Shown here: positions 1 to 64,000 of the stretch, piece after piece
How positions within the stretch are numbered: position 1 is the first letter of the stretch
How the letters are laid out: every line of letters starts with the position of its first letter
DNA from: Streptomyces celluloflavus
GTDB lineage: Bacteria > Actinomycetota > Actinomycetes > Streptomycetales > Streptomycetaceae
Length of the DNA: 64,000 nt
Direction of reading: 5' to 3'
Assembly: GCA_000720995.1 (NCBI GenBank)
Contig: JOEL01000032.1
Span: 1 to 64,000, forward strand
Translations under genes and position numbers: made by a program
The notes under the pieces: model-generated
Told to the model about the DNA's origin: nothing
The model's input: the letters and a program-made list of their open reading frames with translations, nothing else
Database searches by the model: none

Positions 1-215
1 CCGCCCCCCGGGGGGGCGTCCCCGCCGGCCCCCTCTTCATGGGGGCCCCCACCCAGGCCCCCGCCTACGCAGAGGACGGCCGGGGCCTCTTCCTCATCGA
101 GGCCCTCACCGACCACGTCCACTACCGCAACCGCACGGGCCGCCGGGGCGCGGTGGTCAGCTTCGACAAGATCCTCAAGTGGCGGGAGGGAGCGGCGCTG
201 CCGATGGCGTCGTGA
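1..215 (+). CDS. C-terminal part of an ATP-binding (HATPase_c_2, anti-sigma-like) protein
   Basis: Partial gene; the start lies outside the window. The frame (codons from base 3) ends at TGA 213-215. The peptide has DGRGLFLIEAL, which looks like the G2 box of GHKL/RsbW-type anti-sigma kinases, followed by VVSFDKILKW near the end. Such proteins bind ATP and usually act on anti-anti-sigma factors in the cytoplasm. The last 15 codons and the stop lie inside the 50-bp repeat found again at 18255-18304, so this gene is the likely integration target and its reading frame is kept intact by insertion. The family call rests on the short G2-like motif only; the N box is outside the window. Confidence 0.6.
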   Translation, partial: APRGGVPAGPLFMGAPTQAPAYAEDGRGLFLIEALTDHVHYRNRTGRRGAVVSFDKILKWREGAALPMAS

Positions 216-219
216 GGGG
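170..219 (+). other. Left attachment site (attL) of the integrated element
   Basis: These 50 bp recur in direct orientation at 18255-18304 with two mismatches (16th and 22nd bases). The last 28 bp are identical. The core spans the last codons and stop of the ATP-binding gene. The tyrosine integrase gene ends 90 bp away and is transcribed towards it, the usual layout for actinobacterial integrative elements. The exact crossover point cannot be read from one sequence. Confidence 0.8.
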
Positions 220-307
220 TCGGGTGTGAGGGTCGAGCTCTGACCTGCTGAAACCCGCTGATCTGGGTTGATTGAGCGGCGACCGGGCAGTCCACCGCGG
301 ACTGCGA

Positions 308-1642
308 TCAGGCGGCCAGGGCACACGCAGGGCACATGGCGGAGGGTTCTGCCCCGGTCGGCGTGCCCTCGGAGTTCGCGGGTGCTGCGGTCGGAGTGTC
401 TGTGCCAGCTCGGGCGAATGCCGCATCCATCGCCCGTCGCGTACGGGACTCGCTGTTCGGCATCAGATGCGTGTACGTGCGCAGCGTGAAGCCGGCGTCC
501 GAGTGGCCGAGGTACTCGGACAGCGCCTTGATGCTCTCCCCGGCGTCGAGGAGGACGGACGCATAGGCGTGGCGGTAGGCGTGCATGCCGTCGTCGGGAG
601 CGGCGGCGTAGCGCGGTGAGCCCTTCTCACGCGGCGGGATGACTCCGGCGTCGGCGAGGGCGCCCTTCCAGACGTACTGGTTGAAGACGCTGCGGTGGTA
701 GGCGCGCCCCTGGTCGTCGATGAAGAGCAGCCGGTACGTGCGCGGCTCACCGTCGGGTTTGATCCACGGCAGCGCCACGGGCACCGGCGGGTACTCCTTC
801 ATATGGGCCTTGAGCGCGGCAGCGAGCCGGTCCGACATGGGGACGGTGCGAAGCCGATTGCCCTTGGGCGGGGCGAACACCATAGTCGAACGGACCAGCT
901 TGATCTGCTGGTTGATGTGAACCACGCCGCGGTCGAAGTCGAGTTCGTCCTCGCTGAAGCCGAACACCTCGCCCTGGCGCAGCCCGCAGCCGAACGCCAA
1001 CTTGCCCCCGCACTGCATGCGGTGGGGCAGCGCGGCGGTGACCGCGTGCACGCGCTCCAGACTCCACGGGATGATCTTCCGCTTCGGCTTGCTGGGTAGC
1101 TTGACCGAGCTGGACTTGCACGGATTCTTGGGCAGCAGCCCGTCCTCCACAGCGGCGTCCAGCATGGCGGAGAGTACGGAGTTGACCAGGCCGATGGTGG
1201 ACGCCTCAAGGTCGGCGCCCTGGAGCTTCTTCACCCAACTCTGGATGAGCGAAGGGCGGTTGAGGGCGCGCAGCTCCAGGTGGCCCAAGTGCGGCTCGAT
1301 GTGGTTGCGGACGATGCCCGTGTACGCGTCCACCGTGCCGATACCGGCGGTCGCGTCGCCGAGCCACTCGCGGGCGTACGTCTTGAGCGTCTTCTTCGCC
1401 TCCGTGGGGTCGACGTACTTGCCCTGGCGCAGGTCGTTGTCGACGGCTGCCGCAGCCGCCTCGGCGTCGACCTCGCGGTCGTAGTTCTCCTTGCGCTGCT
1501 TGCCGAACGGGTCGCGGTAGCGCAGCTGCCAGCGCTTGCCCTTGCCGTGGTCGGCCGTGGGGACCTTGCCCTTGTGCTCCGGGCACTCGTCGTCGCCTTT
1601 TTTGGGGAAGGTCTTGTGCCATCGGTCGTACACCTCAGCCAA
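308..1642 (-). CDS. int: Site-specific tyrosine recombinase (integrase)
   Basis: It catalyses integration and, with an excisionase, excision between attP and attB. About 444 residues. The N-terminal part contains VYDRWHKTF and a basic DNA-binding segment, then a SAM-like core-binding domain at about 95-200. The catalytic domain has GCGLRQGEV (first Arg), HAYRHAY (His354, Arg357), LGHSD (His380) and TLRTYTHL (Tyr390). The start chosen is TTG at 1642, because it gives the N-terminus MAEVYDRW expected for this Streptomyces family and has AGGGGG upstream. An upstream in-frame ATG (1738) would add a proline-rich tail that overlaps the XRE gene. It overlaps the XRE stop by 8 nt, so the two genes are probably cotranscribed. 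Confidence 0.93.
   Translation of the reverse strand: MAEVYDRWHKTFPKKGDDECPEHKGKVPTADHGKGKRWQLRYRDPFGKQRKENYDREVDAEAAAAAVDNDLRQGKYVDPTEAKKTLKTYAREWLGDATAGIGTVDAYTGIVRNHIEPHLGHLELRALNRPSLIQSWVKKLQGADLEASTIGLVNSVLSAMLDAAVEDGLLPKNPCKSSSVKLPSKPKRKIIPWSLERVHAVTAALPHRMQCGGKLAFGCGLRQGEVFGFSEDELDFDRGVVHINQQIKLVRSTMVFAPPKGNRLRTVPMSDRLAAALKAHMKEYPPVPVALPWIKPDGEPRTYRLLFIDDQGRAYHRSVFNQYVWKGALADAGVIPPREKGSPRYAAAPDDGMHAYRHAYASVLLDAGESIKALSEYLGHSDAGFTLRTYTHLMPNSESRTRRAMDAAFARAGTDTPTAAPANSEGTPTGAEPSAMCPACALAA
317..336 (+). repeat. Integrase arm-type site candidate, left end
   Basis: This 20-bp sequence contains AGGGCACA twice and matches 18127-18146 near the right end with one mismatch, in the same orientation. 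It lies inside the extreme 3' end of the integrase gene and encodes part of its Cys-containing tail. Paired repeats just inside both att cores suit arm-type binding sites for the integrase N-terminal domain. The role is inferred from position only. Confidence 0.5.
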
Positions 1643-1952
1643 GGAGGGCCCCCTGTATGCGGTTGAGGGTCCGGGCTGCGGAGGGAGAGACGACGCCGTG
1701 GGCTGTCCACGAGGGCAGCAAGGCAGCTGGCGGCACACCGAGGGCGGTGGCGATGGCGACGAGGTCGTCTACGTCGCAGCGGCGTCGGCCGCGTTCAGTG
1801 CGGCTGAGGGCGGTGTTGGTTATGGGGCGCCCGAGGGCGGTGCAGCGCTCGGCGAGCTGCTGCTGGGAGAGGCCGCGCGCGAGGCGCAGGCGCTCGATAT
1901 TGCGCGCGGTTCGGATTCCGGCGGGGCCTATTTCAATTGGTCGGGTAGCCAT
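1635..1952 (-). CDS. XRE-type helix-turn-helix regulator of the element
   Basis: 105 residues from ATG 1952; an in-frame ATG at 1985 is also possible. A HTH_3 domain is visible: RLARGLSQQQLAERC, then ITNTALSRTERG as the recognition region, then the third-helix segment VDDLVAIATALGVPP. Such proteins bind DNA as dimers and typically repress excision or transfer genes. It sits upstream of the integrase with overlapping ends and is divergent from the excisionase-like gene at 2375, so it probably controls the 420-bp region between them. No operator could be defined with confidence. Confidence 0.8.
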   Translation of the reverse strand: MATRPIEIGPAGIRTARNIERLRLARGLSQQQLAERCTALGRPITNTALSRTERGRRRCDVDDLVAIATALGVPPAALLPSWTAHGVVSPSAARTLNRIQGALLG

Positions 1953-2374
1953 GACGGATAGCTGTAACTCGAAAAGACCGGCCATGGCAAGGGGTTGCTC
2001 AAGCATCCTGGAAAACTTTTTGGCGCCGGTTATTTAGGCAGCTCGGCGAAGCCGGATTTTCATGGTATGGTCCCGCGCTGCGAAATCGGGGAGGCGTCTG
2101 ATGGCCTCCGGTCTGGGGGGTCGTGGTGGTTCTGGCCTGGTGCTTCGGTGCCGGCTGGCATGCTCCGCGGGGTGGAGATGATCCGGGAAGAAGCCAGGCG
2201 GAGCCTCTCGCTTTCCGGCGTGATTTCGGCAACCGGGGATTCGGGTCTACGGTTTTGATCCCACTCGGTGAAGTGCCGTTTGGTGCGGCCGTGAAATTTC
2301 CGCACAATGCCGCTGGACGTCGCAGGCAACCTGTGGCTGTCTTGTCCATCCCGCCATTCCCGTGAAGGAGCCCC
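1953..2374. promoter_or_regulatory. Divergent control region between XRE/int and xis
   Basis: These 422 bp separate the leftward XRE-int pair from the rightward xis-like gene. The stretch 2005-2060 is poorer in GC than its surroundings (runs such as aactttttgg and gttatttagg), as expected for promoters. No convincing ORF with Streptomyces codon bias was found. No sigma-70 hexamers could be assigned firmly. Confidence 0.4.
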
Positions 2375-2605
2375 TTGCCCCGAAACCCCCACCCCGCAGC
2401 CGATGCCGGTGGTGCGGGCCGTGCGCCGCTGGCCACGCCGGAGGAGGTCGCGGTCTACCTCGGCGTGCCGGTGAAGACCCTCTACCAGTGGCGCCACCGC
2501 CGGATCGGCCCGAACGCCCTCAAGGTCGGCCGACACCTCCGCTACCGCTGGACGGAGGTGGATGCGTGGCTTACTGCCCAGTCCGCGTACGACCTCACGG
2601 CGTAG
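2375..2605 (+). CDS. xis: Excisionase-like helix-turn-helix protein
   Basis: 76 residues, starting at TTG 2375 with GAAGGAG at 2364-2370. The sequence has the MerR-like excisionase fold of HTH_17: ATPEEVAVYLGVPVKTLYQW for the HTH, a wing with GRHLRYRW, and VDAWL at the end. Proteins of this kind bend DNA at att sites and bias recombination towards excision, or act as activators of element genes. Its place between the integrase block and the DUF3631 gene supports the excisionase role; the regulator alternative cannot be excluded from sequence. Confidence 0.8.
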   Translation: MPRNPHPAADAGGAGRAPLATPEEVAVYLGVPVKTLYQWRHRRIGPNALKVGRHLRYRWTEVDAWLTAQSAYDLTA

Positions 2606-2623
2606 CCGGCGCCGGAGCAGCGC

Positions 2624-2651
2624 GGCCCTCGGCGCGCCAACGCCGAGGGCC
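2624..2651 (+). terminator. Hairpin terminator after xis
   Basis: A perfect 11-bp inverted repeat (ggccctcggcg / cgccgagggcc) with a 6-nt loop lies 18 bp after the xis stop. There is no T tract, which is usual for actinobacteria. Confidence 0.65.
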
Positions 2652-2744
2652 GGAGATTCCCCTGCGCAGCACCCATCCCTGAACGAACGAGCCTGCAAGG
2701 GGCGGGACCTAGCCCGTCCTGCCCCTTGCCAGAGAGGAACGTCT

Positions 2745-4408
2745 ATGGAGGACCCTATGTCCCCCAACACCACGGACACATCCCCCACGGTCTGGCCCAC
2801 GGCCGCAATCCCCGGCCAGGGCATCCCCCAGCGTCGCGGGGACCAGGCGGATACACAGCCCCCTGCACCGGAAGGTGCGAAGCGATCGGCGGGCGTGGAA
2901 GCGCGCGGGAACCAGCGTGCCGCTGACGCGGCGGCGGGGGACCGTCCCCGCAATGTGCCCGGTCCCCGAAAGCCGCGGTCCCGATCTCCACGTCCGCTGG
3001 AAACGTGCAGGACAGCGGCGCGAAAACGGGGACCGCTCCCCAAGATGCGGGCGTTGCACCAGGGGACCGCAACGGGGACCGTGAGCCTGATCCGCGGCAG
3101 TCGCTGGGGACCGGCGGTCCCGTGGAGGAGACCGTGCAGCACAACGCCTCGGTCCCCGATGAGGGATCGGGCATCGGGGACCATTGAAGGTGCCGGCGTC
3201 GAGGCAGCCGGTGACGGTGCCGCGCTGCTGGATGAGTTGCGGGCGGCGATCGGCAAGTACGTGGTGCTGCCCAGCCAGGAGGCGCTGACCGCGGTCACTC
3301 TGTGGGTGGCGGCCACGCACATCCAGACCGCTCTGCAGCACGCGCCCCGCCTGGCGGTGATAAGTGCGACCAAGGGATGCGGCAAGTCCCGCGTGCTGGA
3401 CGTGCTCTACGAGACGGTCCACGACCCGATGATGACGGTGAACACCTCTCCGGCGGTCGTCTTCCGCACGATCGGCAAGATCCCGCCCACCTTGTTGGTG
3501 GACGAGGCGGACACCATCTTCGGCCCCAAGGCGAGTGGCGACAGCGAGATCCTGCGCGGTCTGCTGAACGCGGGCCATCAGCGCAACCGGCCCGCCTGGC
3601 GGATCTCAGGTCCGGAACACAAGCCCACCCCGTTCCCACCTTCGCGATGGCCGCGATCGCGGGGATCGGTGACCTGCCCGACACCATCACAGACCGGTCG
3701 GTCGTGCTGCGGATACAAAAGCGCAAGCCCGGCGAGAAGGTCGCCCCGTTCCGCTCGCGGTACGCAGCACCTGAACTCAACGCGCTGCGCGGCCGGCTGG
3801 CCGCCTGGCTGGGGCCGCTGCGGAGCACGGCGGCCCGTACGGTGCCGCAGATGCCGGTGGAGGACCGGGCGGCGGATACCTGGGAGCCGCTGGTCATCAT
3901 CGCCGACCTGGCCGGCGGTCACTGGCCCGCCCAGGCCCGTGCCGCGTGCGTGGCCATGACCCGCTTCGAGGCGGTCCAGGACGAGCAGACCAACGTGAAG
4001 GTGCGGCTGCTGCGCGACATCCACCGCATCTTCGAGCGGGCGAACAACCCCGAGGTCCTGTCCAGCCAGGACCTGGTCGCCGCGCTGATCCAGAACGCCG
4101 ATGCCCCGTGGGCGGAACACGGCAATAAGGGACTGAACGCCCACCACCTGGGCTTCCTGCTGCGGGACTTCGACATCCGCCCGGCAAACTACCGCTTCGC
4201 GGGCGGCAGGCAGGCCAAGGCGTACACACGCAACCGGTTCCTGGACGGCTGGGCCCGCCACTGCCCCCACCTCACCGGGGCGACATCCGAGCCCGCACAC
4301 GGCGGCGCGCCTGCCTGTCCGGCCCAGGGCAAGCCGCCTGCCGCCCCGGCAGGTTCGTTGCCCGTCGGCCCGCCAGGTGGTCCCTCCAGGGCGAAGCGAA
4401 CTCTCTGA
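2745..4408 (+). pseudogene. DUF3631 P-loop ATPase, frameshifted
   Basis: The family is common in Streptomyces integrative elements next to mobilization genes and resembles replication or helicase-type ATPases; its exact role is not established. Frame one runs from ATG 2745 (AGAGAGG upstream). It holds a low-complexity 145-residue N-terminus, then DGAALLDELRAAIGKY, Walker A KGCGKS (residues about 210-215) and Walker B TLLVDEADTIF. After GPEHKPTPF the frame is lost. The expected continuation, TFAMAAIAGIGDLPDTI to the end at 4408, is in the next frame. One missing C in the run at 3634-3640 explains it. The N-terminus is Arg-rich and unlike normal coding, and the DNA there carries the GGGGACC repeats. 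The true start may be nearer 3159, or the N-terminus may contain a second indel. Confidence 0.75.
2838..3182. repeat. Iteron-like cluster of GGGGACC motifs
   Basis: Nine exact copies of GGGGACC occur in 345 bp: forward at 2838, 2937, 3028, 3062, 3074, 3106 and 3176, and reversed at 2961 and 3151. Seven extend to the 8-mer GGGGACCG. Two further one-mismatch copies lie near 2976 and 3115. This is far above chance for a 7-mer. Clusters of 8-bp repeats serve as replication iterons or as recognition sites for Streptomyces transfer proteins. The cluster lies just upstream of the DUF3631 ATPase domain. Confidence 0.7.
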
Positions 4409-4597
4409 TCCCACCAGGGGCGTAGTCCGTAGCAGTGCGTCGCAACCGTCCCCGCGCAGGTCAGCGCGGGGACGGACTTTCTCGCCGGGACGCTCTTCTC
4501 CGTACCTGGGCTCGTGTCCGTACCTGTGCTGACCAGGCATGGGACGCATGCAACGGACGTGACACAGCCCCACCCCCATTGCCACTGGAGCACCACC
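4409..4597 (+). other. Candidate oriT / leader with perfect hairpin upstream of mob genes
   Basis: A perfect 12-bp inverted repeat with a 6-nt loop occupies 4446-4475. It is preceded by gcagtgcgtcgc (4433-4444), which resembles the AGTGCG nick-proximal core of some MOBQ/MOBP origins. It also carries GGGGACGG, close to the GGGGACCG repeats. The position directly before mobC and the relaxase suits an origin of transfer. A terminator for the DUF3631 gene is the alternative. Confidence 0.4.
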
Positions 4598-5323
4598 ATG
4601 CACACTGACAACGACACCGACCCCGCGTCCTCCCGCCGCTGGGGATGGTTCGGCCTGGCCCGACGAACAGCAGCAAGCTGGAGCGAACGAGCCTCTAACG
4701 AGGCTTCGTCCGCGCTTGCCCCCGCCCCAGGGGTGGCGGAGGAAGAGGGGGCCGGGCGCCAGCGGGCACCCGAGCCTGGGGAGGGGAAGGCCGAGCCCAA
4801 CGCCGCGCCCCACGCCGACAGCGCCGAGCACCCCGCTGTCCCGCATGCCGGCGTGCCTGCCGATGAACGACTGCCTGTCGAGCAGCCCTCGTGGCGTGAG
4901 CCTGACGCCCCGGTGCTGCCCACGCGGATGAACCGCAAGCGCACCACCGAGAAGCGCGACCGAGACAAGACCATCCGCTTCACCGCGACCGCCGTACAGA
5001 CCATCGGTGACGAAGCCAAGCGGCGCGGCCAGACGTTCGCCGGGTTCGTCGGCGATGCCGCGCTCGCGGTCGCGCTAGGCAAGGCGAACATGGTCGGCAG
5101 CCCAGAGGACGACCCCATCCGCCCGCTGGTGGAAGCCATCGAGGCACACACCAAGGCGCTGAACCGGATCGGCACCAACCTCAACCAGATCACCATGGCC
5201 GTCCACTCCGGTGCGATACCCGAGCGCACCGAGGCCGTACTCGACCACATCGAGCAAGCCGCCGCGGCCAGTTACCGGCTGATGGACCAGCTCGTAGAGG
5301 AAGGTGCCGCTCATGGTGCCTGA
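4598..5323 (+). CDS. mobC: MobC-like relaxosome accessory protein
   Basis: 241 residues from ATG 4598 with CTGGAG seven bases upstream. The first 110 residues are disordered (Pro, Glu and Ala rich). The C-terminal half starts with RMNRKRTTEKRDRDKTI and has a ribbon-helix-helix-like stretch IRFTATAVQTIGDEAKRRG. It then carries the MobC signature region ALNRIGTNLNQITMAVHSG near residue 200. MobC proteins bind oriT and help the relaxase melt and nick DNA. The gene overlaps the relaxase start by 11 nt, so the two are translationally coupled. Confidence 0.82.
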   Translation: MHTDNDTDPASSRRWGWFGLARRTAASWSERASNEASSALAPAPGVAEEEGAGRQRAPEPGEGKAEPNAAPHADSAEHPAVPHAGVPADERLPVEQPSWREPDAPVLPTRMNRKRTTEKRDRDKTIRFTATAVQTIGDEAKRRGQTFAGFVGDAALAVALGKANMVGSPEDDPIRPLVEAIEAHTKALNRIGTNLNQITMAVHSGAIPERTEAVLDHIEQAAAASYRLMDQLVEEGAAHGA

Positions 5324-6989
5324 CGTCTCCACCGGCTCCGATACCCGCGGACTGATCGCTTACCTCTTCGGCCCCGGTCGCCGCGACGAACACACCGACC
5401 CCCACATCGTCGCCGCCTGGGACCTCACCGGCGCCCCGGACCCCGGCCGCGACCCCGAAGTCACCTACACCCAACTCGCCAACCGTCTCGACCACCACGT
5501 CGACCTGCGCACGCGCGAGCTGGGCGGCAAGAAGCCGCCGCAGCACGTGTGGCACTGTCCGGTGCGCACCGCGCCGGGTGACCGCTACCTGACCGATGCC
5601 GAGTGGGCCGAGGTCGCCCGCCGCGTCGTCGCCGCCACTGGCATCGCGCCCGAGGGCGACGAGAAAGCCTGCCGGTGGATCGCAGTACGGCACGCGGATG
5701 ACCACATCCACATCCTGGCCACCAGCGTCCGGGCCGATGGCCGCCGGCCTCGGACGAACCGGGACGGCTGGCGGGCCCAGAAGGAGTGCCGCAGGATCGA
5801 GGCCGAGTTCGGGTTGCGCCGCCTGAAGTCCGGCGACCTCACCGCGCCCCGCACGCCGACCGGGGCAGAGCGGGCCAAGGCTGAGCGCCTGGGGCAGGAC
5901 GTGACCGCGCGGGAGTGGCTGCGCGAGCAGGCGTACGCGGTCGCCGCCTCCGTACGCAGCATCGACGAGTACTTCACCGTGCTGGGCTCGCTCGGCATCC
6001 AGGTCAAGCCGCGCATCAGCGCCAAGACCGGCGAAGTGGACGGCTACAGCCTGACCGCACCCGGCGACACCATCTGGTACGGCGGCTCCAAACTCGCCCC
6101 CGACCTGTCCTACAACCGCCTGACCGAACGCCTCCCCACCCAGGAGGTGGCCGACCGACCCCAGCAGGTGGCGGACCCAGCCGGCTCGTGGCGCCGTACC
6201 GAATCCGCCGTGCGCACGGCGCGCACGGTTCTCGACGCGGGCGACGACGCCGTGGCCCAAGGGCACCTGGAAGCCTACGGTGACATCCTGCACAACCTCG
6301 CCCGCGCCACACCCGGCCCGCACCAGGAGCAACTGCAAGCGGCAGCCCAGGCGTTCAACCGCGCCCGCCGCTCGGCGATCCGGGCCGACCACCAAGCCGC
6401 CACCGAACTGCGCCGAGCCGCCAAGGAACTCGCGTACGCCCCCAACCTTCCCGGTGGCCTGGCCATCGCTGTGGTCTTCGCGGCCCTGCACGTGGCCCGC
6501 GCCGCCGCCAAGTGGCACGCACAGCGCGGCCACGAACAGCAGGCCGCCGCAGCCGAACAAGCCGTCCGCCACCTGCAGGACAGCTACCGCCAAGCGGCCG
6601 AGCCGGTCCTGGCGGACCTCACCCGCCGTGCACCCCGCCCTGCCACAGCCCGGCAATTCGAGGCAGACGTGCGGGCAGCTGTCCCCGACCACGCCGACCG
6701 CATCCTTGCCGACCCTGCCTGGCACGCCCTGGCCACCACCCTCGCCCGCGCCGAGACCGCCGGCCACCGCCCCCGCCACCTCCTGGCCGAAGTGGCCGCC
6801 CACCGAGAACTCGACACCGCAGAACGGCCCGCCGAAGTCCTCAACTGGCGCATCACCGCCCAGCCGAACAGGCGCGCACAGGCCGCCCGCGCCAGCAGCA
6901 CCTGCCGCACCGCACGCACCACGCTCACACCACAGCCCGCACCCGCGGCGATGGGCGAACAGCTCGCGGATCGCCGCCGACGTCGATGA
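5313..6989 (+). CDS. Relaxase / mobilization nuclease
   Basis: 558 residues from ATG 5313 (GAGGAAGG upstream, inside the end of mobC). It nicks one strand at oriT and pilots it into the recipient. The metal-binding three-histidine motif reads RHADDHIHI (His127, His131, His133), and the N-terminus has the small-domain pattern DTRGLIAYLFGPGR seen in Streptomyces relaxases. Residues about 190-330 form the rest of the nuclease region (TAREWLREQAYAVAAS). The C-terminal half is Ala-rich and helical with one hydrophobic stretch, LAIAVVFAALHVARA. The last 40 residues look disordered. No TraB/FtsK translocase is in the window, so the element is mobilizable rather than self-transmissible as seen here. 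Confidence 0.88.
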   Translation: MVPDVSTGSDTRGLIAYLFGPGRRDEHTDPHIVAAWDLTGAPDPGRDPEVTYTQLANRLDHHVDLRTRELGGKKPPQHVWHCPVRTAPGDRYLTDAEWAEVARRVVAATGIAPEGDEKACRWIAVRHADDHIHILATSVRADGRRPRTNRDGWRAQKECRRIEAEFGLRRLKSGDLTAPRTPTGAERAKAERLGQDVTAREWLREQAYAVAASVRSIDEYFTVLGSLGIQVKPRISAKTGEVDGYSLTAPGDTIWYGGSKLAPDLSYNRLTERLPTQEVADRPQQVADPAGSWRRTESAVRTARTVLDAGDDAVAQGHLEAYGDILHNLARATPGPHQEQLQAAAQAFNRARRSAIRADHQAATELRRAAKELAYAPNLPGGLAIAVVFAALHVARAAAKWHAQRGHEQQAAAAEQAVRHLQDSYRQAAEPVLADLTRRAPRPATARQFEADVRAAVPDHADRILADPAWHALATTLARAETAGHRPRHLLAEVAAHRELDTAERPAEVLNWRITAQPNRRAQAARASSTCRTARTTLTPQPAPAAMGEQLADRRRRR

Positions 6990-7007
6990 CGAACACGGCC
7001 TGCCTCT

Positions 7008-7532
7008 TCAGCTCGACCTGGCCGAGGACAGCGCGGCCACGAGCTCGTCCTGATCGCCGGTGTAGACGATCACCTCTTCGTCTTCGGCCGGTGGGTCGAA
7101 GCGGGCGAAGAAGTCGTCGAGTGCTTCGGGTGTCACGGTGAGGGCATTGGCGTCCTCACGTTGGTTGCGCTCGGTGAGGCGCCGGAGCAGTTCCTCCCGG
7201 TCGGCGGGGAGGTAGACGACGAGGGGGTGGCCGCCCGCTTCACGGGCGGCTTGCCTCCAGGCGTCGCGGGCGCTACGGCGCCACAGCCCATGGTCGAGGA
7301 CGACGTCGTGACCGGCCTCGATCTCCTTGATGAACCGCTCCCGGGTCGCCTCGACGACAGGGCGTTCGCGCTCGAAGTAGGTGTGCTCGGGATAGTCCAC
7401 GCCGTACCGGCCGTGGAGGCGGTGCACCTCCTCGTCCACGGACAGCCGGATGTAGCCGTGGTCGGCCAGGGTCTTGGCGACGGTGGTCTTCCCGGAGCCG
7501 GTCAGGCCGACGAGAAGAACGGCGAGGGGCAC
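7008..7532 (-). CDS. Small P-loop kinase (AAA_33 type)
   Basis: 174 residues from GTG 7532 (GAAGGGA upstream). Walker A is GLTGSGKTT, followed by LSVDEEVHRLHGRYG and the Walker B-like DVVLDHGLWRRSARD. A lid-like arginine stretch reads EELLRRLTERNQRED. These features match the AAA_33/zeta-like family, which phosphorylates small molecules such as sugars, nucleosides or antibiotics. The substrate is not evident. It is the last gene of the leftward glycosyltransferase operon (44-bp gap) and could modify the glycosylated product or confer self-resistance. It ends 18 bp from the convergent relaxase gene. Confidence 0.75.
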   Translation of the reverse strand: MPLAVLLVGLTGSGKTTVAKTLADHGYIRLSVDEEVHRLHGRYGVDYPEHTYFERERPVVEATRERFIKEIEAGHDVVLDHGLWRRSARDAWRQAAREAGGHPLVVYLPADREELLRRLTERNQREDANALTVTPEALDDFFARFDPPAEDEEVIVYTGDQDELVAALSSARSS

Positions 7533-7576
7533 GTGGTCATCCCTTCTGTGAGGTATCCGCGAGCTGGGCATTCTCT

Positions 7577-8443
7577 CTAATCCTGGCCGGTGTGCGCGTA
7601 CGGCCGCCAGGTGGTGAAGATGCTGCGGGCCTCGTCAGGCCAGCTGAAGGGCATCCGGTCCAGGCTGACCCGGCGGAAGGCGAACCGCGGGTCGCTGGTG
7701 TTGATCACGCCCCGATGCTGGCCGACGTGGGCGAGCAGGCGGCTGGCCTCGTCTCGGACGGCTGGCGTCTGTTCCTGCCAGGTGCCGGAGGTGAAGTGGT
7801 GGACGCGTCGTCGGAGGTCGTCCAGGATGCCCGAGCGCCACTTGAAGTGGTGAACCGCGCAGATGCGGTCGGTGTCCGGCCGGCGACCGGGTGCCCGGTG
7901 GTTTCCGGAGGCCACAGTGACGTCGTGGCGGGCGAGGACGATCTTTCGGGGGTCGCCGTGCAGGAGCCGGTGGGTGAGGTGGCCGCCGAGGGGGTAGGCG
8001 AGGTCGAGTCCGTCTTCGGGGCTCCAGCCGGCCAGGTGTCCGCCCGCGGCCACGCGGTCGAGCATCAGCCCACCGACCACGCGGTGGCCGGACCTCTCGG
8101 CCTGGGTGATGACCTCCGGGAGCGGGGCGGGGTACTGCTGGAACTCGTCGGCGTCGGCGAGCAGATGCCAGCCCGGTCCGGCCTTGTGGCGAAGAGCGTC
8201 GCGGAGCTGGGTGTTGGTGTGCTCGTGCCACGGGCCGGTGCTGGTGCCGGTGGGAATGATGCCCAGCTCGCGGCTGGCGGCCTGGAGTTCGTGCCGACGG
8301 GCGTCGGGGACGTGATCGGGGAAGTGGAAGGCGATCAGGATTCGCTCGATGCCCAGCCGCTGGTAGTGGCGGACCCAGGCGGTCAGTAGAGGCGGCTCGA
8401 CGGGGCCGATGACGGCGATCAGAGCGGGAGGCGTGCTCAGCAT
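7577..8443 (-). CDS. Glycosyltransferase, GT2/GT92-like
   Basis: 288 residues from ATG 8443 (GAAGGAG upstream), overlapping the previous gene stop by 7 nt. The N-terminus reads LIAVIGPVEPPLLTAWVRHY, then QRLGIERILIAFHFPD. This is the pattern of GT92/GT2-like enzymes, where the glycan-transfer domain starts with a call to move towards an acceptor chain. The metal-binding DxD-like motif is LLADADEFQQYP near residue 120. Acceptor and sugar donor cannot be predicted. It belongs to the leftward four-gene glycosyl operon of the element. Confidence 0.75.
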   Translation of the reverse strand: MLSTPPALIAVIGPVEPPLLTAWVRHYQRLGIERILIAFHFPDHVPDARRHELQAASRELGIIPTGTSTGPWHEHTNTQLRDALRHKAGPGWHLLADADEFQQYPAPLPEVITQAERSGHRVVGGLMLDRVAAGGHLAGWSPEDGLDLAYPLGGHLTHRLLHGDPRKIVLARHDVTVASGNHRAPGRRPDTDRICAVHHFKWRSGILDDLRRRVHHFTSGTWQEQTPAVRDEASRLLAHVGQHRGVINTSDPRFAFRRVSLDRMPFSWPDEARSIFTTWRPYAHTGQD

Positions 8444-9675
8444 CGGGACTCCTTCGTACGCAGTGAGGCGAAGGTCCGGGTGAGGAAGTCGGCTTGCTCG
8501 GTGGCGGTCCACATCCCCAGCAGTCCCGGCGCCTCGGGTCCGGGCCGTGCGGGTGGCTGGCGGATCACGGCGTGCAAAGCGTCGGCGAGGCTGTCCGGGT
8601 CGCCGACGGGGAAGGTCAGGGCCCAGGGCTGCTCGCGTAGACGGGCAGTGAGATGCGGGTCGTGGTCGGAGACGATCAGGGGGACACCAAGGCGGGCGGC
8701 GTCCATCACGAGCCCGGATTCCTTGCCGACGCCTGGGTGCCGGGCTACCAGGGCAGCGTCGGCGGCGCCGTACACCAGCCGCAGCACGCTTTCCGCGACG
8801 GGGCCGACCACGAGATGCAGGTGAAGATTAGGCAGGTCCCGCCATCGTTCCAGTACGGCTGTGTCGAGTGGTTGGCCTGTGACCACGAGATGCAGCGGCT
8901 CGGTCAGGCGGGTCAGCGCAGCATGGACGGTGGCGATGTCTTTGTACGGCCACCAGCCGCCCATCAGGCACACCACAGCTTCGGCGGCGGGGATGTTGAA
9001 GGCCGCCCGGCCGCCCTCGCGTTCGGCGTCGGTCAGGCGGCGGCCGTCGTCGACCGCGAAGGCCCTCAGCACTCCGGGCAACTCAGGGAAGGCCGTGGCG
9101 AACTGATCAGCGACGGCCTGAGTCGGGTACACCGCGACAGTCCGCCCCTCGCCTCGGCGGGCGAGCCGGCCGAGCAGCCGCACGGCTGCGTCCTCGGTGG
9201 TGACCTGCTCGTGGACGAACCGCAGGTGCGGCTGGCCGCCGAGGAGGGCAGCGGCTCCGTGCAGGGCCTCGCTCGCGGTCAGGATCACCACCGCCTCGGC
9301 GCCGGGTTCCAGGTGGCGGGCCGTCCGCAGGACGGACGCTTCGGTCAGGCAGCGGGCCACCAGGGTGACCTGGTGCGGCAGCCTCCGCAGACGGCGGGGC
9401 CAGCGGCGCGAGCAGAAGACTCTCTGCCCGATCGTCGAGAGCCCGGCCGCGAGCCGGGAGGCGGCCAGCAGCACGGTCGCCAAGCGCCCAGTCGGTGCGG
9501 TCACCAGCCGGGCGCCTGCCTCGCGCAGGGCCGTGACCGCGTCGCGGGCGATCCCGTTCGGAGCGATGACCAGGCTGCCGGGCCGAGCCTGGGCGAGTGC
9601 CACCAGCGTGCGCTGATGGTGCCCGCCCAAGCGGTCGGCGTACGGCTCGATGAGTACAAGGGGGCCGCCGGTCAT
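8437..9675 (-). CDS. Glycosyltransferase, GT4-like (GT-B fold)
   Basis: 412 residues from ATG 9675, overlapping the upstream stop as ATGA. N-terminal Rossmann half contains VLIEPYADRLGGHHQR; the C-terminal half has LMGGWWPYKDIATVHAAL, VVTGQPLD and the nucleotide-sugar binding signature GVGKESGLVMDAARLGVPLI. These fit GT-B retaining enzymes that use NDP-sugars. The C-terminal region contains many Arg and Pro but no membrane segment. It is the third gene in the operon; together with the other three it suggests assembly of a glycosylated small molecule or surface glycan. Confidence 0.8.
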   Translation of the reverse strand: MTGGPLVLIEPYADRLGGHHQRTLVALAQARPGSLVIAPNGIARDAVTALREAGARLVTAPTGRLATVLLAASRLAAGLSTIGQRVFCSRRWPRRLRRLPHQVTLVARCLTEASVLRTARHLEPGAEAVVILTASEALHGAAALLGGQPHLRFVHEQVTTEDAAVRLLGRLARRGEGRTVAVYPTQAVADQFATAFPELPGVLRAFAVDDGRRLTDAEREGGRAAFNIPAAEAVVCLMGGWWPYKDIATVHAALTRLTEPLHLVVTGQPLDTAVLERWRDLPNLHLHLVVGPVAESVLRLVYGAADAALVARHPGVGKESGLVMDAARLGVPLIVSDHDPHLTARLREQPWALTFPVGDPDSLADALHAVIRQPPARPGPEAPGLLGMWTATEQADFLTRTFASLRTKESRC

Positions 9676-10376
9676 CCGGCCACCGCCTGATCCCCGTGGG
9701 CGGCGGCGAACCTGCTCCACAGCCAGGACGGATCGTTGAGGTGGTCGAAAACCTTTGGATCCCGGGCAGCCGCGCGGGCGAAGGCGACGCCCTCACGGGC
9801 CCCTGCCGCGGCGTAGGTGGCGAACTCCCCGTCCCGGCTGTTGATCCATGCCGCTACCCGGTGGCGGGCGTCCTCGCCCGCCATGCCGTACTCACTCCCA
9901 CGCGCGAGCATCGCGCACTCGCGGAAGCCAGCCTTCCAGGCATGGAAGGGGCTCTGATTGAACTGAGTGACACCTGCGGCCTGTTCGGCGAACTCGACAC
10001 GGCCGGGCAGCGCGGCCAGCACATCCACCGCCTCGCCCATCTCGCGCAGGGCACTGCGGCGGATCAGCTTCAGCCCGCCGTAGCCGTAGGTCAGGCCGTT
10101 GACCGGATTGACCGCCCGCCACACCCGCATGGACACGCCCTCGCCCAGCGGCTCGACGGCGGCCGGGTCGAAGCCGGTGTCGACGGCGAAGTCGCCGTCG
10201 GCGAGGAAGAACTGCTCGCGGTCGACGACCTCGGCGCACAGCCGGTAGGCCCGGTGCATCCCGTGCACGCCGTGCAGACGCTTGACCGTGCCGCCGAGCG
10301 TCCGCTGAAGCCGGGAGCGCAGGCGGTCGGCCATCGGCTCGTCGTAGGAGAGGAAGACCGCATCGAATTCGGTCAC
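9672..10376 (-). CDS. Glycosyltransferase-like protein with SYDEP / DGD motifs
   Basis: 234 residues from GTG 10376, coupled to the upstream gene by a GTGA overlap. The start reads VTEFDAVFLSYDEPMADRL. It then has RLHGVHGMHRAYRLCAEVV and FFLADGDFAVDTGF. SYDEP followed by HGVxG and a DGD motif is a pattern I associate, from memory and unchecked, with glycosyltransferase-like proteins also found in phages. The DGD would be the metal site of a GT-A fold. The C-terminal half (SEYGMAGEDARHRVAAWI) is of unknown function. Substrate unknown. Confidence 0.6.
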   Translation of the reverse strand: MTEFDAVFLSYDEPMADRLRSRLQRTLGGTVKRLHGVHGMHRAYRLCAEVVDREQFFLADGDFAVDTGFDPAAVEPLGEGVSMRVWRAVNPVNGLTYGYGGLKLIRRSALREMGEAVDVLAALPGRVEFAEQAAGVTQFNQSPFHAWKAGFRECAMLARGSEYGMAGEDARHRVAAWINSRDGEFATYAAAGAREGVAFARAAARDPKVFDHLNDPSWLWSRFAAAHGDQAVAG

Positions 10377-11530
10377 GAGAGGGCCTCCAAGTAGCGAGCG
10401 GCGACCAGGGCGGGAGCGAAGTCGGCAGTGGAGGCGTGAGCCCGCTTGGCGTGCACGGCGTGGAACTCGTCGTCCGTGGCGAGGCGTTCGGCCAAGGCAA
10501 CGGCCTCGGCCGGAGTGGTGAAGCACAGCTCGGGGTCGATGTGCTCGGCGAGCCAGCCCAGGCGCGGGGCGATGACCGGCAGGCCCATGCCCTGGCAGTC
10601 GATCACGCTCATGGACCACGGGCAGCCGGGCCTGAACGGAGCGATGCCGAAGCGGGCGTCGGCCAGCAGGTTCCTGTAGCGGATGCGGTCGCCGCGGTCG
10701 GAGACGATCTGGAGGTGCGGCAGGGCAGCGAGCTGGTCACGCATCCGCTCGGGGCTGTCGTCCAGGCCCGTACGAGCGGCGCGGCGCTGGCCGAACAGAT
10801 CCATGACCTGGAGATGCACCGCACCGGAGGCCACCAGATCTCGGGCCAGGTGTACGAACTGCTCGGTCCCATAGTGCGCGTACAGCCGGTGGTTGTAGAC
10901 CCCGATCGCCGCAGCGCCTTGCTGACGGCAGGCCGTGACGGGATCACGAACCAGCCGCTCGTCACGCGGCGCGGGAACGACCCGCAACCGGTCAGCGAGG
11001 TCCACCGCCATACGGGCGGCGGCGGCCGACAGCCATGAGGCGGCCGTAGAGGAGTGCACCATCACCCGGTCACAGGCCGCCATCCCGGCGGCGAACGCCA
11101 GCAACACCGGGCGCCCCAACCCCACGTCGTTCAGCGACGGATCGAGCAGGAGCTGACCGCCACCGCTGAAGGAGAACGGCAGGTAGTGGCAGTAGCCGGC
11201 CAGCAACGCGTCAGATCCGACCTCCAACAGGGCCGTGCGGATCGCCGGCGCCTCCTCAATCTGGTTGGCCACGACGACATCCGGCTTCTCAGCGCGGACC
11301 AACGCCACCAACTCGTCGATGTCCGCGGAGAACCGGGCGCGGTACTTCGTTCCCGGCACCTTCGTCTGGTGGAAGCCGCAGCGAGCATCCCCGGCCGCAG
11401 CCGGAGCCGCGACGGTCACCTCCGCGCCAGCATCGGCCAGGGCGGGGGCGAGCAGATCCGCGAAGATCCATCCCGAATCCGCGGACAGCTGGTCAGGGTT
11501 GGAGATGTTGAGCAGGTACAGCACGCGCAT
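10373..11530 (-). CDS. Glycosyltransferase, GT4/GT1-like
   Basis: 385 residues from ATG 11530, with AAGGAGG upstream. N-terminal Rossmann half: MRVLYLLNISNPDQLSADSG, EVTVAAPAAAGD and PDVVVANQIEEAPAI. C-terminal donor half: HYGTEQFVHLARDLVASG, LQVMDLFGQRR and SMSVIDCQGMGLPVIAPRLG, the last corresponding to the E-x7-E region of GT4 enzymes with Asp/Cys substitutions. It is the first gene of the leftward operon, and its promoter region (11531-11677) is shared with the divergent XRE regulator gene. That arrangement suggests the regulator controls the operon. Confidence 0.78.
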   Translation of the reverse strand: MRVLYLLNISNPDQLSADSGWIFADLLAPALADAGAEVTVAAPAAAGDARCGFHQTKVPGTKYRARFSADIDELVALVRAEKPDVVVANQIEEAPAIRTALLEVGSDALLAGYCHYLPFSFSGGGQLLLDPSLNDVGLGRPVLLAFAAGMAACDRVMVHSSTAASWLSAAAARMAVDLADRLRVVPAPRDERLVRDPVTACRQQGAAAIGVYNHRLYAHYGTEQFVHLARDLVASGAVHLQVMDLFGQRRAARTGLDDSPERMRDQLAALPHLQIVSDRGDRIRYRNLLADARFGIAPFRPGCPWSMSVIDCQGMGLPVIAPRLGWLAEHIDPELCFTTPAEAVALAERLATDDEFHAVHAKRAHASTADFAPALVAARYLEALS

Positions 11531-11677
11531 GGAGCGTCGCCTCCTTCGTCTGCCCGGAAGGGTCGATCCGGGTCGGTGAGGGAAGGAAACCGGAGACGTG
11601 AGCCGTGACGGGATGATGAACTGGGATCACTCACGGTTCACTCATGCTCACCAACGAGGACGCGGGGCGGGGCTTCG

Positions 11678-12661
11678 ATGGAAGCGCAGGACGACGACAT
11701 CACCGTCGAGCAGGCGGCCGAGAATTTCGCGGCAGAGGTCGCGCGGTGGCGGGAAGTACGAGGCATGTCCAAGCGGGCCTTGGCGCAGGCCATGGGCTTC
11801 GACCCGTCGTACGTCAGCCATGTGGAATCCGGCCGCCACCGGCCCCGTGAAGAGTTCGCCCGGCTCGCCGACGAGGCCCTCAACGCAGGGAAGGCAATCT
11901 GGCGACGGTGGTGCGACTACGAGCAGGCCAAAGCCAGAGCGAAGCAGGCCCGGCGTCACCCCGCGACCCCGCCGGCTCCGCGCAGGCCCGAGCAGCCGTA
12001 CGCGACCGGCTCTGCCCTCGTCGTCGAGCACGACGCCGCCCAACTCCATTACGACGGTCGCTCCTACCGGCTCACGATGCGACGGCGGCTGCGGAACACC
12101 GGCGAGGAGCCGGTGACCCGCTACCTGATCCGCATCTCCGTCGACCGCTACCCTGGCGACCCTGAACGGTCGAACGCCCACTACCGAGCACACCCGCTGA
12201 CCTGGGACGAACTAGACCTCACCGCCACCTGCCGGGGCGAGGCGATGCGCTGGCAGGCCAAGCACGACCGCGACGCCTTCAAGGAAGTCTGGCTGCTCTT
12301 CGACAACGAACACGGCCGCTTCCCGCTCTACCCCGGCGAGTCCGTGTGGATCGAGTACGCCTACACCGTCGGCCACGACAAGTGGGGCAACTGGTTCCAA
12401 CGAGCCGTCCGCCTCCCCACCGAGCAACTCGAAGTGCAGCTCGTCTTCCCCTCCGACCTCGACCCGGCGGTGTGGGGCACCGAGACCTCCATGACCGCCG
12501 AAGCCACCCCGCTACGCACACCTCCTGTCCGCAGTGACGACGGCGACCTACGGCAATTCACGTGGATCACGACCACACCCGCCCTGCACGCTCGGTACCG
12601 TCTGGAATGGCGGTTCCGGGCACAGCCCGAACCCGACACACAACAAGGGGAGTTCAGGTGA
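11678..12661 (+). CDS. XRE regulator with large C-terminal sensory-like domain
   Basis: 327 residues from ATG 11678. The N-terminal HTH is at about 5-65: EVARWREVRGMSKRALAQAM and GFDPSYVSHVESGRHRPR. After a Pro-rich linker (80-105), a beta-rich domain of about 200 residues contains YRLTMRRRLRNTGEEPVTRY, WDELDLTATCRGEAMRW, PGESVWIEYAYTVG and WFQRAVRLPTEQLEV. The beta-rich part is a type often fused to HTH domains in Streptomyces; its ligand is unknown. The stop overlaps the deformylase GTG (GTGA). It is divergent from the glycosyl operon with 147 bp between. Confidence 0.82.
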   Translation: MEAQDDDITVEQAAENFAAEVARWREVRGMSKRALAQAMGFDPSYVSHVESGRHRPREEFARLADEALNAGKAIWRRWCDYEQAKARAKQARRHPATPPAPRRPEQPYATGSALVVEHDAAQLHYDGRSYRLTMRRRLRNTGEEPVTRYLIRISVDRYPGDPERSNAHYRAHPLTWDELDLTATCRGEAMRWQAKHDRDAFKEVWLLFDNEHGRFPLYPGESVWIEYAYTVGHDKWGNWFQRAVRLPTEQLEVQLVFPSDLDPAVWGTETSMTAEATPLRTPPVRSDDGDLRQFTWITTTPALHARYRLEWRFRAQPEPDTQQGEFR

Positions 12662-13227
12662 TCGACGTGCGGCCCAGCCAGCAGATGCGAGACCTCGGGG
12701 TCGTCCAGCGCGGCGCCGGCATCCTCGCCGAACCGGCACGCGCCTTCGAGCTGCCCGCCGAGCGAGACGTAGCTGAGCACGTCGTGGACGAGCTGTTCGC
12801 TGCCATGGAGCGGATCGGTCAGGTCCACCCCTTCGCCAAAGGCATGGGTCTAGCCGCCCCGCAGATGGGCATCGGCCGCGCCGCAGCCGTCGTCCAGCCA
12901 CCCGGCAACGCCCCCGCCATCACCCTGCTCAACCCGCAGATCATCATCCACTCCGAGGAGACGGACGAGCAGTACGAGGGCTGCCTGAGTTTCTTCGACG
13001 TCCGCGGCCTCGTCCCCCGACCACTGAAGATCACGGTGGAGACCACGGCCCTGACCGGAGGGACCGTGACCACGGTGTACGAACGTGGCCTCGCCCGCCT
13101 AATCCACCACGAGATCGATCACCTCGATGGACTGCTGTACATCGCCCGGATGCGAACCGGCGTCGCTCCGATCCCTGTGGAGAAGTACCGGCAGACCGGC
13201 CGAGGCTGGGTATATGACGGTGCCTGA
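12658..13227 (+). CDS. def: Peptide deformylase, accessory copy
   Basis: 189 residues from GTG 12658 (AGGGGAG upstream). It removes the formyl group from N-terminal Met of nascent proteins, using a bound metal. All three signatures are present: motif I GMGLAAPQ (Gln69), motif II EGCLS (Cys109) and motif III HHEIDHLDG (His151, Glu152, His155), so it should be active. It lies on a mobile element and is coupled to an XRE regulator, unlike a housekeeping def gene. It may deformylate a dedicated substrate or protect against deformylase inhibitors; neither is proven by sequence. The decayed copy at 18305 shows the XRE-def pair moves as a unit. Confidence 0.92.
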   Translation: MIDVRPSQQMRDLGVVQRGAGILAEPARAFELPAERDVAEHVVDELFAAMERIGQVHPFAKGMGLAAPQMGIGRAAAVVQPPGNAPAITLLNPQIIIHSEETDEQYEGCLSFFDVRGLVPRPLKITVETTALTGGTVTTVYERGLARLIHHEIDHLDGLLYIARMRTGVAPIPVEKYRQTGRGWVYDGA

Positions 13228-13437
13228 TCCAACAGCCGCTGTCCATGCATTACACGTTTGTCAACGGCCACGACGTCCGTCGGACAGGAACTGAGCCTCT
13301 GCCATGAGGTGCCATGCAGTGGCTCCTTCTCGGAGGTGAGTCGGTTCGTTGATCAGTTGTCTGAAGCGCCAGCCCATATCCCGGAGTTGCTGATTCACTA
13401 TCCGTCGAAAGTGCGGACACAACGGGGAGGGGACACC

Positions 13438-13848
13438 GTGGACCCGACACTCATCGCCTTGGCCAGTGCGGGAGGTACCGCCGTGGTATCGGCGATGGCA
13501 ACGGACGGATGGAACACGCTTCGATCAGGCGTCGTCACATTGTGGCAACAGTTTCGCCCGAACTCCGCTGGTGAACTGGAACGGGAACTTGAGACGACCC
13601 GTTCGACTCTTCTCGCAGCCCCTGCCAGCGAAGTCGAACAGGTCCGTCAGGCTCTTCAGTCCGCCTGGCAAGGGCGGATGCTGACTCTCTTCCTGGAGGA
13701 TCCGGTGGCTGCATCGGAGTTCGAAGCCTTGCTGTCGAGGCTCGGGGAAGCTGGCTCGCCCCGGACGAATACCAGTTTCCACGCCGAGGTCCGTGATCAC
13801 GGACGCGTGTATCAAGCCGGTGGGAATCAGTTCATCAGCGAGCGATGA
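13438..13848 (+). CDS. Small protein with C-terminal GRVYQAG motif
   Basis: 136 residues from GTG 13438, with a strong GGGGAGGGG site 6 bases upstream. The N-terminus VDPTLIALASAGGTAVVSAM is hydrophobic and may contact membrane. The middle is helical and charged (GELERELETTRSTLLAAPAS, EVEQVRQALQSAWQ). The C-terminus ends FHAEVRDHGRVYQAGGNQFI. The motif GRVYQAG is shared with the next two genes. The stop overlaps the next start as ATGA, so these are translationally coupled. Function not recognised. I infer that it is the soluble or peripheral partner that meets the two membrane proteins through the shared motif. Confidence 0.75.
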   Translation: MDPTLIALASAGGTAVVSAMATDGWNTLRSGVVTLWQQFRPNSAGELERELETTRSTLLAAPASEVEQVRQALQSAWQGRMLTLFLEDPVAASEFEALLSRLGEAGSPRTNTSFHAEVRDHGRVYQAGGNQFISER

Positions 13849-14559
13849 GCACGGGCCACTGGGACCACGAAGACGACGCCCCTTGGCACATGCGCGCCAG
13901 CGCCGAGGATGAGGGGCGCGTCTACCAAGCAGGCCGTGATCAACACATCACGGAGTTTCACTTTCATGGCTCACCTCCTGACGTAGACGACGATGACGAC
14001 GAGGATGAAGACGACGACTGGGGCTACTACGAGACGGGAGGCAGTTCCTGGGGCGGGATCTGGGAGACGTTGCTTAGCGTCCTTCTCGCCTTGGCCCCAC
14101 TGCTTCCACTTTCGATCGCGGGCGCCAGCACGCGCGCCGTGTGGACCGACAAGTCCGACCCATCGACTTGGTGGTCCGTGCTCTACTCGCTGGGAGCCGT
14201 CATCGTGGGTGCAACGTGCTTCATCGTCCTTCGTGAACGCCTGTCCTACAGGTCGCACCTGATCGACAGGTTTTCCTGGCTGTACGTACCTGTGGGCCTT
14301 GGCGTCTTCGCCTACTACATCATTGGGGACCCTGCCGGGCTTCAGCTCAAGTTCATCGGTGACATCGGCCTGGAGTGTGCTCGTAAGCTCGGCTCTCTGT
14401 GATCCCCCCAAGCAAGTGCTGGCTGTCCACCAGCATCAGGAGAAAGCAGCGATGAAGGCGAAAGGCCGGCACGGTGAAGAGCACTCTCGGTGGAACATGC
14501 ATGCCCAGGCCGAGGGCGAGGGACGCGTGTATCAAGCCGGTGGCGACCAGCATCTGACG
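13801..14559 (+). repeat. Three coding copies of the GRVYQAG-x-(D/N)-Q motif
   Basis: The motif is encoded at 13801-13839, 13914-13952 and 14521-14559, in three different genes and always in frame. Copies one and three share 23 identical bp. Copy two differs mostly at third codon positions, so protein selection rather than recent DNA copying keeps the motif. Confidence 0.75.
13845..14402 (+). CDS. Three-helix membrane protein with N-terminal GRVYQAG motif
   Basis: 185 residues from ATG 13845. The N-terminal cytosolic part contains WHMRASAEDEGRVYQAG then RDQHITEFHFHG. A strongly acidic run (about 11 Asp/Glu residues at about 46-60) follows. Three hydrophobic segments are visible: LLSVLLALAPLLPLSIAGA, VLYSLGAVIVGATCFIVL and WLYVPVGLGVFAYYII. 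The shape (short motif, acidic linker, membrane domain) resembles small membrane effectors in conflict systems, but no known family was recognised. It is coupled upstream by ATGA overlap and followed by the third motif protein 49 bp on. Confidence 0.75.
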   Translation: MSTGHWDHEDDAPWHMRASAEDEGRVYQAGRDQHITEFHFHGSPPDVDDDDDEDEDDDWGYYETGGSSWGGIWETLLSVLLALAPLLPLSIAGASTRAVWTDKSDPSTWWSVLYSLGAVIVGATCFIVLRERLSYRSHLIDRFSWLYVPVGLGVFAYYIIGDPAGLQLKFIGDIGLECARKLGSL

Positions 14560-14826
14560 ATTCACGTTCAAGGAGTGGAGCCAGACTCCGGGTCAGAACC
14601 ACACAGGCTGGGCGCACTAATGCCGCTCGTCAGACTGGCCCAGTTTGTATTAGTCCTCGCCTTCGTCGTCTGTGCCATGGCCACCGGTCTGGTCCTCTAC
14701 AGTGGCGGCTTCACAGTCGAGTTCCTTAAGGGCCTAGGGCTCACCTCAGGAATCCTGGCGCTGCTGTTGGTCGTCGAGCGAATGACAACGGGTCGCTGGC
14801 ACAGGTGGTCACGCCCGCGCCGGTGA
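14452..14826 (+). CDS. Two-helix membrane protein with N-terminal GRVYQAG motif; contains TTA codon
   Basis: 124 residues from ATG 14452 (GGAGAAAG upstream). The N-terminus reads WNMHAQAEGEGRVYQAG followed by GDQHLTIHVQG, so it matches the second gene over about 28 residues. Two hydrophobic segments follow: LAQFVLVLAFVVCAMATGLV and GLTSGILALLLVVE, and the C-terminus is basic. Codon 67 at 14650-14652 is TTA (Leu), which in Streptomyces needs the developmentally controlled bldA tRNA, so synthesis is probably tied to late growth. The 23 bp at 14521-14543 are identical to 13801-13823. Function unknown. Confidence 0.72.
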   Translation: MKAKGRHGEEHSRWNMHAQAEGEGRVYQAGGDQHLTIHVQGVEPDSGSEPHRLGALMPLVRLAQFVLVLAFVVCAMATGLVLYSGGFTVEFLKGLGLTSGILALLLVVERMTTGRWHRWSRPRR

Positions 14827-14932
14827 GCAGCGCGCCGGTAGGTGCCTTCCGTGAACTGATCGTTCGAGGGACGATACCGGGTCTCCGACACGGGCGTTCC
14901 GGGGGCTTGGGGACTATGAGCTGGTCGCCGGG

Positions 14933-15508
14933 TCACCGCTCCCAGTACTTCGCCACCGCCTGCGCGTACGCTACCCGGTGGTCGAGCCCGTCACCCGGGA
15001 CACGGAACCGGCCGCGCGCGGACTCGGTCAGGGCCGCTCGGCTGAAGGGCTCACCCGGTCGCTTCCAGGCCGTTCGCAGTGGGGAGCCGATGCCGTCGAA
15101 GGGGACGTCGGAGAGCGCCATGCCAACCAGGTAGAGCAGGACGAACGGCAGCAGCACCAGCCACAAGAGCAGGGATGGCGCAGTCCCTTCCCGACCGCGC
15201 AGCACCGTGCCGTCGGGCAGGTGGATCTCGTACGTGGGCCGCCGCCGCTTCTTGCGTGGCGGCAGGCGCAGTTCAGCCAGGTGCTCGTGGTCCGGGGTGA
15301 GCACGGCGAGGTGGCCGCCGTTCTGCCGGACGATCACGGCGAGTGGCTCGGCACCGGCAGGGTCGGCGGCGAGGGTGAAGCGTGGCTTGCATCCGTCGGG
15401 TAGAGGGTGACCGTTGGGGGCGCCATGGTGTACGTGGACGGCGGCGGCATCTCGGGGGCGCAGTTCGTAGCGCTTGGCGTCGGGGTGGCGGGTGAAGGTG
15501 AGCGTCAT
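14933..15508 (-). CDS. Hypothetical single-pass membrane protein
   Basis: 191 residues from ATG 15508. No family was recognised. The first 100 residues look like a soluble beta-rich domain (YELRPRDAAAVHVHHGAPNG, LAVIVRQNGGHLAVLTPDHE). A basic stretch PPRKKRRRPTYEIHL follows, and one membrane segment LLLWLVLLPFVLLYLVGMAL at about 115-135. It is the last gene of the leftward group that starts with the WXG100 gene (30-bp gap to the gene before), so a role as partner or immunity-type protein for the secreted products is possible but unproven. It ends 106 bp from the convergent motif protein gene. Confidence 0.65.
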   Translation of the reverse strand: MTLTFTRHPDAKRYELRPRDAAAVHVHHGAPNGHPLPDGCKPRFTLAADPAGAEPLAVIVRQNGGHLAVLTPDHEHLAELRLPPRKKRRRPTYEIHLPDGTVLRGREGTAPSLLLWLVLLPFVLLYLVGMALSDVPFDGIGSPLRTAWKRPGEPFSRAALTESARGRFRVPGDGLDHRVAYAQAVAKYWER

Positions 15509-15538
15509 GGAGTGTCTCGTCTCGTCATGTCGGATCTC

Positions 15539-16192
15539 CTAACCGAACACCGCGCGCACGTCGCCGGCCGCTGGCGGCTCCGGAAGGTCGTCCGCCTGCT
15601 CCGCCGGGCGGATGACCAAGGACTCACCGATCTGCCGCAGGATGCCCGTGTACCGCGGCAGGTCGTCGAAGCACGGCGTCGTGAGAGCGAGCACCACCAG
15701 CCAGCCCCGGACCGGAGCGGGTATGTACAACTCGACGTGGGCGAACCCCAGTGACGGAAGGACGGCCTCGCCCTCCGTCTCGGTGGCGTGCAGGGAGAGC
15801 ACGGCTGGGCCGCAGGGCAGGTCCACCCGGGCGACGCTGCGGTGCTCGTCGAAGGAGAGCGTCTCTTGGAATGATGCGGCGACGATTTCCGGCTCCTCCG
15901 GGTCCACGGCATCCGCCCGTACCAGGAGGTGGGCGGTGCTCGCGGCGCCGTCCTCCGTCTCGTAGAGGGCGACGGACGCGTGAAGGACGTTGTCGGCGGT
16001 CAGAGCCGTCGTGAGGTCGGAATAAACGACGGCGGTGGTCTCGCGCTGGAACTCCGTACCGCCCGGCCAGATCTTCTCCGCCAGCTCCCACAAGGCGGCG
16101 TCGAGAACGTCCGGCGGGAGGTGCAGCGGCAGCTCGTGGAAACCCTCTGGAGTGTCCAGGGTGAGCGACACATTCTGCGGGTACGCGGACAT
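15539..16192 (-). CDS. Hypothetical protein of the WXG gene group
   Basis: 217 residues from ATG 16192, overlapping the stop of the previous gene by one base (TGATG), so translationally coupled. The start reads MSAYPQNVSLTLDTPEGFHE and is followed by an alternation of beta strands and acidic helices: LPPDVLDAALWELAEKIWPG and WLVVLALTTPCFDDLPRYTG. No signal peptide or membrane segment. Proteins of about this length and shape commonly follow WXG-type secretion substrates in Streptomyces and may be chaperones or antitoxins. No catalytic motif was seen. Confidence 0.65.
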   Translation of the reverse strand: MSAYPQNVSLTLDTPEGFHELPLHLPPDVLDAALWELAEKIWPGGTEFQRETTAVVYSDLTTALTADNVLHASVALYETEDGAASTAHLLVRADAVDPEEPEIVAASFQETLSFDEHRSVARVDLPCGPAVLSLHATETEGEAVLPSLGFAHVELYIPAPVRGWLVVLALTTPCFDDLPRYTGILRQIGESLVIRPAEQADDLPEPPAAGDVRAVFG

Positions 16193-17643
16193 CAGAGCCT
16201 CCCCGCAGCCGGCGTACTGGGATCAGTGAGCTGGCTGTGGGCGTCGATGGCCACACCCGGCACCTGCTGGGCCAACTGCGGGCCCTTGGACCACCAGGAG
16301 AGCGGGTCGATGGATCCATCGGCTCTCATGGCCCCGCGCAGGGACGTCTTGACAGCTTCGGGCGTGAGGCCGCTGTCGAGAACCTTGGTGAGGCCCTTGC
16401 TGAGCCCCGCCTCCTTGAGGCTCGCCCCCGCGACATCCTGGACGTGGCTGGTCCACGCCAGCTTCATGCGGTTGCCGAACCCGGTGGTGGTGAAGACCTC
16501 GCTGCCGTGCACGTACTCCGGACCCCTCCCGAAGACTGACCTGCCCGTCAGGGCCCGGCCGGTGAATCCGGCGTCCCGCAGGGCCTCGATCTTCTTGACC
16601 TTGTCGATGGAGTTGATGGTGCGGCCTTCAATCTGCGCCACTTTCATGGACACCTTGGCCCCCTTCGCCGCGACGGTGCCGAACTTCCCGAACGGGATCA
16701 CCCCGATACCGTCGCCCACGAGGTCCATCACCCCTACGTCCGCGCCGCCGAGCTTCGCCGCCCCGTGCGTGGCGAGGGCTCCGAGGGAGGCACCCGCGCT
16801 GGCGAGGGCCAAGGCGCCGGAGAGCGGCGGGCACCACAGGGTGAGCAGTGAGGCGACACCCAGGATGCTGGAGGCGATCGAGAGCCAGTCGCCGATCTCT
16901 TTCAGCAGGTCGGCGTGTTTGGTGCACCATTCTTGGATGCTGTGGCCCATGCGGGTGAAGAAGTCGCCAAGGCTTTCCCAGAACCCCGGGTCAGGTGCGT
17001 TCTCCGTGGCTCGCCGGATGCGGTCGGCGACGCCCCGAGCCTCGTCCTGGTGGTTGCCGAGGAGTTCCTCGGCCTTCTTGACGATCGCCTCCAGCTCGTG
17101 GGTGGCGGAGTCCAGACGGCTGCGGGCGGAGTCGAGGGCCGTGTCCGCCTTGTCCAGACGATCGCTCGCCGCGTCTATCCTCTTCTGCGCGGAGTCCAGG
17201 GCAGCCTGGTCGGTGTAGTAGGCGCCCGCCAGGCGCAGGTCCGGGTTGGCGGCAGCCTCGTTGTACGCCTTGACCGCGTGCTCGCTCTCGGTTTTTCGGG
17301 TGGCCACCGTCTGCTTGGCCGCGGCAGCCTCCGATTCGTACTGACGCCCCTTGGTCTGGTACGAGGAGAGTGCGGTATGCCAGGAGCGGAGCTGGGTGAC
17401 GGCGTCGCGCATGGCATCGCGGCTGTCGCTCACGTACTTCGGCAGATCGCCGACCTTCTCCGCGAACGCCTTCGCCGCGTCGCCCTCCCAGTCGCCGCCG
17501 CCCTTGCCGATGCGGGACAGGACGGCGTGGGCGGAGTCCAGGGAACGCTTGGCCGTGTCGAGCTTGCCGGTGAGGGAGTCGATGGAACCCAGCTCGCCGG
17601 GCGCCGGGTTGAAGCCGAGGGCGGGGAAGTCTCGCGTGGTCAT
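16192..17643 (-). CDS. Large WXG-domain protein, type VII secretion-type substrate
   Basis: 483 residues from ATG 17643. Residues 1-100 form a WXG/LXG-like helical hairpin with the motif GGDWEGDAAKAF (WEG). A long coiled-coil region follows at about 100-220 (SAQKRIDAASDRLDKADTAL). A hydrophobic middle at about 255-320 reads IASSILGVASLLTLWCPPLS. The C-terminal 150 residues (ALRDAGFTGRALTGRSVFGR, SWWSKGPQLAQQV) match no toxin domain I know. It follows the WXG100 gene by 61 bp and is coupled to the next gene. It is probably exported by a chromosomal ESX-like system, since no secretion ATPase is in the window. Confidence 0.75.
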   Translation of the reverse strand: MTTRDFPALGFNPAPGELGSIDSLTGKLDTAKRSLDSAHAVLSRIGKGGGDWEGDAAKAFAEKVGDLPKYVSDSRDAMRDAVTQLRSWHTALSSYQTKGRQYESEAAAAKQTVATRKTESEHAVKAYNEAAANPDLRLAGAYYTDQAALDSAQKRIDAASDRLDKADTALDSARSRLDSATHELEAIVKKAEELLGNHQDEARGVADRIRRATENAPDPGFWESLGDFFTRMGHSIQEWCTKHADLLKEIGDWLSIASSILGVASLLTLWCPPLSGALALASAGASLGALATHGAAKLGGADVGVMDLVGDGIGVIPFGKFGTVAAKGAKVSMKVAQIEGRTINSIDKVKKIEALRDAGFTGRALTGRSVFGRGPEYVHGSEVFTTTGFGNRMKLAWTSHVQDVAGASLKEAGLSKGLTKVLDSGLTPEAVKTSLRGAMRADGSIDPLSWWSKGPQLAQQVPGVAIDAHSQLTDPSTPAAGRL

Positions 17644-17704
17644 GGAGGCACCTGCCGGAGGTCAGAGAGAGGGACGGTTCGGGTGAACGCGAACTGTGCG
17701 GCGC

Positions 17705-18001
17705 CTACTTGGCGTTCTTCGCGAAGGCGTCACGAAGTGCGTGCTCCAACGACTCGTAGTTCTGCTTGACCTGCTTCAGCTTCTCCTCGATCGCCTGGGT
17801 ACCATCGGCGATCTTCTTGATGGCGTTGTCCCAGCTGTCGTGGAACTCGTCGCAGGCGTTGTCCAGGGCCTCCGCTCCCGTCGACTTCGGGCCGGTGTCC
17901 TTCATCGCGCCGAGCGCCTTGCGCATGTTGTCCTGGCTGTCGTGCAGGTCCTTCAGCAGGCGTCCGAGATTGTCCGCCTCGACCTTGAAATAGCCCCCCA
18001 T
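17705..18001 (-). CDS. WXG100-family protein
   Basis: 98 residues from ATG 18001, with GGGGAGGG upstream. It has the usual length and helix-turn-helix hairpin of WXG100/ESAT-6 proteins: MGGYFKVEADNLGRLLKDLH for helix one, a turn around FHDSWDN, where the motif is SWD rather than WxG, and KIADGTQAIEEKLKQVKQNY for helix two. Such proteins form dimers and are exported by type VII systems, often carrying the larger neighbour. It is the first gene of the leftward four-gene group at the right end of the element. Confidence 0.8.
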   Translation of the reverse strand: MGGYFKVEADNLGRLLKDLHDSQDNMRKALGAMKDTGPKSTGAEALDNACDEFHDSWDNAIKKIADGTQAIEEKLKQVKQNYESLEHALRDAFAKNAK

Positions 18002-18115
18002 ACGCCCTCCCCGGCGTTCCCCGTATCTGTGCACAGTCGCCCGACACGCTACCGTCGGATGGATGTTCGGTCGCGCGGGGGTTGTTGGGACTCTGCGGAG
18101 TCGAGCAAGTGGCGG

Positions 18116-18146
18116 GTGTGCCCTCGCAGGGCACACCCAGGGCACA
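18116..18146 (+). repeat. Integrase arm-type site candidate, right end
   Basis: 18127-18146 repeats 317-336 with 19 of 20 bases identical and in the same direction. It also forms a perfect 9-bp inverted repeat with 18116-18124 (gtgtgccct / agggcacac). It lies 109 bp inside the right att core. Confidence 0.5.
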
Positions 18147-18254
18147 ACACACCGAAAAACCGTGCGGACCGGTGAGAACTACCGAGCGTAGTTTTCCCTG
18201 GTCCGCAGGGTTTTCGCGGCGAAGTCGCAGGTCAGCCCCCGCCCCACCCCATTT

Positions 18255-18304
18255 GATCCTCAAGTGGCGCGAGGGGGCGGCGCTGCCGATGGCGTCGTGA
18301 GGGG
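18255..18304 (+). other. Right attachment site (attR)
   Basis: Direct repeat of 170-219, 48 of 50 bases identical. It still encodes ILKWREGAALPMAS and the stop, a free-standing copy of the target gene end. The preceding 100 bp share nothing with the target gene, so the repeat marks the element boundary. It is followed immediately by the XRE-def remnant. Confidence 0.8.
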
Positions 18305-18667
18305 AGCTGTCCGCCACCGGCCCCGCGAAGAGTTCGCCCGGCTCGCCGACGAAGCCCTGAACGCAGGGAAAGCGATCCGGCGACGGTGGTGCGACTACGA
18401 GCAGGCCAAGGCCAGGGAGGGGCAGGCCCGGCGCCCTCCCGCAGCCACACCGGCTCAGCGCAGGCCCGAGCAACCGTACGCGACCGGCTCTGCCCTCGTC
18501 GTTGAGCAGGACGCCGCCCGGCTCCGGTACGACGGTCGCTGTCACCGGCTCACGATGCGACGGCTGAAGGACTGCTGTACACCGCACGGCTGCGGACCGG
18601 TATCGAGCCGATCCCGGTGGAGGAGTACCGCCAGACCGGCCGAGCCTGGGTGTACGACCGCGCCTGA
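18305..18667 (+). pseudogene. Remnant of an XRE regulator fused by deletion to a deformylase tail
   Basis: Bases about 18307-18560 match 11830-12080 of the intact XRE gene (HRPREEFARLADEALNAGKA, PEQPYATGSALVVE). Bases about 18560-18667 match 13125-13227, the end of the deformylase gene (VEEYRQTGRAWVYDRA). About 1.04 kb between these points is missing, and the HTH start is missing too. It is not a copy of the neighbouring DNA, because it diverges at many positions. I read it as the decayed end of an earlier element at the same att site. Confidence 0.8.
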
Positions 18668-18796
18668 CCCTCCTCGCTGTCCCTGCGCAGGCACCGTCCA
18701 ATCCCACGGAACAGGATCTCGACGAGCTGTGGTCGTAGTTCCGCCTCCTCGATCCGTCCCCCAGCGCGGTAGCGGGCCCGAGCGTACGGTGGGTGG

Positions 18797-19264
18797 ATGG
18801 GCCTGACGATGCGTGTGGTCGAGCTGGAGTGCACCGATCCCCTCAAGCTGGGCGAGTTCTGGAGCGCTGTCCTGGAGGCCCCTGTCGGGCCGGGGAAGGA
18901 CGGGGTGAACATCGCCCCGCGCGGTGGGGGAGAGATGCGGCTTTACCTGGTGGAGGAGCGCGCACCGGGGCATCCGCGGAGCCGAACGCGTCTGTGGCTC
19001 AACCCCGTTGAGGGAGCATGGGAGGCGGAGGTAGCCCGACTGACGGGCTTGGGCGCGAGGGTCGTGGAGAAGTACTGGACGAACCGGAGCTGCGGACTGG
19101 CCGTGGTGGTGCTGGCCGATCCCGAGGGCAACGGATTCTGCGTCGAGTCCAGCGACAGGGAAGTCGCTGAGGTCGTGCGGCGCTTCGAAGACCCGTCAGA
19201 TGATCTCGACGGGCTGGGACCCGGGCCCGAGTCCACCGGCTTCGTCGGCATCGATGTCCCCTAG
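18797..19264 (+). CDS. VOC-fold (glyoxalase-like) protein
   Basis: 155 residues from ATG 18797. The start TMRVVELECTDPLKLGEFWS, with SAVLEAPVGPGKDGVNI, is the typical first beta-alpha-beta unit of a Glyoxalase_6/VOC protein, and LAVVVLADPEGNGFCVESSD is the metal-binding C-terminal unit. VOC proteins bind a metal and act on many small substrates, or sequester antibiotics; no substrate can be read here. It lies just outside the element remnant and shows normal codon bias. Confidence 0.8.
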   Translation: MGLTMRVVELECTDPLKLGEFWSAVLEAPVGPGKDGVNIAPRGGGEMRLYLVEERAPGHPRSRTRLWLNPVEGAWEAEVARLTGLGARVVEKYWTNRSCGLAVVVLADPEGNGFCVESSDREVAEVVRRFEDPSDDLDGLGPGPESTGFVGIDVP

Positions 19265-19281
19265 GCAGCCGGCAGCGCCGG

Positions 19282-19662
19282 GTCTGCGGGGGAACCTCAG
19301 AGTACGAACTGAAGGTCGACGGCAAGACGGTCAGCAAGGAGTTCCGTGACTGCTACGGCAAGGGGGGCGAGTCCGCCGGTGACGGCCGCTTCGACGGCTA
19401 GCGTGAGGACAAGACCAAGAAGCCGTGGGCGCTGATGGGAGACAGGGGTGGCAAGGACAATCTTTTTGTCACGATGCAGAGCTATATGCCACCCACCCAG
19501 CTTGCCTTCTCGGTGAACACCCCTTGCTTCCTGCCGCCCGGCACGAAACAGGAGCAGGTATCCGCCCCGGCACCCGACGCCATCGCCGTCGTACCGGAGG
19601 ACCCTCGCCGCGCCCCGGCGGAGCCCACCGGGGCCGCATACCCCGACAGCCCCTTCGGGTAG
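19282..19662 (+). pseudogene. Broken gene for a small exported protein
   Basis: One frame reads VCGGTSEYELKVDGKTVS, EFRDCYGKGG and GDGRFDG, then an in-frame TAG at 19399-19401. It continues as REDKTKKPWALMGDRGGKDN, LFVTMQSYMPPTQLAFSV and NTPCFLPPGTKQEQV to a stop at 19660. The continuous protein-like sequence on both sides of the stop, and the lack of a start or signal peptide, indicate a decayed gene. Family not recognised. Confidence 0.6.
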
Positions 19663-19715
19663 ACCACCCGTGCACCGGTCCCGGACCGCCCCGGAGCCGT
19701 ATGGCACGGACCGCG

Positions 19716-19746
19716 CGGCGGCCATGTCCTCGGGACATGGCCGCCG
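19716..19746. terminator. Convergent-gene terminator hairpin
   Basis: A perfect 14-bp inverted repeat (ggcggccatgtcc core) with a 3-nt loop lies 31 bp beyond the stop of the leftward Rpf-LysM gene. Confidence 0.6.
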
Positions 19747-19777
19747 GTGGGACTGCGGGCGCTGGGCGGTGGCGGGG

Positions 19778-20446
19778 TCAGGCGTGCAGGCGTAGTCGCT
19801 GGCCCGGGTAGATGTGGTCCGGGCCCTCGTCGAGGGTGGGTTTGTTCAGGTCGTACAGGGCCTGGGTGCCGCCCGGGACGGCGGTGCGCTGGGCGATGGT
19901 GGAGAGGCAGTCGCCCGGCTGCACGACGTAGGTGTGGTCGGTGGTGGCGCCGGGTGTGGTGGGGCGGCGGTGGTGCGTACGGGGTGCCGACGGGGACCGG
20001 GGAGCGGTGGTGCCGGCGGTGCTTTTGCCGGTGGTGTTACCGGTGTTGCCGCCGGTACTCGTCGCCTGGGGGGACTTGGCGCTCGGTGCGCCGCGGCGTC
20101 CGCAGACGGGCCACTGCGTCAGACCACGGTCCTGGGCGATGCGTTCGCCGACGGCGATCTGCTGCTCGCGCGAGGCGAGGTCGGCCCGGGGGGCGTAGCG
20201 CTTGCCGCCGTAGGCCCGCCAGGTCGCGGGGGCGATCTGGAGGCCGCCGTGGTAGCCGTTGCCGGTGTTGGTGTGCCAGCGGCCGTTGCTCTCACAGGCG
20301 GCGATGGACTCCCAGTCGACTCCTGGTGGAGCGGATGGTCCGAAGTCCGCCGCAGCGCTGCGGCCGGTGGGGCCGAGGACGCTCAGCAGGGCCAGCAATA
20401 CGGACGCGCTCGTTCCGACGGACCGCTTGGCGAGGGGCGACGACAT
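19778..20446 (-). CDS. Rpf-like transglycosylase with C-terminal LysM domain
   Basis: 222 residues from ATG 20446 (AAGGAG upstream). A signal peptide covers about 1-33 (ASVLLALLSVLGPTGRSAAA). The Rpf/lysozyme-like domain at about 42-120 has VDWESIAACESNGRW with catalytic Glu52, and NGYHGGLQIAPATWRAYGG. A Ser/Thr-rich linker leads to the LysM domain HTYVVQPGDCLSTIA at the end, which binds peptidoglycan. Resuscitation-promoting factors cleave cell wall glycans and support spore germination and growth in Streptomyces. No riboswitch motif was found in the 150 bp upstream. Confidence 0.9.
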   Translation of the reverse strand: MSSPLAKRSVGTSASVLLALLSVLGPTGRSAAADFGPSAPPGVDWESIAACESNGRWHTNTGNGYHGGLQIAPATWRAYGGKRYAPRADLASREQQIAVGERIAQDRGLTQWPVCGRRGAPSAKSPQATSTGGNTGNTTGKSTAGTTAPRSPSAPRTHHRRPTTPGATTDHTYVVQPGDCLSTIAQRTAVPGGTQALYDLNKPTLDEGPDHIYPGQRLRLHA

Positions 20447-20910
20447 GAGACTCCTTCGCTGTGCTCCGGCAACACCGTGGCGCAGTGCTCGCCACGGCCG
20501 ATGGGCACACACCAAGTAACCCGCCAATACGTTTTTCGGCATGTCTGGTGAGTCCGACGGAGCGTGTTTCACTCGGGTGGCCGCATGGATCTGACAGGGC
20601 GTCATGGGCGTGGTAGATGCGTTGACGCGGTGTCAGGGCAAGGTGTCGGTGCGCGGCGTTACGGGACGAACGTCACGGGATGGGCGGTAGGGGGTGCGCG
20701 GTGCGACACGGGGCGGGCGACGGGGATGGAGGCGGGAACGGGGCGACCGGGAACGGAGGACACGGGACGGGCGTTACGCACAGGTCCCCGCAGGTCCCCG
20801 CAGGTCCCCGCAGGTCCCCGCAGGTCCGGGAGCTCGCGTAGGCCCGGAAGCCCCCGCCCGCCCCGCCGACCCCGTAGGCCCCATGCGTCCGTGTCCCCGT
20901 CACACCAGAC
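20447..20910. other. Intergenic region between rpf-like and wecA-like genes
   Basis: 464 bp with no convincing coding sequence. It contains the 10-bp tandem repeat at 20781-20827 and presumably the rpf promoter near 20450-20600. No stem-loop of the c-di-AMP riboswitch type could be recognised. Confidence 0.4.
20781..20827. repeat. Tandem 10-bp repeat
   Basis: The unit caggtccccg occurs four times exactly and then partially (caggtcc). It lies in the gap between two leftward genes. Confidence 0.9.
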
Positions 20911-22101
20911 CTACCGGCCCGGCAGCCCCGCCGCGCGGCGCCGGTAGCGGGGTGGTACCAGCCGCTGTGCCCAGACGGGGGCCCGTGGGGTGAAGCGCGG
21001 CAGCAGGAGCAGGACCAGGCCGACCGCGCTCAGCAGCACGATGACCAGCACTATCCAGATGCTGGCGTTCCGTACGGAGTAGGCGACGGTGCCGAACGCG
21101 AAGAGCGCGGACCAGAAGTACAGGATCAGCACGGTGCGGCTGTGCGAATGGCCGATCTCCAGCAGCCGGTGGTGCAGATGCCCGCGGTCGGCGGCGAACG
21201 GGGACTGGCCGTTCCACGTACGGCGCACGATGGCCAGGATCAGGTCGGCGGCCGGGATCGCGATCACGGTGAGCGGCAGCAGGAGCGGGATGTAGACCGG
21301 AACCATTCCGCGGGTGGCGGCGCGCTCCGAGCCGGCGAACAGCTTGAGCGCGTCCGGGTCCAGCTGGCCCGTCAGGGAGATCGCGCCCGCCGCCAGCACC
21401 AGACCGATCAGCATCGACCCGGAATCGCCCATGAAGATCCGCGCCGGGTGCATGTTGTGCGGCAGGAAGCCCAGGCACATGCCCATCAGGACGACGGAGA
21501 AGAGGGTCGCCGGCGCGGCCTCCTGGATGCCGTAGCCGAACCACATCCGGTACGCGTACAGGAAGAACGCCGCGGCAGCGATGCAGACCATGCCGGAGGC
21601 CAGCCCGTCCAGGCCGTCGACGAAGTTGACGGCGTTGATGGTGATGACGATCAGAGCGACGGTCAGCAGGGTGCCCAGCGGGCGGTTGAGCGAGACGGTG
21701 CCGAGGCCCGGTACCGGGATCCACAGGATCGTCAGCCCCTGGAACACCATCACGCCCGCGGCGATCATCTGGCCGCCCAGTTTCGCCAGTGCGTCCACGC
21801 CCCACTTGTCGTCCAGGACCCCGAGCAGCCAGATCAGCGCGGCGCCGGTGAGCAGTGCGCGGGGTTCGTTGTAGTCCTCGAAGACGCGGCGCAGGCCGGG
21901 GAGATGGGAAGCGACCAGGAATCCCGCGCACAACCCGCCGAACAGGGCGATCCCGCCGAGTCGCGGGGTCGGCTCGCGGTGCACATCACGCGCCCGGATC
22001 TCCGGCATCGCGCCGGCCGCGATCGCGAACTTCCGCACCGGCCCGGTCAGCAGGAAGGTGACCGCAGCGGTGACGCAGAGCGCCAGCAGGTATTCACGCA
22101 C
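20911..22101 (-). CDS. Undecaprenyl-phosphate N-acetylhexosamine-1-phosphate transferase (WecA/TagO/MraY-like)
   Basis: 396 residues from GTG 22101 (GAGG upstream). It moves a sugar-1-phosphate from UDP-sugar to undecaprenyl phosphate, the first membrane step of teichoic acid or other glycopolymer synthesis. About ten or eleven membrane helices are visible. Conserved loops are RDVHREPTPRLGG, LGVLDDKWG, NAVNFVDGLDGLA (the Mg/catalytic Asp loop), PARIFMGDSGSM and the C-terminal HLHHRLLEIGHS, the last typical of WecA/TagO rather than MraY. No glycopolymer operon surrounds it. Confidence 0.9.
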   Translation of the reverse strand: MREYLLALCVTAAVTFLLTGPVRKFAIAAGAMPEIRARDVHREPTPRLGGIALFGGLCAGFLVASHLPGLRRVFEDYNEPRALLTGAALIWLLGVLDDKWGVDALAKLGGQMIAAGVMVFQGLTILWIPVPGLGTVSLNRPLGTLLTVALIVITINAVNFVDGLDGLASGMVCIAAAAFFLYAYRMWFGYGIQEAAPATLFSVVLMGMCLGFLPHNMHPARIFMGDSGSMLIGLVLAAGAISLTGQLDPDALKLFAGSERAATRGMVPVYIPLLLPLTVIAIPAADLILAIVRRTWNGQSPFAADRGHLHHRLLEIGHSHSRTVLILYFWSALFAFGTVAYSVRNASIWIVLVIVLLSAVGLVLLLLPRFTPRAPVWAQRLVPPRYRRRAAGLPGR

Positions 22102-22393
22102 GGGAACCTCGTGGGTGGAGGGTAAGACGGGTAAGTCGGGTGTGCCGGGTCGGCAGGTAAGACGTCGGTCGTACGGGGATGGTTCGTCTGCCGCTCGTGA
22201 TCCGGGGTGACGGTTGGCCCGGAGCGCGGTCGGCAGGGGACGTTCGGTGATCGTGGAGGATACGCCACGGCACTCGCCGGGACGGGGTGTACGACACCGC
22301 GGCCGGCACCGGCGCCACCGGGCCACGCCCTGCCGAGCGGCGTCTCGCGGTGCCTCGCCGGGCATCGGGCGCCGGTCCGGGGCCGGCCCGAGA

Positions 22394-22493
22394 GTCATAC
22401 CTGAGGGTCATCCCCGAGGACATGTCCGGGGGTCATACCTGAGGGTCACTGCGGTGGCATGTCCAGCGGCATACCTGGGGCATGTCCGGCGGC
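22394..22493. repeat. Degenerate 38-bp tandem repeat
   Basis: gtcatacctgagggtca occurs at 22394 and 22432 (period 38), each followed by catgtcc. A shortened third unit (catacctgggg, catgtccggcgg) lies at about 22470-22493. Confidence 0.8.
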
Positions 22494-22566
22494 ACACCTG
22501 CGGATTCCGCACCGACAGGGAACCGGAGGGGACGGGCGAGGGGACAGGCGTGAGGACAGGACAGGG

Positions 22567-22619
22567 GAGGGGACAGTGGGGGAGGGCACCGGTCCGGCGC
22601 CCTCCCCCACTGTCCCCTC
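22567..22619 (-). terminator. Perfect 21-bp hairpin terminator
   Basis: Arms 22567-22587 and 22599-22619 are perfectly complementary over 21 bp with an 11-nt loop. It lies 63 bp after the stop of the leftward DUF4232 gene and is the strongest hairpin in the window. Confidence 0.8.
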
Positions 22620-22681
22620 TTATCCCCTGCCCGCTTTTACGGCGTGCGGCCCCGACGTTCACGGCTGCACGCAGTCGGGCT

Positions 22682-23221
22682 TCACCCCTCGGTGCCCGGG
22701 GTGACGGCGCTGACGGTGAAGACGCCGCCGCACACCCGGAGCCCCTGGGTACGCAGGGTCATCGCGTCCTTGGAGTTGGGCGCGTAGACGTGCACTATCT
22801 TCCCGGTGGTCCAGCACGGGGTGTCGTTGAGGCCCTCGTTGATCGTGCGCAGGGTGGCATGGGCGCTCTTGCCGGGGGCCAGTTCGACCGTCTGCCCCGC
22901 AGCGCCCTCGCGGGTCGCGGGCGCGCCGATCTTCTGTCCGTCACCGGCCAGCAGCGAGACGCCGGGGAAGCCGCGGAGCGAGCAGGTGTTCTTGCCCTTG
23001 TTGGTGAAGACCAGCGGGTAGCGGATGTTCCCGGCGCCCGGGTCGGAGTCGCCGAGGCGCAGGCCCAGGTCCTTGGCCGCGCAGGTGGCGGACGCGGGCT
23101 GCGGGGCGCTGCCGGACTGCGCGGAGGCGGTGCCGGCGGTGACCGCGAGCGCCGTGGCGGCGATCAGCGAGGCGGCGGCGACACGGTGGCCGCGGCGGAA
23201 GGCGCTGCTGGTGAGCGACAT
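22682..23221 (-). CDS. Secreted DUF4232 protein
   Basis: 179 residues from ATG 23221 (GGAGAGAG upstream). A signal peptide runs to about residue 35 (RVAAASLIAATALAVTAGTA, cleavage after ASA). The mature part has the DUF4232 pattern: CAAKDLGLRLGDSDPGAGN, YPLVFTNKGKNTCSLRGFPG, TINEGLNDTPCWTTGKIV and VCGG near the end. The four Cys could form two disulfides. DUF4232 proteins are exported to the Streptomyces cell surface; their function is not known. Confidence 0.85.
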   Translation of the reverse strand: MSLTSSAFRRGHRVAAASLIAATALAVTAGTASAQSGSAPQPASATCAAKDLGLRLGDSDPGAGNIRYPLVFTNKGKNTCSLRGFPGVSLLAGDGQKIGAPATREGAAGQTVELAPGKSAHATLRTINEGLNDTPCWTTGKIVHVYAPNSKDAMTLRTQGLRVCGGVFTVSAVTPGTEG

Positions 23222-23598
23222 CAAGCTCTCTCCATGGGGGTGCGTACGTGCTGTCCGTCGGGTTGTGCGCGCCCAGCTTGATCACCCCCGCTGACGATCG
23301 GCTAACGCTTCACTAACGGGAACGCGGGACCGAGGGGAAACCGGACACGGCACCAACGGAACGCGCCAACACGGGAGTTGACGGCAGGCGCCCGCCCGGG
23401 ATCGGGCGTCATGCGACTACCGCTGATCCGGCACGGTGAGTCCGCGCGTACGCGGCTCGGTCGGGTCGCGGGGGAGCGCGGCTGCCCCGGGCCGACCCCG
23501 TTCCGCGCACCGCCGCCGCGTCACCCGAACGGCCCCGCTGTGGTCGCCGGGCCGGCCACCCGGTCGCACCGTGGGAGGCCACTGACAGGAGGCCCGCC
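23222..23598. other. Intergenic region, no gene seen
   Basis: 377 bp between the divergent DUF4232 and DUF7144 genes. It should hold both promoters. Only weak shadow frames are present. Confidence 0.4.
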
Positions 23599-24261
23599 AT
23601 GGCCGGTACATCCCCCACCCCGGAGACGCCCGGACCCGGACCCGGAATGGGACCCGGACCCGGAACGGGACCCGGACCCGGAACCGGCAGCAGTGCCGAG
23701 CGCGGCAGACACGGCGGCGGCAGGCACGGTGCCGGCCGCCGCGCATGGGCGAGTGGCGGCACGATGTTCGCCGGTGTGCTGATGCTCGTGTACGGCGTGA
23801 TCGCGGTGCTCGTCGGCATCGTGAGCATCGTCGAGACCGACGTGTACGCCCGGGTCGGCACCTACCTCTTCCGGTTCGACATCGCCATCTGGGGATGGAT
23901 CCACCTGATCATCGGCGTCATCGTCGCCCTCACCGGACTCAGCATCCTGCGGCACGTACCCGGGGCGAAAACGGTCGGTGTGGGGATCGTGAGCATCGCG
24001 CTGATCGCCAACTTCTTGTGGCTGCCGTACCAGCCGCTCTGGGCGCTGGTCGCGATCGCGATCGACATCTTCATCATCTGGGCGCTGTGCACCGACCTCG
24101 ATCTGCCCACCGCGGACCGTCCGTCCACCGCGGACCGTCCGCCTACTGCAGAGAGCTCGTCCACTGCCGACCGTCCGCCCACTGCCGAGAGCCCGCCCAC
24201 TGCCGACCGTCCGCCCACCGCCGAGAGCCCGCCCACTGCCGGCGGTCCGCACCCCGGCTGA
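23599..24261 (+). CDS. DUF7144 membrane protein with repeated acidic tail
   Basis: 220 residues from ATG 23599 with AGGAGG upstream. Residues 1-50 are Gly/Pro repeats (GPGPGMGPGPGTGPGPG). Residues about 51-165 form the DUF7144 domain with four membrane helices: GGTMFAGVLMLVYGVIAVLV, IAIWGWIHLIIGVIVALTG, VGVGIVSIALIANFLWLPY and LWALVAIAIDIFIIWALC. The C-terminus is about seven TADRPPTAES-type units encoded by tandem repeats at about 24107-24245. The family is small membrane proteins of unknown role in actinobacteria. Confidence 0.82.
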   Translation: MAGTSPTPETPGPGPGMGPGPGTGPGPGTGSSAERGRHGGGRHGAGRRAWASGGTMFAGVLMLVYGVIAVLVGIVSIVETDVYARVGTYLFRFDIAIWGWIHLIIGVIVALTGLSILRHVPGAKTVGVGIVSIALIANFLWLPYQPLWALVAIAIDIFIIWALCTDLDLPTADRPSTADRPPTAESSSTADRPPTAESPPTADRPPTAESPPTAGGPHPG

Positions 24262-24607
24262 CGGTCCGCACCCAGCCCGAGGGCCCGCAGGCCCGCACTC
24301 CGACCGAGCATCCGTATCCTGCCGCGGGCCCGGACTTCCTCCGAGCGCCCGGCCTCCCCCTCCCGATGGCCGTCGTACGCGTATCTCGCCGTACGACGGC
24401 CATCCGCACGTTCGTACGGAGTCGCACGGCCCGCGGGTCACGCCGGAGCCCCCGGTCCTTGACCCGGATGGGCCCGGACGTGCCGGGTGATATATGGCGA
24501 TTGGCGCAATTTCTCTCCCTAACGGGTGGAAGTTCGTGTCGCGTGCACAGTGCGGGGCGTCGCGCGGTATCGATCAACTGTCCGATTCCTCCAACCAGGA
24601 GAGACGT
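24262..24607. other. Intergenic region, no gene seen
   Basis: 346 bp before the FDGR-repeat gene. The stretch ggtgatatatggcgattggcgcaatttctc (24484-24513) is relatively AT-rich and may contain the promoter of the next gene. Nothing else was identified. Confidence 0.35.
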
Positions 24608-25021
24608 ATGAGTAAGTTCATCGGCCGCTATGCAGCCGCCGCGGCGCTCGCCGCCGTCGCCATCGTCCCGCTCGCCGGTATAGCCCAGGCGGCCCCCCAG
24701 GCCGCCCCGGCCTCGGTGGCGGGTGGCGACCGCGATCGTGACTGCCGCTGGGACTACCGCTGGGACGATTTCCGAGGTGACGGCGGCCGTTTCGATGGTC
24801 GCTTTGATGGCCGTTTCGACGGTCGGTTCGACGGTGGCCTCTTCGGTGCCTTCGACGGTGGTCGCTACGGCCGCTTCGACGACGGTCGTTACGGCCGCGA
24901 TGACGGTCGTTATGGCCGCGATGACGGCCGTGGGTGCCGTGACGGCCGTGAGGGCCGTGAGGGCCGTGACGGCCGCGGTCGCGGTGGCCTGCTCGGCCTC
25001 GGCCTGCTGGGCATCCTCTAG
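24608..25021 (+). CDS. Secreted protein with FDGR / YGRDDGR repeats
   Basis: 137 residues from ATG 24608 (AGGAGAG upstream). The signal peptide is MSKFIGRYAAAAALAAVAIV with cleavage near GIAQA-AP. The mature protein is built of short repeats: GGRFDGRFDGRFDG, GRYGRDDGRYGRDDGR and GREGREGRDGRGRG, ending in the hydrophobic GGLLGLGLLGIL. Asp and Arg alternate in most of its length. No known family was recognised. A structural or polyionic surface protein is plausible. The DNA repeats (ttcgacggtcg and related units) make length variation between strains likely. Confidence 0.75.
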   Translation: MSKFIGRYAAAAALAAVAIVPLAGIAQAAPQAAPASVAGGDRDRDCRWDYRWDDFRGDGGRFDGRFDGRFDGRFDGGLFGAFDGGRYGRFDDGRYGRDDGRYGRDDGRGCRDGREGREGRDGRGRGGLLGLGLLGIL

Positions 25022-25351
25022 CGGTACCGCACCACCTCCACAGACGGGCCGCCGTGGCGAGGCACCTCAGCCTCCGCCAGGGCGGCCCGTCGCATGGAGC
25101 GCACATGGCGAGTACGGCCGCACGCGTCGCACGAGCCGTCTCCCGTATCCGTCGCGGACGGACATCGGCGGACGAACGCCGGCGGCCGGGCAGCGGTAAT
25201 CAGGCAGCGGCAATCAGGCGTCAGCAGTCAGGCACCCGGCGGCCGGGGCATCCAGTGGCCGGAAATCGCCTCATGGGGCGGCGCGCGGCGCGGTCCCGCC
25301 GGGAGAGGACCTCCCCCGCGGTGTCCCCGCCCCCGCGGGACCGGCGCGCGT
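25022..25351. other. Intergenic region, no gene seen
   Basis: 330 bp between the FDGR-repeat gene and the TetR operator. No coding sequence with the expected codon bias was found. Confidence 0.4.
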
Positions 25352-25379
25352 CATTAACGCGAGCTTGCTCGCGTTAATG
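25352..25379. promoter_or_regulatory. Perfect palindromic operator upstream of tetR-like gene
   Basis: A perfect inverted repeat with 13-bp arms (cattaacgcgagc / gctcgcgttaatg) and a 2-bp centre lies 49 bp before the TetR GTG start. Length and symmetry suit a TetR dimer site, so autoregulation is likely. Confidence 0.75.
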
Positions 25380-25428
25380 TGTTTCGGACAATACTTGGCG
25401 TGAACTCGCACTGCAATACGGAGCCGCC

Positions 25429-26055
25429 GTGACCACAGCGCACCCCGCCCCACGGGGCACCCGCCCCGGAGGGCGTACGGCCCGGACCCGGGAGGCCGTA
25501 CTGGCCGCCGTTTTCGAGGAGTTGGGCGACGGCGGGTACCCCGCGCTCAGCATGGAGAAGATCGCCCAGCGCTCGGGAGTCCATCTCGCCACCCTCTACC
25601 GGCGCTGGCGCTGCATGGAGGGCCTGGTCTGCGAGGCGCTGATCGACCGGAGCGCCGCCGTACCGCTGCCCGACACCGGGACGCTGCCCGGCGATCTGCG
25701 CGCGCTGGCCCACGCGATCGGCGCCTTCTACGGGGAACCGCGGATGCGCGGCCTGATCGAGGCGGTGGTCGCCGCCGCGGCCCGTGACCCGGAGTCGGCG
25801 ACGGTGCTGCGGAGCTTCTTCGAGGACCGGCTCAGGACGACCGGCCAGATGGTGGACCGCGCCGTCGCACGCGGCGAACTGCCCGCCGACACCGACGCGG
25901 CGGAGGTGCTGGCGGCCCTCGGCGCGCCCTTCTACTACCGGATCCTGATCGCCCGCCGCCCGGTCGACCGGGCCCTGGCCGAGTCCGCGGCCACCGCGGT
26001 CTGGGCGGCGGCCCGCGCCGGCGCCTACACCCGCGCCCGCCCGGCCGACGACTGA
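25429..26055 (+). CDS. TetR-family transcriptional regulator
   Basis: 208 residues from GTG 25429. The N-terminal HTH is at about 25-70: AVLAAVFEELGDGGYPALSM, EKIAQRSGVHLATLYRRWRC. The ligand-binding C-terminal domain (TetR_C_16-like) covers the rest, ending with APFYYRILIARRPVDRALAE. No target gene stands next to it: upstream is an empty region and downstream a convergent aminopeptidase. It probably represses its own promoter through the palindrome at 25352-25379, and other targets are elsewhere. Confidence 0.9.
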   Translation: MTTAHPAPRGTRPGGRTARTREAVLAAVFEELGDGGYPALSMEKIAQRSGVHLATLYRRWRCMEGLVCEALIDRSAAVPLPDTGTLPGDLRALAHAIGAFYGEPRMRGLIEAVVAAAARDPESATVLRSFFEDRLRTTGQMVDRAVARGELPADTDAAEVLAALGAPFYYRILIARRPVDRALAESAATAVWAAARAGAYTRARPADD

Positions 26056-26162
26056 CGCCACACCGGCCACGTACGGCGCCACGCACCTCACACACAACGC
26101 AGAACACACAACGCAGCACACAGAAAGCAGAACGCATCGGGTGTGGCGCGCCCCCTGACATA

Positions 26163-26235
26163 CACACCGGCCGGCGCCCCGTCCTCCGAGGCGCCGGCCG
26201 GTGTGCGGCGGGGCCGGGCGCTGCCGCCCGGCCCC
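26163..26235. terminator. Two hairpin terminators between convergent genes
   Basis: The first hairpin has perfect 16-bp arms (26163-26178 and 26190-26205, 11-nt loop). The second has perfect 11-bp arms (26210-26220 and 26225-26235, 4-nt loop). They lie between the tetR-like gene and the aminopeptidase gene and could stop transcription from both sides. Confidence 0.8.
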
Positions 26236-26241
26236 GTTCCG

Positions 26242-27717
26242 TCAGCTCTGCTTCCCGAGCAGGGCGGCCATCCAGGACTCCACCTCGTCGGAGCGGCGCG
26301 GCAGGCCGGCCGAGAGGTTCCGGTTGCCGTCCTCGGTGACGAGGATGTCGTCCTCGATCCGGACGCCGATACCGCGGTACTCCTCCGGCACCGTCAGATC
26401 GTCCGCCTGGAAGTACAGACCGGGCTCGACGGTCAGCACCATGCCGGGCTCCAGCGTGCCGTTCACATACGCCTCGGTGCGCGCCGCGGCGCAGTCGTGG
26501 ACGTCCAGGCCGAGCATGTGGCCGGTGCCGTGCAGCGTCCAGCGGCGCTGCAACGCGAGCTCCAGCACCCGCTCGACCGGGCCCTCGACCAGGCCCCACT
26601 CGACGAGCTTCTCGGCGAGCACCCGCTGCGAGGCGTCGTGGAAGTCGCGGAACTTCGCGCCGGGCCGGACCGCCGCGATGCCCGCCTCCTGGGACTCGTA
26701 CACCGCGTCGTAGATCTTGCGCTGGAGTGCGGAGTACCGGCCGTTGATCGGCAGCGTGCGGGTCACATCGGCGGTGTAGAGGCTGTTGGTCTCCACGCCG
26801 GCGTCCAGCAGCAGCAGGTCGCCGGAGCGGACCTCGCCGTTGTTACGGACCCAGTGCAGGGTGGTGGCGTGCGGGCCCGCGGCGCAGATCGAGCCGTAGC
26901 CGACGTCGTTGCCCTCGACGCGGGCGCGCAGGAAGAACGTGCCCTCGATGTAGCGCTCGCTGGTCGCCTCGGCCTTGTCCAGGACCTTCACGACGTCCTC
27001 GAAGCCGCGGACGGTGGAGTCGACGGCCTTCTGGAGCTCGCCGATCTCGAACTGGTCCTTCACCGCGCGCGCCTCGGAGAGGTACACCCGCAGCTCTTCG
27101 TCCCGCTCGGCGGTGACCTTGTCGGTCAGCGCGGTCTCGATACCGGCGTCGTGCCCGCGTACGACCCGGACCGGGCCGGTGGCCTCGGACAGCCGGCCGG
27201 TCAGCTCGCGGACGTCCTTGCAGGGGAGGCCGAGCAGCGCCGCGGACTCGTCGAGGCTGTTCCGGCGGCCGACCCAGAGCTCGCCCATGCCGTTGAGCCA
27301 GAACTCGCCGTTCTCACGGTTGGAGCGCGGCAGGCGGTAGACCGTCGCGTCGTGGCCCTCGGCGCCGTTCGGGCGGGGCTCCAGCACCAGGACGCTGTCG
27401 TCGGTCTGGTCGCCGGTGAGGTAGACGTACTCCGTCGAGGCACGGAAGCCGTACTCGGTGTCGTTGGAGCGGGTCTTGAGGTTGCCCGCCGGGATCACCA
27501 GGCGGTCGCCGGGGAAGCGCCGGGACAGCGCCGCGCGGCGCCGGGCGGCGTGCGGCGCCTGCTCGATGGGCTCCAGGTCGCGCAGCTCGGTGTCCGCCCA
27601 GCCGCTCCGCATGCTCTCCGCGAGCTCGTCCGAGACGCCCGGGTAAAGGCCGTTCTTGCGCTGCTTGATCGGCTGCTCGTCCTCGTCCGGGGTCTCCGGT
27701 GTGAGCTCGTCGGTCAC
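26242..27717 (-). CDS. pepP: Aminopeptidase P (Xaa-Pro aminopeptidase)
   Basis: 491 residues from GTG 27717 with AAAGGAGG upstream. It releases the N-terminal residue from peptides with Pro in second place. The N-terminal AMP_N domain covers about 60-210 (YGFRASTEYVYLTGDQTDDS). The pita-bread catalytic domain contains the dinuclear metal ligands: Asp in LLLLDAGVETNSLYTADVTR, His in LHGTGHMLGLDVHD, Glu in TVEPGLYF and Glu in GVRIEDDILVTEDGN. It is cytosolic (no signal peptide). The upstream SpoIIE-type phosphatase gene is transcribed in the same direction, 142 bp away. Confidence 0.95.
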   Translation of the reverse strand: MTDELTPETPDEDEQPIKQRKNGLYPGVSDELAESMRSGWADTELRDLEPIEQAPHAARRRAALSRRFPGDRLVIPAGNLKTRSNDTEYGFRASTEYVYLTGDQTDDSVLVLEPRPNGAEGHDATVYRLPRSNRENGEFWLNGMGELWVGRRNSLDESAALLGLPCKDVRELTGRLSEATGPVRVVRGHDAGIETALTDKVTAERDEELRVYLSEARAVKDQFEIGELQKAVDSTVRGFEDVVKVLDKAEATSERYIEGTFFLRARVEGNDVGYGSICAAGPHATTLHWVRNNGEVRSGDLLLLDAGVETNSLYTADVTRTLPINGRYSALQRKIYDAVYESQEAGIAAVRPGAKFRDFHDASQRVLAEKLVEWGLVEGPVERVLELALQRRWTLHGTGHMLGLDVHDCAAARTEAYVNGTLEPGMVLTVEPGLYFQADDLTVPEEYRGIGVRIEDDILVTEDGNRNLSAGLPRRSDEVESWMAALLGKQS

Positions 27718-27859
27718 AATGCCTCCTTTTAAGACTGAACCGCGTTCCATCGTATGTGCGGATCGAAAACGGTCCAGAGGCAGGAACATGTGACCTCTCC
27801 GGCACACGGGCACCCCGGCGCACCTGCGCATCGGCACCCGCGTCGGGCCCGTACTCCTC

Positions 27860-29500
27860 TTACTCCTCGAAGTGGACCGCGAGCAGCACCACGTCCTCCT
27901 CCGAGGCGGGGTCGTCCAGGCCCTGCGGCAGCAGGGTGCGCAGGATGTGATCGACGATGGCCTCGGGATCGCGGCGGCTCGCCCCGGGGACGCTCGCGGC
28001 GGCGGCGTGCAGCCGGGCGAAGGCGTGGTCCATGGCCTCACCGGTGCGGTGCAGCAGCCCGTCGCTGTAGAGCAGCAGCGTCTCGCCGGGAGCCGGTTCG
28101 ATCTCCACGCTGGGCGCCTCCCAGCAGGCGAGCATGCCCAGCGGCGCGGAGAGCGAGGTCTCCACGAACTCGGTCCGCAGCGCACCGAGGATCAGCGGCG
28201 GGCAGTGCCCCGCCCCGGCGAGCACCAGCTTGCGCGGGAGGGCGCCGGCGAGAGCGCCCGGCAGCGACGGCGCGGGCGGCCCGTCCGGCGCGCCGGACGG
28301 CGGCTCGGTGAAGGCGAAGAGTGCGGTGGCGGTGCGGGCCGGTTCGGTCAGCCGCATCAGAAGTTCGAGGTCGGACAGGACCGCGACCGGATCCTCGCCC
28401 TCCATCACGGCGTACGCGCGCAGCGAGGCCCGCAGCCGCCCCATGGCGGCCAGCGCGCTCGGCCCGGAACCGGTGACCGAGCCGACGGCCAGGCCCAGCG
28501 CGCCGTCGGGCAGCGGCAGCGCGTCGTACCAGTCGCCGCCGCCGCGCGGCCCGGTGCTGTGGCGCACCGCGAGCCGTACGCCGGGAACCTGCGGCAGCCG
28601 GCTGGGCAGCAGCTCCTCGCGGAGGGTCGCCGCGGCCCGCTCCCGGCGGTGCAGCGCGAGCAGGCGGGCGAGGTGCTCGGACGCGTGGGAACGGTAGAGG
28701 CCGAGGAGGTGGCGCTGCCGCTCGGTGGGGCGGGCGGGCTCGTCGTAGAGCCAGACGGCGGCGCCGGTCCGGCCGACCGGTTCGGCGGTCAGCAGTACGG
28801 CGTAGCTGGCGGCGTAGCCGAGCCGCGCGGCGACCTCGCGCAGCCGGGGGTCGAGGTCCTGCCCGCCGGGGATGTCGGGTTCGGCGATCTCGGTACGGGC
28901 ACCGGCCCCCGGGTACGGGGCCCCGGTGCGGGCGTCCGTCCCGTCGCGGCCCTCGCGTCCCGTACGGGCGCCGCCGGCCGTATCGGCGTCCGGCTCCGGG
29001 AAACCGTCCAGGATCCGGCCGTACGACAGCGCGCGGCGCGGGACGGTTTCGAGGTGGCCGATGTCGGCGTGGCCGAGGCCGAGGCCGATGGTGGTGACCG
29101 GGCCGAGCCCGTCGGCCGGTTCGAGGACGATCAGGCCGCGCCGGGCGCCGATCAGGGACGCGCCCGCCCGCAGCGTCTCGTGGAGGGCGTCCTCCAGGGT
29201 GCGGGTGCGGGCCAGTTGCCCGGTGAGGTCGTGCAGTGTGCTGAGGTCGGAGATCCAGCCGGCCAGCCGGTCCTGGACCGCGGCGATCCGGTCGACGGGC
29301 GAGAGGTCGAAGGTGGTGTCCCGCGCGGCGCCGGGGCGGGTGCCCGGGGGCGCGTCCGGGGAGCGGGCCGATGAGGCGTCCGTGGACGCGTCCGGCGAGG
29401 TGTCCGCACGGGTTTTCGGCGCGGGCGGATCGGCAGTGTGCGACGGGGCGGGAAGTACTGGTTCGATTCCAGCCACTTTCGGCACATGGGAGGCGGTCAT
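27860..29500 (-). CDS. GAF-domain PP2C/SpoIIE-type phosphatase
   Basis: 546 residues from ATG 29500. Disordered first 65 residues, then a GAF domain at about 80-290 (TLHDLTGQLARTRTLEDALH, GARRGLIVLEP) with a long Gly/Asp insertion. The SpoIIE/PP2C domain at about 300-545 has REELLPSRLPQVPGVRLAVR, GGGDWYDALPLPDG and TLLLYSDGLLHR, which hold the metal-binding Asp residues. Such enzymes dephosphorylate anti-anti-sigma factors and so switch alternative sigma factors. A partner ATP-binding protein at 33461-34057 is nearby but separately transcribed. Confidence 0.9.
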   Translation of the reverse strand: MTASHVPKVAGIEPVLPAPSHTADPPAPKTRADTSPDASTDASSARSPDAPPGTRPGAARDTTFDLSPVDRIAAVQDRLAGWISDLSTLHDLTGQLARTRTLEDALHETLRAGASLIGARRGLIVLEPADGLGPVTTIGLGLGHADIGHLETVPRRALSYGRILDGFPEPDADTAGGARTGREGRDGTDARTGAPYPGAGARTEIAEPDIPGGQDLDPRLREVAARLGYAASYAVLLTAEPVGRTGAAVWLYDEPARPTERQRHLLGLYRSHASEHLARLLALHRRERAAATLREELLPSRLPQVPGVRLAVRHSTGPRGGGDWYDALPLPDGALGLAVGSVTGSGPSALAAMGRLRASLRAYAVMEGEDPVAVLSDLELLMRLTEPARTATALFAFTEPPSGAPDGPPAPSLPGALAGALPRKLVLAGAGHCPPLILGALRTEFVETSLSAPLGMLACWEAPSVEIEPAPGETLLLYSDGLLHRTGEAMDHAFARLHAAAASVPGASRRDPEAIVDHILRTLLPQGLDDPASEEDVVLLAVHFEE

Positions 29501-30155
29501 GGCTGGCAGCTATCGTCGGACCAGGTATTTCCCCAGGTCAGGCCGCATTTTGGTGGGGAGTGCGGCTTTTTGTTGAGTGATGTTGTGCGGTGCGCTCGAC
29601 CGCTCAATTCCCTCAATAGCATCGCAAACCCCCATGTCATGCTGCTCCGCTATCAATGCCTCCACATCTACACGCACCGACGATGTAATGTCCAGCATTG
29701 TCCCGATGGGGTTTGTGGTGTCAACGAGGTTTGTAGATTGGCCTGAAAATGGCCCCATGGATGTCAATTTGAGGTCGACTGACCGCGATCAACAGCGCGT
29801 CATATGCACGATGGCGGGTACGTACTCGGAAAGGTGCGGGGCCAGTTGGGGCCGCGCCGGAACTCTCCGGCGGACACGGGCGTCCTAGAGGACGACGACC
29901 GCGACGCACTCTCAAGTGGCGGGATTGCACCACGGAACGGCAAGCGCCAGTCGCCCGCCAACCCGCCGCCACGTTCCACGCTCGGCGTACGGCGTGATGC
30001 GCTGCCCTGTACACGCGGTGACCAATGATGATCCATGTGGCGTGATCGACTTCCGGATTGCATGACCAGGTCGCATGAATCGCCACACAGTGGCATGAAC
30101 CGGCATGTAGTGCGAAGGACATAGCCCTCGGCGTTACGGAAAGGAACGAGCGCTC
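29501..30155. other. Low-GC intergenic region upstream of the phosphatase and prim-pol genes
   Basis: 655 bp between divergent genes. The part 29510-29770 is only about half G+C, unusual for this genome. On the minus strand TTGACA with AATGCT 18 bp downstream lies at about 29693-29724 (plus coordinates) and could be a promoter of the phosphatase gene. Towards the prim-pol gene there are four GCATG copies at 30060, 30073, 30093 and 30103. No gene with normal codon use was found. Confidence 0.45.
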
Positions 30156-30866
30156 ATGCGCGAGATCCTCGGAAGGCGACGCAAGCTCCTGTTCCGGCGC
30201 GGCGGAAGGTCGGCACTGCTCGGTGCGGCGCTCCAGTGCGCCACCGAGTGGCAGTGGCCCGTACTCCCGGGTGTGGGACTCAGGTCCGGCGGCCGGCCGT
30301 CGGCGGGTGAGCGGCTCGGCCTCGGCGAGCGGACCGCCCGGCGGTGCAGCTGTCCCGACCCCGACTGCGTGGTGCCCGGCGCGCACCCCTTCGACCCCGG
30401 CCTGCTGGCCGCGACCACCGATCCCCGGATGGTGCGTTGGTGGTGGGCCAACCGGCCCGATGCCCCGGTGGTGCTGGCCACCGGCGGCCACGCGCCGTGC
30501 GCGGTGAGCCTGCCGGCCGTCGCGGGCGCGCGGGCGCTGGCGGCCCTGGACCACTTCGGCGTCCGCCTCGGCCCGGTGGTCGCCACCCCCACCCGCTGGT
30601 CGCTGCTCGTATCGCCCTACGACCTGGCGGAGTTGGGCGAGCTGCTGCACTCCCGGGACTGGGTGCCCAGCTCGCTGCGGTTCCACGGCGAGGGCGGCTA
30701 TGTGGTGCTCCCGCCGTCCCAGATCGGCGCAGGCAAGGTGCGCTGGGAGCGCCCGCCGGCCGCCGGCCCGGCCGGACCCTGGCTGCCGACGGTGGCCACG
30801 ATCGTGGACGCCCTGGTCACCGCGAGCACCAGCACCCCGGACGGCGGCAGCCGGCTCGCGTACTGA
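30156..30866 (+). CDS. Bifunctional DNA primase/polymerase-like (prim-pol) protein
   Basis: 236 residues from ATG 30156 (GGAAAGGAAC upstream). Residues from about 20 carry the prim-pol-like pattern ALLGAALQCATEWQWPVLPG, a Cys cluster CSCPDPDCVVPGAHPFDPG and RMVRWWWANRPDAPVVLATG. The C-terminal part reads SSLRFHGEGGYVVLPPSQIG and ends GSRLAY. Stand-alone members of this family are conserved on Streptomyces chromosomes; whether they synthesise primers is unknown. It is monocistronic. Confidence 0.82.
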   Translation: MREILGRRRKLLFRRGGRSALLGAALQCATEWQWPVLPGVGLRSGGRPSAGERLGLGERTARRCSCPDPDCVVPGAHPFDPGLLAATTDPRMVRWWWANRPDAPVVLATGGHAPCAVSLPAVAGARALAALDHFGVRLGPVVATPTRWSLLVSPYDLAELGELLHSRDWVPSSLRFHGEGGYVVLPPSQIGAGKVRWERPPAAGPAGPWLPTVATIVDALVTASTSTPDGGSRLAY

Positions 30867-31284
30867 CCCGCCGGGACGGACGGACCGGAGGAGTCGGGTC
30901 GGGACGGGACGGACCGGAGGGGGCCGGGAGCACGGGGACGGCGCCAAGCTCCCTTTCGCGACGGGGCGTTGCGCCTCGGGGAACGGGACACGGCGCGAGG
31001 AGAGGACCGGCGGCGCGGGTCGTTGGCGCACGCCCGTAGCGCACGCCCGTGACCCAGAGCCGAGGTCGCGGCCGAAAGGGCGGCGGAAGCCGGCGCCGCC
31101 CCGCCCGCCCACCTCGCCGCACGGCTCGTACGACCCGTACGGGCGGATTCACCCGTACGGGTGCGAGCGGCCCGGACGGCTACGGGAAATGGGTGTGCGG
31201 ACCCCCGGGGACACCGCCGCCGACCGATAGGTTCGGCCCACCGTCAAGCCGCCGTCGTCGGCACGTCAATCGCAGGTGGGGCCC
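30867..31284. other. Intergenic region, no gene seen
   Basis: 418 bp between prim-pol and the secreted-protein gene. Codon patterns are weak in all frames and no stem-loop stood out. Confidence 0.35.
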
Positions 31285-31947
31285 ATGCAGCGTGCGCAGA
31301 AATTCCGTCTGACCGCGCTCGCCGGCGCGGCCGCGCTCGCCGCCGCCGTCCCCCTGGCCGCCGCCACGGCCGGCCCGGCCGACACCGCGGCCCCGGACGC
31401 CCGCCGGACCTCCGCCGCCGCACCGCACGGGTTCACGGGGCAGCGGCCGGGCCGGGACGCGGACGCCGGAGCGGCCCCCGGAGCGGACCGCCGGGGAGAC
31501 GCCGCGGACGCCGCACGCGCCGAGGACGGGAGCGCCCCCACCGGCCGCCCGCGCACCGCCGCGGCCCCGGACCGGCACCCGCCGCTGCGCGCCGACGGCC
31601 GCCGCACCGTCCGCTGCGGCCCCGAACTCGCCTCTCCGCAGCGGATCGAGGCGCAGACCTGCGTCCTCGCCGAGGGCGGCAGGACCTGGGCGGGCACGTA
31701 CTACCGCAACCCCACGGGTGACCCGTTGCGCGCCGTGCTGACGCTGCTGCGGCCGGACCGCAGCAGCGTCCAGGTGCACTGCGAGCTGGCCGCGGCGGAC
31801 GGACCGGGGGTGTGCGAGACACCGGCCGCGGCGACCGTAGGGCCCGCGGACGCGCGGCAGGACCGGTGGCCGTACGACGCGGTGGCGGAGTTCTCCGACG
31901 CGGCGGGCGAGCGGCTGCTGCTCCGCGCGGGCAGCAACTCGGCCTAG
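31285..31947 (+). CDS. Secreted protein of unknown function
   Basis: 220 residues from ATG 31285; a GTG at 31276 is the alternative. Signal peptide RLTALAGAAALAAAVPLAAA with cleavage near residue 30. A 65-residue disordered Ala/Asp/Arg-rich segment follows. The C-terminal 120 residues form a possible beta domain with Cys residues: RRTVRCGPELASPQRIEAQT, CVLAEGGRTWAGTYYRNPTG, VQVHCELAA and GPGVCETPA. Even numbers of Cys suit an exported disulfide-bonded domain. No family name could be given. Confidence 0.7.
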   Translation: MQRAQKFRLTALAGAAALAAAVPLAAATAGPADTAAPDARRTSAAAPHGFTGQRPGRDADAGAAPGADRRGDAADAARAEDGSAPTGRPRTAAAPDRHPPLRADGRRTVRCGPELASPQRIEAQTCVLAEGGRTWAGTYYRNPTGDPLRAVLTLLRPDRSSVQVHCELAAADGPGVCETPAAATVGPADARQDRWPYDAVAEFSDAAGERLLLRAGSNSA

Positions 31948-32273
31948 CGGGGCGGTGGTTCGGCGAGCCGAGGGCCTACGCGGTGGTTGGACCAATGACG
32001 GTGCCGGGGCGCTGCGGGGGCGGGCTGCCGGTGGAGCTGCGACCGGTCCGGCCGGGGAAGATCGTCCGGCGCCGGACATGGAAGCGCCCGGTCGCTGGCG
32101 ACGGGGGATGCACCAGCGACCGGGCTCCTAGAACGGTAACAAGAGATTGGCGGTTCGCAAATTCGATCGTGGAATTCCGGACGCTCAATCAGGGGTGTGC
32201 ACCGGGTGTTGTGACGGGTTTCACGTCCCGGGCGGCCGGAACGCGACCGCCACGGGCACCGTGACCGCCGCCA
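31948..32273. other. Convergent intergenic region
   Basis: 326 bp between the secreted-protein gene and the convergent DUF5926 gene. It holds the terminator hairpin at 32086-32125 and nothing else identified. Confidence 0.4.
32086..32125. terminator. Bidirectional hairpin terminator
   Basis: Perfect 13-bp arms (gcccggtcgctgg / ccagcgaccgggc) with a 14-nt loop lie between convergent genes. Confidence 0.7.
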
Positions 32274-33260
32274 TCAGCTCAGCGTGATCTGACGGTTGGT
32301 GAGGCCGCCGCGGGCCCGGCGCTCCTCGGCCGTCAGCGGCGCGTCCGTCGCCAGGGCCTTCGCGAGCCGCTCACCGAACGCGGCAGCCGGCGCCGCGACC
32401 TCGTCGGCGCCCATCCCGGACGGCAGGTCCCAGACCGGTACGACCAAGCCGTGGGCGCGGAACGACCCGACGAGCCGGGTGTCCTCGCCGAGCGCGGCGG
32501 TGCCGGCGGCGTGCAGCCGGGCGAGCGCGTCCAGCAGCTGCTCCTCGGGGTACGGGGTGACCCAGCGCAGATGGTTCTTCTCCGGGGCCTCGCACCAGTA
32601 GGCGCCCTCCAGACCGGGGATCCGGGCGGTCGGGACGGCCGCGGCGTTGGCCCGCTCCAGGGAGGCGGCGACCTCGCCCGTCGCGTTCTCGGCGTTCTCC
32701 ACCCAGAACTCGAAGCCGGTGTGGACGATCGGCTCGAAAGCGGCGTCCGGGTCCAGCAGATCCTGGAGGCGCGGTCCGTCGGCGGCGGGCCGGCCGGCGG
32801 CGACCGGACTGCCCGGCTCCGCGGTCAGCGCGCGCCGCAGGGTGTCCGCGAGATCGCGGCTGAGGTCGCCGGAGGCGGTGTCGTTCTGGAGGCCGAGCAG
32901 CACCGCGCCGTTGTCGCGGCGCAGCGCGGGCCAGGCCATCGGCAGCACCGTCGCGAGCGTCACCGAGGGCACGCCGTCGGGCAGCCCGCCCGCCAGCTTC
33001 AGCTCGGCCGTGGCGGCGGGCACCAGCTCGCGCAGCGCGACCCAGTCGCACTCGCCGGCCAGTCCCTCGAAGGGGCGCTGGACCAGTTCGGTGGCGGCGT
33101 GTGCGGCGCTGCGGCCGTGGCACGCCTTGTAGCGGCGGCCCGAACCGCAGGGGCAGGGCTCACGGGCGCCGACGACCGGGTAGTTGCCCTCGGCGGCGGC
33201 ACCGTCCTTGCGTCGGGTGGCTGCTGCGGCCTGGGGCTGGGGACGGCGCTTCTTGGCCAT
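32274..33260 (-). CDS. DUF5926 protein with SEC-C zinc motif
   Basis: 328 residues from ATG 33260. The N-terminus is basic (MAKKRRPQPQAAAATRRK). It then has the SEC-C motif EPCPCGSGRRYKACHG, with the C-x-C-x8-C-H zinc ligands at about residues 36-48. The long remainder is the actinobacterial DUF5926 domain (DWVALRELVPAATAELKLAG, HTGFEFWVENAENATGEV, TPYPEEQLLDALARLHAAG). SEC-C motifs bind zinc and often mediate contact with SecB or ribosome-related partners; the role of this family is unknown. It is well conserved in Streptomyces. Confidence 0.9.
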   Translation of the reverse strand: MAKKRRPQPQAAAATRRKDGAAAEGNYPVVGAREPCPCGSGRRYKACHGRSAAHAATELVQRPFEGLAGECDWVALRELVPAATAELKLAGGLPDGVPSVTLATVLPMAWPALRRDNGAVLLGLQNDTASGDLSRDLADTLRRALTAEPGSPVAAGRPAADGPRLQDLLDPDAAFEPIVHTGFEFWVENAENATGEVAASLERANAAAVPTARIPGLEGAYWCEAPEKNHLRWVTPYPEEQLLDALARLHAAGTAALGEDTRLVGSFRAHGLVVPVWDLPSGMGADEVAAPAAAFGERLAKALATDAPLTAEERRARGGLTNRQITLS

Positions 33261-33460
33261 GGCGGCGGTGTCTCCTGGTCGTTCCGGGGCGTGCGGACGC
33301 GTTTCGGCGCGAGCCTAGAGGATGCCCGGAGCGTTGCGCGGCAGGGCCGTTGCACCCCGCTCCGTACCGTTCAGACCGTCCCCGCCCGCCCCTGTCCGGA
33401 GCCGCCTGCCCCTGTCCCGGACCCGCACCGCGCTGCGGCCCGGTGGCCGCGCGGCGCCCG

Positions 33461-34057
33461 TCACACCGGGTCGTCGAGGTCCGCGAAGGCCAGCTCGGGC
33501 GGCAGACCGGCGGCCGGCCCGCGGCCGAGCGCGGGCGACAGGCCCATGGGTCCGTGGACCAGTTCCGGGGAGAGGCCCACCCGCGCGGCGAAGGCGTCTT
33601 GGAGGGAGAGGACGGCCCAGACCGTCACCTCGCCGGCGGCGGCGTCCCGTACGCCCCAGTCCTTGGCGAGCGAGCGGATGATCGCCAGCCCGCGGCCACC
33701 GCGGGCCGTGACCGAAGGAGTGGCCGGAAGTGGCCGGGTCGGGCCGCCACCGTCCGTCACCGAGACCGTCAGTCCGCCCTGGGCGTCGATGCGCCAGGAC
33801 GCGCGGACGGACTCGGGCGGTGTGCTTCGGCCTGCGGACCGTGCGGAATCCGGCGATCCGTTTTCGTATATCGGACGCGCATGCCGACACGAATTGCTCA
33901 GCAGCTCCGAAAGAATAAGAACCGCGTCATCGACGACTGTGTCCTGAACTCCACTTGCCAACAGCTCTTCACGCATGCGCCGTCTGGCCATGCCCACACC
34001 CGCTGGACCATGGGGTACGGCCATGATCGACGACGTCGGCACCTCTTGTGCCACCAT
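33461..34057 (-). CDS. ATP-binding regulator (HATPase_c_2, anti-sigma-like)
   Basis: 198 residues from ATG 34057, with AGGAGG further upstream. The N-terminus is MVAQEVPTSSIMAVPHGPAG. The GHKL motifs are the N box DDAVLILSELLSNSCRHA, with catalytic/Mg ligands Glu and Asn, the G1 box VSVTDGGGPTRP, and the G2 box GGRGLAIIRSLAKDWGV. These proteins bind ATP and sequester or phosphorylate sigma-factor regulators. A Pro/Gly-rich tail of about 45 residues follows. It stands alone between DUF5926 and the GDPD gene. Confidence 0.88.
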   Translation of the reverse strand: MVAQEVPTSSIMAVPHGPAGVGMARRRMREELLASGVQDTVVDDAVLILSELLSNSCRHARPIYENGSPDSARSAGRSTPPESVRASWRIDAQGGLTVSVTDGGGPTRPLPATPSVTARGGRGLAIIRSLAKDWGVRDAAAGEVTVWAVLSLQDAFAARVGLSPELVHGPMGLSPALGRGPAAGLPPELAFADLDDPV

Positions 34058-34206
34058 CAACGCCACCCCCGAGACCTCCTTTGCCCCACGCCACGGGATG
34101 AATGCCCCATTGGACTGGACCGGAAACCGGCCAAGCGTTACGTGGTGACGCATTCGACACGATCGCCTACAGGCCGAATGCGCCGGTGCACACCCCGTAA
34201 GGGATC

Positions 34207-35052
34207 TCAGCCGAGCCCGAGCTGATTTCGTACCTGTTTCGGGCGGTTTGTGATGACGGCGTCCACGCCCAGGTCCCGGCACAGCTCGACGTCCGCAGCC
34301 TCGTTCACCGTCCAGACATGGACCTGGTGGCCCGCGCGATGGGCCCTGGCGACGTAGTCGGGGTGCGCGCGCAGGATCCGGATGCCGGGGCCCGCGATAC
34401 CGACGCCGGGCGGCAGCCGGCCGTCGCGGTACCGGGGCGTGAGGAACTGCATCAGATAGACGGCCGGGATCTCCGGCGCCGCGGCCCGCAGCCGGTGCAG
34501 CGAGCGCGCCGAGAAACTCATGACCCGGACCGGCGGCGGCACCGAGGCGTCTTTGGCCGGATCTGTGTGCCCGAACCGGCCGAGCAGTTCGACCAGCCGC
34601 TCTTCCACCTGTCCGGCCCAGCGGGTCGGATGTTTGGTCTCGATGGCCAGTTCGACCCGGCGGTCCGCGTCGGCGACCAGCTCCAACAGCCGCTCCAGGG
34701 TCAGCACGGACGTCCGCTCGGGATCCTCGTGCTGCCGGTCGGGGGCCTCGTGGTCGTCCGCGTCCGCCTTCCAGGAGCCGAAGTCGAGGGTGGCGAGATC
34801 GGCCAGTTCCAGGGCGGAGACGGCGCCACGCCCGTTGGAGGTGCGGTTCACCCGCCGGTCGTGGACGCAGACCAGATGGCCGTCGGCGGTCAGCCGGACA
34901 TCGCACTCCAGGGCGTCCGCGCCGTCCTCGATCGCCTTGCGGTAGGCGGCCAGGGTGTGTTCCGGAGCGTCTTCGGAGGCGCCCCGGTGGGCGACGACGG
35001 AAATGGCGGAAGGCCCCGGACGGGCGTCCTGGACGGGGCGTGCAGAGGTCAC
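34207..35052 (-). CDS. Glycerophosphodiester phosphodiesterase
   Basis: 281 residues from GTG 35052. It hydrolyses glycerophosphodiesters to glycerol-3-phosphate and an alcohol. The GDPD signatures are complete: VVAHRGASEDAPEHT, GADALECDVRLTADG, LVCVHDRRVNRTSNG with the Glu, Asp and His metal/catalytic residues, VELAIETKHPTRW and the C-terminal HVWTVNEAADV. No signal peptide, so it should be cytosolic and may recycle phospholipid headgroups. The weak ribosome site leaves the start slightly uncertain. Confidence 0.93.
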   Translation of the reverse strand: MTSARPVQDARPGPSAISVVAHRGASEDAPEHTLAAYRKAIEDGADALECDVRLTADGHLVCVHDRRVNRTSNGRGAVSALELADLATLDFGSWKADADDHEAPDRQHEDPERTSVLTLERLLELVADADRRVELAIETKHPTRWAGQVEERLVELLGRFGHTDPAKDASVPPPVRVMSFSARSLHRLRAAAPEIPAVYLMQFLTPRYRDGRLPPGVGIAGPGIRILRAHPDYVARAHRAGHQVHVWTVNEAADVELCRDLGVDAVITNRPKQVRNQLGLG

Positions 35053-35568
35053 CGCGTTATCGTGCCATCCACCGCCGCCGGCGGCCCGCGCGCTACCGGG
35101 AGGCGCGGACCAGGGGATGCGCCGGGCCCGCCCGGCACCGATGATCCGGCGTAACGGGCGAGCGCGGGAACCGGGGCGCGCGCCCCCACGGGAGACCCGG
35201 ACGCGCGGGGCAACGGAGGGTGCGTGGTGATCAGGGACGGTCCGCCGCCGGGGAAGAGCCGCGAAAGCCCGTAAACGGGGCGCGAGAACCCGTGTACGGG
35301 GGCGCGCCCCGGAGGAAAGTCACAGCCTCGGCTTACGGTGCCCTGACGCACGGTGGGAAAAGCTGGGGGACGGAGACTCGCCCGTACCGCCCGGATCCTG
35401 AATCCTGGAGTACCGGGCCCGCACTCCCGGGGCACCGGGCCGAGGAACCGACCGAGGAACCAACGGCCCGGAAGAAGACAGCAAGGCCGCAGAACCGCAG
35501 TACCGCAAAACCGCCGGACACGGCCGCGGGCCGTGGGCCGGCACCGTCGTGAAGTTGAGGAGAGAGCT
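35053..35568. other. Divergent promoter region, no gene seen
   Basis: 516 bp between the divergent GDPD and HtrA genes. It holds both promoters. No coding sequence or strong repeat was identified. Confidence 0.4.
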
Positions 35569-37143
35569 GTGAGCACCGAGAACGAGGGCGCCGCCGTCCC
35601 GCCGGAGGCCGAGCCGCCGGCGGCGGGCCAGGCATCGGACGGCGCGGCCGCGTCCGCCTCCGGCGCCCGGACTCCCCAGACCCCGCCGGCCGCGCCCCCG
35701 CCGCCGGACTTCGCTCCCGCCGTCACCACCCCCGGCGGCGCCACCCCGGCCGACCAGGACCGTACGGCCGCGCACCCGCAGCAGCCCGCGCCGCAGGGAT
35801 ACCCCCCGCAGCCTCCGCAGCCCGCGCAGTCCCCGTACGCCGGAGCCGCCCCCGCCGGTCCGGGTGGTCCGGCGGCACCGGGCGGGCCGGCCGACCAGAC
35901 CGCTCAGGTGCCCGTGTACGGGACCGCGTACGCCGCGCCCGGTGGCGGCTGGGGCCAGCAGCCTCCCTACGGGGGCGGCGGTGACCCCTGGGGCGCGCCC
36001 GGCCAGCAGGCGCCCAAGCCGCGGCGCAACGGCGGACTGATCGCCGCCGTCCTGGTGGCCGCGCTGGTCGCCGGCGGTGTCGGCGGCGGTATCGGCTTCT
36101 GGGCCGCGGGCCGCGAGGACTCGACGACGGTCTCCGCGTCCGGCGACCCGGAGGCGCTGAACCGCAAGCCCACCTCGGTCGCCGGGATAGCGCGCAAGGC
36201 GCTGCCCAGCGTCGTCACCATCGAGGCGCAGGGCGCGTCCGGCGAGGGCGGCACGGGCACCGGCTTCGTCTACGACAAGCAGGGCCACATCCTCACCAAC
36301 AACCACGTCGTCGCCAGCGCGGCCGATGGCGGCAAGCTCACCGCGACGTTCTCCAACGGCAAGAAGTACGACGCCGAGGTCATCGGCCGCGCCCAGGGCT
36401 ACGACGTCGCCGTCATCAAGCTCAAGAACGTCTCGGACGCCTCGCTCAGCCCGCTGCCGCTCGGCAAGTCCGCCGATGTCCAGGTCGGCGACGCCACGAT
36501 TGCGATCGGCGCGCCCTTCGGCCTGTCCGGCACGGTCACCACCGGCATCATCAGCGCCAAGGACCGCCCGGTGGCCTCCAGCGACGGCGGCCGCTCCAGC
36601 GCCTCGTACATGAGCGCCCTCCAGACGGACGCCTCGATAAACCCCGGCAACTCCGGCGGCCCGCTGCTGGACGCCGGCGGCAACGTCATCGGCATCAACT
36701 CCGCCATCCAGTCGGCCGGCAACGGCGGAGGCGGCGGCCTGGGCGGCGAGGCGCAGCAGTCCGGCAGCATCGGCCTGGGCTTCGCGATCCCGATCGACCA
36801 GGCGAAGCGGGTCGCACAGGACCTGATCAAGACGGGCAAGCCGGTCTATCCGCAGATCGGCGTCCAGGTCGACATGCGGGGCTCCGGCAACGGCGCGACG
36901 ATCGCCCAGGGCGGCAACGACGGCTCCGACCCGGTGACCGCGAACGGCCCGGCCGACAAGGCGGGCCTCAAGCCCGGCGACACCATCACCAAGCTCGACA
37001 ACACGGTGATCGACAGCGGCCCCACCCTGATCAGCGAGATCTGGCAGCACAAGCCCGGCGATCAGATCACCCTGACCTACCAGCGCGGCGGCAAGGAGCA
37101 CACCACCCAGGTCACCCTGGGCCAGCGCACGGGCGACAAGTGA
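35569..37143 (+). CDS. HtrA/DegP-like membrane-anchored serine protease
   Basis: 524 residues from GTG 35569 (GAGGAGAGAG upstream). Residues 1-160 are a Pro/Gln/Gly-rich cytosolic region, then one membrane helix LIAAVLVAALVAGGVGGGI. The extracellular trypsin-like domain has the triad His (LTNNHVVAS), Asp (QGYDVAVIKL) and Ser (DASINPGNSGGPLL). A PDZ domain follows (ANGPADKAGLKPGDTITKLD). HtrA proteases degrade misfolded exported proteins and respond to secretion stress. The layout matches Streptomyces HtrA proteins. It is followed by its own terminator and tRNA-Ser. Confidence 0.95.
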   Translation: MSTENEGAAVPPEAEPPAAGQASDGAAASASGARTPQTPPAAPPPPDFAPAVTTPGGATPADQDRTAAHPQQPAPQGYPPQPPQPAQSPYAGAAPAGPGGPAAPGGPADQTAQVPVYGTAYAAPGGGWGQQPPYGGGGDPWGAPGQQAPKPRRNGGLIAAVLVAALVAGGVGGGIGFWAAGREDSTTVSASGDPEALNRKPTSVAGIARKALPSVVTIEAQGASGEGGTGTGFVYDKQGHILTNNHVVASAADGGKLTATFSNGKKYDAEVIGRAQGYDVAVIKLKNVSDASLSPLPLGKSADVQVGDATIAIGAPFGLSGTVTTGIISAKDRPVASSDGGRSSASYMSALQTDASINPGNSGGPLLDAGGNVIGINSAIQSAGNGGGGGLGGEAQQSGSIGLGFAIPIDQAKRVAQDLIKTGKPVYPQIGVQVDMRGSGNGATIAQGGNDGSDPVTANGPADKAGLKPGDTITKLDNTVIDSGPTLISEIWQHKPGDQITLTYQRGGKEHTTQVTLGQRTGDK

Positions 37144-37157
37144 CGCGCTAGTCTGAA

Positions 37158-37188
37158 CCCCGCGACACCGCCGGGCGATGTCGCGGGG
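37158..37188 (+). terminator. Hairpin terminator after htrA-like gene
   Basis: Perfect 10-bp arms (ccccgcgaca / tgtcgcgggg) with an 11-nt loop. The right arm shares its last two bases with the start of the tRNA gene. Confidence 0.65.
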
Positions 37189-37274
37189 AGGCTTGCCCGA
37201 GCGGCCTAAGGGAACAGTCTTGAAAACTGTCGTGAGGTAACCCCTCACCGTGGGTTCAAATCCCACAGCCTCCG
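37187..37274 (+). tRNA. tRNA-Ser (anticodon TGA)
   Basis: 88 nt. Acceptor arms GGAGGCT and AGCCTCC pair, with G as the discriminator base. The anticodon loop is cttgaaa (TGA) closed by cagt/actg. A long variable arm (tgaggtaacccctca) marks a class II tRNA, and the T arm contains gggttcaaatccc. CCA is not encoded. Confidence 0.97.
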
Positions 37275-37281
37275 CACGTGG

Positions 37282-37318
37282 ACGGCCCCCGACCAGGGGA
37301 AATCTGGTCGGGGGCCGT
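37282..37318 (+). terminator. Terminator downstream of tRNA-Ser
   Basis: Perfect 15-bp arms (acggcccccgaccag / ctggtcgggggccgt), a 7-nt loop, followed by ttccttt. This is a classic intrinsic terminator. Confidence 0.9.
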
Positions 37319-37491
37319 TTCCTTTCCCGGTAGCCGTTGATCTGTGGCTGACGCGTGCTTGGCCGTGTTTGGCCGCGCTGTCCGGCACGGGGTCGGCCTC
37401 CGCGGCCGCCGCGTGCGCGTCTCATGGCCAGGCTGTGGACGGCAGTGGTCCGTGAGGGCCGGCCGCCTTGGCTGACGCATCGTCGCAGTGG

Positions 37492-38616
37492 TCAGGCACC
37501 GAGTACCTCGTCGGCGCTGCGCGGCTCCGTTCGCGGCTGCTGGTTGAGCTTGTGGCGCGCGATGGAGGATCGCCGGTAGACCTCCTTGCGGGCCCGCATG
37601 ATGTTGCCCAGGGGCGCGTGCTCGGCGGTGACCCGCCAGGGCGTGAAGGACAGCGCGTCCATCTTCTCCAGGTTTTCCGGGCCGGAGATGTCCTGCCGCG
37701 GCAGCCGCAGCTTCGCCACGGTGACGGACGGCGAGAGCTGCTCGGGCCACTCCACGGTGGTGTCCTCCACCGGCATGCGCTCCAGGTCGGTGCAGAGCTG
37801 GACCTGGATGTCGAAGGCGTAGGGCCGCTCCTGCAACTCGGCTTGCAGGGCGGGTCGGAAGACCTCCGCTGCCGAGGCCGGGTCGATGGTGTGCCGGACC
37901 ACCGCGGCGGCGGAAGACGGGTCGGGGGTGATGCGCACCTTCGCGATGTAGTCCCCGTGCCGGACCGCGCCCATCGTCCAGTAGCTCGACAGCAGCAGGT
38001 TTTCCGGAGGGGTTTTGGACAGGCGCAGGAAGGCCAGGAACTCGTCCCACGCCCAGTTGTCCTGGTCCAGCGTTCCCTTCCCGGTCACGAACTCGGTGAA
38101 GAATCGACGTGCACCGGGTCGGCCCTGCGAGAAGTAGGCCGGCGCGTTCAGGAACAGTTCCTGGATGAACAGGTAGTGCTCGACCGTATTGCAGAAGAAG
38201 ACCGGTCCGTTGATGTTGGCGTAGTCGAAGGTGCCGGTGTCCGGCTCGTCTTCCAGCAGGGTCGGGCCGGGGATGTCGAACATCTTCAGCGCCAGTCCGG
38301 TGGCGGCGCCCAGTCGCGCGTCCGATCCGGCGTGCGGCGAGCCGTTGGAGAAGCGGATGAGCGCGTCGTGGATTCCCGGTGTCGCGTAGATGCCCTGGGC
38401 GTACTCGGGGGGCAGCCCGTCCAGGATCTCCACCTGCCCTCGGACCAGCCCGTAGCCCTTGGCGTGGGCGTCGCGGAGGGCGCGTCCGGTGCCACCGGCG
38501 CCGACCGACTCGGCGATGTAGCTCTCGGTCTTTTCGATCACCGTCTGCACGTTGCGGTCGAAGTCCGGGTCGTCGTCTTCGACGTCAGGCGTGTAGCGGA
38601 CGAACTGTGCTGCCAT
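37492..38616 (-). CDS. Catalase-family haem protein
   Basis: 374 residues from ATG 38616 (GAGGAGAGG upstream). It belongs to the short, divergent catalase-like group that lacks the usual catalase length. It has GIYATPGIHDALIRFSNGSP, GLALKMFDIPG and DYANINGPVFFCNTVEHYLF, which resemble the catalase core strands, and YFSQGRPGARRFFTEFV. The canonical catalase active-site pattern is not obvious, so it may act as a peroxidase or peroxygenase. It is the third gene of an operon with DyP peroxidase (53-bp gap). Confidence 0.8.
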   Translation of the reverse strand: MAAQFVRYTPDVEDDDPDFDRNVQTVIEKTESYIAESVGAGGTGRALRDAHAKGYGLVRGQVEILDGLPPEYAQGIYATPGIHDALIRFSNGSPHAGSDARLGAATGLALKMFDIPGPTLLEDEPDTGTFDYANINGPVFFCNTVEHYLFIQELFLNAPAYFSQGRPGARRFFTEFVTGKGTLDQDNWAWDEFLAFLRLSKTPPENLLLSSYWTMGAVRHGDYIAKVRITPDPSSAAAVVRHTIDPASAAEVFRPALQAELQERPYAFDIQVQLCTDLERMPVEDTTVEWPEQLSPSVTVAKLRLPRQDISGPENLEKMDALSFTPWRVTAEHAPLGNIMRARKEVYRRSSIARHKLNQQPRTEPRSADEVLGA

Positions 38617-38669
38617 GACTTCGACCTCTCCTCGGAGAGCGTGATCGGACCTCAGGGTGGGAATCGCCT

Positions 38670-40022
38670 TCAGCCCTCCAGTTCGGTGAGCCATCGCAGG
38701 GCGCGCAGGCCCGGGAGGAAGCAGTATTCGCCGCCGCGGGTGACCACGAAGCCGGGCAGGTTCTGCAGGCGGCGTCGGACCGGTTTCTCCGGGATGGTGA
38801 CGCTGCCGGTTCCGTCGTGATGCCCGGCCACCGGGTCCTTCTCGCCGGGGTAGCCGATGAAGTTGCCGTCGTTGACCCACTCGGCCTTGATGAATTCGAA
38901 TTGCCGTTGCAGATGGGCTCCGATGAAGACGCCGACGAGGCCCCGATCGGCGCCGTCGTCCTCCAGCACGCCATCCGGCAGAGGTGGGCCGTAGGTGGTG
39001 CCGCGGCGGATGAGACGGTGCATCCGTGCGTCGCCGATGATGGTGGCATCGCGGGGGTTGGTGCGCCGGATGTGCGCACCGGCGGGGCACCGGAAGCCGC
39101 GATCATCGTTCTCCCGGTACAGGAAGTTGTTGTTGCGGTGGGGATCGGCCGCCAGTTCCGGGTCGTCGTGTTCCGGGGTCAGGGTCAGTGGCGCTCCGCT
39201 GGGCCAGCGTCCGACCATCTTCGCCGCCAGGAGCGCCTCCTCCTGGGCGCTGGAGGTGTTCGCGCGCAGGTACCGGCGCCAGGCCGCCACGTTGGTGTGG
39301 AGCTTGCGCACGGCCACGTAGGTCCCGTTGCGTCCCAGCACATCGGGGCTGGGCATGGGCGGCAGACTGCCGGTTTCGTCGGGGTAGCCGAGGAGGAACT
39401 CACCGGCCTTGATGGGCACTTCCTGCGGGTTGGAACCGGGCAGTCCTACACCCTCGATGTTCGGATGGCTGATGCCGTCGCGGAAGCCGAAGGTGGTGCG
39501 CCCGGTGGGGAGCTGGTGGACGTCCTGCTGCCAGATCACCTGGACACCGGGCGTGTCCTCGTAGGCGACGCGGGCCCGCTCCAGTTCCTTGTCCAGCAGC
39601 GCCGAGTCGGAGGAGAGAGCGCTCAGCGCGATATGGACATCGCCCGTTCCGAACGGTGTTTCCCAGTGGGCGGGAGCGCTTTGGCCCACGTCGCCGATCA
39701 GCTCCGCGCGGGCGGCCATGCCCTCACGGAACGCCCGCGGAAAGCTCTCCAGCGACTCCTGAGGTACTCCCAGGGCCCTCAGCCCCTGGTAGGTGAACGC
39801 CACGGCCACCCAGGCGTCCCGGCTCCGGTCCGCACTGGGCAGACCACCTGAGGTCACCGGGAGCAGCCGCCGCAGCAAGGCACGCCCGGCGTGCCGGTCA
39901 TCGACGCGCAGGAAGATGAACCTTCCCTCGTACGGCACCGGCCGTGGACGCAGTGCCCCGCTCTGGACGTCGTCAATCTCGACGTGCACGCCGACCGTGC
40001 TGCTGCTGTCCGTGGTGTCCAT
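38670..40022 (-). CDS. DyP-type haem peroxidase
   Basis: 450 residues from ATG 40022. Dye-decolorising peroxidases use H2O2 to oxidise aromatic compounds. Signatures seen: GFRDGISHPNIEGVG (the GxxDG motif with catalytic Asp), GTYVAVRKLHTNVAAWRRYL, CPAGAHIRRTNPRD, which contains the proximal His, and a late NLPGFVVTRGGEYCFLPGL. No Tat signal is present, unlike exported DyPs, so it is probably cytosolic or in a protein cage. It is the middle gene of the leftward operon with an ABM-like protein and the catalase-like protein. Confidence 0.9.
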   Translation of the reverse strand: MDTTDSSSTVGVHVEIDDVQSGALRPRPVPYEGRFIFLRVDDRHAGRALLRRLLPVTSGGLPSADRSRDAWVAVAFTYQGLRALGVPQESLESFPRAFREGMAARAELIGDVGQSAPAHWETPFGTGDVHIALSALSSDSALLDKELERARVAYEDTPGVQVIWQQDVHQLPTGRTTFGFRDGISHPNIEGVGLPGSNPQEVPIKAGEFLLGYPDETGSLPPMPSPDVLGRNGTYVAVRKLHTNVAAWRRYLRANTSSAQEEALLAAKMVGRWPSGAPLTLTPEHDDPELAADPHRNNNFLYRENDDRGFRCPAGAHIRRTNPRDATIIGDARMHRLIRRGTTYGPPLPDGVLEDDGADRGLVGVFIGAHLQRQFEFIKAEWVNDGNFIGYPGEKDPVAGHHDGTGSVTIPEKPVRRRLQNLPGFVVTRGGEYCFLPGLRALRWLTELEG

Positions 40023-40136
40023 GATCCGTTGTGCCTCCGCATCGGTCTCTGCCGGGCAGCCCTGCACCGGCCTGCCTGTGCCCGCCGGCGCGGTCCACCG
40101 ATGGGGGCGGCTCTGAAAATCGGTTGTGTCCGGGCT

Positions 40137-40727
40137 CTAGGCAGCGGCCTCCTCCAGCAGCTTCTGGAAGGCGGGCGTGGCCACCAGCTCCGCGTTGGCC
40201 GGGTTGTCCAGCGCCGCCCGGAACTCCGGGGTGTCCAGCACCTCCTGGAAGGCGTCGTCCACGCGCTGGTCCTTGTAGATCTGCTGAACGGTCAGATCGG
40301 GATAGGCGCTGACGAAGACCCCCGCGGGCGCCTGGTGGGCGACGAACCAGTCCTTCGCCCCTGGATCGCTGACGCCGGGGAACCCTTCGCTGTGCGAGAA
40401 GACCTTGTCGAAGCGGGCCCCGACCACCGTCTGGGCGAAGTCGTCGATGTAGGTGTCCCAGGAGCCGTCGAAGACGCTGGCGAACATGAACCGGGTGTCA
40501 TTGTCGAAGATCACGTGCCGTGCGTCGTGCAGGGTGCCGATCTGGCGCACCGCCGCATGGACGCGTTCGTCGTCCGCCGCGTCGGCGAGCGTGGCGAGAT
40601 CCTCACGCAGCGCATCGGCCTCGCCCGGCTTGATCTTGGTAAATACGGTGAACTCGCTGCACACCCCGTCCGACCGGCCTGGCCGCTCGGGGTGAGCTGA
40701 CTGGGCTGCACCTGTCGTCGCAGTCAT
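40137..40727 (-). CDS. Antibiotic-biosynthesis-monooxygenase-like (ferredoxin fold) protein
   Basis: 196 residues from ATG 40727 (GGAGAATC upstream). The region FTVFTKIKPGEADALREDLA starts a ferredoxin-like ABM-type fold, followed by RHVIFDNDTRFMFASVFDGS, WDTYIDDFAQTVVGARFDKV and GVSDPGAKDWFVAHQAPAGV. Proteins like this occur next to DyP and catalase-like genes in actinobacteria; a haem-handling or oxygenase role is suggested by context only. First gene of the operon, 114 bp before the DyP gene. Confidence 0.7.
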   Translation of the reverse strand: MTATTGAAQSAHPERPGRSDGVCSEFTVFTKIKPGEADALREDLATLADAADDERVHAAVRQIGTLHDARHVIFDNDTRFMFASVFDGSWDTYIDDFAQTVVGARFDKVFSHSEGFPGVSDPGAKDWFVAHQAPAGVFVSAYPDLTVQQIYKDQRVDDAFQEVLDTPEFRAALDNPANAELVATPAFQKLLEEAAA

Positions 40728-41268
40728 CGTGAGATTCTCCTGCCACGGATCGGTGCGAGGGTCACCCAGCGCCCGAATACGGGCCGCCATCGCCCCCACC
40801 TCTTCATCCTCACCGCCCGTGCGCTGCCTTGCATCTTCGGCCCGGGGGGATGCGGAGCGCAGCCTCGGGCGCCGGCCGGTCAAGGGTCCTCGCGTGCTGC
40901 GGAGCTCCCGAGGACAGATGCGCAGAGGCGCGGGAAGATGACAGGGAACGTTCCGGGTGCGACGTCGTCACGCTCCCGGGCAGCCGCTTCCGCCTGGCCG
41001 AGAAGCCGGGCGCTCGGCCGGCCGAGTAACAGCCTGCGGCTGCACTCTGGCGCCGTTCCCGCCGCCCCGTGAGCGGAGTGGTGAAGGCGCTCAGCGGTCC
41101 GGATGGCTGAGCGCCGGAGAGACCGCCGTTCGGAAGAGCCGGTTCCGGGACGGCGGCGACCGCGCCGGGGCTCTTCGCCAGGCCCGGGGCACGTCCACGA
41201 CAGGCCGGCGGCTGCCCGCGCCGGCCTTCCTCGACCCGGTCGCCGCCCCGACCCCGCTGGAGGTAGCC
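40728..41268. other. Divergent intergenic region, no gene seen
   Basis: 541 bp between the peroxidase operon and the GAP-family transporter. It must hold both promoters. No OxyR- or Fur-type operator could be recognised by eye. Confidence 0.35.
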
Positions 41269-41946
41269 ATGGGCAAAGTTCTCGGTGACGTGCTGGGTCT
41301 TGCGGCCGGTGTGGCGATCAGCCCGCTCCCGATCATCGCCATCATCCTCATCCTCGCCACGCCTCGGGGACGTCTCAACGGACAGCTGTTCGCCGTCGGC
41401 TGGATCCTGGGACTTTCGGCGCTGGGCGCGGTGATGCTGGCGATCGCTTCCCCTGCGGGTGCCTCCACCCCTCATCACCCGGCCACCTGGGCGGGAGCTC
41501 TCAAGCTCGCTCTGGGTGTGCTCCTGGTCCTCTTCGGTGCCCGGCAGTGGCACCGGCGCCCGGCGGATCCCTCGCAGGCCCAGCTGCCGAAGTGGATGGG
41601 CGCGATCGACCGCCTCACGCCGGTCAAGGTCTTCGGACTCGGACTGGCCCTGGCCGCGCTCAACGCCAAGAACGCCCCGCTGACCATCGCCGCGGGCGCC
41701 TCGATCGGCTCAGCCGGACTGCCGGTCGGGCAGCAGATCGCATCGCTGGCGATCTTCGTCTTGATCGCCACCCTCGGCCTGCTGGCACCGCTGGGAGTCT
41801 TCCTGCTCGGAGGTGAGCGAGCGCAGACCACGCTCGGCGGTTGGAAGGACTGGGCAGCCCAGCACAATGTCGCCGTGATGGCGGTCTTGTTCTTCGTTCT
41901 CGGGCTGAAACTGCTCGGAGACGGCATCTCCATCCTCGCCTCCTGA
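41269..41946 (+). CDS. GAP-family (Sap/LysE-like) membrane transporter
   Basis: 225 residues from ATG 41269 (GGAGG upstream). Six hydrophobic segments are visible: LGLAAGVAISPLPIIAIILI, LFAVGWILGLSALGAVMLAI, LKLALGVLLVLFGA, VFGLGLALAALNAKNAPLT, IASLAIFVLIATLGLLAPLG and VAVMAVLFFVLGLKLLGDG. This is the GAP/Sap family of LysE-like exporters, where known members move peptidoglycolipid or small molecules in mycobacteria. Substrate not evident; proximity to the peroxidase operon is divergent, not operonic. Confidence 0.85.
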   Translation: MGKVLGDVLGLAAGVAISPLPIIAIILILATPRGRLNGQLFAVGWILGLSALGAVMLAIASPAGASTPHHPATWAGALKLALGVLLVLFGARQWHRRPADPSQAQLPKWMGAIDRLTPVKVFGLGLALAALNAKNAPLTIAAGASIGSAGLPVGQQIASLAIFVLIATLGLLAPLGVFLLGGERAQTTLGGWKDWAAQHNVAVMAVLFFVLGLKLLGDGISILAS

Positions 41947-42081
41947 CAGTGGCCCACGCGTAGTGGTGTGGTTCGAACGCGGTATTCCTTCTGCGTTCGG
42001 GGTGTAAGCGGCGGGCACGGCCGTGCCCGCCGCCTGTACGTCGCAGGTGCGGTCGGCTCCGGGGTGGGGCAGAGGCAGGGT

Positions 42082-42768
42082 ATGAACTCCGTGCGCAGCA
42101 TCGAGCCGGGGGCGGGCGGCGGGCCCTCGCCGGGGCGGGTCTGGTACATGTCGTACGGGTCGAACATGTACCTGGAGAGGCTTGCCTGCTATCTCGCCGG
42201 GGGCCGGCCGCCCGGGGCGGCGCGGGGGTATCCGGGGTGCCGGGATCGTGGCATGCCCGCCGCGTCGGTGCCCGTCGAGGTGTCCGGGGCCGTGTACTTC
42301 GCGACCGAGTCGCCGGTGTGGGGAGGGGGCAGGGCCTTCTACGACCCCGGGGCGGCGGGGCGTGTTCTCGCGCGGGCGCATCTGGTGTCGGCGGGGCAGT
42401 TCGCCGATATCGCGGCGCAGGAGATGTACCGGGAGCCGGGCGCCGACCTGGACCTGAGCGAGGTGCTGGCGCGGGGGCGGGCGGTGCTGGGGGAGGGGCG
42501 CTACGAGACTCTGGTGTGCGCCGGGCAGTTGGACGGCCTGCCCGTGCTCACCTTCACCGCGCCGTGGGGTATCGACGAGGTGGCCTGGGTCCCGCCGTCC
42601 GCGGCGTATGTGCGGTTTCTGTGTCTGGGGCTTCTGGAGGCGGGGGCGTGGGACGCCGAGACGGTGGCCGCTTATGTCGCGAGCCGTCCGGGGGCGGCCG
42701 GATATTGGACGGCGCGGGCGGTCGGAGAGCTGATCCACGGGTCGGGGCCGGGGGGAACGGTGGTCTGA
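42082..42768 (+). CDS. Gamma-glutamylcyclotransferase-fold protein
   Basis: 228 residues from ATG 42082. The motif RVWYMSYGSNMYLERLACYL is the YGSN substrate loop of GGCT/AIG2-like proteins. The catalytic Glu of that fold may be in AGRVLARAHLVSAGQFADIA or EMYREPGADLDLSE. The family makes 5-oxoproline from gamma-glutamyl amines. Length and C-terminal residues (SAAYVRFLCLGLLEAGAWDA) fit the longer Streptomyces group, whose function is unproven. Confidence 0.75.
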   Translation: MNSVRSIEPGAGGGPSPGRVWYMSYGSNMYLERLACYLAGGRPPGAARGYPGCRDRGMPAASVPVEVSGAVYFATESPVWGGGRAFYDPGAAGRVLARAHLVSAGQFADIAAQEMYREPGADLDLSEVLARGRAVLGEGRYETLVCAGQLDGLPVLTFTAPWGIDEVAWVPPSAAYVRFLCLGLLEAGAWDAETVAAYVASRPGAAGYWTARAVGELIHGSGPGGTVV

Positions 42769-42829
42769 AGCCGACGCCGGGAGCCCGAGCCGTCGGCGGA
42801 TCAGAGGGGTTCAGAAGCAGTTCAGAGTT

Positions 42830-44350
42830 TCAGAGGGAGCTGCGCGTCCCCCGGTAAGTGACCGTCGCGAGCGTGAGTACGGCCAGGGCGGCGGCGCCGA
42901 TGAGGATCGCGGGCGGGGAGAAGGCATGGGCGAGCAGGGTGATCGCGTACGGGGTGATGAAGCCGAGGTAGCACAGGGCCCAGAAGCGCGCGGTGAGGCG
43001 GGCCAGCCGGTGGGCGGGGGCGAGGGCGGCGACCTCGGTCAGGCCGTACGCCACGCACAGGCCGTATCCGGCGCCGAGCAGCGCCGCGGCGGCGAGGGCG
43101 ACGGCGGGCTGGGTGTGGACGACGGCGAGCGCGGCGACGAGGAGGCCGAGGGCGATGGCGGCCAGTCCGGCGGCGGCCGTGGCGATGCGGTGCCGGGCGG
43201 CGAGGCGGCGGGCGAGCGGTGCCACGAGGAGGCCGGCGCCGGGGGTGACGGCGGTGGCGACACCGGCGTAGATGGTCTGCCAGCCGTCCAGATGGGCGTC
43301 GACGAGGCCGGGCAGTGTGGCGAAGGCGATGGTCGGGGCGGCGAACACCCAGGGGGCGACGGGCACCACGAGGCGGCGGAAGGCGGTGGCGGAACCACCA
43401 GACACGGGAGCAGGAGCGGGTACGGGAGCGGAGGCCGGAGTGGTGGCGATACGGGCCGCGGCCGGCTCCCCGGTGGTGCGTGCGGAAACCGCCGCGCAAG
43501 CGGGTGCGGAGGTGGGTTCCGAAGTGGTGGCGGTACGCGCCGCGGCGGAATCCCCGATGAGGTGTGCAGGAGCCGCTTCCGTCGTGGGGTGTACGGGAGC
43601 CGCCTCCCCGCCGACGCGTGCGGCAGCCGCAGCCGCAGCGGCGATGCGGACCGGCGACGTTTCCGGCGCGTGGGCGGCGAAGCGGGCGGCCGCCGCGGCG
43701 AGGGCGAGGTGGGGCAGGTACGCCGTGATCATGGGGTGTGGGGCCCACTGGGCGATGAGCGCGGCGGCCAGGCCGCCGGAGGCGAAGCCCGCGGAGAGGA
43801 AGAGGCCGGCGCGGCGGGCCGCGGCGCCGGGGGTGGCGGCCGTGCCGTACGGCGGGGTGGAGAGTTCCTTGATCCAGACGCTGCCGGCGGTGAGCAGGGC
43901 GCCCGCGCCGAGGCCGGTGAGGAAGCGTCCGGGCCAGAGCGCCCAGGTGGCGGCGGGGCCCGCCATCAGGAGGCAGGTCGCGAGGACGGAGACGGCGAGG
44001 GCGGTGAAGACGACGGGGCGGCGGCCGCGGCGGTCGGCGAGCGGGCCGCCCAGGAGGAGGCCCGGGATCAGGCCGAGGACGTAGACCGCGAAGAGGGCGG
44101 TGGTGGTGGCGGTGGTCAGGCCCAGATCGGTGCGGTAGGCGCCGAGGAGGGCGGAGAACTGGTTGGCGCTCCAGCCGGAGGCGGTCATCAGCCAGCCCGC
44201 GCGCAGCCAGTGCCGGTGCGCGGACGGGGCAGGCCCGGCGGATGTGCCGGATATACCGGATGAGCCAGATGTGGCGGACGTGATGAACGTAGCGGACGCG
44301 ATGGATGCGATGGAGGCGCCCATAGGGCCGTGAAGGGGCGGCGTGCTCAT
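42830..44350 (-). CDS. MFS transporter with Ala-rich central loop
   Basis: 506 residues from ATG 44350. Twelve helices fit the pattern, with the MFS signature GPLADRRGRRPVVFTALAVS between helices 2 and 3. Between helices 6 and 7 lies a long loop of about 110 residues with EAAPVHPTTEAAPAHLIGDS-like repeats. It is divergent from the LysR gene (99 bp apart), so it is probably the transporter regulated by it. Substrate unknown; drug or metabolite efflux is typical. The N-terminus is Ser/Ala-rich for 40 residues. Confidence 0.88.
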   Translation of the reverse strand: MSTPPLHGPMGASIASIASATFITSATSGSSGISGTSAGPAPSAHRHWLRAGWLMTASGWSANQFSALLGAYRTDLGLTTATTTALFAVYVLGLIPGLLLGGPLADRRGRRPVVFTALAVSVLATCLLMAGPAATWALWPGRFLTGLGAGALLTAGSVWIKELSTPPYGTAATPGAAARRAGLFLSAGFASGGLAAALIAQWAPHPMITAYLPHLALAAAAARFAAHAPETSPVRIAAAAAAAARVGGEAAPVHPTTEAAPAHLIGDSAAARTATTSEPTSAPACAAVSARTTGEPAAARIATTPASAPVPAPAPVSGGSATAFRRLVVPVAPWVFAAPTIAFATLPGLVDAHLDGWQTIYAGVATAVTPGAGLLVAPLARRLAARHRIATAAAGLAAIALGLLVAALAVVHTQPAVALAAAALLGAGYGLCVAYGLTEVAALAPAHRLARLTARFWALCYLGFITPYAITLLAHAFSPPAILIGAAALAVLTLATVTYRGTRSSL

Positions 44351-44449
44351 AGGGACGTTTCTACGGCCGGGTGGGCGTGGGCACCGTCCCCGTTCAGGAA
44401 ATGTGAACGGCCCCGGACCGTTCCCGGGCCGCGGCCTATCGTGGGCCGT

Positions 44450-45370
44450 ATGGATCTGCGACGGCTGTCCTCCTTCCTGGCGGTGGTCGAGGAGGAACAC
44501 TTCGGGCGGGCCGCCGCGCGGCTCTTCCTGTCACCGGCCGCGGTCACCCAGCACGTTCAGCAGCTGGAGCGCGAGTTCGGGACGCGGCTGCTGGACCGCG
44601 GGCACGGCCCGGTGGTGCCCACCGCGGCCGGGCAGCGGCTGGTCTCCCACGCCCGTACCCTGCTGGCCGCCGCGAACGCCGCCGTGGAGGACGTGACCGA
44701 GGCCGCCCACACCACGTCGGCGGCGGTCGCCGCGGCGGCGCGCGGGCTGCGGGTCGGGGTGATGGGGCACGGGTCGGCCGAGGTCACCCCGGCGGCCGTC
44801 AGCGCCTTCCGCCGCGCCCGGCCCGACGTACCGCTGCGACTGGTGCAGCTGACCTTCACCGAGCACGTCAGCGCGTTGCGCGAGAACCGGGTGGACGTGG
44901 CCTTCGTACGGCCGGCGGTGACGGCCGACGGCATCGAGGTGGACGTGCTGACGACCGAGCGGCGGATCGTGGCGGTCTCGGCGGGCTCACCGCTCGCGGA
45001 CGCGGCGCGGGTGGGGGTGCGGATCGCGGACGTCATCGATCTGCCGTATCTGCGGCTGCCCCGGCACACCCCGCGGCCCTTCACCGACTACCTGTACTTC
45101 GACGCCGGGGAGCGGCGCGCGCCCGACTGCGCGCTGACCCCGCACGATGTGCTGACGAGCGTCGCGGCGGGGCGCGGCGCGGGCTCCGGGCTGAAGTCCT
45201 TCGCCCGCTACTACCCCTGGCCGGGGACGGTGTACGTACCGGTGCTGGACGCGCCGTGCGCGCACAGCGTGCTGGAGACCCGGGCCGCGGACACCAACCC
45301 GGAGGTACGGATCTTCCGCGCGCTGACGGTGGCGCTGGCGCGTGAGCTGGGGCCGCTGGCCTCGCGGTAG
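44450..45370 (+). CDS. LysR-family regulator
   Basis: 306 residues from ATG 44450. Winged HTH at 1-60: MDLRRLSSFLAVVEEEHFGR, AAARLFLSPAAVTQHVQQLE. LysR substrate-binding domain at about 95-300 (RGLRVGVMGHGSAEVTPAAV, RRIVAVSAGSPLADAARVG). LysR proteins usually activate the divergently transcribed gene in response to a small effector, here the MFS transporter at 42830-44350. Confidence 0.93.
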   Translation: MDLRRLSSFLAVVEEEHFGRAAARLFLSPAAVTQHVQQLEREFGTRLLDRGHGPVVPTAAGQRLVSHARTLLAAANAAVEDVTEAAHTTSAAVAAAARGLRVGVMGHGSAEVTPAAVSAFRRARPDVPLRLVQLTFTEHVSALRENRVDVAFVRPAVTADGIEVDVLTTERRIVAVSAGSPLADAARVGVRIADVIDLPYLRLPRHTPRPFTDYLYFDAGERRAPDCALTPHDVLTSVAAGRGAGSGLKSFARYYPWPGTVYVPVLDAPCAHSVLETRAADTNPEVRIFRALTVALARELGPLASR

Positions 45371-45434
45371 CCGGTAGCCGGCCGGTGGCACCCGTCGGCC
45401 GTGGCAGCGTGGGAGAGCCCCCGTCGCGGGGCGC

Positions 45435-45530
45435 GAGGCACCCACCAGCCGCGAGTACGAGCCGACCACCAGCCGCGACTGCGAGCCGACCACCAGCCGC
45501 GAGCACGAGACGACCGCCGGCCGCGGGGCG
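45435..45530. repeat. Tandem 24-bp repeat
   Basis: About four degenerate copies of a unit like gagccgaccaccagccgcga plus four bases. Two exact-length units lie at 45459-45482 and 45483-45506. It lies between the LysR and GNAT genes. Confidence 0.75.
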
Positions 45531-45639
45531 CGAGGCGACCACCGGACCCGGGAACAGGCGCACCGGCCGGATATGGCAGCGTGGGAAGCGGCCGCCGGAC
45601 GGTGGCCTCATGGAGACGGGCACGGAGACGGGCACAGGC

Positions 45640-46152
45640 ATGAACATCAAGACGGGGGCGGCGCGGACGAGCCGCGATGCGGTGGAGATCCGGCGGGCCG
45701 TGGCCGGGGACTCGAAGCGGCTCACGCGGATGGTGCGGACGTCCGGCGCCTACGAGGGGCACTACGCCTCGATGGTGGCCGGGTACCAGGTGGGGCCCGA
45801 CTACATCGAGGCGCATCCGGTGTTCGTGGCCGTGGCGGGGGACGGCGGGCCGGGCGACGGGGGCCGGGTGCTCGGGTTCTACGGGCTCCTCCTCGACCAG
45901 GCCGAGCTGGACCTGATGTTCGTCGCGGACGATGCGCAGGGGTACGGGATCGGCCGCCGCCTGATCACGCACATGCTGGGTGAGGCGCGGCGGGCCGGGC
46001 TGACGGACGTACGGGTCGTCTCGCACCCGCCGTCCGAGGGCTTCTACCGGAGCGTGGGCGCGGTGCGCACCGGGACGGTACCGCCGAATCTTCCGGTGGT
46101 GCCGTGGGAACGGCCGGAGCTCTCCTTCCCGGTGGGGGACGAGCCGCGGTAG
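45640..46152 (+). CDS. GNAT acetyltransferase
   Basis: 170 residues from ATG 45640 (an ATG at 45610 would add 10 residues of METGTETGTG). The acetyl-CoA-binding motif A is DDAQGYGIGRRLITHMLGEA, preceded by beta strand LDLMFVADDAQ. The N-terminal EIRRAVAGDSKRLTRMVRTS and C-terminal SHPPSEGFYRSVGAVRTG complete the GNAT fold. Substrate not predictable. Not in an operon. Confidence 0.88.
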   Translation: MNIKTGAARTSRDAVEIRRAVAGDSKRLTRMVRTSGAYEGHYASMVAGYQVGPDYIEAHPVFVAVAGDGGPGDGGRVLGFYGLLLDQAELDLMFVADDAQGYGIGRRLITHMLGEARRAGLTDVRVVSHPPSEGFYRSVGAVRTGTVPPNLPVVPWERPELSFPVGDEPR

Positions 46153-46175
46153 CCGCCCGCAGCGGGGTGCCGCGG

Positions 46176-46297
46176 CCCCGGCGTCCGGCGAGGCGTTACG
46201 GCCCGGCGTCCGGTGGGGCGTCGTAACGGCCCGGCATCCGGTGAGGCGACACGGCCCGGCGTCCAGCGAGGCGATACGCCCCGGCGTCCGGCGGGCC
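46176..46297. repeat. Tandem repeat of about 25 bp
   Basis: About five degenerate units of cccggcgtccggygaggcg plus four to seven bases, between the GNAT and methyltransferase genes. Confidence 0.75.
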
Positions 46298-46338
46298 GCG
46301 CGTTGGCGCATTCACCCGATTGCCGGGAAAATTCAGGT

Positions 46339-47103
46339 ATGTCCAGAAGTTTTGAGGAACTGGTGGACGAGGCCGGGGCCGTATCGGTCGAGGGCTGGGA
46401 CTTCTCCTGGCTCGACGGGCGGGCCACCGAAGAGCGGCCTTCGTGGGGGTACCACCGGGCCATGAGCGACCGGCTGGCGCGGGCCTCGGCGGCACTGGAC
46501 ATCGAGACGGGCGGCGGCGAGGTGCTCGCGGCGGCGCCGAAGCTGCCGCGGCTGATGGTCGCCACGGAGTCCTGGCCGCCGAACGTCGCGAAGGCGACCG
46601 CGCGGCTGCACCCCCTAGGGGTGGCCGTGGTGGCGAACGCGGACGAGCCGCCGCTGCCGTTCGGGGACGCGGCCTTCGACCTGGTGACCAGCCGCCATCC
46701 GGTGACCGTGTGGTGGTCGGAGATCGCCCGGGTACTGCGGCCCGGCGGCACGTACTTCTCCCAACAGGTCGGCCCGGCCAGCGTGTTCGAGCTGGTCGAG
46801 TACTTCCTCGGGACGCAGTCGGAGGAGGTCCGGCGCCACCGGCACCCCGATGACGCCCGCCGGGACGCGGAGGCGGTCGGTCTGGCGGTGGTCGATCTGC
46901 GCTCGGAGTCGCTGCGGACCGAGTTCTTCGACATCGGCGCCGTCATCTACTTCCTGCGGAAGGTGATCTGGATGGTCCCCGGGTTCACCGTCGGCAAATA
47001 CCGGGAACGGCTGCGGGAGTTGGACGAACGGATCCGCCGCGAGGGCTCCTTCGTCGCCCATACGACCCGCTTCCTGATCGAGGCCCGCAAACGGGACGCC
47101 TGA
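46339..47103 (+). CDS. SAM-dependent methyltransferase
   Basis: 254 residues from ATG 46339. The class I fold is seen in ALDIETGGGEVLAAAPKLPR (motif I, G-G-G in the glycine-rich loop), NADEPPLPFGDAAFDLVTSR (motif II/III) and IARVLRPGGTYFSQQVGPAS (post III). A C-terminal helical part (GKYRERLRELDERIRREGSF) may cover the acceptor site. Substrate unknown. The gene is followed by 290 bp of repeats. Confidence 0.88.
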   Translation: MSRSFEELVDEAGAVSVEGWDFSWLDGRATEERPSWGYHRAMSDRLARASAALDIETGGGEVLAAAPKLPRLMVATESWPPNVAKATARLHPLGVAVVANADEPPLPFGDAAFDLVTSRHPVTVWWSEIARVLRPGGTYFSQQVGPASVFELVEYFLGTQSEEVRRHRHPDDARRDAEAVGLAVVDLRSESLRTEFFDIGAVIYFLRKVIWMVPGFTVGKYRERLRELDERIRREGSFVAHTTRFLIEARKRDA

Positions 47104-47300
47104 CGGAACGGCTGACGGGGCCCGCAAGCGGGACGCCTGACGGGACGGCTGACCGGTCTGCCAGCGGAACGGCTGACGGGACCGCCAACGAGCCCGCAAT
47201 CGGAACGGCTAACGGGCCCGCATCCGAACCGCATCCGGACGGCAAGCGGAACCGCCAACGGGACGACAAGCGGCACAAGCGGCACAAGCGGCACAGCAAG
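47104..47300. repeat. Irregular short tandem repeats
   Basis: Degenerate units of gggacggctgacggg and ggcacaagcggcacaagc types fill the gap after the methyltransferase. Exact periods vary from 9 to about 21 bp. Confidence 0.6.
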
Positions 47301-47395
47301 CCGCACAACAACAGCGCCGAGCCAACGGCGCGACCGGCACCGAAACACCAGCCGCCCCCCCCACCAGCCGTCCGCCACCCGCCACCCCCACCCCC

Positions 47396-48997
47396 TCAAG
47401 CCAACGCCACCAACTCCAAATGCTCCGGGCTCCAAAGGTCCTCCGTGCCGTCCGGCAGCAGCAGGACGCGGTCCGGGCGGAGGGCCTCGATGGCGCCCGG
47501 GTCGTGGGTGACCATCACGATCGCGCCCGGGTAGCTGTCCACCGCCGACAGCACCTCGCCGCGGGAGGCCGGGTCGAGGTTGTTGGTCGGCTCGTCCAGC
47601 AGCAGCACGTTCGCCCCGGAGTGGACCAGACCGGCCAGCGCCAGCCGGGTCTTCTCGCCGCCGGAGAGCACCCGGGCGGGTTTGTCGGCGTCATCGCCGG
47701 TGAACAGGAACGAGCCCAGCACCTGCCGCACCTCGCCGTCGCTCAGCTGCGGCGCGGCGGCGGTCAGGTTCTGCCGGACGGTGCGGGCGGGGTCGAGGGT
47801 GTCGTGCTCCTGGGCGAAGTAGCCGAGCCGCAGCCCGTGCCCGGGGACGACGCGGCCCGTGTCGGGGGTCTCGTGCCCGGCGAGGATTCGCAACAGGGTC
47901 GTCTTGCCCGCGCCGTTGAGGCCGAGGACGACCAGCCGGCTGCCCCGGTCGACCGCCAGGTCCACCCCGGTCAGCACCTGGAGGCTGCCGTACGCCTTGG
48001 TCAGGCTGACGGCGCCCAGCGGGGTCCGGCCGCAGGGCGCGGGCTCCGGCAGCCGGATCCGGGCGACCTTCTCGCTGCGCCGGGCCGGTTCCAGACCGGC
48101 GAGCAGCCGGTCGGCGCGGCGGACCATGTTCTTGGCGGCGACGGCGGTCGCCACATGGGACCGCATCTTGTCCGCCTGGGTGCGCAGCGCCGCCGCCTTG
48201 CGTTCGGCGTTGGCGCGTTCGCGGGTGCGGCGCCGCTCGTCGGCCGCGCGCTGGGCGAGGTACGCGTTCCAGGTGGTGTTGTGCACATCGATCGTGGTGC
48301 GCTGCGGGTCCAGGTGGAAGACCCGGTTGACGATGCCGGACAGGAGACCGGAGTCGTGGCTGATGATCACCAGGCCGCCCCGGTAGCTCGTCAGGAAGGT
48401 GCGCAGCCAGGTGATGGAGTCGAGGTCCAGGTGGTTGGTGGGCTCGTCGAGCAGCAGGGTGTCGTGGTCGGCGACGAGGATGCGGGCCAGTTCGACGCGG
48501 CGCCGCTGGCCGCCGGAGAGGGTGCCCACCGGCTGGTCCATGACGCGCGGCGGCAGCCCCACGCCCGCGGCGACCCGGGCCGCCTCGGCCTCGGCCGCGT
48601 AACCGCCGCCCGCCTGGAAGGCGGCGTCCGCGCGGGCGTAGGCGGCCATCGCCTTCTCCTGGGCGGCCGGCCGCTCGGCCGCGGCCATCGCGCTCTCGGC
48701 GGCCCGGAGCGCCCGCACCGCCCGGTCCAGGCCGCGGGCGGACAGGATGCGGTCGGTGACGGTGACGTCCGGGTCGGCCGTACGGGAGTCCTGTGCCAGA
48801 TGGCCGAGGGAGCCGGTACGGGTGATGGACCCGTCGGCCGGCGGGAGTTGGCCGGTCAGGGTGTGCATGAGGGTGGTCTTGCCGGCGCCGTTGCGGCCGA
48901 CGAGACCGATGCGGTCGCCGGGGGCGATGTGGAAGGAGAGGTCGGACAGCAGAAGCCGGGCGCCGACGCGTACGTTGATACCACGCACGGTGATCAT
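47396..48997 (-). CDS. ABC-F ATPase
   Basis: 533 residues from ATG 48997. Two ABC domains are present with Walker A GRNGAGKTTLMHT and GLNGAGKTTLLRI, signature LSGGQRRRVELARI and LSGGEKTRLALAGL, and Walker B LLLDEPTNHLDL and LLLDEPTNNLDP. A charged helical linker of about 70 residues lies between them. There are no membrane helices. ABC-F proteins act at the ribosome, resetting stalled translation or removing ribosome-targeting antibiotics; short-linker housekeeping and resistance types look alike here. The 230-nt leader with two short ORFs suggests translational attenuation. Confidence 0.93.
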   Translation of the reverse strand: MITVRGINVRVGARLLLSDLSFHIAPGDRIGLVGRNGAGKTTLMHTLTGQLPPADGSITRTGSLGHLAQDSRTADPDVTVTDRILSARGLDRAVRALRAAESAMAAAERPAAQEKAMAAYARADAAFQAGGGYAAEAEAARVAAGVGLPPRVMDQPVGTLSGGQRRRVELARILVADHDTLLLDEPTNHLDLDSITWLRTFLTSYRGGLVIISHDSGLLSGIVNRVFHLDPQRTTIDVHNTTWNAYLAQRAADERRRTRERANAERKAAALRTQADKMRSHVATAVAAKNMVRRADRLLAGLEPARRSEKVARIRLPEPAPCGRTPLGAVSLTKAYGSLQVLTGVDLAVDRGSRLVVLGLNGAGKTTLLRILAGHETPDTGRVVPGHGLRLGYFAQEHDTLDPARTVRQNLTAAAPQLSDGEVRQVLGSFLFTGDDADKPARVLSGGEKTRLALAGLVHSGANVLLLDEPTNNLDPASRGEVLSAVDSYPGAIVMVTHDPGAIEALRPDRVLLLPDGTEDLWSPEHLELVALA

Positions 48998-49228
48998 GGA
49001 AAACACTCCGGAAAAGCTCACGGGCCGCGGCCGGGAACGCGATCGACGAGCCCCGATCACCAGCAGGTGATCTTCAGGGGGCGATCTCCACGACGCACAT
49101 TCAAGGCCGAGCCCAAGGACACCAGCTCTAGGACAGGAACCCGGGCGGCAGCGCCCGCAGGGGCGGCAGCAGACACACGGGTGGCGTGAAAGCGGGTGTC
49201 CTGGCTAGGAAATCCGGGGTGTAGACAT
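48998..49228 (-). promoter_or_regulatory. ABC-F leader with two short uORFs and hairpin
   Basis: Transcribed leftward, the leader has MSTPRIS-stop at 49228-49205 and MCVVEIAP-stop at 49100-49074. A perfect 7-bp hairpin (gatcacc / ggtgatc, 49055-49072) follows the second. TATCCT lies 7 bp before the first ATG, so that uORF may be leaderless. Such leaders control ABC-F resistance genes by ribosome stalling. Confidence 0.45.
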
Positions 49229-49692
49229 AGTTCGAAGGATAGCGGGGGGCGGGCGCGGACCGCATCAGAATTCTTTCCGGCGGCCGCACGGGCGGAGCGG
49301 CGAGGCCGGAGCGGGCCGGGGAGACCGGAGTGGGCCGGGGGCGTGCGGCGGTCCGCGGCGGAAATCCGTGGCGCGCCCGGCACCCGGCGAGCGGCGGATC
49401 GTCGCAGGTACGAGGCGGTGTGCGCGGGGGCGTCGGGGCGCGGCAGGGGTTTATCCGGGATTTCTCATACTTACGAGGGAACGGGCCCTTCCCGGCGGAT
49501 TCGCCGGGGATTCGTTGGGCAATTCTGAATCCGCGACGCCGGGAAGGAAGTCGTGGAGGACGGCCAACTTCCCGGCGCGCAACCGGAGTTGATGCGGTCC
49601 CCGGTGGTTTCCACCGGGCCTCGGCCGGCTCCGGCAGAGACAGCGTCCGCAGCGTTGTCGCGTTGTTGTTCCGTTCCGCAGGAGGAAGAAAC
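49229..49692. other. Divergent intergenic region, no gene seen
   Basis: 464 bp between the ABC-F leader and the secreted-protein gene. Near 49490 ccggcggattcgccgg can form a small hairpin. No reliable gene was found. Confidence 0.4.
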
Positions 49693-49998
49693 ATGGCAAG
49701 CATCCGTACCGCCCGCGTCCTGGCCGTCGCCGCCGCACTGCCGCTCGCGGCGGCCCTCTTCAGCGGTGTGGCGGTGGCCGACAACGGCGGCCTTGCGACC
49801 GACGGATCGAACGCGGCGGCCACCAGCCAGTCGGGCACGGGCGTCGGCGGCAGCAACCACGGCAACTCGACCTCCACCCAACAGGTGGCCAACGGTCCCG
49901 GGGCGTCGAACCAGAACAACACCGCCAGTGTGAACGGCGGCGGTCCCGCCTGTATCGACCAGTCCAACGCCACCGTGTCCTTCAGCAGCCTCTGGTGA
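49693..49998 (+). CDS. Small secreted Asn/Ser/Gly-rich protein
   Basis: 101 residues from ATG 49693 (GGAGGAAG upstream). Signal peptide RVLAVAAALPLAAALFSGVA with cleavage near AVA-DN. The mature 72 residues are rich in Gly, Ser, Asn, Thr and Gln: SNAAATSQSGTGVGGSNHGN, STSTQQVANGPGASNQNN, and one Cys (GGPACIDQSNATVSF). The composition resembles surface-assembling small proteins of aerial hyphae, but chaplin motifs are absent. Family not recognised. Confidence 0.75.
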   Translation: MASIRTARVLAVAAALPLAAALFSGVAVADNGGLATDGSNAAATSQSGTGVGGSNHGNSTSTQQVANGPGASNQNNTASVNGGGPACIDQSNATVSFSSLW

Positions 49999-50251
49999 CG
50001 CACCGCGCCGCCCGGGAGGGGCGGCGCCCGGCCGGAGGTGAATGAGGCGGCGCGGGGTGCTGGGCTGCGCTGGCGTTCCCCGCGCCGACCTTGACAGCGA
50101 GAGGGTTTCTGACGGACAGTCAGGAATCCTCTCGCTCGTTGTCGTGCCCGCCCGTTCGCACCCTCTCGACCGGCCTGTACGCGAGGCCGGCCGGTGCGTC
50201 CGTCGGCCCGGCCGGGTGCCCGCGCCGCCACCAGAAGGGGAGCCCGCCGCC

Positions 50252-51409
50252 GTGCACCTCGCCCCCACCGCGCGCCAGCAGCAACTGCGCGCCGAACTCC
50301 GCGCCTACTTCAAGAAGTTGCTGCCCGACGGACCGGTCGAAGGGGCCGCCGCGCAGCGCGCGGTGCTCCGCCGGATCGGCGCCGACGGGCTGCTGGGCCT
50401 GGGCTGGCCGACCGCGTACGGCGGCCAGGGGCGCGGGCCCGACGAGCAGTTCGTCTTCTTCGACGAGGCGTACCGCGCGGGCGCGCCGGTCTCCATGGTC
50501 ACCCTGAACACCGTCGGCCCGACCTTGATGAAGTACGGCACCCGGCGCCAGAAGGACTACTTCCTGCCGCGCATCCTCAGCGGCGCGGTCGTCTTCGCCA
50601 TCGGCTACACCGAACCCGATGCCGGTACCGACCTCGCCGCGCTGCGCACCCGCGCGGTCAGGGACGGCGAGGACTGGCTGATCGACGGTGGCAAGAGCTT
50701 CACCAGCAACGCCCAGCACGCGGACTGGATCTGGCTCGCCTGCCGCACCGACCCCGGCGCGCCCAAACACCGCGGTATCTCGATCGTCCTGGTACCGACC
50801 GACGCGCCCGGGTTCTCCTGGACGCCGATCGAGACGGTCGGCGGGCTGACGACCACCGCGACGTACTACGACGGCGTCCGCGTTCCGGCCGGGAATCTCG
50901 TCGGCGAGGAGAACACCGGCTGGGGACTGATCACCCACCAGCTCAACCATGAACGCGTCGCGCTGGCCGCCATCGGGATGCAGGCCGAGGACGCCTTCGA
51001 GGCGGCGCTGCGGCACGCCCGTACGCGGGACCCGGTCACCGGCCGACGGCCCGCGGAACGGCCGTGGGTGCGGTCCCGGCTCGCGGAGGCGCACGCCAGG
51101 CTGGCCGCCACCCGGCTGCTGAACTGGCGGCTGGTCGGCGATGTCGGCGCGGGCACGCTCGGCCCCGGGGACGCCGCCGGGGTCAAGTTCGCCGGGACCG
51201 AGAGCACCGTCGAGGTCTACCGGATGTGCCAGGAGGTGGTGGGCGACGCCGCGTCGATCCGCGCCGGATCGCCGGGCGCCTTCGGGGACGGCGAGCTGGA
51301 GCGGATGAACCGCGCGGCGCAGATCAACACCTTCGGGGGCGGCGTGAGCGAGGTCCAGCGGGAGATCGTGGCGACGATGGGGCTGGGGATGCGGAGGGGA
51401 CGCCGGTGA
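50252..51409 (+). CDS. Acyl-CoA dehydrogenase (ChsE2/FadE29-like)
   Basis: 385 residues from GTG 50252 (AAGGGGAG upstream). It has the usual acyl-CoA dehydrogenase fold: GLGWPTAYGGQGRGPDEQFV, FAIGYTEPDAGTDLAALRTR (the FAD/substrate strand) and ITHQLNHERVALAAIGMQ. It ends FGGGVSEVQREIVATMGLG. Enzymes of this type oxidise an acyl-CoA to the 2-enoyl-CoA. Operon position with a degenerate partner (52484) suggests an alpha2beta2 heteromer as in steroid side-chain degradation. It is coupled to the next gene by GTGA. Confidence 0.88.
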   Translation: MHLAPTARQQQLRAELRAYFKKLLPDGPVEGAAAQRAVLRRIGADGLLGLGWPTAYGGQGRGPDEQFVFFDEAYRAGAPVSMVTLNTVGPTLMKYGTRRQKDYFLPRILSGAVVFAIGYTEPDAGTDLAALRTRAVRDGEDWLIDGGKSFTSNAQHADWIWLACRTDPGAPKHRGISIVLVPTDAPGFSWTPIETVGGLTTTATYYDGVRVPAGNLVGEENTGWGLITHQLNHERVALAAIGMQAEDAFEAALRHARTRDPVTGRRPAERPWVRSRLAEAHARLAATRLLNWRLVGDVGAGTLGPGDAAGVKFAGTESTVEVYRMCQEVVGDAASIRAGSPGAFGDGELERMNRAAQINTFGGGVSEVQREIVATMGLGMRRGRR

Positions 51410-51477
51410 ACAGGGAAGCAGGGGAGCGGGACGGTACGCCGGTGAACAGAGAAGCAGGGGAGCGGGACGGCACGCAG
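51406..51477 (+). repeat. In-frame 36-bp tandem duplication at a gene start
   Basis: 51406-51441 and 51442-51477 match at 33 of 36 positions. Each copy begins with GTG and encodes VNREAGERDGTP or VNREAGERDGTQ, so the coding frame and an alternative start are both preserved. Confidence 0.85.
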
Positions 51478-52482
51478 AACGGTCCGCCGGACGGCTCGTC
51501 GGGCGACGCGCTGTACGCCGCGCTGAAGCGTTACGAGGGGCGGGCCGCGGCGACCGCCGGGACCGGCAAGGACGCCGTCAACGAGCCGATGATCCGGCAC
51601 TGGTGCGAGGCGATGGGCGATGCCCACCCCGCCTACCGGGGCCCGGCCGCCGTCGCCCCGCCGACGATGCTCCAGGCGTGGACGATGGGCGGACTGTCCG
51701 GCCACACCGACCGCTCGGCGGCGTACGACGAACTGTTCGGGCTGCTGGACGGCGCCGGGTTCCGCTCCGTCGTCGCCACCGACTGCGAGCAGGAGTATCT
51801 CCGTCCGCTGCGGCCCGGTGACCGGATCACCTTCGACGCGGTCATCGAATCGGTGTCGGCGCGCAAGACGACGAAGCTGGGCACCGGGTACTTCGTGACG
51901 ACGCGGATGGACGTACGGGCGGACGGGGAGCCGGCCGGGACGCACCGCTTCCGGATTCTCAAGTACGCACCCGCGGCCAGGACGTCCGGTCCCGGAGTGC
52001 CATCCGAGCCCACTCCCACCCCCGACCCCGCCGCCGTCCCCAGACGGCCGCGCCCCGTCATCAACCGGGACAACGCCGGGTTCTGGGCCGGGGTCGCCGA
52101 GCACAGGCTGCTGATCCAGCGGTGCGGCGGGTGCGGGCGGCTGCGGTTCCCCTGGCTGCCGGGGTGCCAGGCGTGCGGATCGCCGGAGTGGGACACCGTC
52201 GAGGCGGGCGGCGCGGGGTCCGTCTACTCGTACGTGGTGATGCACCACCCGCCGTTCCCCGCCTTCGCCACGCCCGGACCGGTGGAGGACGCCCCGGCCC
52301 CGCACCCCGCGAGCCCGTACGCGGTGGCACTGGTCGAGCTGGCGGAAGGGGTGCGGATCCTCGGCAACGTGGTCGGGGTGGCGCACGACGAGGTGCGGAT
52401 CGGGATGCCCGTGCGGCTGGAATTCCGGCGGGTGGACCCCGAGTTGGAGCTGCCTTTCTTCCGGGCCGGGGGTGCGGGCTGA
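51406..52482 (+). CDS. MaoC-like hydratase fused to DUF35 (ChsH2-like)
   Basis: 358 residues from GTG 51406, or 346 from the duplicated GTG at 51442. The N-terminal MaoC-like hotdog domain (about 25-190) has NEPMIRHWCEAMGDAHPAYR and CEQEYLRPLRPGDRITFDAV. The C-terminal DUF35 domain has a zinc ribbon CGGCGRLRFPWLPGCQACGS (four Cys) and an OB fold (SVYSYVVMHHPPFPAFATP). In mycobacterial steroid degradation the same fusion, ChsH2, pairs with ChsH1, and its DUF35 part docks the Ltp2 aldolase. Those partners are in this operon. Confidence 0.88.
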   Translation: MNREAGERDGTPVNREAGERDGTQNGPPDGSSGDALYAALKRYEGRAAATAGTGKDAVNEPMIRHWCEAMGDAHPAYRGPAAVAPPTMLQAWTMGGLSGHTDRSAAYDELFGLLDGAGFRSVVATDCEQEYLRPLRPGDRITFDAVIESVSARKTTKLGTGYFVTTRMDVRADGEPAGTHRFRILKYAPAARTSGPGVPSEPTPTPDPAAVPRRPRPVINRDNAGFWAGVAEHRLLIQRCGGCGRLRFPWLPGCQACGSPEWDTVEAGGAGSVYSYVVMHHPPFPAFATPGPVEDAPAPHPASPYAVALVELAEGVRILGNVVGVAHDEVRIGMPVRLEFRRVDPELELPFFRAGGAG

Positions 52483-52483
52483 G

Positions 52484-53620
52484 ATGGACTTCACGGCTAC
52501 CGAGGAGCAGCGCGCCGCGAGCGGACTGGCGGCGGAGATCTTCGCCGAGCTCTCCACGCCCGAGCGGCTGGCCGCGCTGGGCACGGCCACCGACACCGGG
52601 CTGTGGCGGGCGCTCTGCGCGGCCGGGCTGCCGGGCGCGGTCGAGGACATCGGGCTGCTCGGACTCGCCCTGCTGCTGGAGGAGCAGGGCCGGACGACCG
52701 CACAGGTACCGTTCGCCGCGACCTGCGTCTACGGCCTGCTCGCGATCGGCGGACACGGCACCGCCGAACAGCGGGACCGGCTGCTGCCGGGGCTGCGGGA
52801 CGGGTCGGCGGTGGCGACCGGCGCGTTCCCGGGGGACGTGGGAGGCGCCCTGCCGGTGGCGGTACGGGACGCGGCCGGTCCGGGGGCGCGGCTGACCGGC
52901 ACCGTCCCCCTGGTCCCCTGGCTGGACGCGGCCACCCTGCTCCTGGTCCCGGACGCCGACCGCCGGCTGTGGCTCGTACGGGCCACAGCTCCCGGCGTCG
53001 GCATCGAACCGGTGGCGACCACCGCCCCCTGGTCGGCGGGCCGCCTGACGCTGCGCGACGCCCCGGCCGAACCGCTGGGAGAGCCGGGGCAGTCGGGGGC
53101 GGCGCCGTACGACGATGTCCTCGCCACCGCCCGTACCGCCTTCGCCGCCCTCCAGGCCGGGGTCTGCGCGGGTGCGCTGGCGCGCGCGGTCAGCCACACC
53201 GCCACCCGCGAACAGTTCGGCCGCCCGCTCTCCACCAACCAGGGCGTCCTGCTGCGCGCCGCCGACGCCCACCTGGACACCGAGGCGATCCGGGTGACCG
53301 TCTACGAGGCCGCCTGGCGCCGGGACGCGGGCCTGGACGCCGCCCCGCACGCGCTGACCGCCGCCTGGTGGGCGTCCGAGGCGGGCAAGCGGGTGGTACA
53401 CACCGGTCAGCATCTGCACGGCGGCCTGGGCGCCGATACCGGCCACCCCGTCCACCGCCACTTCCTGTGGGGCCGCCAACTGGATGCGTACCTCGGCTCC
53501 GGCGCCCAACTGCTGGAGGAATTGGGGACGTTGCTCACGGAAGGGGAAGGCGAAGGCGTGGACGGCAGAGACGCGGACGCCGGCGGCGGCCCGGCGACCG
53601 GCGAAGGGATCCCCGTATGA
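52484..53620 (+). CDS. Acyl-CoA dehydrogenase, degenerate partner subunit (ChsE1/FadE28-like)
   Basis: 378 residues from ATG 52484. The family fold is visible in MDFTATEEQRAASGLAAEIF, FAALQAGVCAGALARAVSHT and REQFGRPLSTNQGVLLRAAD. The usual FAD-contact strand of the form TEPxxGxD is replaced by GAFPGDVGGALPVAVRD, typical of the non-catalytic-like subunit of ChsE heteromers. It probably pairs with the gene at 50252 to oxidise a 3-carbon steroid side chain. It is separated from its neighbour by one base and overlaps the next gene by 4. Confidence 0.85.
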   Translation: MDFTATEEQRAASGLAAEIFAELSTPERLAALGTATDTGLWRALCAAGLPGAVEDIGLLGLALLLEEQGRTTAQVPFAATCVYGLLAIGGHGTAEQRDRLLPGLRDGSAVATGAFPGDVGGALPVAVRDAAGPGARLTGTVPLVPWLDAATLLLVPDADRRLWLVRATAPGVGIEPVATTAPWSAGRLTLRDAPAEPLGEPGQSGAAPYDDVLATARTAFAALQAGVCAGALARAVSHTATREQFGRPLSTNQGVLLRAADAHLDTEAIRVTVYEAAWRRDAGLDAAPHALTAAWWASEAGKRVVHTGQHLHGGLGADTGHPVHRHFLWGRQLDAYLGSGAQLLEELGTLLTEGEGEGVDGRDADAGGGPATGEGIPV

Positions 53621-54099
53621 CCGCGACCGGCACGACCGCGCCCGGTGACGAACTCCCCCCGCTCACCGTCCCCATCACCCGCACCCTGATCGTCGCCGGG
53701 GCCCTCGCCTCGCGCGACTACCAGGATGTGCACCACGACGCCGAGGCCGCCCGGCAGAAGGGCTCCCCGGACATCTTCATGAACATCCTGACCACCAACG
53801 GCCTCGTCGGCCGCTACCTCACCGACCACTTCGGCCCGCACACCGTCCTGCGCAAGCTCGCGATCCGCCTCGGCGCGCCCAACTACCCGGGCGACACCAT
53901 GGTGTTGCGCGGCACGGTCACCGCCGTCGAGGGCGCCACGGCCCAGGTCCGGATCACCGGTACGAACGGCCTCGGCCACCACGTCACCGGCACCGCGACC
54001 CTCACCGTCACCGCTCCGGAGAACGCCGCCACCCCCGAGACCACCCCCGATACGGCCCCCGATACCGCCCCCACCCGCCAGGGAGCAGCGCCCCGATGA
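53617..54099 (+). CDS. MaoC-like hydratase subunit (ChsH1-like)
   Basis: 160 residues from ATG 53617, overlapping the previous stop (ATGA). It has a single hotdog domain: ITRTLIVAGALASRDYQDVH, HHDAEAARQKGSPDIFMNIL (with Asp-x-x-His hydratase-like residues) and LAIRLGAPNYPGDTMVLRG. The C-terminal 30 residues are a Thr/Ala/Pro tail. It probably forms the heterotetrameric enoyl-CoA hydratase with the MaoC-DUF35 protein. Confidence 0.87.
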   Translation: MTATGTTAPGDELPPLTVPITRTLIVAGALASRDYQDVHHDAEAARQKGSPDIFMNILTTNGLVGRYLTDHFGPHTVLRKLAIRLGAPNYPGDTMVLRGTVTAVEGATAQVRITGTNGLGHHVTGTATLTVTAPENAATPETTPDTAPDTAPTRQGAAPR

Positions 54100-55262
54100 G
54101 CATCCACCGCGCGGACTCACTCGGCGGCCGGGCCGCCATCGTCGGTATCGGCGCCACCGAGTTCTCCAAGGACTCCGGCCGCAGTGAGCTGAAACTCGCC
54201 GTCGAGGCGGTGCGGGCCGCGCTGGACGACGCCGGGCTCACCCCCGCCGACGTGGACGGCCTCGTCACCTTCACCATGGACACCAGCCCGGAGATCACCG
54301 TCGCGCAGGCGGCCGGTATCGGCGAGCTGTCGTTCTTCTCCCGCGTCCACTACGGGGGCGGCGCGGCCTGCGCCACCGTCCAGCAGGCGGCGCTGGCGGT
54401 CGCGTCCGGTGTCGCCGAGGTGGTCGTCTGCTACCGGGCCTTCAACGAACGCTCCGGCCGCCGCTTCGGTTCCGGCGTCCAGCGGCGCGAGCCCTCCGCC
54501 GAGGGCACCGCGCTCGGCTGGAACCTCCCCGCCGGACTGCTCACCCCCGCCTCCTGGGTCGCCATGGCCGCGCAGCGCTACCTCCATACGTACGGGCTGA
54601 CGCCGGACGCCTTCGGGCATGTCGCCGTCACCGACCGCCGGTACGCCGCCCGCAACCCCGCCGCGTACTTCTACGGCCGGCCGATCACCCTCGCCGAGCA
54701 CGCCGCCTCCCGCTGGATCGTCGAACCGCTGCGGCTGCTGGACTGCTGCCAGGAGACCGACGGCGGCCAGGCGATCGTCGTCACCTCCACCGAGCGGGCC
54801 CGCACGCTGCGCCGTCCGCCCGCGGTGATCACGGCCGCGGCGCAGGGCGCGGGCCGCGCCCAGGAGCAGATGACCAGCTTCTACCGGGACGAGCTGACCG
54901 GCCTGCCCGAGATGGGCGTGGTGGCCCGCCAGCTGTGGCGGACCGCCGGATTGGCCCCCGCCGATATCGATGTCGCCATCCTCTACGACCACTTCACGCC
55001 GTTCGTCCTGATGCAGCTGGAGGAGTTCGGCTTCTGCGGGCCCGGTGAGGCCGCCGACTTCGTCGCGGCGGACGCGCTGCCGCTGAACACCCACGGCGGC
55101 CAGCTCGGCGAGGCGTATCTGCACGGCATGAACGGCATCGCCGAGGCCGTCCGCCAGCTGCGCGGCTCCTCCGTCAACCAGGTCCCGGACGCGGCCCGCG
55201 TCCTGGTCACCGCCGGGACCGGCGTCCCCACCTCGGGCCTGATCCTCGGCACGGACGGCTGA
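54096..55262 (+). CDS. ltp2: Ltp2-like lipid-transfer protein / thiolase-fold aldolase
   Basis: 388 residues from ATG 54096 (ATGA overlap upstream). It has the SCP-x thiolase fold: RAAIVGIGATEFSKDSGRSE, GGGAACATVQQAALAVASGV, YDHFTPFVLMQLEEFGFCG and LPLNTHGGQLGEAYLHGMNG. Ltp2-type proteins are retro-aldolases that release propionyl-CoA from the steroid side chain, acting with the DUF35 domain of ChsH2. It completes the five-gene module. The 3' end overlaps the convergent gene by 56 bp. Confidence 0.9.
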   Translation: MSIHRADSLGGRAAIVGIGATEFSKDSGRSELKLAVEAVRAALDDAGLTPADVDGLVTFTMDTSPEITVAQAAGIGELSFFSRVHYGGGAACATVQQAALAVASGVAEVVVCYRAFNERSGRRFGSGVQRREPSAEGTALGWNLPAGLLTPASWVAMAAQRYLHTYGLTPDAFGHVAVTDRRYAARNPAAYFYGRPITLAEHAASRWIVEPLRLLDCCQETDGGQAIVVTSTERARTLRRPPAVITAAAQGAGRAQEQMTSFYRDELTGLPEMGVVARQLWRTAGLAPADIDVAILYDHFTPFVLMQLEEFGFCGPGEAADFVAADALPLNTHGGQLGEAYLHGMNGIAEAVRQLRGSSVNQVPDAARVLVTAGTGVPTSGLILGTDG

Positions 55263-56430
55263 CGTCCGGCGCCGCCTGCTGAGCGCGTCCCCGGCGGGCG
55301 AGGAGGAGCGCCACCAGGGCGAGCGCGGCGACCGAGGCGGCGGAGACGGCCGCGACGAGCGCGATGTCCCCGGCGCCGTCGCCGGACGAGGCGGACTCGG
55401 CCGACGGGGAGGGGGCGGCGGAGACGGGCGGTACGGCATGACCCGGCCGGGCCGCCCCGGTGATCTCGACCTTGATCGGCGCGGAGTTGTTGGCGGCGTC
55501 GGTGTCGCCGTTGGCGGGTTCGGGTACCGAGAGCCGTCCCTCGGCGCCCTCGACCCGCCGGTCGATCCGCACCCGCAGGGTGCTCCAGTTGACGTCCCCG
55601 CAGTAGATGTTCCCGTCCTGGTCGTCGCGTGCGCAGTAGGTCACCTCGGACGGGGTGCCCTCCCGCTCCTCCCGTGAGAGCGGGGCGAGGGTCGTGCCCG
55701 GCGGCACCTCCACGCGCACCCGCTGCGGGCCCGGCCCCGGTGTGGCACGGGGCCGCGGTACACCCACCTCCGCGTACTCCCCGATCCGGCCGCGGATCGT
55801 GACGCCGGTGACGGACCAGTCCGCCGGGCCCTCGTAGCCGGCCCACCGGAAGCGCAGCTCCCCGCCGTCCCCGTGCGGGCCGAGGACCGTCGGCCGGAGG
55901 CGGAGCGCGGGGTCCGTGCCCCGCCGGTAGTGCGCGCGGTAGTCCTCGGTGCGGGCGGGGGCGGCACCCCCCAGCGGCCAGACGGCATAGGCGTACGACC
56001 CGGTGAGCTCCTGGTAGCCCGCGAGGACCTTCGGGAGGGGCTCGGCGGTCTCGAACGCGGCGCCGACGGGGACGCGGTCCGGGAACTCGCAGTAGACGGT
56101 GCGGTGGTTCTCCGCGTAGTAGCAGTTGCGGTAGCCGCCGGCGGTGTCGAACCGGGCATCGGTGAGCGTGACGCGCAAGACCACCCCACGGTCCGCCGCG
56201 CCGCGCCCGGTGTTCTCGAACGCGGGTGTCAGCCGCGGCACGGCCGTGGGGTTCGCCCACTCGATGACGTACGGGTCATGGGAGCGCAGGGTGAACAACG
56301 CCTGGTCAGCGGGGCTGTCCCCCGCACCTCCGGCCTCGCCGGGCCCCGTGGCACCAGGGCCGAGCAGGACCGCCCCGGCAGCGGCCACCAGCACCGCCAC
56401 CACCCACCGCCACCATCTGCTCTCGCGCAC
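55207..56430 (-). CDS. Secreted, C-terminally membrane-anchored surface protein
   Basis: 407 residues from ATG 56430 (GAGGGGGCGG upstream). A signal peptide covers about 1-30 (WWRWVVAVLVAAAGAVLLG). The extracellular part has beta-rich repeats with Cys pairs (GGYRNCYYAENHRTVYCEFP; YCARDDQDGNIYCGDVNW). A Ser/Pro-rich stalk leads to the C-terminal membrane helix IALVAAVSAASVAALALVAL and a basic tail. No LPXTG motif is seen. Proteins of this architecture are common in Streptomyces surfaces. Its last 56 bases overlap the ltp2 end, tail to tail. Confidence 0.78.
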   Translation of the reverse strand: MRESRWWRWVVAVLVAAAGAVLLGPGATGPGEAGGAGDSPADQALFTLRSHDPYVIEWANPTAVPRLTPAFENTGRGAADRGVVLRVTLTDARFDTAGGYRNCYYAENHRTVYCEFPDRVPVGAAFETAEPLPKVLAGYQELTGSYAYAVWPLGGAAPARTEDYRAHYRRGTDPALRLRPTVLGPHGDGGELRFRWAGYEGPADWSVTGVTIRGRIGEYAEVGVPRPRATPGPGPQRVRVEVPPGTTLAPLSREEREGTPSEVTYCARDDQDGNIYCGDVNWSTLRVRIDRRVEGAEGRLSVPEPANGDTDAANNSAPIKVEITGAARPGHAVPPVSAAPSPSAESASSGDGAGDIALVAAVSAASVAALALVALLLARRGRAQQAAPDVSRPCRGSGPRWGRRSRR

Positions 56431-56625
56431 CATCACCGTCGCCCGCCCCCTCGTCCCGAGCCGTACCCGAGGGGACACCTTCACACGGCCCACCTCCTAG
56501 GGGTAGGAGGAGAGCCGTCCGCCCTAAGGAGGTGGAGAGAGCACCACCTGTACAACTTCAGGGGGAGAAGTCTTCAGCACCTTGGGGCGATACAACCAGC
56601 CAGTCGGCGCTTCTAGCGTGGAGCC

Positions 56626-57159
56626 ATGACCACGCCAGTGTGCACAAGCGCTTCGACCGCCGCTGTGTTCCCGTCGTTCTCGTCCTATGTACGGGCCCGG
56701 GGGCCGGTGCTGCTGCGCGCCGCGCGGTCGCTCACCGCCAACCCGAACGACGCGGAAGACCTGCTCCAGACCGCCCTCACCAAGACCTATGTGGCCTGGG
56801 AGCGGATAGAGGACCACCGGGCCCTGGACGGGTATGTGCGCCGCGCGCTCCTCAACACCCGCACCTCCCAGTGGCGCAAGCGCAAGGTGGACGAGTTCCC
56901 CTGCGACGAGATGCCGGAGCCGGACCCGACCCCGGCCCCGGACCCGGCGGAGCTCCAGGGTCTGCGGGATGCGATGTGGCGCGCCGTGATGCGGCTGCCC
57001 GCCCGCCAGCGGGCCATGGTCGTCCTCAGGTATTACGAGGACCTGAGCGAGGCCCAGACCGCCGAGGTGATGGAGGTTTCCATCGGTACGGTCAAGAGCG
57101 CGGTCTCCCGCGCCCTCGCCAAACTCCGGGAGGACCCGGAGCTGGCGATGGCGGCCTGA
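56626..57159 (+). CDS. SigE-family ECF sigma factor
   Basis: 177 residues from ATG 56626. Region 2 (VRARGPVLLRAARSLTANPN, DAEDLLQTALTKTYVAWERI) and region 4 (MRLPARQRAMVVLRYYEDLS, EAQTAEVMEVSIGTVKSAVS) are both complete. It directs RNA polymerase to a small promoter set. No anti-sigma gene adjoins it; the convergent DUF397 gene starts a separate regulatory unit. Length and sequence fit the SigE-family ECF group of Streptomyces. Confidence 0.92.
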   Translation: MTTPVCTSASTAAVFPSFSSYVRARGPVLLRAARSLTANPNDAEDLLQTALTKTYVAWERIEDHRALDGYVRRALLNTRTSQWRKRKVDEFPCDEMPEPDPTPAPDPAELQGLRDAMWRAVMRLPARQRAMVVLRYYEDLSEAQTAEVMEVSIGTVKSAVSRALAKLREDPELAMAA

Positions 57160-57168
57160 CCCGCCCGG

Positions 57169-57429
57169 TCAGCCCTTACGGGCGAACGCGACGAAGTCGG
57201 CCCAGGAGGTCGGTGCGAAGGCGAGCTGCGCACCGTGGACGTTCTTGGAGTCGCGGACGCGGATGGTGTCGGGGGCGGAGGCGACCTCGACACAGTCGGG
57301 GCCGTCGTTGCTGCTGTAGCTGCTCTTGATCCAAGCCACCTCGACGCAGTCGGGACCGTCGTCGGTGCTGTAGCTGCTCTTGGTCCACTCCAGCGTGGAA
57401 GCTTCTCCGATGGTGGGCTTGAGGCTCAT
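57169..57429 (-). CDS. DUF397 protein with duplicated motif
   Basis: 86 residues from ATG 57429 (ATGA overlap with the XRE gene). The DUF397 motif W-x-KSSYS-x-DG-DCVEVA occurs twice in a row: LEWTKSSYSTDDGPDCVEVA and WIKSSYSSNDGPDCVEVA. The rest is the conserved RVRDSKNVHGAQLAFAPTSW. DUF397 proteins are small partners of XRE regulators in Streptomyces (WhiJ-type), where they oppose the regulator. Normal members have one motif copy, so an internal duplication has occurred. Confidence 0.88.
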   Translation of the reverse strand: MSLKPTIGEASTLEWTKSSYSTDDGPDCVEVAWIKSSYSSNDGPDCVEVASAPDTIRVRDSKNVHGAQLAFAPTSWADFVAFARKG

Positions 57430-58310
57430 GTCTCTCCCCGCAGTTTCTCGATGAAGGCCAGGGACTCCCGTGACCTGAGAGCTTGTGCCCGGATCATTCC
57501 ATAGCGCATCTCAAGGACGTGGACTTCCTTCGGGTTGGCGATCAGGCGGCTGGTGAGCTGGACTTCGTTGTGCCCAACTGTCGTGCCATCACTGAGCTTC
57601 AGCACTCGAAACGAGCCGCCGAGCCCGGCGTGCTCCTCGGTTTCCGTGGGCATCACCTGAATCTCCACGTTCCGCAACTTTCCCAATTCCAGCAGACGTT
57701 CGAGCTGGCGCCGTAGCACCATTCTGCCCCCGATCGGGCGTCGAAGCAGCGCCTCCTCCTGTACGAAGGTCAGCAGCGGTGCGGGGCGTCGCTCGAAAAC
57801 TTCCTGTCGTGCCATCCGGGCGGCCACGAGGCGCTCGATTTCGTCCTCTCCGTACGTGGGTTGCCGTCGGCCGAACAGCACGCGTGTGTACTCCTCGGTC
57901 TGCAAAAGACCATGGATGGTGGTGTTGCTGTACGCGCCCAGCTCAACCGCGTCATCTTCCAACCGCGCCAGGTCCCGAACCTTCTTCGGGTAACGGGCCT
58001 CCGCGACGTCCTTCTTCATCCCCTCGATCTTGCCGCGGGCGCCCAGGACTTCATCGGCCTTCTCCAGGTACTGCGGCTTCGGGGCGCGGCGGCCGCGTTC
58101 GACGGAGGAGACCATCTCGTCGCTGTAGCCGATCGCCGCGCCGAACTCCGCCTGGCGGAGCCCCGCCGCCTCCCGCCACATCTTGAGCTGGCGGCCGATC
58201 GCCTTCAGCACGGCCGTGCCTTCGTCGTCCAGGCCGGGATCCCAGCCGGGGCCGTCCGCCCCGTCGGTTGTGTAGTCCGTACGTTCCGTACCGTCGCTGT
58301 CCACGCTCAT
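57426..58310 (-). CDS. XRE regulator with DUF5753 (WhiJ-like)
   Basis: 294 residues from ATG 58310. The HTH is at about 40-95: GRQLKMWREAAGLRQAEFGA, AIGYSDEMVSSVERGRRAPK. The DUF5753 domain follows (ELGAYSNTTIHGLLQTEEYT, RLLELGKLRNVEIQVMPTET). This is the WhiJ-type regulator family that controls development or antibiotic genes and is usually antagonised by a neighbouring DUF397 protein. It is coupled to the DUF397 gene by ATGA overlap and divergent from an ATP-binding protein, giving a complete triad. Confidence 0.92.
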   Translation of the reverse strand: MSVDSDGTERTDYTTDGADGPGWDPGLDDEGTAVLKAIGRQLKMWREAAGLRQAEFGAAIGYSDEMVSSVERGRRAPKPQYLEKADEVLGARGKIEGMKKDVAEARYPKKVRDLARLEDDAVELGAYSNTTIHGLLQTEEYTRVLFGRRQPTYGEDEIERLVAARMARQEVFERRPAPLLTFVQEEALLRRPIGGRMVLRRQLERLLELGKLRNVEIQVMPTETEEHAGLGGSFRVLKLSDGTTVGHNEVQLTSRLIANPKEVHVLEMRYGMIRAQALRSRESLAFIEKLRGET

Positions 58311-58461
58311 GCGTGCCCACCTTCGTCGTGGCGTACTTGTCGTGCTCGTACTCAACGAGTCGCGCCGCCGAACCGCACGGCGGACTGCCCGGACGGATCC
58401 GGACCACGTGCCGGACAGTTACCGTGCGCACGCGCGTCATTACTTTTCAGCGTAAGCACAG

Positions 58462-58962
58462 TTGGCCACGCTGAGTGACGTGAATCAAGAAATCACCCGA
58501 ATCCGAACTGAGCAGCGATCGCCGTCCCGGCCCCGGTCGGTGGCCGAGCCGCCCGCCCCGGTACGGCAGTTCAGCGTGCAGCTCTCCGCCACCCGCCGGG
58601 GCGCCCGGCTCGGCCGGTTGCTGGTGACCGAGCAACTCCGGTCCTGGGGGCTGCCGTTCGAGGCGGCGGCGCAGATCGTCGCCGAGCTGGCCGCGAACGC
58701 CGCGCTGCACGGCCGCGTACCGGGGCGGGACTTCCGGATCGTCGTCACGGTCACCCCTGCCGATACGGGCGAGGACACGCTCCGTATCGAGGCCATCGAC
58801 ACCCGGGGCGACCGGCTGCCCGACGTCCGCCGCAGCCCGTCACCGGACGACGAGTCGGGGCGCGGGCTGCTGATGGTGGCGGCGCTGGCCGACCGGTGGG
58901 GGGTGACGACCGGGCCGCCGCCCCGTAAGACGGTGTGGGCGGAGCTGACGCCTACCTGGTGA
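58462..58962 (+). CDS. ATP-binding protein (HATPase_c_2) of the DUF397/XRE triad
   Basis: Up to 166 residues from TTG 58462; GTG at 58480 is an equally possible start. GHKL motifs: N box AAQIVAELAANAALHGRVPG, G1 region IEAIDTRGDRLPDV and G2 box ESGRGLLMVAALADRWGV. It is divergent from the WhiJ-like gene (about 150 bp). ATP-binding proteins of this kind often complete such regulatory triads. The codon bias near the start is weak, hence the uncertain N-terminus. Confidence 0.85.
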   Translation: MATLSDVNQEITRIRTEQRSPSRPRSVAEPPAPVRQFSVQLSATRRGARLGRLLVTEQLRSWGLPFEAAAQIVAELAANAALHGRVPGRDFRIVVTVTPADTGEDTLRIEAIDTRGDRLPDVRRSPSPDDESGRGLLMVAALADRWGVTTGPPPRKTVWAELTPTW

Positions 58963-59026
58963 GAGGGCCGAACCTCGGTGGCGCGCGACGGTGTCGGGCG
59001 TCCGGGGCGGGCGGGGCGTCCGGGAC

Positions 59027-59356
59027 TCAGGGGGTGAAGACCGCGCTGGCCAGGATCACATGGGTGACCGTGCCGCCGAGGATGCTCAGCAGCGCGTTGC
59101 GGCGCCACAGGTGCAGGCCGATGGTGACCGCGAGGGCGATCAGCGGGGCCAGCGCGCGGGCGTGGGGGAGGGGGAGGTCGCGCAGGCAGTAGACGACGAG
59201 GATCACCATGACGCCGGCGGGCATGCGGGCGCTGAGGTACTGGACGGTCCTGCTGGCACGCAGGGGCGTGAGCGCGGCGAAGGGGAGGGCGCGCAGGCCC
59301 CAGGTGACGGCGGCGGCGACGAGGACGGCGGCGATGGCGTAGCGGGTGTCAGGCAC
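59027..59356 (-). CDS. azlD: AzlD branched-chain amino acid exporter subunit
   Basis: 109 residues from GTG 59356, overlapping azlC by 8 nt. It is a small membrane protein with four helices: AIAAVLVAAAVTWGLRALPF, GVMVILVVYCLRDL, LAPLIALAVTIGLHLW and NALLSILGGTVTHVILASAV. With AzlC it forms an exporter for branched-chain amino acids. Second gene of the operon. Confidence 0.9.
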   Translation of the reverse strand: MPDTRYAIAAVLVAAAVTWGLRALPFAALTPLRASRTVQYLSARMPAGVMVILVVYCLRDLPLPHARALAPLIALAVTIGLHLWRRNALLSILGGTVTHVILASAVFTP

Positions 59357-60098
59357 GGGTCGCCCTCCTGCCGGTGGCGAGGTGGCGGGCCAGGAGGGCG
59401 GCCGTGAAGAGGGCGAAGGCGGCCGGGAGCAGCTGGTCGGGGAGGAGGAGCCGGGCGGCCAGGGCGCTGAGCAGGGCGAGCGCCGGGGTGGGCAGGTCGC
59501 CGCGCAGGTCCCGGACGGCGTCGAGGGCGAGGACGGTGAACATGGCGGTGAGCGCGAAGTCCAGACCGGTGACGCCGTCCGGGATGAGGGAGCCGAGCAG
59601 GGCCCCGGCCACCGCGCTGCCCGCCCAGTACAGGTGCAGGAGGAGCTGGACCCACAGGATGCGCGGGCTGGACCAGGAGCGGGCCGCCTTCCCGGTGGTC
59701 AGCGCGTACGCCTCGTCGCACAGGGCGAAGGTGGCGTACGTCTTGCCGAGGCGGCCGGATACGCGGTGCAGGGGGAAGGAGAGCGAGTAGAAGACGTGCC
59801 GGACGTTCACCATGAACGCGGAGAGCGCGATGGCCGCCAGCGGGGCGGTGGCGGTGACCAGGCCGATGAGCAGGAACTCGAACGAGCCGCCGAAGGCGAC
59901 CGCCGCGGACAGCCCCGCCCACCACCAGTCCAGGCCCGACTGGGTCGCGAGCGCCCCGAAGGCGAGGCCGATCGGGATGAACCCCAGACCGGCGCCCGCC
60001 GAGTCTCTGAACGCCGCCCGTGCCGCGGAGGCGGGCGCGGGCGGCGGGGCGGGCGCGGGCAGGGGCCGGTCCCCGGTAACGGCAGGGCTTATGTGCAT
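59349..60098 (-). CDS. azlC: AzlC branched-chain amino acid exporter
   Basis: 249 residues from ATG 60098. Residues 1-30 are a Pro/Ala tail, then the AzlC domain: GLGFIPIGLAFGALATQSGL, EFLLIGLVTATAPLAAIALS and HVFYSLSFPLHRVSGRLG, RILWVQLLLHLYWAGSAVAG and LDFALTAMFTVLALDAVRD, with several membrane helices. The divergent Lrp-type regulator next door (62-bp gap) supports amino acid export. Confidence 0.92.
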   Translation of the reverse strand: MHISPAVTGDRPLPAPAPPPAPASAARAAFRDSAGAGLGFIPIGLAFGALATQSGLDWWWAGLSAAVAFGGSFEFLLIGLVTATAPLAAIALSAFMVNVRHVFYSLSFPLHRVSGRLGKTYATFALCDEAYALTTGKAARSWSSPRILWVQLLLHLYWAGSAVAGALLGSLIPDGVTGLDFALTAMFTVLALDAVRDLRGDLPTPALALLSALAARLLLPDQLLPAAFALFTAALLARHLATGRRATRA

Positions 60099-60160
60099 GG
60101 GGAAATTTTAGAAAGAATCCGGCCTCATATGGTTGCTACTTATCGCTCTATCCTGGCGCT
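60099..60160. promoter_or_regulatory. Short AT-rich operator region between azlC and lrp
   Basis: This 62-bp divergent gap contains gaaattttagaaagaatc and atatggttgctacttatcg, much poorer in GC than the rest of the window. Lrp proteins bind such regions, so both promoters and the Lrp sites should lie here. Confidence 0.6.
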
Positions 60161-60646
60161 ATGAGCAATGAAGTGAGCCTGGATGACCTTGACAGGGAAA
60201 TTTTGTTTCATCTCCGTCAGGACGGGCGGCTGACCAACGTCGAGCTGGCCAAGCGGGTCGGCCTGACCCCGCCGCCCTGTCTGCGGCGGGTCAAGCGGCT
60301 GGAGGAGGCCGGTGTCATCACCGGGTACCGGGCCGTCATCAGCCCCGAGGCGATGGGCCGCGGGCTGGAGGTCCTCGTCGACGTCGAGATCTACGCCCAG
60401 GACCGCACGAGCTTCGAGGAGTTCGAGTCCATCGTGGCCTCCTACGACGAGGTCATCGAGTTCCGTCGCATGTACGGGCGCCCCGACTACTTCATCCGCG
60501 TCGCCGTGGCCGACCACGCCGCCTACGAAACCTTCCTCACCGGCAAACTCAGCTGCCTGCCCGCCGTGCTCCGCCTCGAATCCCACCTGACGATGAAGGA
60601 GATCAAGACACTCGGCGTGCCCACGCGGCAGCATCGCGCCGAGTAG
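60161..60646 (+). CDS. lrp: Lrp/AsnC-family regulator
   Basis: 161 residues from ATG 60161. HTH at 1-60: LDDLDREILFHLRQDGRLTN, VELAKRVGLTPPPCLRRVKR. RAM/AsnC ligand-binding domain at about 70-150: LEVLVDVEIYAQDRTSFEEF and MYGRPDYFIRVAVADHAAYE. It senses amino acids (typically Leu or other branched-chain) and controls the divergent azlCD genes, as judged by position. Confidence 0.94.
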   Translation: MSNEVSLDDLDREILFHLRQDGRLTNVELAKRVGLTPPPCLRRVKRLEEAGVITGYRAVISPEAMGRGLEVLVDVEIYAQDRTSFEEFESIVASYDEVIEFRRMYGRPDYFIRVAVADHAAYETFLTGKLSCLPAVLRLESHLTMKEIKTLGVPTRQHRAE

Positions 60647-60660
60647 GCGGAGCCGTCCAC

Positions 60661-60740
60661 CGGGCGTCGGCTTCGCCGGATGTCAGCTCCGCCGGGCGTC
60701 AGCTCCGTTGGACGTCAGCTTCGCCGGTCGTCAGCTTCGC
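60661..60740. repeat. Tandem 16-bp repeat after lrp
   Basis: Five degenerate units of the type tcagcttcgccggtcg (16 bp) follow the lrp stop codon by 15 bp. Confidence 0.85.
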
Positions 60741-60874
60741 CGGATACCGGCGAGCAGGATGTCCGCTAGCTTCCGCCCGGCGCTGGTCCTCGTCGAGCCG
60801 CCGCCGACGCGCACCCGGGCCCGAGGGGGGCGCGGACGAACCGGCCGCGCCGTCACCGTCGTTCTGCGGCCCGG

Positions 60875-61102
60875 TCATCGGCGGCCGGCCGGTGAATTCC
60901 GGTGGGCCCGGAACGACGCCGCCGCCAGGGCCGCCATCATCGCGGCGATGAACAGCATCTCCACGCGCATCCACGCGGGGAAGGCGCCCGGCAGCACGGC
61001 CTCGACGAGATTCACCACCAGCAGGACACACCCGATGACGGTGACCGCGCGGAGCCCGCCGGTACGACTCCCCTTGAGCGCGGTACGCGTCCGCAGCAGC
61101 AC
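60875..61102 (-). CDS. Possible small two-helix membrane protein
   Basis: 75 residues from GTG 61102. Hydrophobic segments GLRAVTVIGCVLLVVNLVEA and MLFIAAMMAALAAASF suggest two membrane helices, with basic ends. Codon third positions are mostly G or C. No family was recognised and the ribosome site is weak, so it may not be a gene. Confidence 0.4.
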   Translation of the reverse strand: MLLRTRTALKGSRTGGLRAVTVIGCVLLVVNLVEAVLPGAFPAWMRVEMLFIAAMMAALAAASFRAHRNSPAGRR

Positions 61103-61181
61103 GAGGGTCCACGTCGCTGTTCTGCCCTGCGGGCCTGCCGGCCTACTGGCCTGCGGGGCTGCTGGGCGATTCGCCGACGGG

Positions 61182-61616
61182 CTACCCGGCGGCCGAGGAG
61201 CCGGTGCAGCAGGCGTCGTCGTTCTGGAAGGGGCTCTCGCCGAGGGTGTCGGCGTCGGCCTTGACGACGTAGACCTCCCACGGTTCGCGGCCGGGGCCGT
61301 GGACCCAGACCTTGTCCTGGACGGCGTAGCAGCAGGAGGTGTCGTTCTCCTCGAAGGTGGCCAGGCCCGCCTCCTTGAGGCGCTCGGTCGCGGCGGTCAC
61401 CTGGCCGGTGCTCTCGACCTCGACGCCGAGGTGGTCCAGGCGGGTGTCCTGGCCGGGCTCGCCCTCGATGAGGACGAGCTTGAGCGGGGGCTCGGTGAGG
61501 GCGAAGTTCGCGTAACCGGGGCGGCGCTTGGCCGGTTCGACGCCGAAGAGCCTGGAGTAGAAGGCCACCGACGCTTCGAGGTCGGCGACGTTGAGGGCGA
61601 GCTGGACACGGGACAT
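61182..61616 (-). CDS. arsI: ArsI/CadI-type VOC metalloenzyme
   Basis: 144 residues from ATG 61616. The VOC fold starts RVQLALNVADLEASVAFYSR, with LDHLGVEVESTGQVTAATER and the vicinal Cys motif EENDTSCCYAVQDKVWVHGP, which binds the arsenical in ArsI. The C-terminus has another Cys pair (DDACCTGSSAAG). ArsI breaks the C-As bond of methylarsenite. Divergent from arsR with 102 bp between, so the arsR promoter region probably controls both. Confidence 0.9.
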   Translation of the reverse strand: MSRVQLALNVADLEASVAFYSRLFGVEPAKRRPGYANFALTEPPLKLVLIEGEPGQDTRLDHLGVEVESTGQVTAATERLKEAGLATFEENDTSCCYAVQDKVWVHGPGREPWEVYVVKADADTLGESPFQNDDACCTGSSAAG

Positions 61617-61718
61617 GACGATCTCCCTGATCTCTCTGAACGGCTTGTATCAATGGCTTGTATCGATGGGTTTCGATTCAGTGTTGCGCCTTGAGTCGAA
61701 GAACGTCAATATAGAAGC

Positions 61719-62117
61719 ATGTCGAATCAAGAGTTCGTGGTGCTCGGGCAGGGCGGCGGCCCGGACGCCTGCCGCCCCGGCCTGCTGGCCGCGCCGCTGG
61801 CCGAGGATCAGGCGGCGGAGCTGGCGAAGGTCTTCAAGGCCCTGGGCGATCCGGTGCGGCTGCGGCTGCTGTCGATGATCGCCTCGCGGGCGGGCGGCGA
61901 GGTGTGCGTCTGCGATCTGACCCCGGCGTTCGAGCTGTCGCAGCCGACCATCTCCCACCACCTCAAGCTGCTGCGCGAGGCCGGTCTGATCGCCTCCGAG
62001 CGGCGCGGGACGTGGGTGCACTACCGGCTGCTGCCGGAGATGACCGACCGGCTCGCCGGCATCCTCACCCGTACCGCCGGACAGCCCCTGCACGATTCCG
62101 GCGAGGTCCCCGCGTGA
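61719..62117 (+). CDS. arsR: ArsR-family repressor
   Basis: 132 residues from ATG 61719. Winged HTH with DPVRLRLLSMIASRAGGEVC, the metal box EVCVCDLTPAFELSQPTISH (Cys-x-Cys) and HHLKLLREAGLIASERRGTW. It releases DNA on binding As(III)/Sb(III). The stop overlaps the acr3 GTG (GTGA), so the operon is translationally coupled. An extra N-terminal Cys (DACRPGLL) may join in metal binding. Confidence 0.94.
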   Translation: MSNQEFVVLGQGGGPDACRPGLLAAPLAEDQAAELAKVFKALGDPVRLRLLSMIASRAGGEVCVCDLTPAFELSQPTISHHLKLLREAGLIASERRGTWVHYRLLPEMTDRLAGILTRTAGQPLHDSGEVPA

Positions 62118-63229
62118 GCCGCGAAGCCACGGCCGCGGGCCCGGTGGCGGCCCGGCTGTCGTTCCTGGACCGCTTCCTCGCCGTGTGGATCCTGCTCGCG
62201 ATGGGCGTCGGCCTGGGACTGGGCCGGCTCGTTCCCGGGCTGGGTGACGCGCTGGCGAAGGTGACCGTCACCGGCGTCTCGCTGCCGATCGCGCTCGGCC
62301 TGCTGGTGATGATGTACCCGGTGCTGGCCAAGGTCCGCTACGACCGCCTCGACACCGTCACCCGCGACCGCCGTCTCCTCGTACCGTCCCTCGTACTGAA
62401 CTGGATCCTCGGCCCGGCGATCATGTTCGCCCTCGCCTGGGTCTTCCTGCCGGACCTGCCGGAGTACCGGACCGGGCTGATCATCGTCGGACTGGCCCGC
62501 TGCATCGCCATGGTCATCATCTGGAACGACCTGGCCTGCGGCGACCGCGAGGCCGCCGCCGTACTCGTCGCCCTGAACTCGGTCTTCCAGGTGCTTGCGT
62601 TCTCCGCGCTCGGCTGGTTCTACCTCTCGGTCCTGCCCGGCTGGCTCGGCCTGCAGAGCACCGGACTGAACGTGTCCGTATGGGAGATCGCCCGCTCCGT
62701 CCTGATCTTCCTCGGCATCCCGCTCGCCGCCGGGTTCCTCACCCGACGGCTGGGCGAGAAGGCCAAGGGCAGAGCCTGGTACGAGTCGAAGCTGATCCCC
62801 CGTATCGGCCCGTTCGCCCTCTACGGCCTGCTGTTCACCATCGTCCTGCTCTTCGCCCTCCAGGGCGACGCGATCACCTCGAAGCCGCTCGACGTGGTGC
62901 GGATCGCGCTGCCGCTGCTGGTGTACTTCGCCGTGATGTGGGCCGGATCCATGGCCCTCGGCAAGGCCGTCGGCCTCGACTACCCGCGCGCGACGACGCT
63001 GGCGTTCACCGCCGCCGGCAACAACTTCGAACTCGCCATCGCGGTCGCCATCGCCACCTTCGGAGCCTCCTCCGGCCAGGCCCTGGCGGGGGTCGTCGGC
63101 CCGCTGATCGAGGTCCCGGTACTGATCGGGCTGGTTTACGTCGCGCTTGCGGCCCGTCGCTTCTTTCCCAACTCCCCGGAGTCTGTGGGCGATTCGGCTG
63201 CCTGTGCGGAAGGGGCTGCTCGTGTCTGA
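62114..63229 (+). CDS. acr3: Arsenite efflux permease Acr3
   Basis: 371 residues from GTG 62114. About ten membrane helices: LDRFLAVWILLAMGVGLGLG, MMYPVLAKVRYDRLDTVTRD, LNWILGPAIMFALAWVFLP, the conserved loop GLARCIAMVIIWNDLACGD with the essential Cys, and TTLAFTAAGNNFELAIAVAI near the end. It exports As(III) using the membrane potential or protons. The stop overlaps the arsC start. Confidence 0.95.
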   Translation: MSREATAAGPVAARLSFLDRFLAVWILLAMGVGLGLGRLVPGLGDALAKVTVTGVSLPIALGLLVMMYPVLAKVRYDRLDTVTRDRRLLVPSLVLNWILGPAIMFALAWVFLPDLPEYRTGLIIVGLARCIAMVIIWNDLACGDREAAAVLVALNSVFQVLAFSALGWFYLSVLPGWLGLQSTGLNVSVWEIARSVLIFLGIPLAAGFLTRRLGEKAKGRAWYESKLIPRIGPFALYGLLFTIVLLFALQGDAITSKPLDVVRIALPLLVYFAVMWAGSMALGKAVGLDYPRATTLAFTAAGNNFELAIAVAIATFGASSGQALAGVVGPLIEVPVLIGLVYVALAARRFFPNSPESVGDSAACAEGAARV

Positions 63230-63767
63230 GGACGCAGAGGGGGTGGTGGAGCCGTCGGTGGTGTCATCTTTGGAGCAGCCAGTGGTGTCGTCTGTGGAGC
63301 CGTCGGTGGTGTCGTCCGTGGTGCAGCCAGTGACGTCGTCCGTGGTGCCGTCCGCGGAGTCGTCCGTGGTGCCGTCGGTGCTGTTCGTGTGCGTCCACAA
63401 CGCCGGGCGGTCGCAGATGGCCGCCGCCTTCCTCAGCCACCTCGGCCGGGGCCGGATCGAGGTCCGCTCGGCCGGCTCCGCCCCCGCCGACACCGTCAAC
63501 CCGGCCGTCGTCGAGTCGATGCACGAGGTCGGCATCGACATCTCGGCCGAGACCCCGAAGACGCTCACCGCCGGGACCGTCCAGGCATCCGACGTCGTCA
63601 TCACCATGGGCTGCGGCGACGCCTGCCCGGTCTTCCCCGGCAAGAAGTACCTGGACTGGCAGCTCGACGACCCCGCCGGGCAGGGCGTCGACGCGGTCCG
63701 GCCGATCCGCGAGGAGATCGAACGGCGGGTTCGGGGGCTGGTTTTGGAGCTTCTTCCCGGCCGCTGA
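63222..63767 (+). CDS. arsC: Arsenate reductase (low-MW phosphatase type) with repetitive N-terminus
   Basis: 181 residues from GTG 63222, overlapping acr3 by 8 nt. The first 48 residues are a hydrophobic Val/Ser repeat (EPSVVSSLEQPVVSSVEPSV and similar), encoded by short tandem DNA repeats. The ArsC domain begins VLFVCVHNAGRSQMAAAFLS, the Cys-x5-Arg phosphatase-like loop (here CVHNAGR), followed by SAGSAPADTVNPAVVESMHE, TMGCGDACPVFPGKKYLDWQ with the two further Cys, and ends with LLPGR. The reducing Cys set fits thioredoxin- or mycoredoxin-linked ArsC. The N-terminal extension is unusual. Confidence 0.9.
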   Translation: MSEDAEGVVEPSVVSSLEQPVVSSVEPSVVSSVVQPVTSSVVPSAESSVVPSVLFVCVHNAGRSQMAAAFLSHLGRGRIEVRSAGSAPADTVNPAVVESMHEVGIDISAETPKTLTAGTVQASDVVITMGCGDACPVFPGKKYLDWQLDDPAGQGVDAVRPIREEIERRVRGLVLELLPGR

Positions 63768-63872
63768 TTTCTGAGTCCGTCCCCGTTCGCCGGTCTCGGA
63801 GCTTTTCCCCGTCCGGTGACCTCCGGGTTCGTCCCCGTCCGCTGATCTCCCGTGCTCCTCCCCGCCTGCTGA
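63750..63872. repeat. Degenerate repeat of about 30 bp after arsC
   Basis: About four degenerate units of the type gtccccgtccgctgatctcc with spacers. The repeat begins at the arsC end and fills most of the following 120 bp. Confidence 0.65.
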
Positions 63873-63921
63873 CGGCCACCGGTCAGGTTCACCGAGCGCG
63901 AGGCCCCCGGGCGACGTAACC

Positions 63922-63965
63922 AGCGGTCAGGGAGCGGTCAGGGAGCGGTCAGGGAGCGAGCAGGG
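63922..63965. repeat. Tandem 11-bp repeat
   Basis: agcggtcaggg occurs exactly three times at 63922, 63933 and 63944. A fourth unit with two mismatches follows at 63955. The repeat overlaps the stop of the leftward partial gene. Confidence 0.9.
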
Positions 63966-64000
63966 GGCCGAAGGTACGCGTCGCGATCTCCTCGGCGCGT
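63949..64000 (-). CDS. C-terminal fragment of a leftward gene
   Basis: Only the last 16 codons are in the window, encoding RAEEIATRTFGPLLAP before TGA at 63951-63949. The fragment is too short to assign a family. The stop lies in the 11-bp repeat. Confidence 0.4.
   Translation of the reverse strand, partial: RAEEIATRTFGPLLAP

Follow-up and report, generated by a model that had tools for sequence, protein, structure and literature searches.

A three-gene Streptomyces cassette as a candidate NLR-free, membrane-based variant of bacterial amyloid signalling

The window, a stretch of 64,000 nucleotides from Streptomyces celluloflavus, carries a cassette of three small adjacent genes joined by a short motif, G-R-V-Y-Q-A-G-x-(D/N)-Q, which is C-terminal in gene 1 and lies near the N-terminus in genes 2 and 3. 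The cassette is probably a form of bacterial amyloid (BASS/Bell) signalling that does without an NLR, with gene 1 as the executioner and genes 2 and 3 as the membrane receptor side. Signalling of the Bell/BASS kind is already known; the NLR-free, membrane-based form of amyloid-type signalling we judge to be a new variant. The features of the cassette, in window coordinates, are:

13346..13437, forward strand: conserved upstream segment, probable promoter or leader and ribosome-binding site (blastn, three-region alignment, direct reading)
13438..13848, forward strand: gene 1, Bell-type helical effector candidate with C-terminal motif, 136 aa, GTG start
13777..13839, forward strand: C-terminal motif of gene 1, FHAEVRDHGRVYQAGGNQFIS (profile score 48.9)
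13845..14402, forward strand: gene 2, putative receptor-side membrane protein with N-terminal motif, acidic linker and three membrane segments, 185 aa, ATG start
13890..13952, forward strand: N-terminal motif of gene 2 (profile score 57.7)
13980..14018, forward strand: acidic linker of gene 2, DVDDDDDEDEDDD (direct reading)
14070..14327, forward strand: three membrane segments of gene 2, residues 76–94, 111–129 and 143–161 (hydropathy)
14452..14826, forward strand: gene 3, second putative receptor-side membrane protein, with N-terminal motif and two membrane segments, 124 aa
14497..14559, forward strand: N-terminal motif of gene 3 (profile score 53.2)

The GTG start of gene 1 is preceded by GGGGAGGGG (read directly), and upstream similarity begins at window position 13346 with S. 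muensis and 13364 with S. albus (blastn). Much of the layout had been described in an earlier note on this DNA. Its ATGA overlap of genes 1 and 2 agrees with the coordinates (13438–13848 and 13845–14402), and hydropathy recovers its three membrane segments in gene 2 and two in gene 3, the latter once two overlapping ones are merged. Gene 1, which it called soluble and amphipathic, is not simply soluble: residues 4–22 are hydrophobic (mean Kyte-Doolittle 1.51). That three adjacent genes share a motif is confirmed by a 21-position profile built from 87 C-termini of gene 1 relatives at other loci. Exactly three of the 99,164 stop-free 21-mers of the window (six frames) score above 0, one per gene; the best of 6,541 in the reversed ORFs of those relatives' loci reaches 8.3. 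The W-x-M-x-A-x-A-E-x-E-G stretch that the note placed before the motif is indeed common to genes 2 and 3, which match over about 28 residues.

The membrane part of gene 2 was used to scan 84,980 species genomes, and two relatives emerged, S. albus NRRL B-1811 and S. muensis DSM 103493; an earlier scan of species genomes, with the acidic linker of gene 2 included, found none. Both relatives have all three genes in the same order, with a linker that is acidic in their copies of gene 2 as well. At E 0.01, the gene 2 membrane part has matches in 11 of 392 Streptomyces genomes. The strong three are the host, G220 and G368, the last two with coordinates that fit the S. albus and S. muensis records, and the next match is a protein of G263. 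Across the three species, dN/dS is 0.10–0.18 for gene 1; gene 2 is 78–79% identical to the S. albus and S. muensis copies (dN/dS 0.27–0.32) and gene 3 64–66% (dN/dS 0.26–0.38). As all three are kept in both relatives at dN/dS 0.10–0.38, we regard them as real genes. The residues that genes 2 and 3 have in common might hint at a recent, functionless duplication of one coding segment, but such an origin, like chance, is extremely improbable given the three hits in 99,164 windows, the dN/dS values in three species and the covariation across loci described below; chance was rejected on the reversed-ORF scores, dN/dS and window-wide 21-mer scoring.

When window positions 5001–25000 are compared with 16 kb of each relative, the shared part is 13346–14842 only, bar a deformylase-like end of about 120 bases shared with S. 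albus. In the stretches compared, the cassette therefore sits among different neighbours in the three species, and in each it stands without an adjacent NLR. It may be carried on a mobile element; plasmid carriage was rejected, tblastn of gene 2 against 72,556 plasmids giving no match. In the window, a peptide deformylase gene (PF01327; 12649–13227, forward strand) lies directly 5′ of the cassette; at that position in S. albus, all that was found is a C-terminal end resembling a deformylase. The S. muensis cassette follows an Era-type GTPase gene (by reading of the sequence) and precedes a PhoH-like ATPase (L147:8873-11089) that appears, by eye and from sequence only, to contain an intein. A probable type VII secretion pair lies near the window cassette, on the reverse strand at 16195–18145: one protein has a T7SS signal domain (PF21725, E 1.9e-11), and the other is small and resembles WXG100 proteins below the cut-off.

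Gene 1 belongs to a family of helical Streptomyces proteins of roughly 135 residues with a C-terminal motif. It shares 36–42% identity with 14 homologues, and at E 1e-5 or better a profile finds the family in at least 182 of 295 Streptomyces genomes, a minimum because 13 candidates were scored per genome. The AlphaFold model (52 sequences) has five confident helices, with pLDDT 94–98 in blocks of residues 1–100; the motif-holding tail is low-confidence, without helix or strand. A fold search of the model against solved structures, in which a HeLo/MLKL/RPW8-like pore-forming fold was sought, gave no significant match. Bell proteins are described in the available part of PMC7889193 as small helical bundles with a hydrophobic helix and a C-terminal motif. 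Gene 1 agrees with this, by description alone, and is likely a Bell-type executioner candidate.

None of genes 1–3 belongs to a Pfam or NCBIfam family at curated cut-off, genes 2 and 3 have no Pfam NTPase domain, and PADLOC (PADLOC-DB 2.0.0 of 2023) assigns 0 families to the three at E 0.01. The only PADLOC match among six proteins, PD-T4-6 on the protein of locus L114 (E 2.9e-4), covers a region with its Pro-rich linker; this match was set aside. The view that no named family covers all three thus stands for these collections and needs amending in one respect, namely that the Bell/BASS scheme accommodates both gene 1 and the motif.

Searching the host genome for the motif gave five matches: the three of the cassette and one pair on contig 10 (L003/L073, 61200-67600). 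There, a 131-residue paralogue of gene 1 ending SRIYQAGRDLHISEP is followed by an NB-ARC/TPR protein, whose N-terminal motif, GRVYQSGGDQHITEHHHHGD, is closely similar to that of the cassette; GRVYQSGGDQHITEHHHHG is N-terminal in this protein. By its domains, the pair has the effector/NLR arrangement that is known from bacterial amyloid signalling. Since the same genome has an NLR with so similar a motif, cross-talk between the cassette and the contig 10 set is possible.

We then asked what stands beside gene 1 relatives elsewhere. The sample consists of 90 loci, L194 and the window, which make up the 92 profile-search rows with E ≤ 5.1e-30 (counted by eye), a selection that favours effectors resembling gene 1 rather than random Bell genes. 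A partner was called if a motif scoring above −7 lay within −60 to +400 nt of the effector stop. By this rule, 62 of the 90 loci have a P-loop protein as partner, 13 have a membrane protein that lacks a P-loop, 5 have a short soluble frame and 10 have no partner. At a displaced position (+1200 to +1660 nt), one of the 90 loci is over the limit, scoring −1.4. Accepted partners that score 8 or less are L112 (−4.4), L115 (−5.5), L121 (0.0) and L120 (7.3), all P-loop, and L122 (4.6), a membrane protein. The five soluble matches include L111 (a second reading of the effector itself), L069 and L079 (short or broken frames) and L096 (weak, 1.4). Among the partnerless loci, the effector frame of L086 is interrupted, and in L123 a membrane motif partner precedes the effector instead of following it. 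The one further locus, L194, has no scored partner.

The 62 P-loop partners are NLR-type NTPases: their first 340 residues match AAA_16 in 60, NB-ARC in 50, nSTAND1 in 8 and NACHT in 8 (E 1e-3). Their loci follow the Bell/NLR layout already published for BASS. None of the 13 membrane partners matches any of these four families, and one matches DUF3558. Within the 4.9–6.5 kb covered at each of these 13 loci, the effector and the membrane protein or proteins alone have motif scores above 0; some of the stretches hold P-loop ORFs of at least 350 aa, the best of which reaches −6.9 (L117). Because of this, membrane protein and NLR look like alternatives for one role. Seven of the P-loop partners (L067, L087, L098, L099, L115, L118 and L125) are long, about 1220–1370 aa from the motif (that of L118 cut by the locus end), and have one hydrophobic segment near residue 500 after the motif, as a membrane-anchored type of NTPase would.

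A class-level search returned 44 of 345 genomes and 30 loci, with a P-loop partner flagged in 9 (two already counted). By eye, outside the fixed-rule scoring, four of these loci have membrane partners (L165, L167, L168 and L188). At L164 and L166, the partners are large soluble proteins (frames of 558 and 487 aa) with an effector-like motif and no P-loop by pattern, which by that pattern would be a third kind of non-NLR partner. At L188/L193 (G088), a 177-aa frame that contains HLGTGDQHN and two membrane segments comes after a Bell-type protein ending TGTGDQHNTFRS. This is the gene 3 layout with a different motif, and suggests that other motif families have membrane partners too.

The membrane partners fall into three kinds. 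Those of kind (i) have the motif, a coiled coil (by eye) and a C-terminal membrane domain (L071, L084, L088 and L117, plus L190). Kind (ii) has the motif, one clear membrane helix and an outside region (L102, L108, L109, L110, L114, L119, L122 and L144), with DUF3558 in L102 and a weak IPT/TIG noted with L122, both below cut-off; the predicted layout is that of a receptor. Kind (iii), the window type, has the motif and two or three membrane segments; besides the window, its members are S. muensis (L091/L147) and S. albus (L146). Between the membrane part of gene 2 and that of kind (i) there is a weak relationship, with E 1.5e-6 and 3.8e-4 in a genome search and, in hhalign, a probability of 54% and E 1.3e-4. 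Predicting the structure of gene 2 from three sequences gave a model too poor to use. In 10 of the 13 partners, the charge flanking the first membrane segment favours an N-terminus in the cytosol; the exceptions are L088, L091 and L144. Gene 2 leans N-in by its second loop only, and gene 3 by a positive tail and an uncharged short loop, so that an N-in topology of the two is suggested only, by charge around membrane segments placed from hydropathy.

Two further membrane proteins lie apart from the 13. In G263, a gene-2-like membrane protein with the motif (L189:3060-3665, beginning MSTGEWGDD) has no Bell gene within 3 kb, and the same genome has a Bell gene (L139) without a motif partner nearby; the two are a possible pair in trans. 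In G474, outside the Streptomyces family, a membrane partner (L191:3708-4829, reverse strand) has an outside part that is von Willebrand A-like by eye and has no Pfam match.

The partner data bear on which protein does the damage. The earlier note had seen in the three genes a possible homotypic-motif signalling set. This holds, in that most effector loci read have a partner gene and the motif links the small effector to it, in 62 cases a P-loop and in 13 a membrane protein; the polarity that the note assigned to the set is probably reversed. It made the two membrane proteins the effectors, and genes 2 and 3, small, hydrophobic and multi-pass like many pore formers, could on that account be membrane-damaging, with gene 1 as sensor or trigger. 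We find this unlikely, because, in every pairing with an NLR (62 of 90 loci), it is the member of the gene 1 family that is the effector candidate, and because the membrane partners take the position of the NLR and bear the motif at the same end. The other membrane partners have, by eye, coiled coils or outside regions and no toxin-like parts.

Genes 2 and 3 could instead be anchors or inhibitors of gene 1, with the true sensor elsewhere, for example in the contig 10 NLR. They have no outside domain, and the NLR of the host genome, with its closely similar motif, would be open to cross-talk. Against this, 13 of 90 loci pair the effector with a membrane protein and have no motif-bearing P-loop protein in the stretch read, and the cassette is without an adjacent NLR in three species (adjacent stretches only); we therefore consider a mere anchoring or inhibitory role doubtful, and retain genes 2 and 3 as the probable receptor side.

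If partners make like-with-like contact through the motif, a partner motif should resemble that of its own effector more than those of others. We compared own pairs with shuffled pairs after thinning near-identical effectors, which took the membrane class from 13 to 9. P-loop pairs covary with z 5.9 (42 loci), or z 4.1 under stricter thinning (25 loci), and membrane pairs with z 4.0 and p 6e-5 (9 loci), scores in which the shuffle leaves some shared ancestry. The own effector is the single best match in 4 of 9 membrane loci, and in 5 of 42 or 3 of 25 P-loop loci. Examples are L114 (effector RVTMAGRDVNIT, partner RVTMAGRDVSST) and L119 (effector GRAYMSARDMTIN, partner GRAYASRGDMTVN).

The mechanism that we infer extends to amyloid templating, the toxicity of gene 1, the direction of the signal and its trigger. 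Gene 1 would be a dormant executioner of the helical kind, with a hydrophobic helix near its N-terminus and an unstructured, prion-like motif at its C-terminus. The small membrane proteins of genes 2 and 3 would present the same motif N-terminally, most likely on the cytosolic side. When the membrane or envelope is disturbed, for example by phage attack, these two proteins would be clustered or rearranged, and their motifs would template cross-β assembly of the gene 1 tails. Assembled gene 1 would then insert its helical domain into the membrane, and the hypha would be killed or arrested.

In the known Bell/NLR form of bacterial amyloid signalling, the gene for a small helical Bell protein, which bears its motif at the C-terminus, adjoins that of an NLR bearing this motif N-terminally (PMC7889193, available part); the motifs BASS1–10 were defined by Dyrka et al. 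2020 and occur in actinobacteria (as relayed in the available parts of PMC7889193 and PMC8086366). The cassette likewise has an adjacent or overlapping gene with the same motif N-terminal, in an order kept in three species, but its partners are two small membrane proteins rather than an NLR. Because the defining NLR is absent, we do not file it as a Bell/NLR signalosome, though it would work like one. It would also work like fungal HET-S, HELLF and HELLP with their NLR partners, where adjacent genes are joined by a prion motif and the executioner is helical (PMC7889193, available part); it differs in having no NLR and in the gene 1 model having no significant match among solved structures.

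The likeness of the motif to BASS is one of gene arrangement and terminal positions, as distinct from a match to the ten published BASS profiles. Its Q-x-G core followed by a second Q recalls RHIM-related BASS3 and the fungal PP motif, but the glutamines are 5 apart in genes 1–3 and 7 apart in the tested BASS3 peptide, VDLRDAKGVQVGDGNVQINRF. Relatives that keep both glutamines also have a spacing of 5 by eye, and many do not have both. BASS3 membership was rejected on this spacing, by comparison with that single exemplar rather than the family profile. In BASS3, exchange of a conserved Q for proline is reported to abolish amyloid assembly (PMC9815663). With its amyloid nature drawn by analogy and its spacing unlike that of the tested peptide, the motif might be an ordinary peptide-docking tag, acting as a small folded hairpin or by strand addition. 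Against such a tag stand a gene arrangement and terminal positions that are those described for BASS motifs, and a gene 1 tail modelled at low confidence and free of helix and strand, and we think it quite improbable; templating by the motif remains the preferred reading. The literature covered, from which the founding JMB 2020 paper (where such partners may be mentioned) was absent, held no account of membrane partners of Bell/BASS proteins, and a full-text literature search for YQAGRDQ found nothing.

In receptor layout there is a likeness to insects. The cytosolic part of PGRP-LC is N-terminal. The cytosolic cryptic RHIM of this Drosophila receptor is thought, according to the available part of PMC9496462, to recruit IMD into amyloid, and the layout of kind (ii) would be alike, with a membrane receptor whose cytosolic amyloid-type motif recruits a motif-bearing cytosolic protein. 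The insect proteins are unrelated to those of the cassette, and IMD acts as an adaptor rather than an executioner. Genes 2 and 3 also differ from PGRP-LC in having no large outside domain, whereas eight other membrane partners have an outside region.

We put it at an even chance that a class of receptors in actinobacterial membranes, several of which have sensor regions outside, signals to Bell executioners by amyloid templating without an NLR. On the same reading, the layout of this class would be a bacterial counterpart of the cryptic-RHIM pathway that leads from PGRP-LC to IMD in insects, and the window cassette would be a compact version with two multi-pass receptors. Whether fungi and bacteria have NLR-independent signalling amyloids is posed as an open question in the available part of a 2021 review (PMC7889193), and the 13 of 90 Streptomyces effector loci, with the window, offer a concrete, testable set of candidates for them. 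If the reading is true, bacterial amyloid death signalling can start at the cell membrane, like cryptic-RHIM signalling in insects, which would bear on the age of receptor-to-amyloid wiring and on how filamentous bacteria detect attack.
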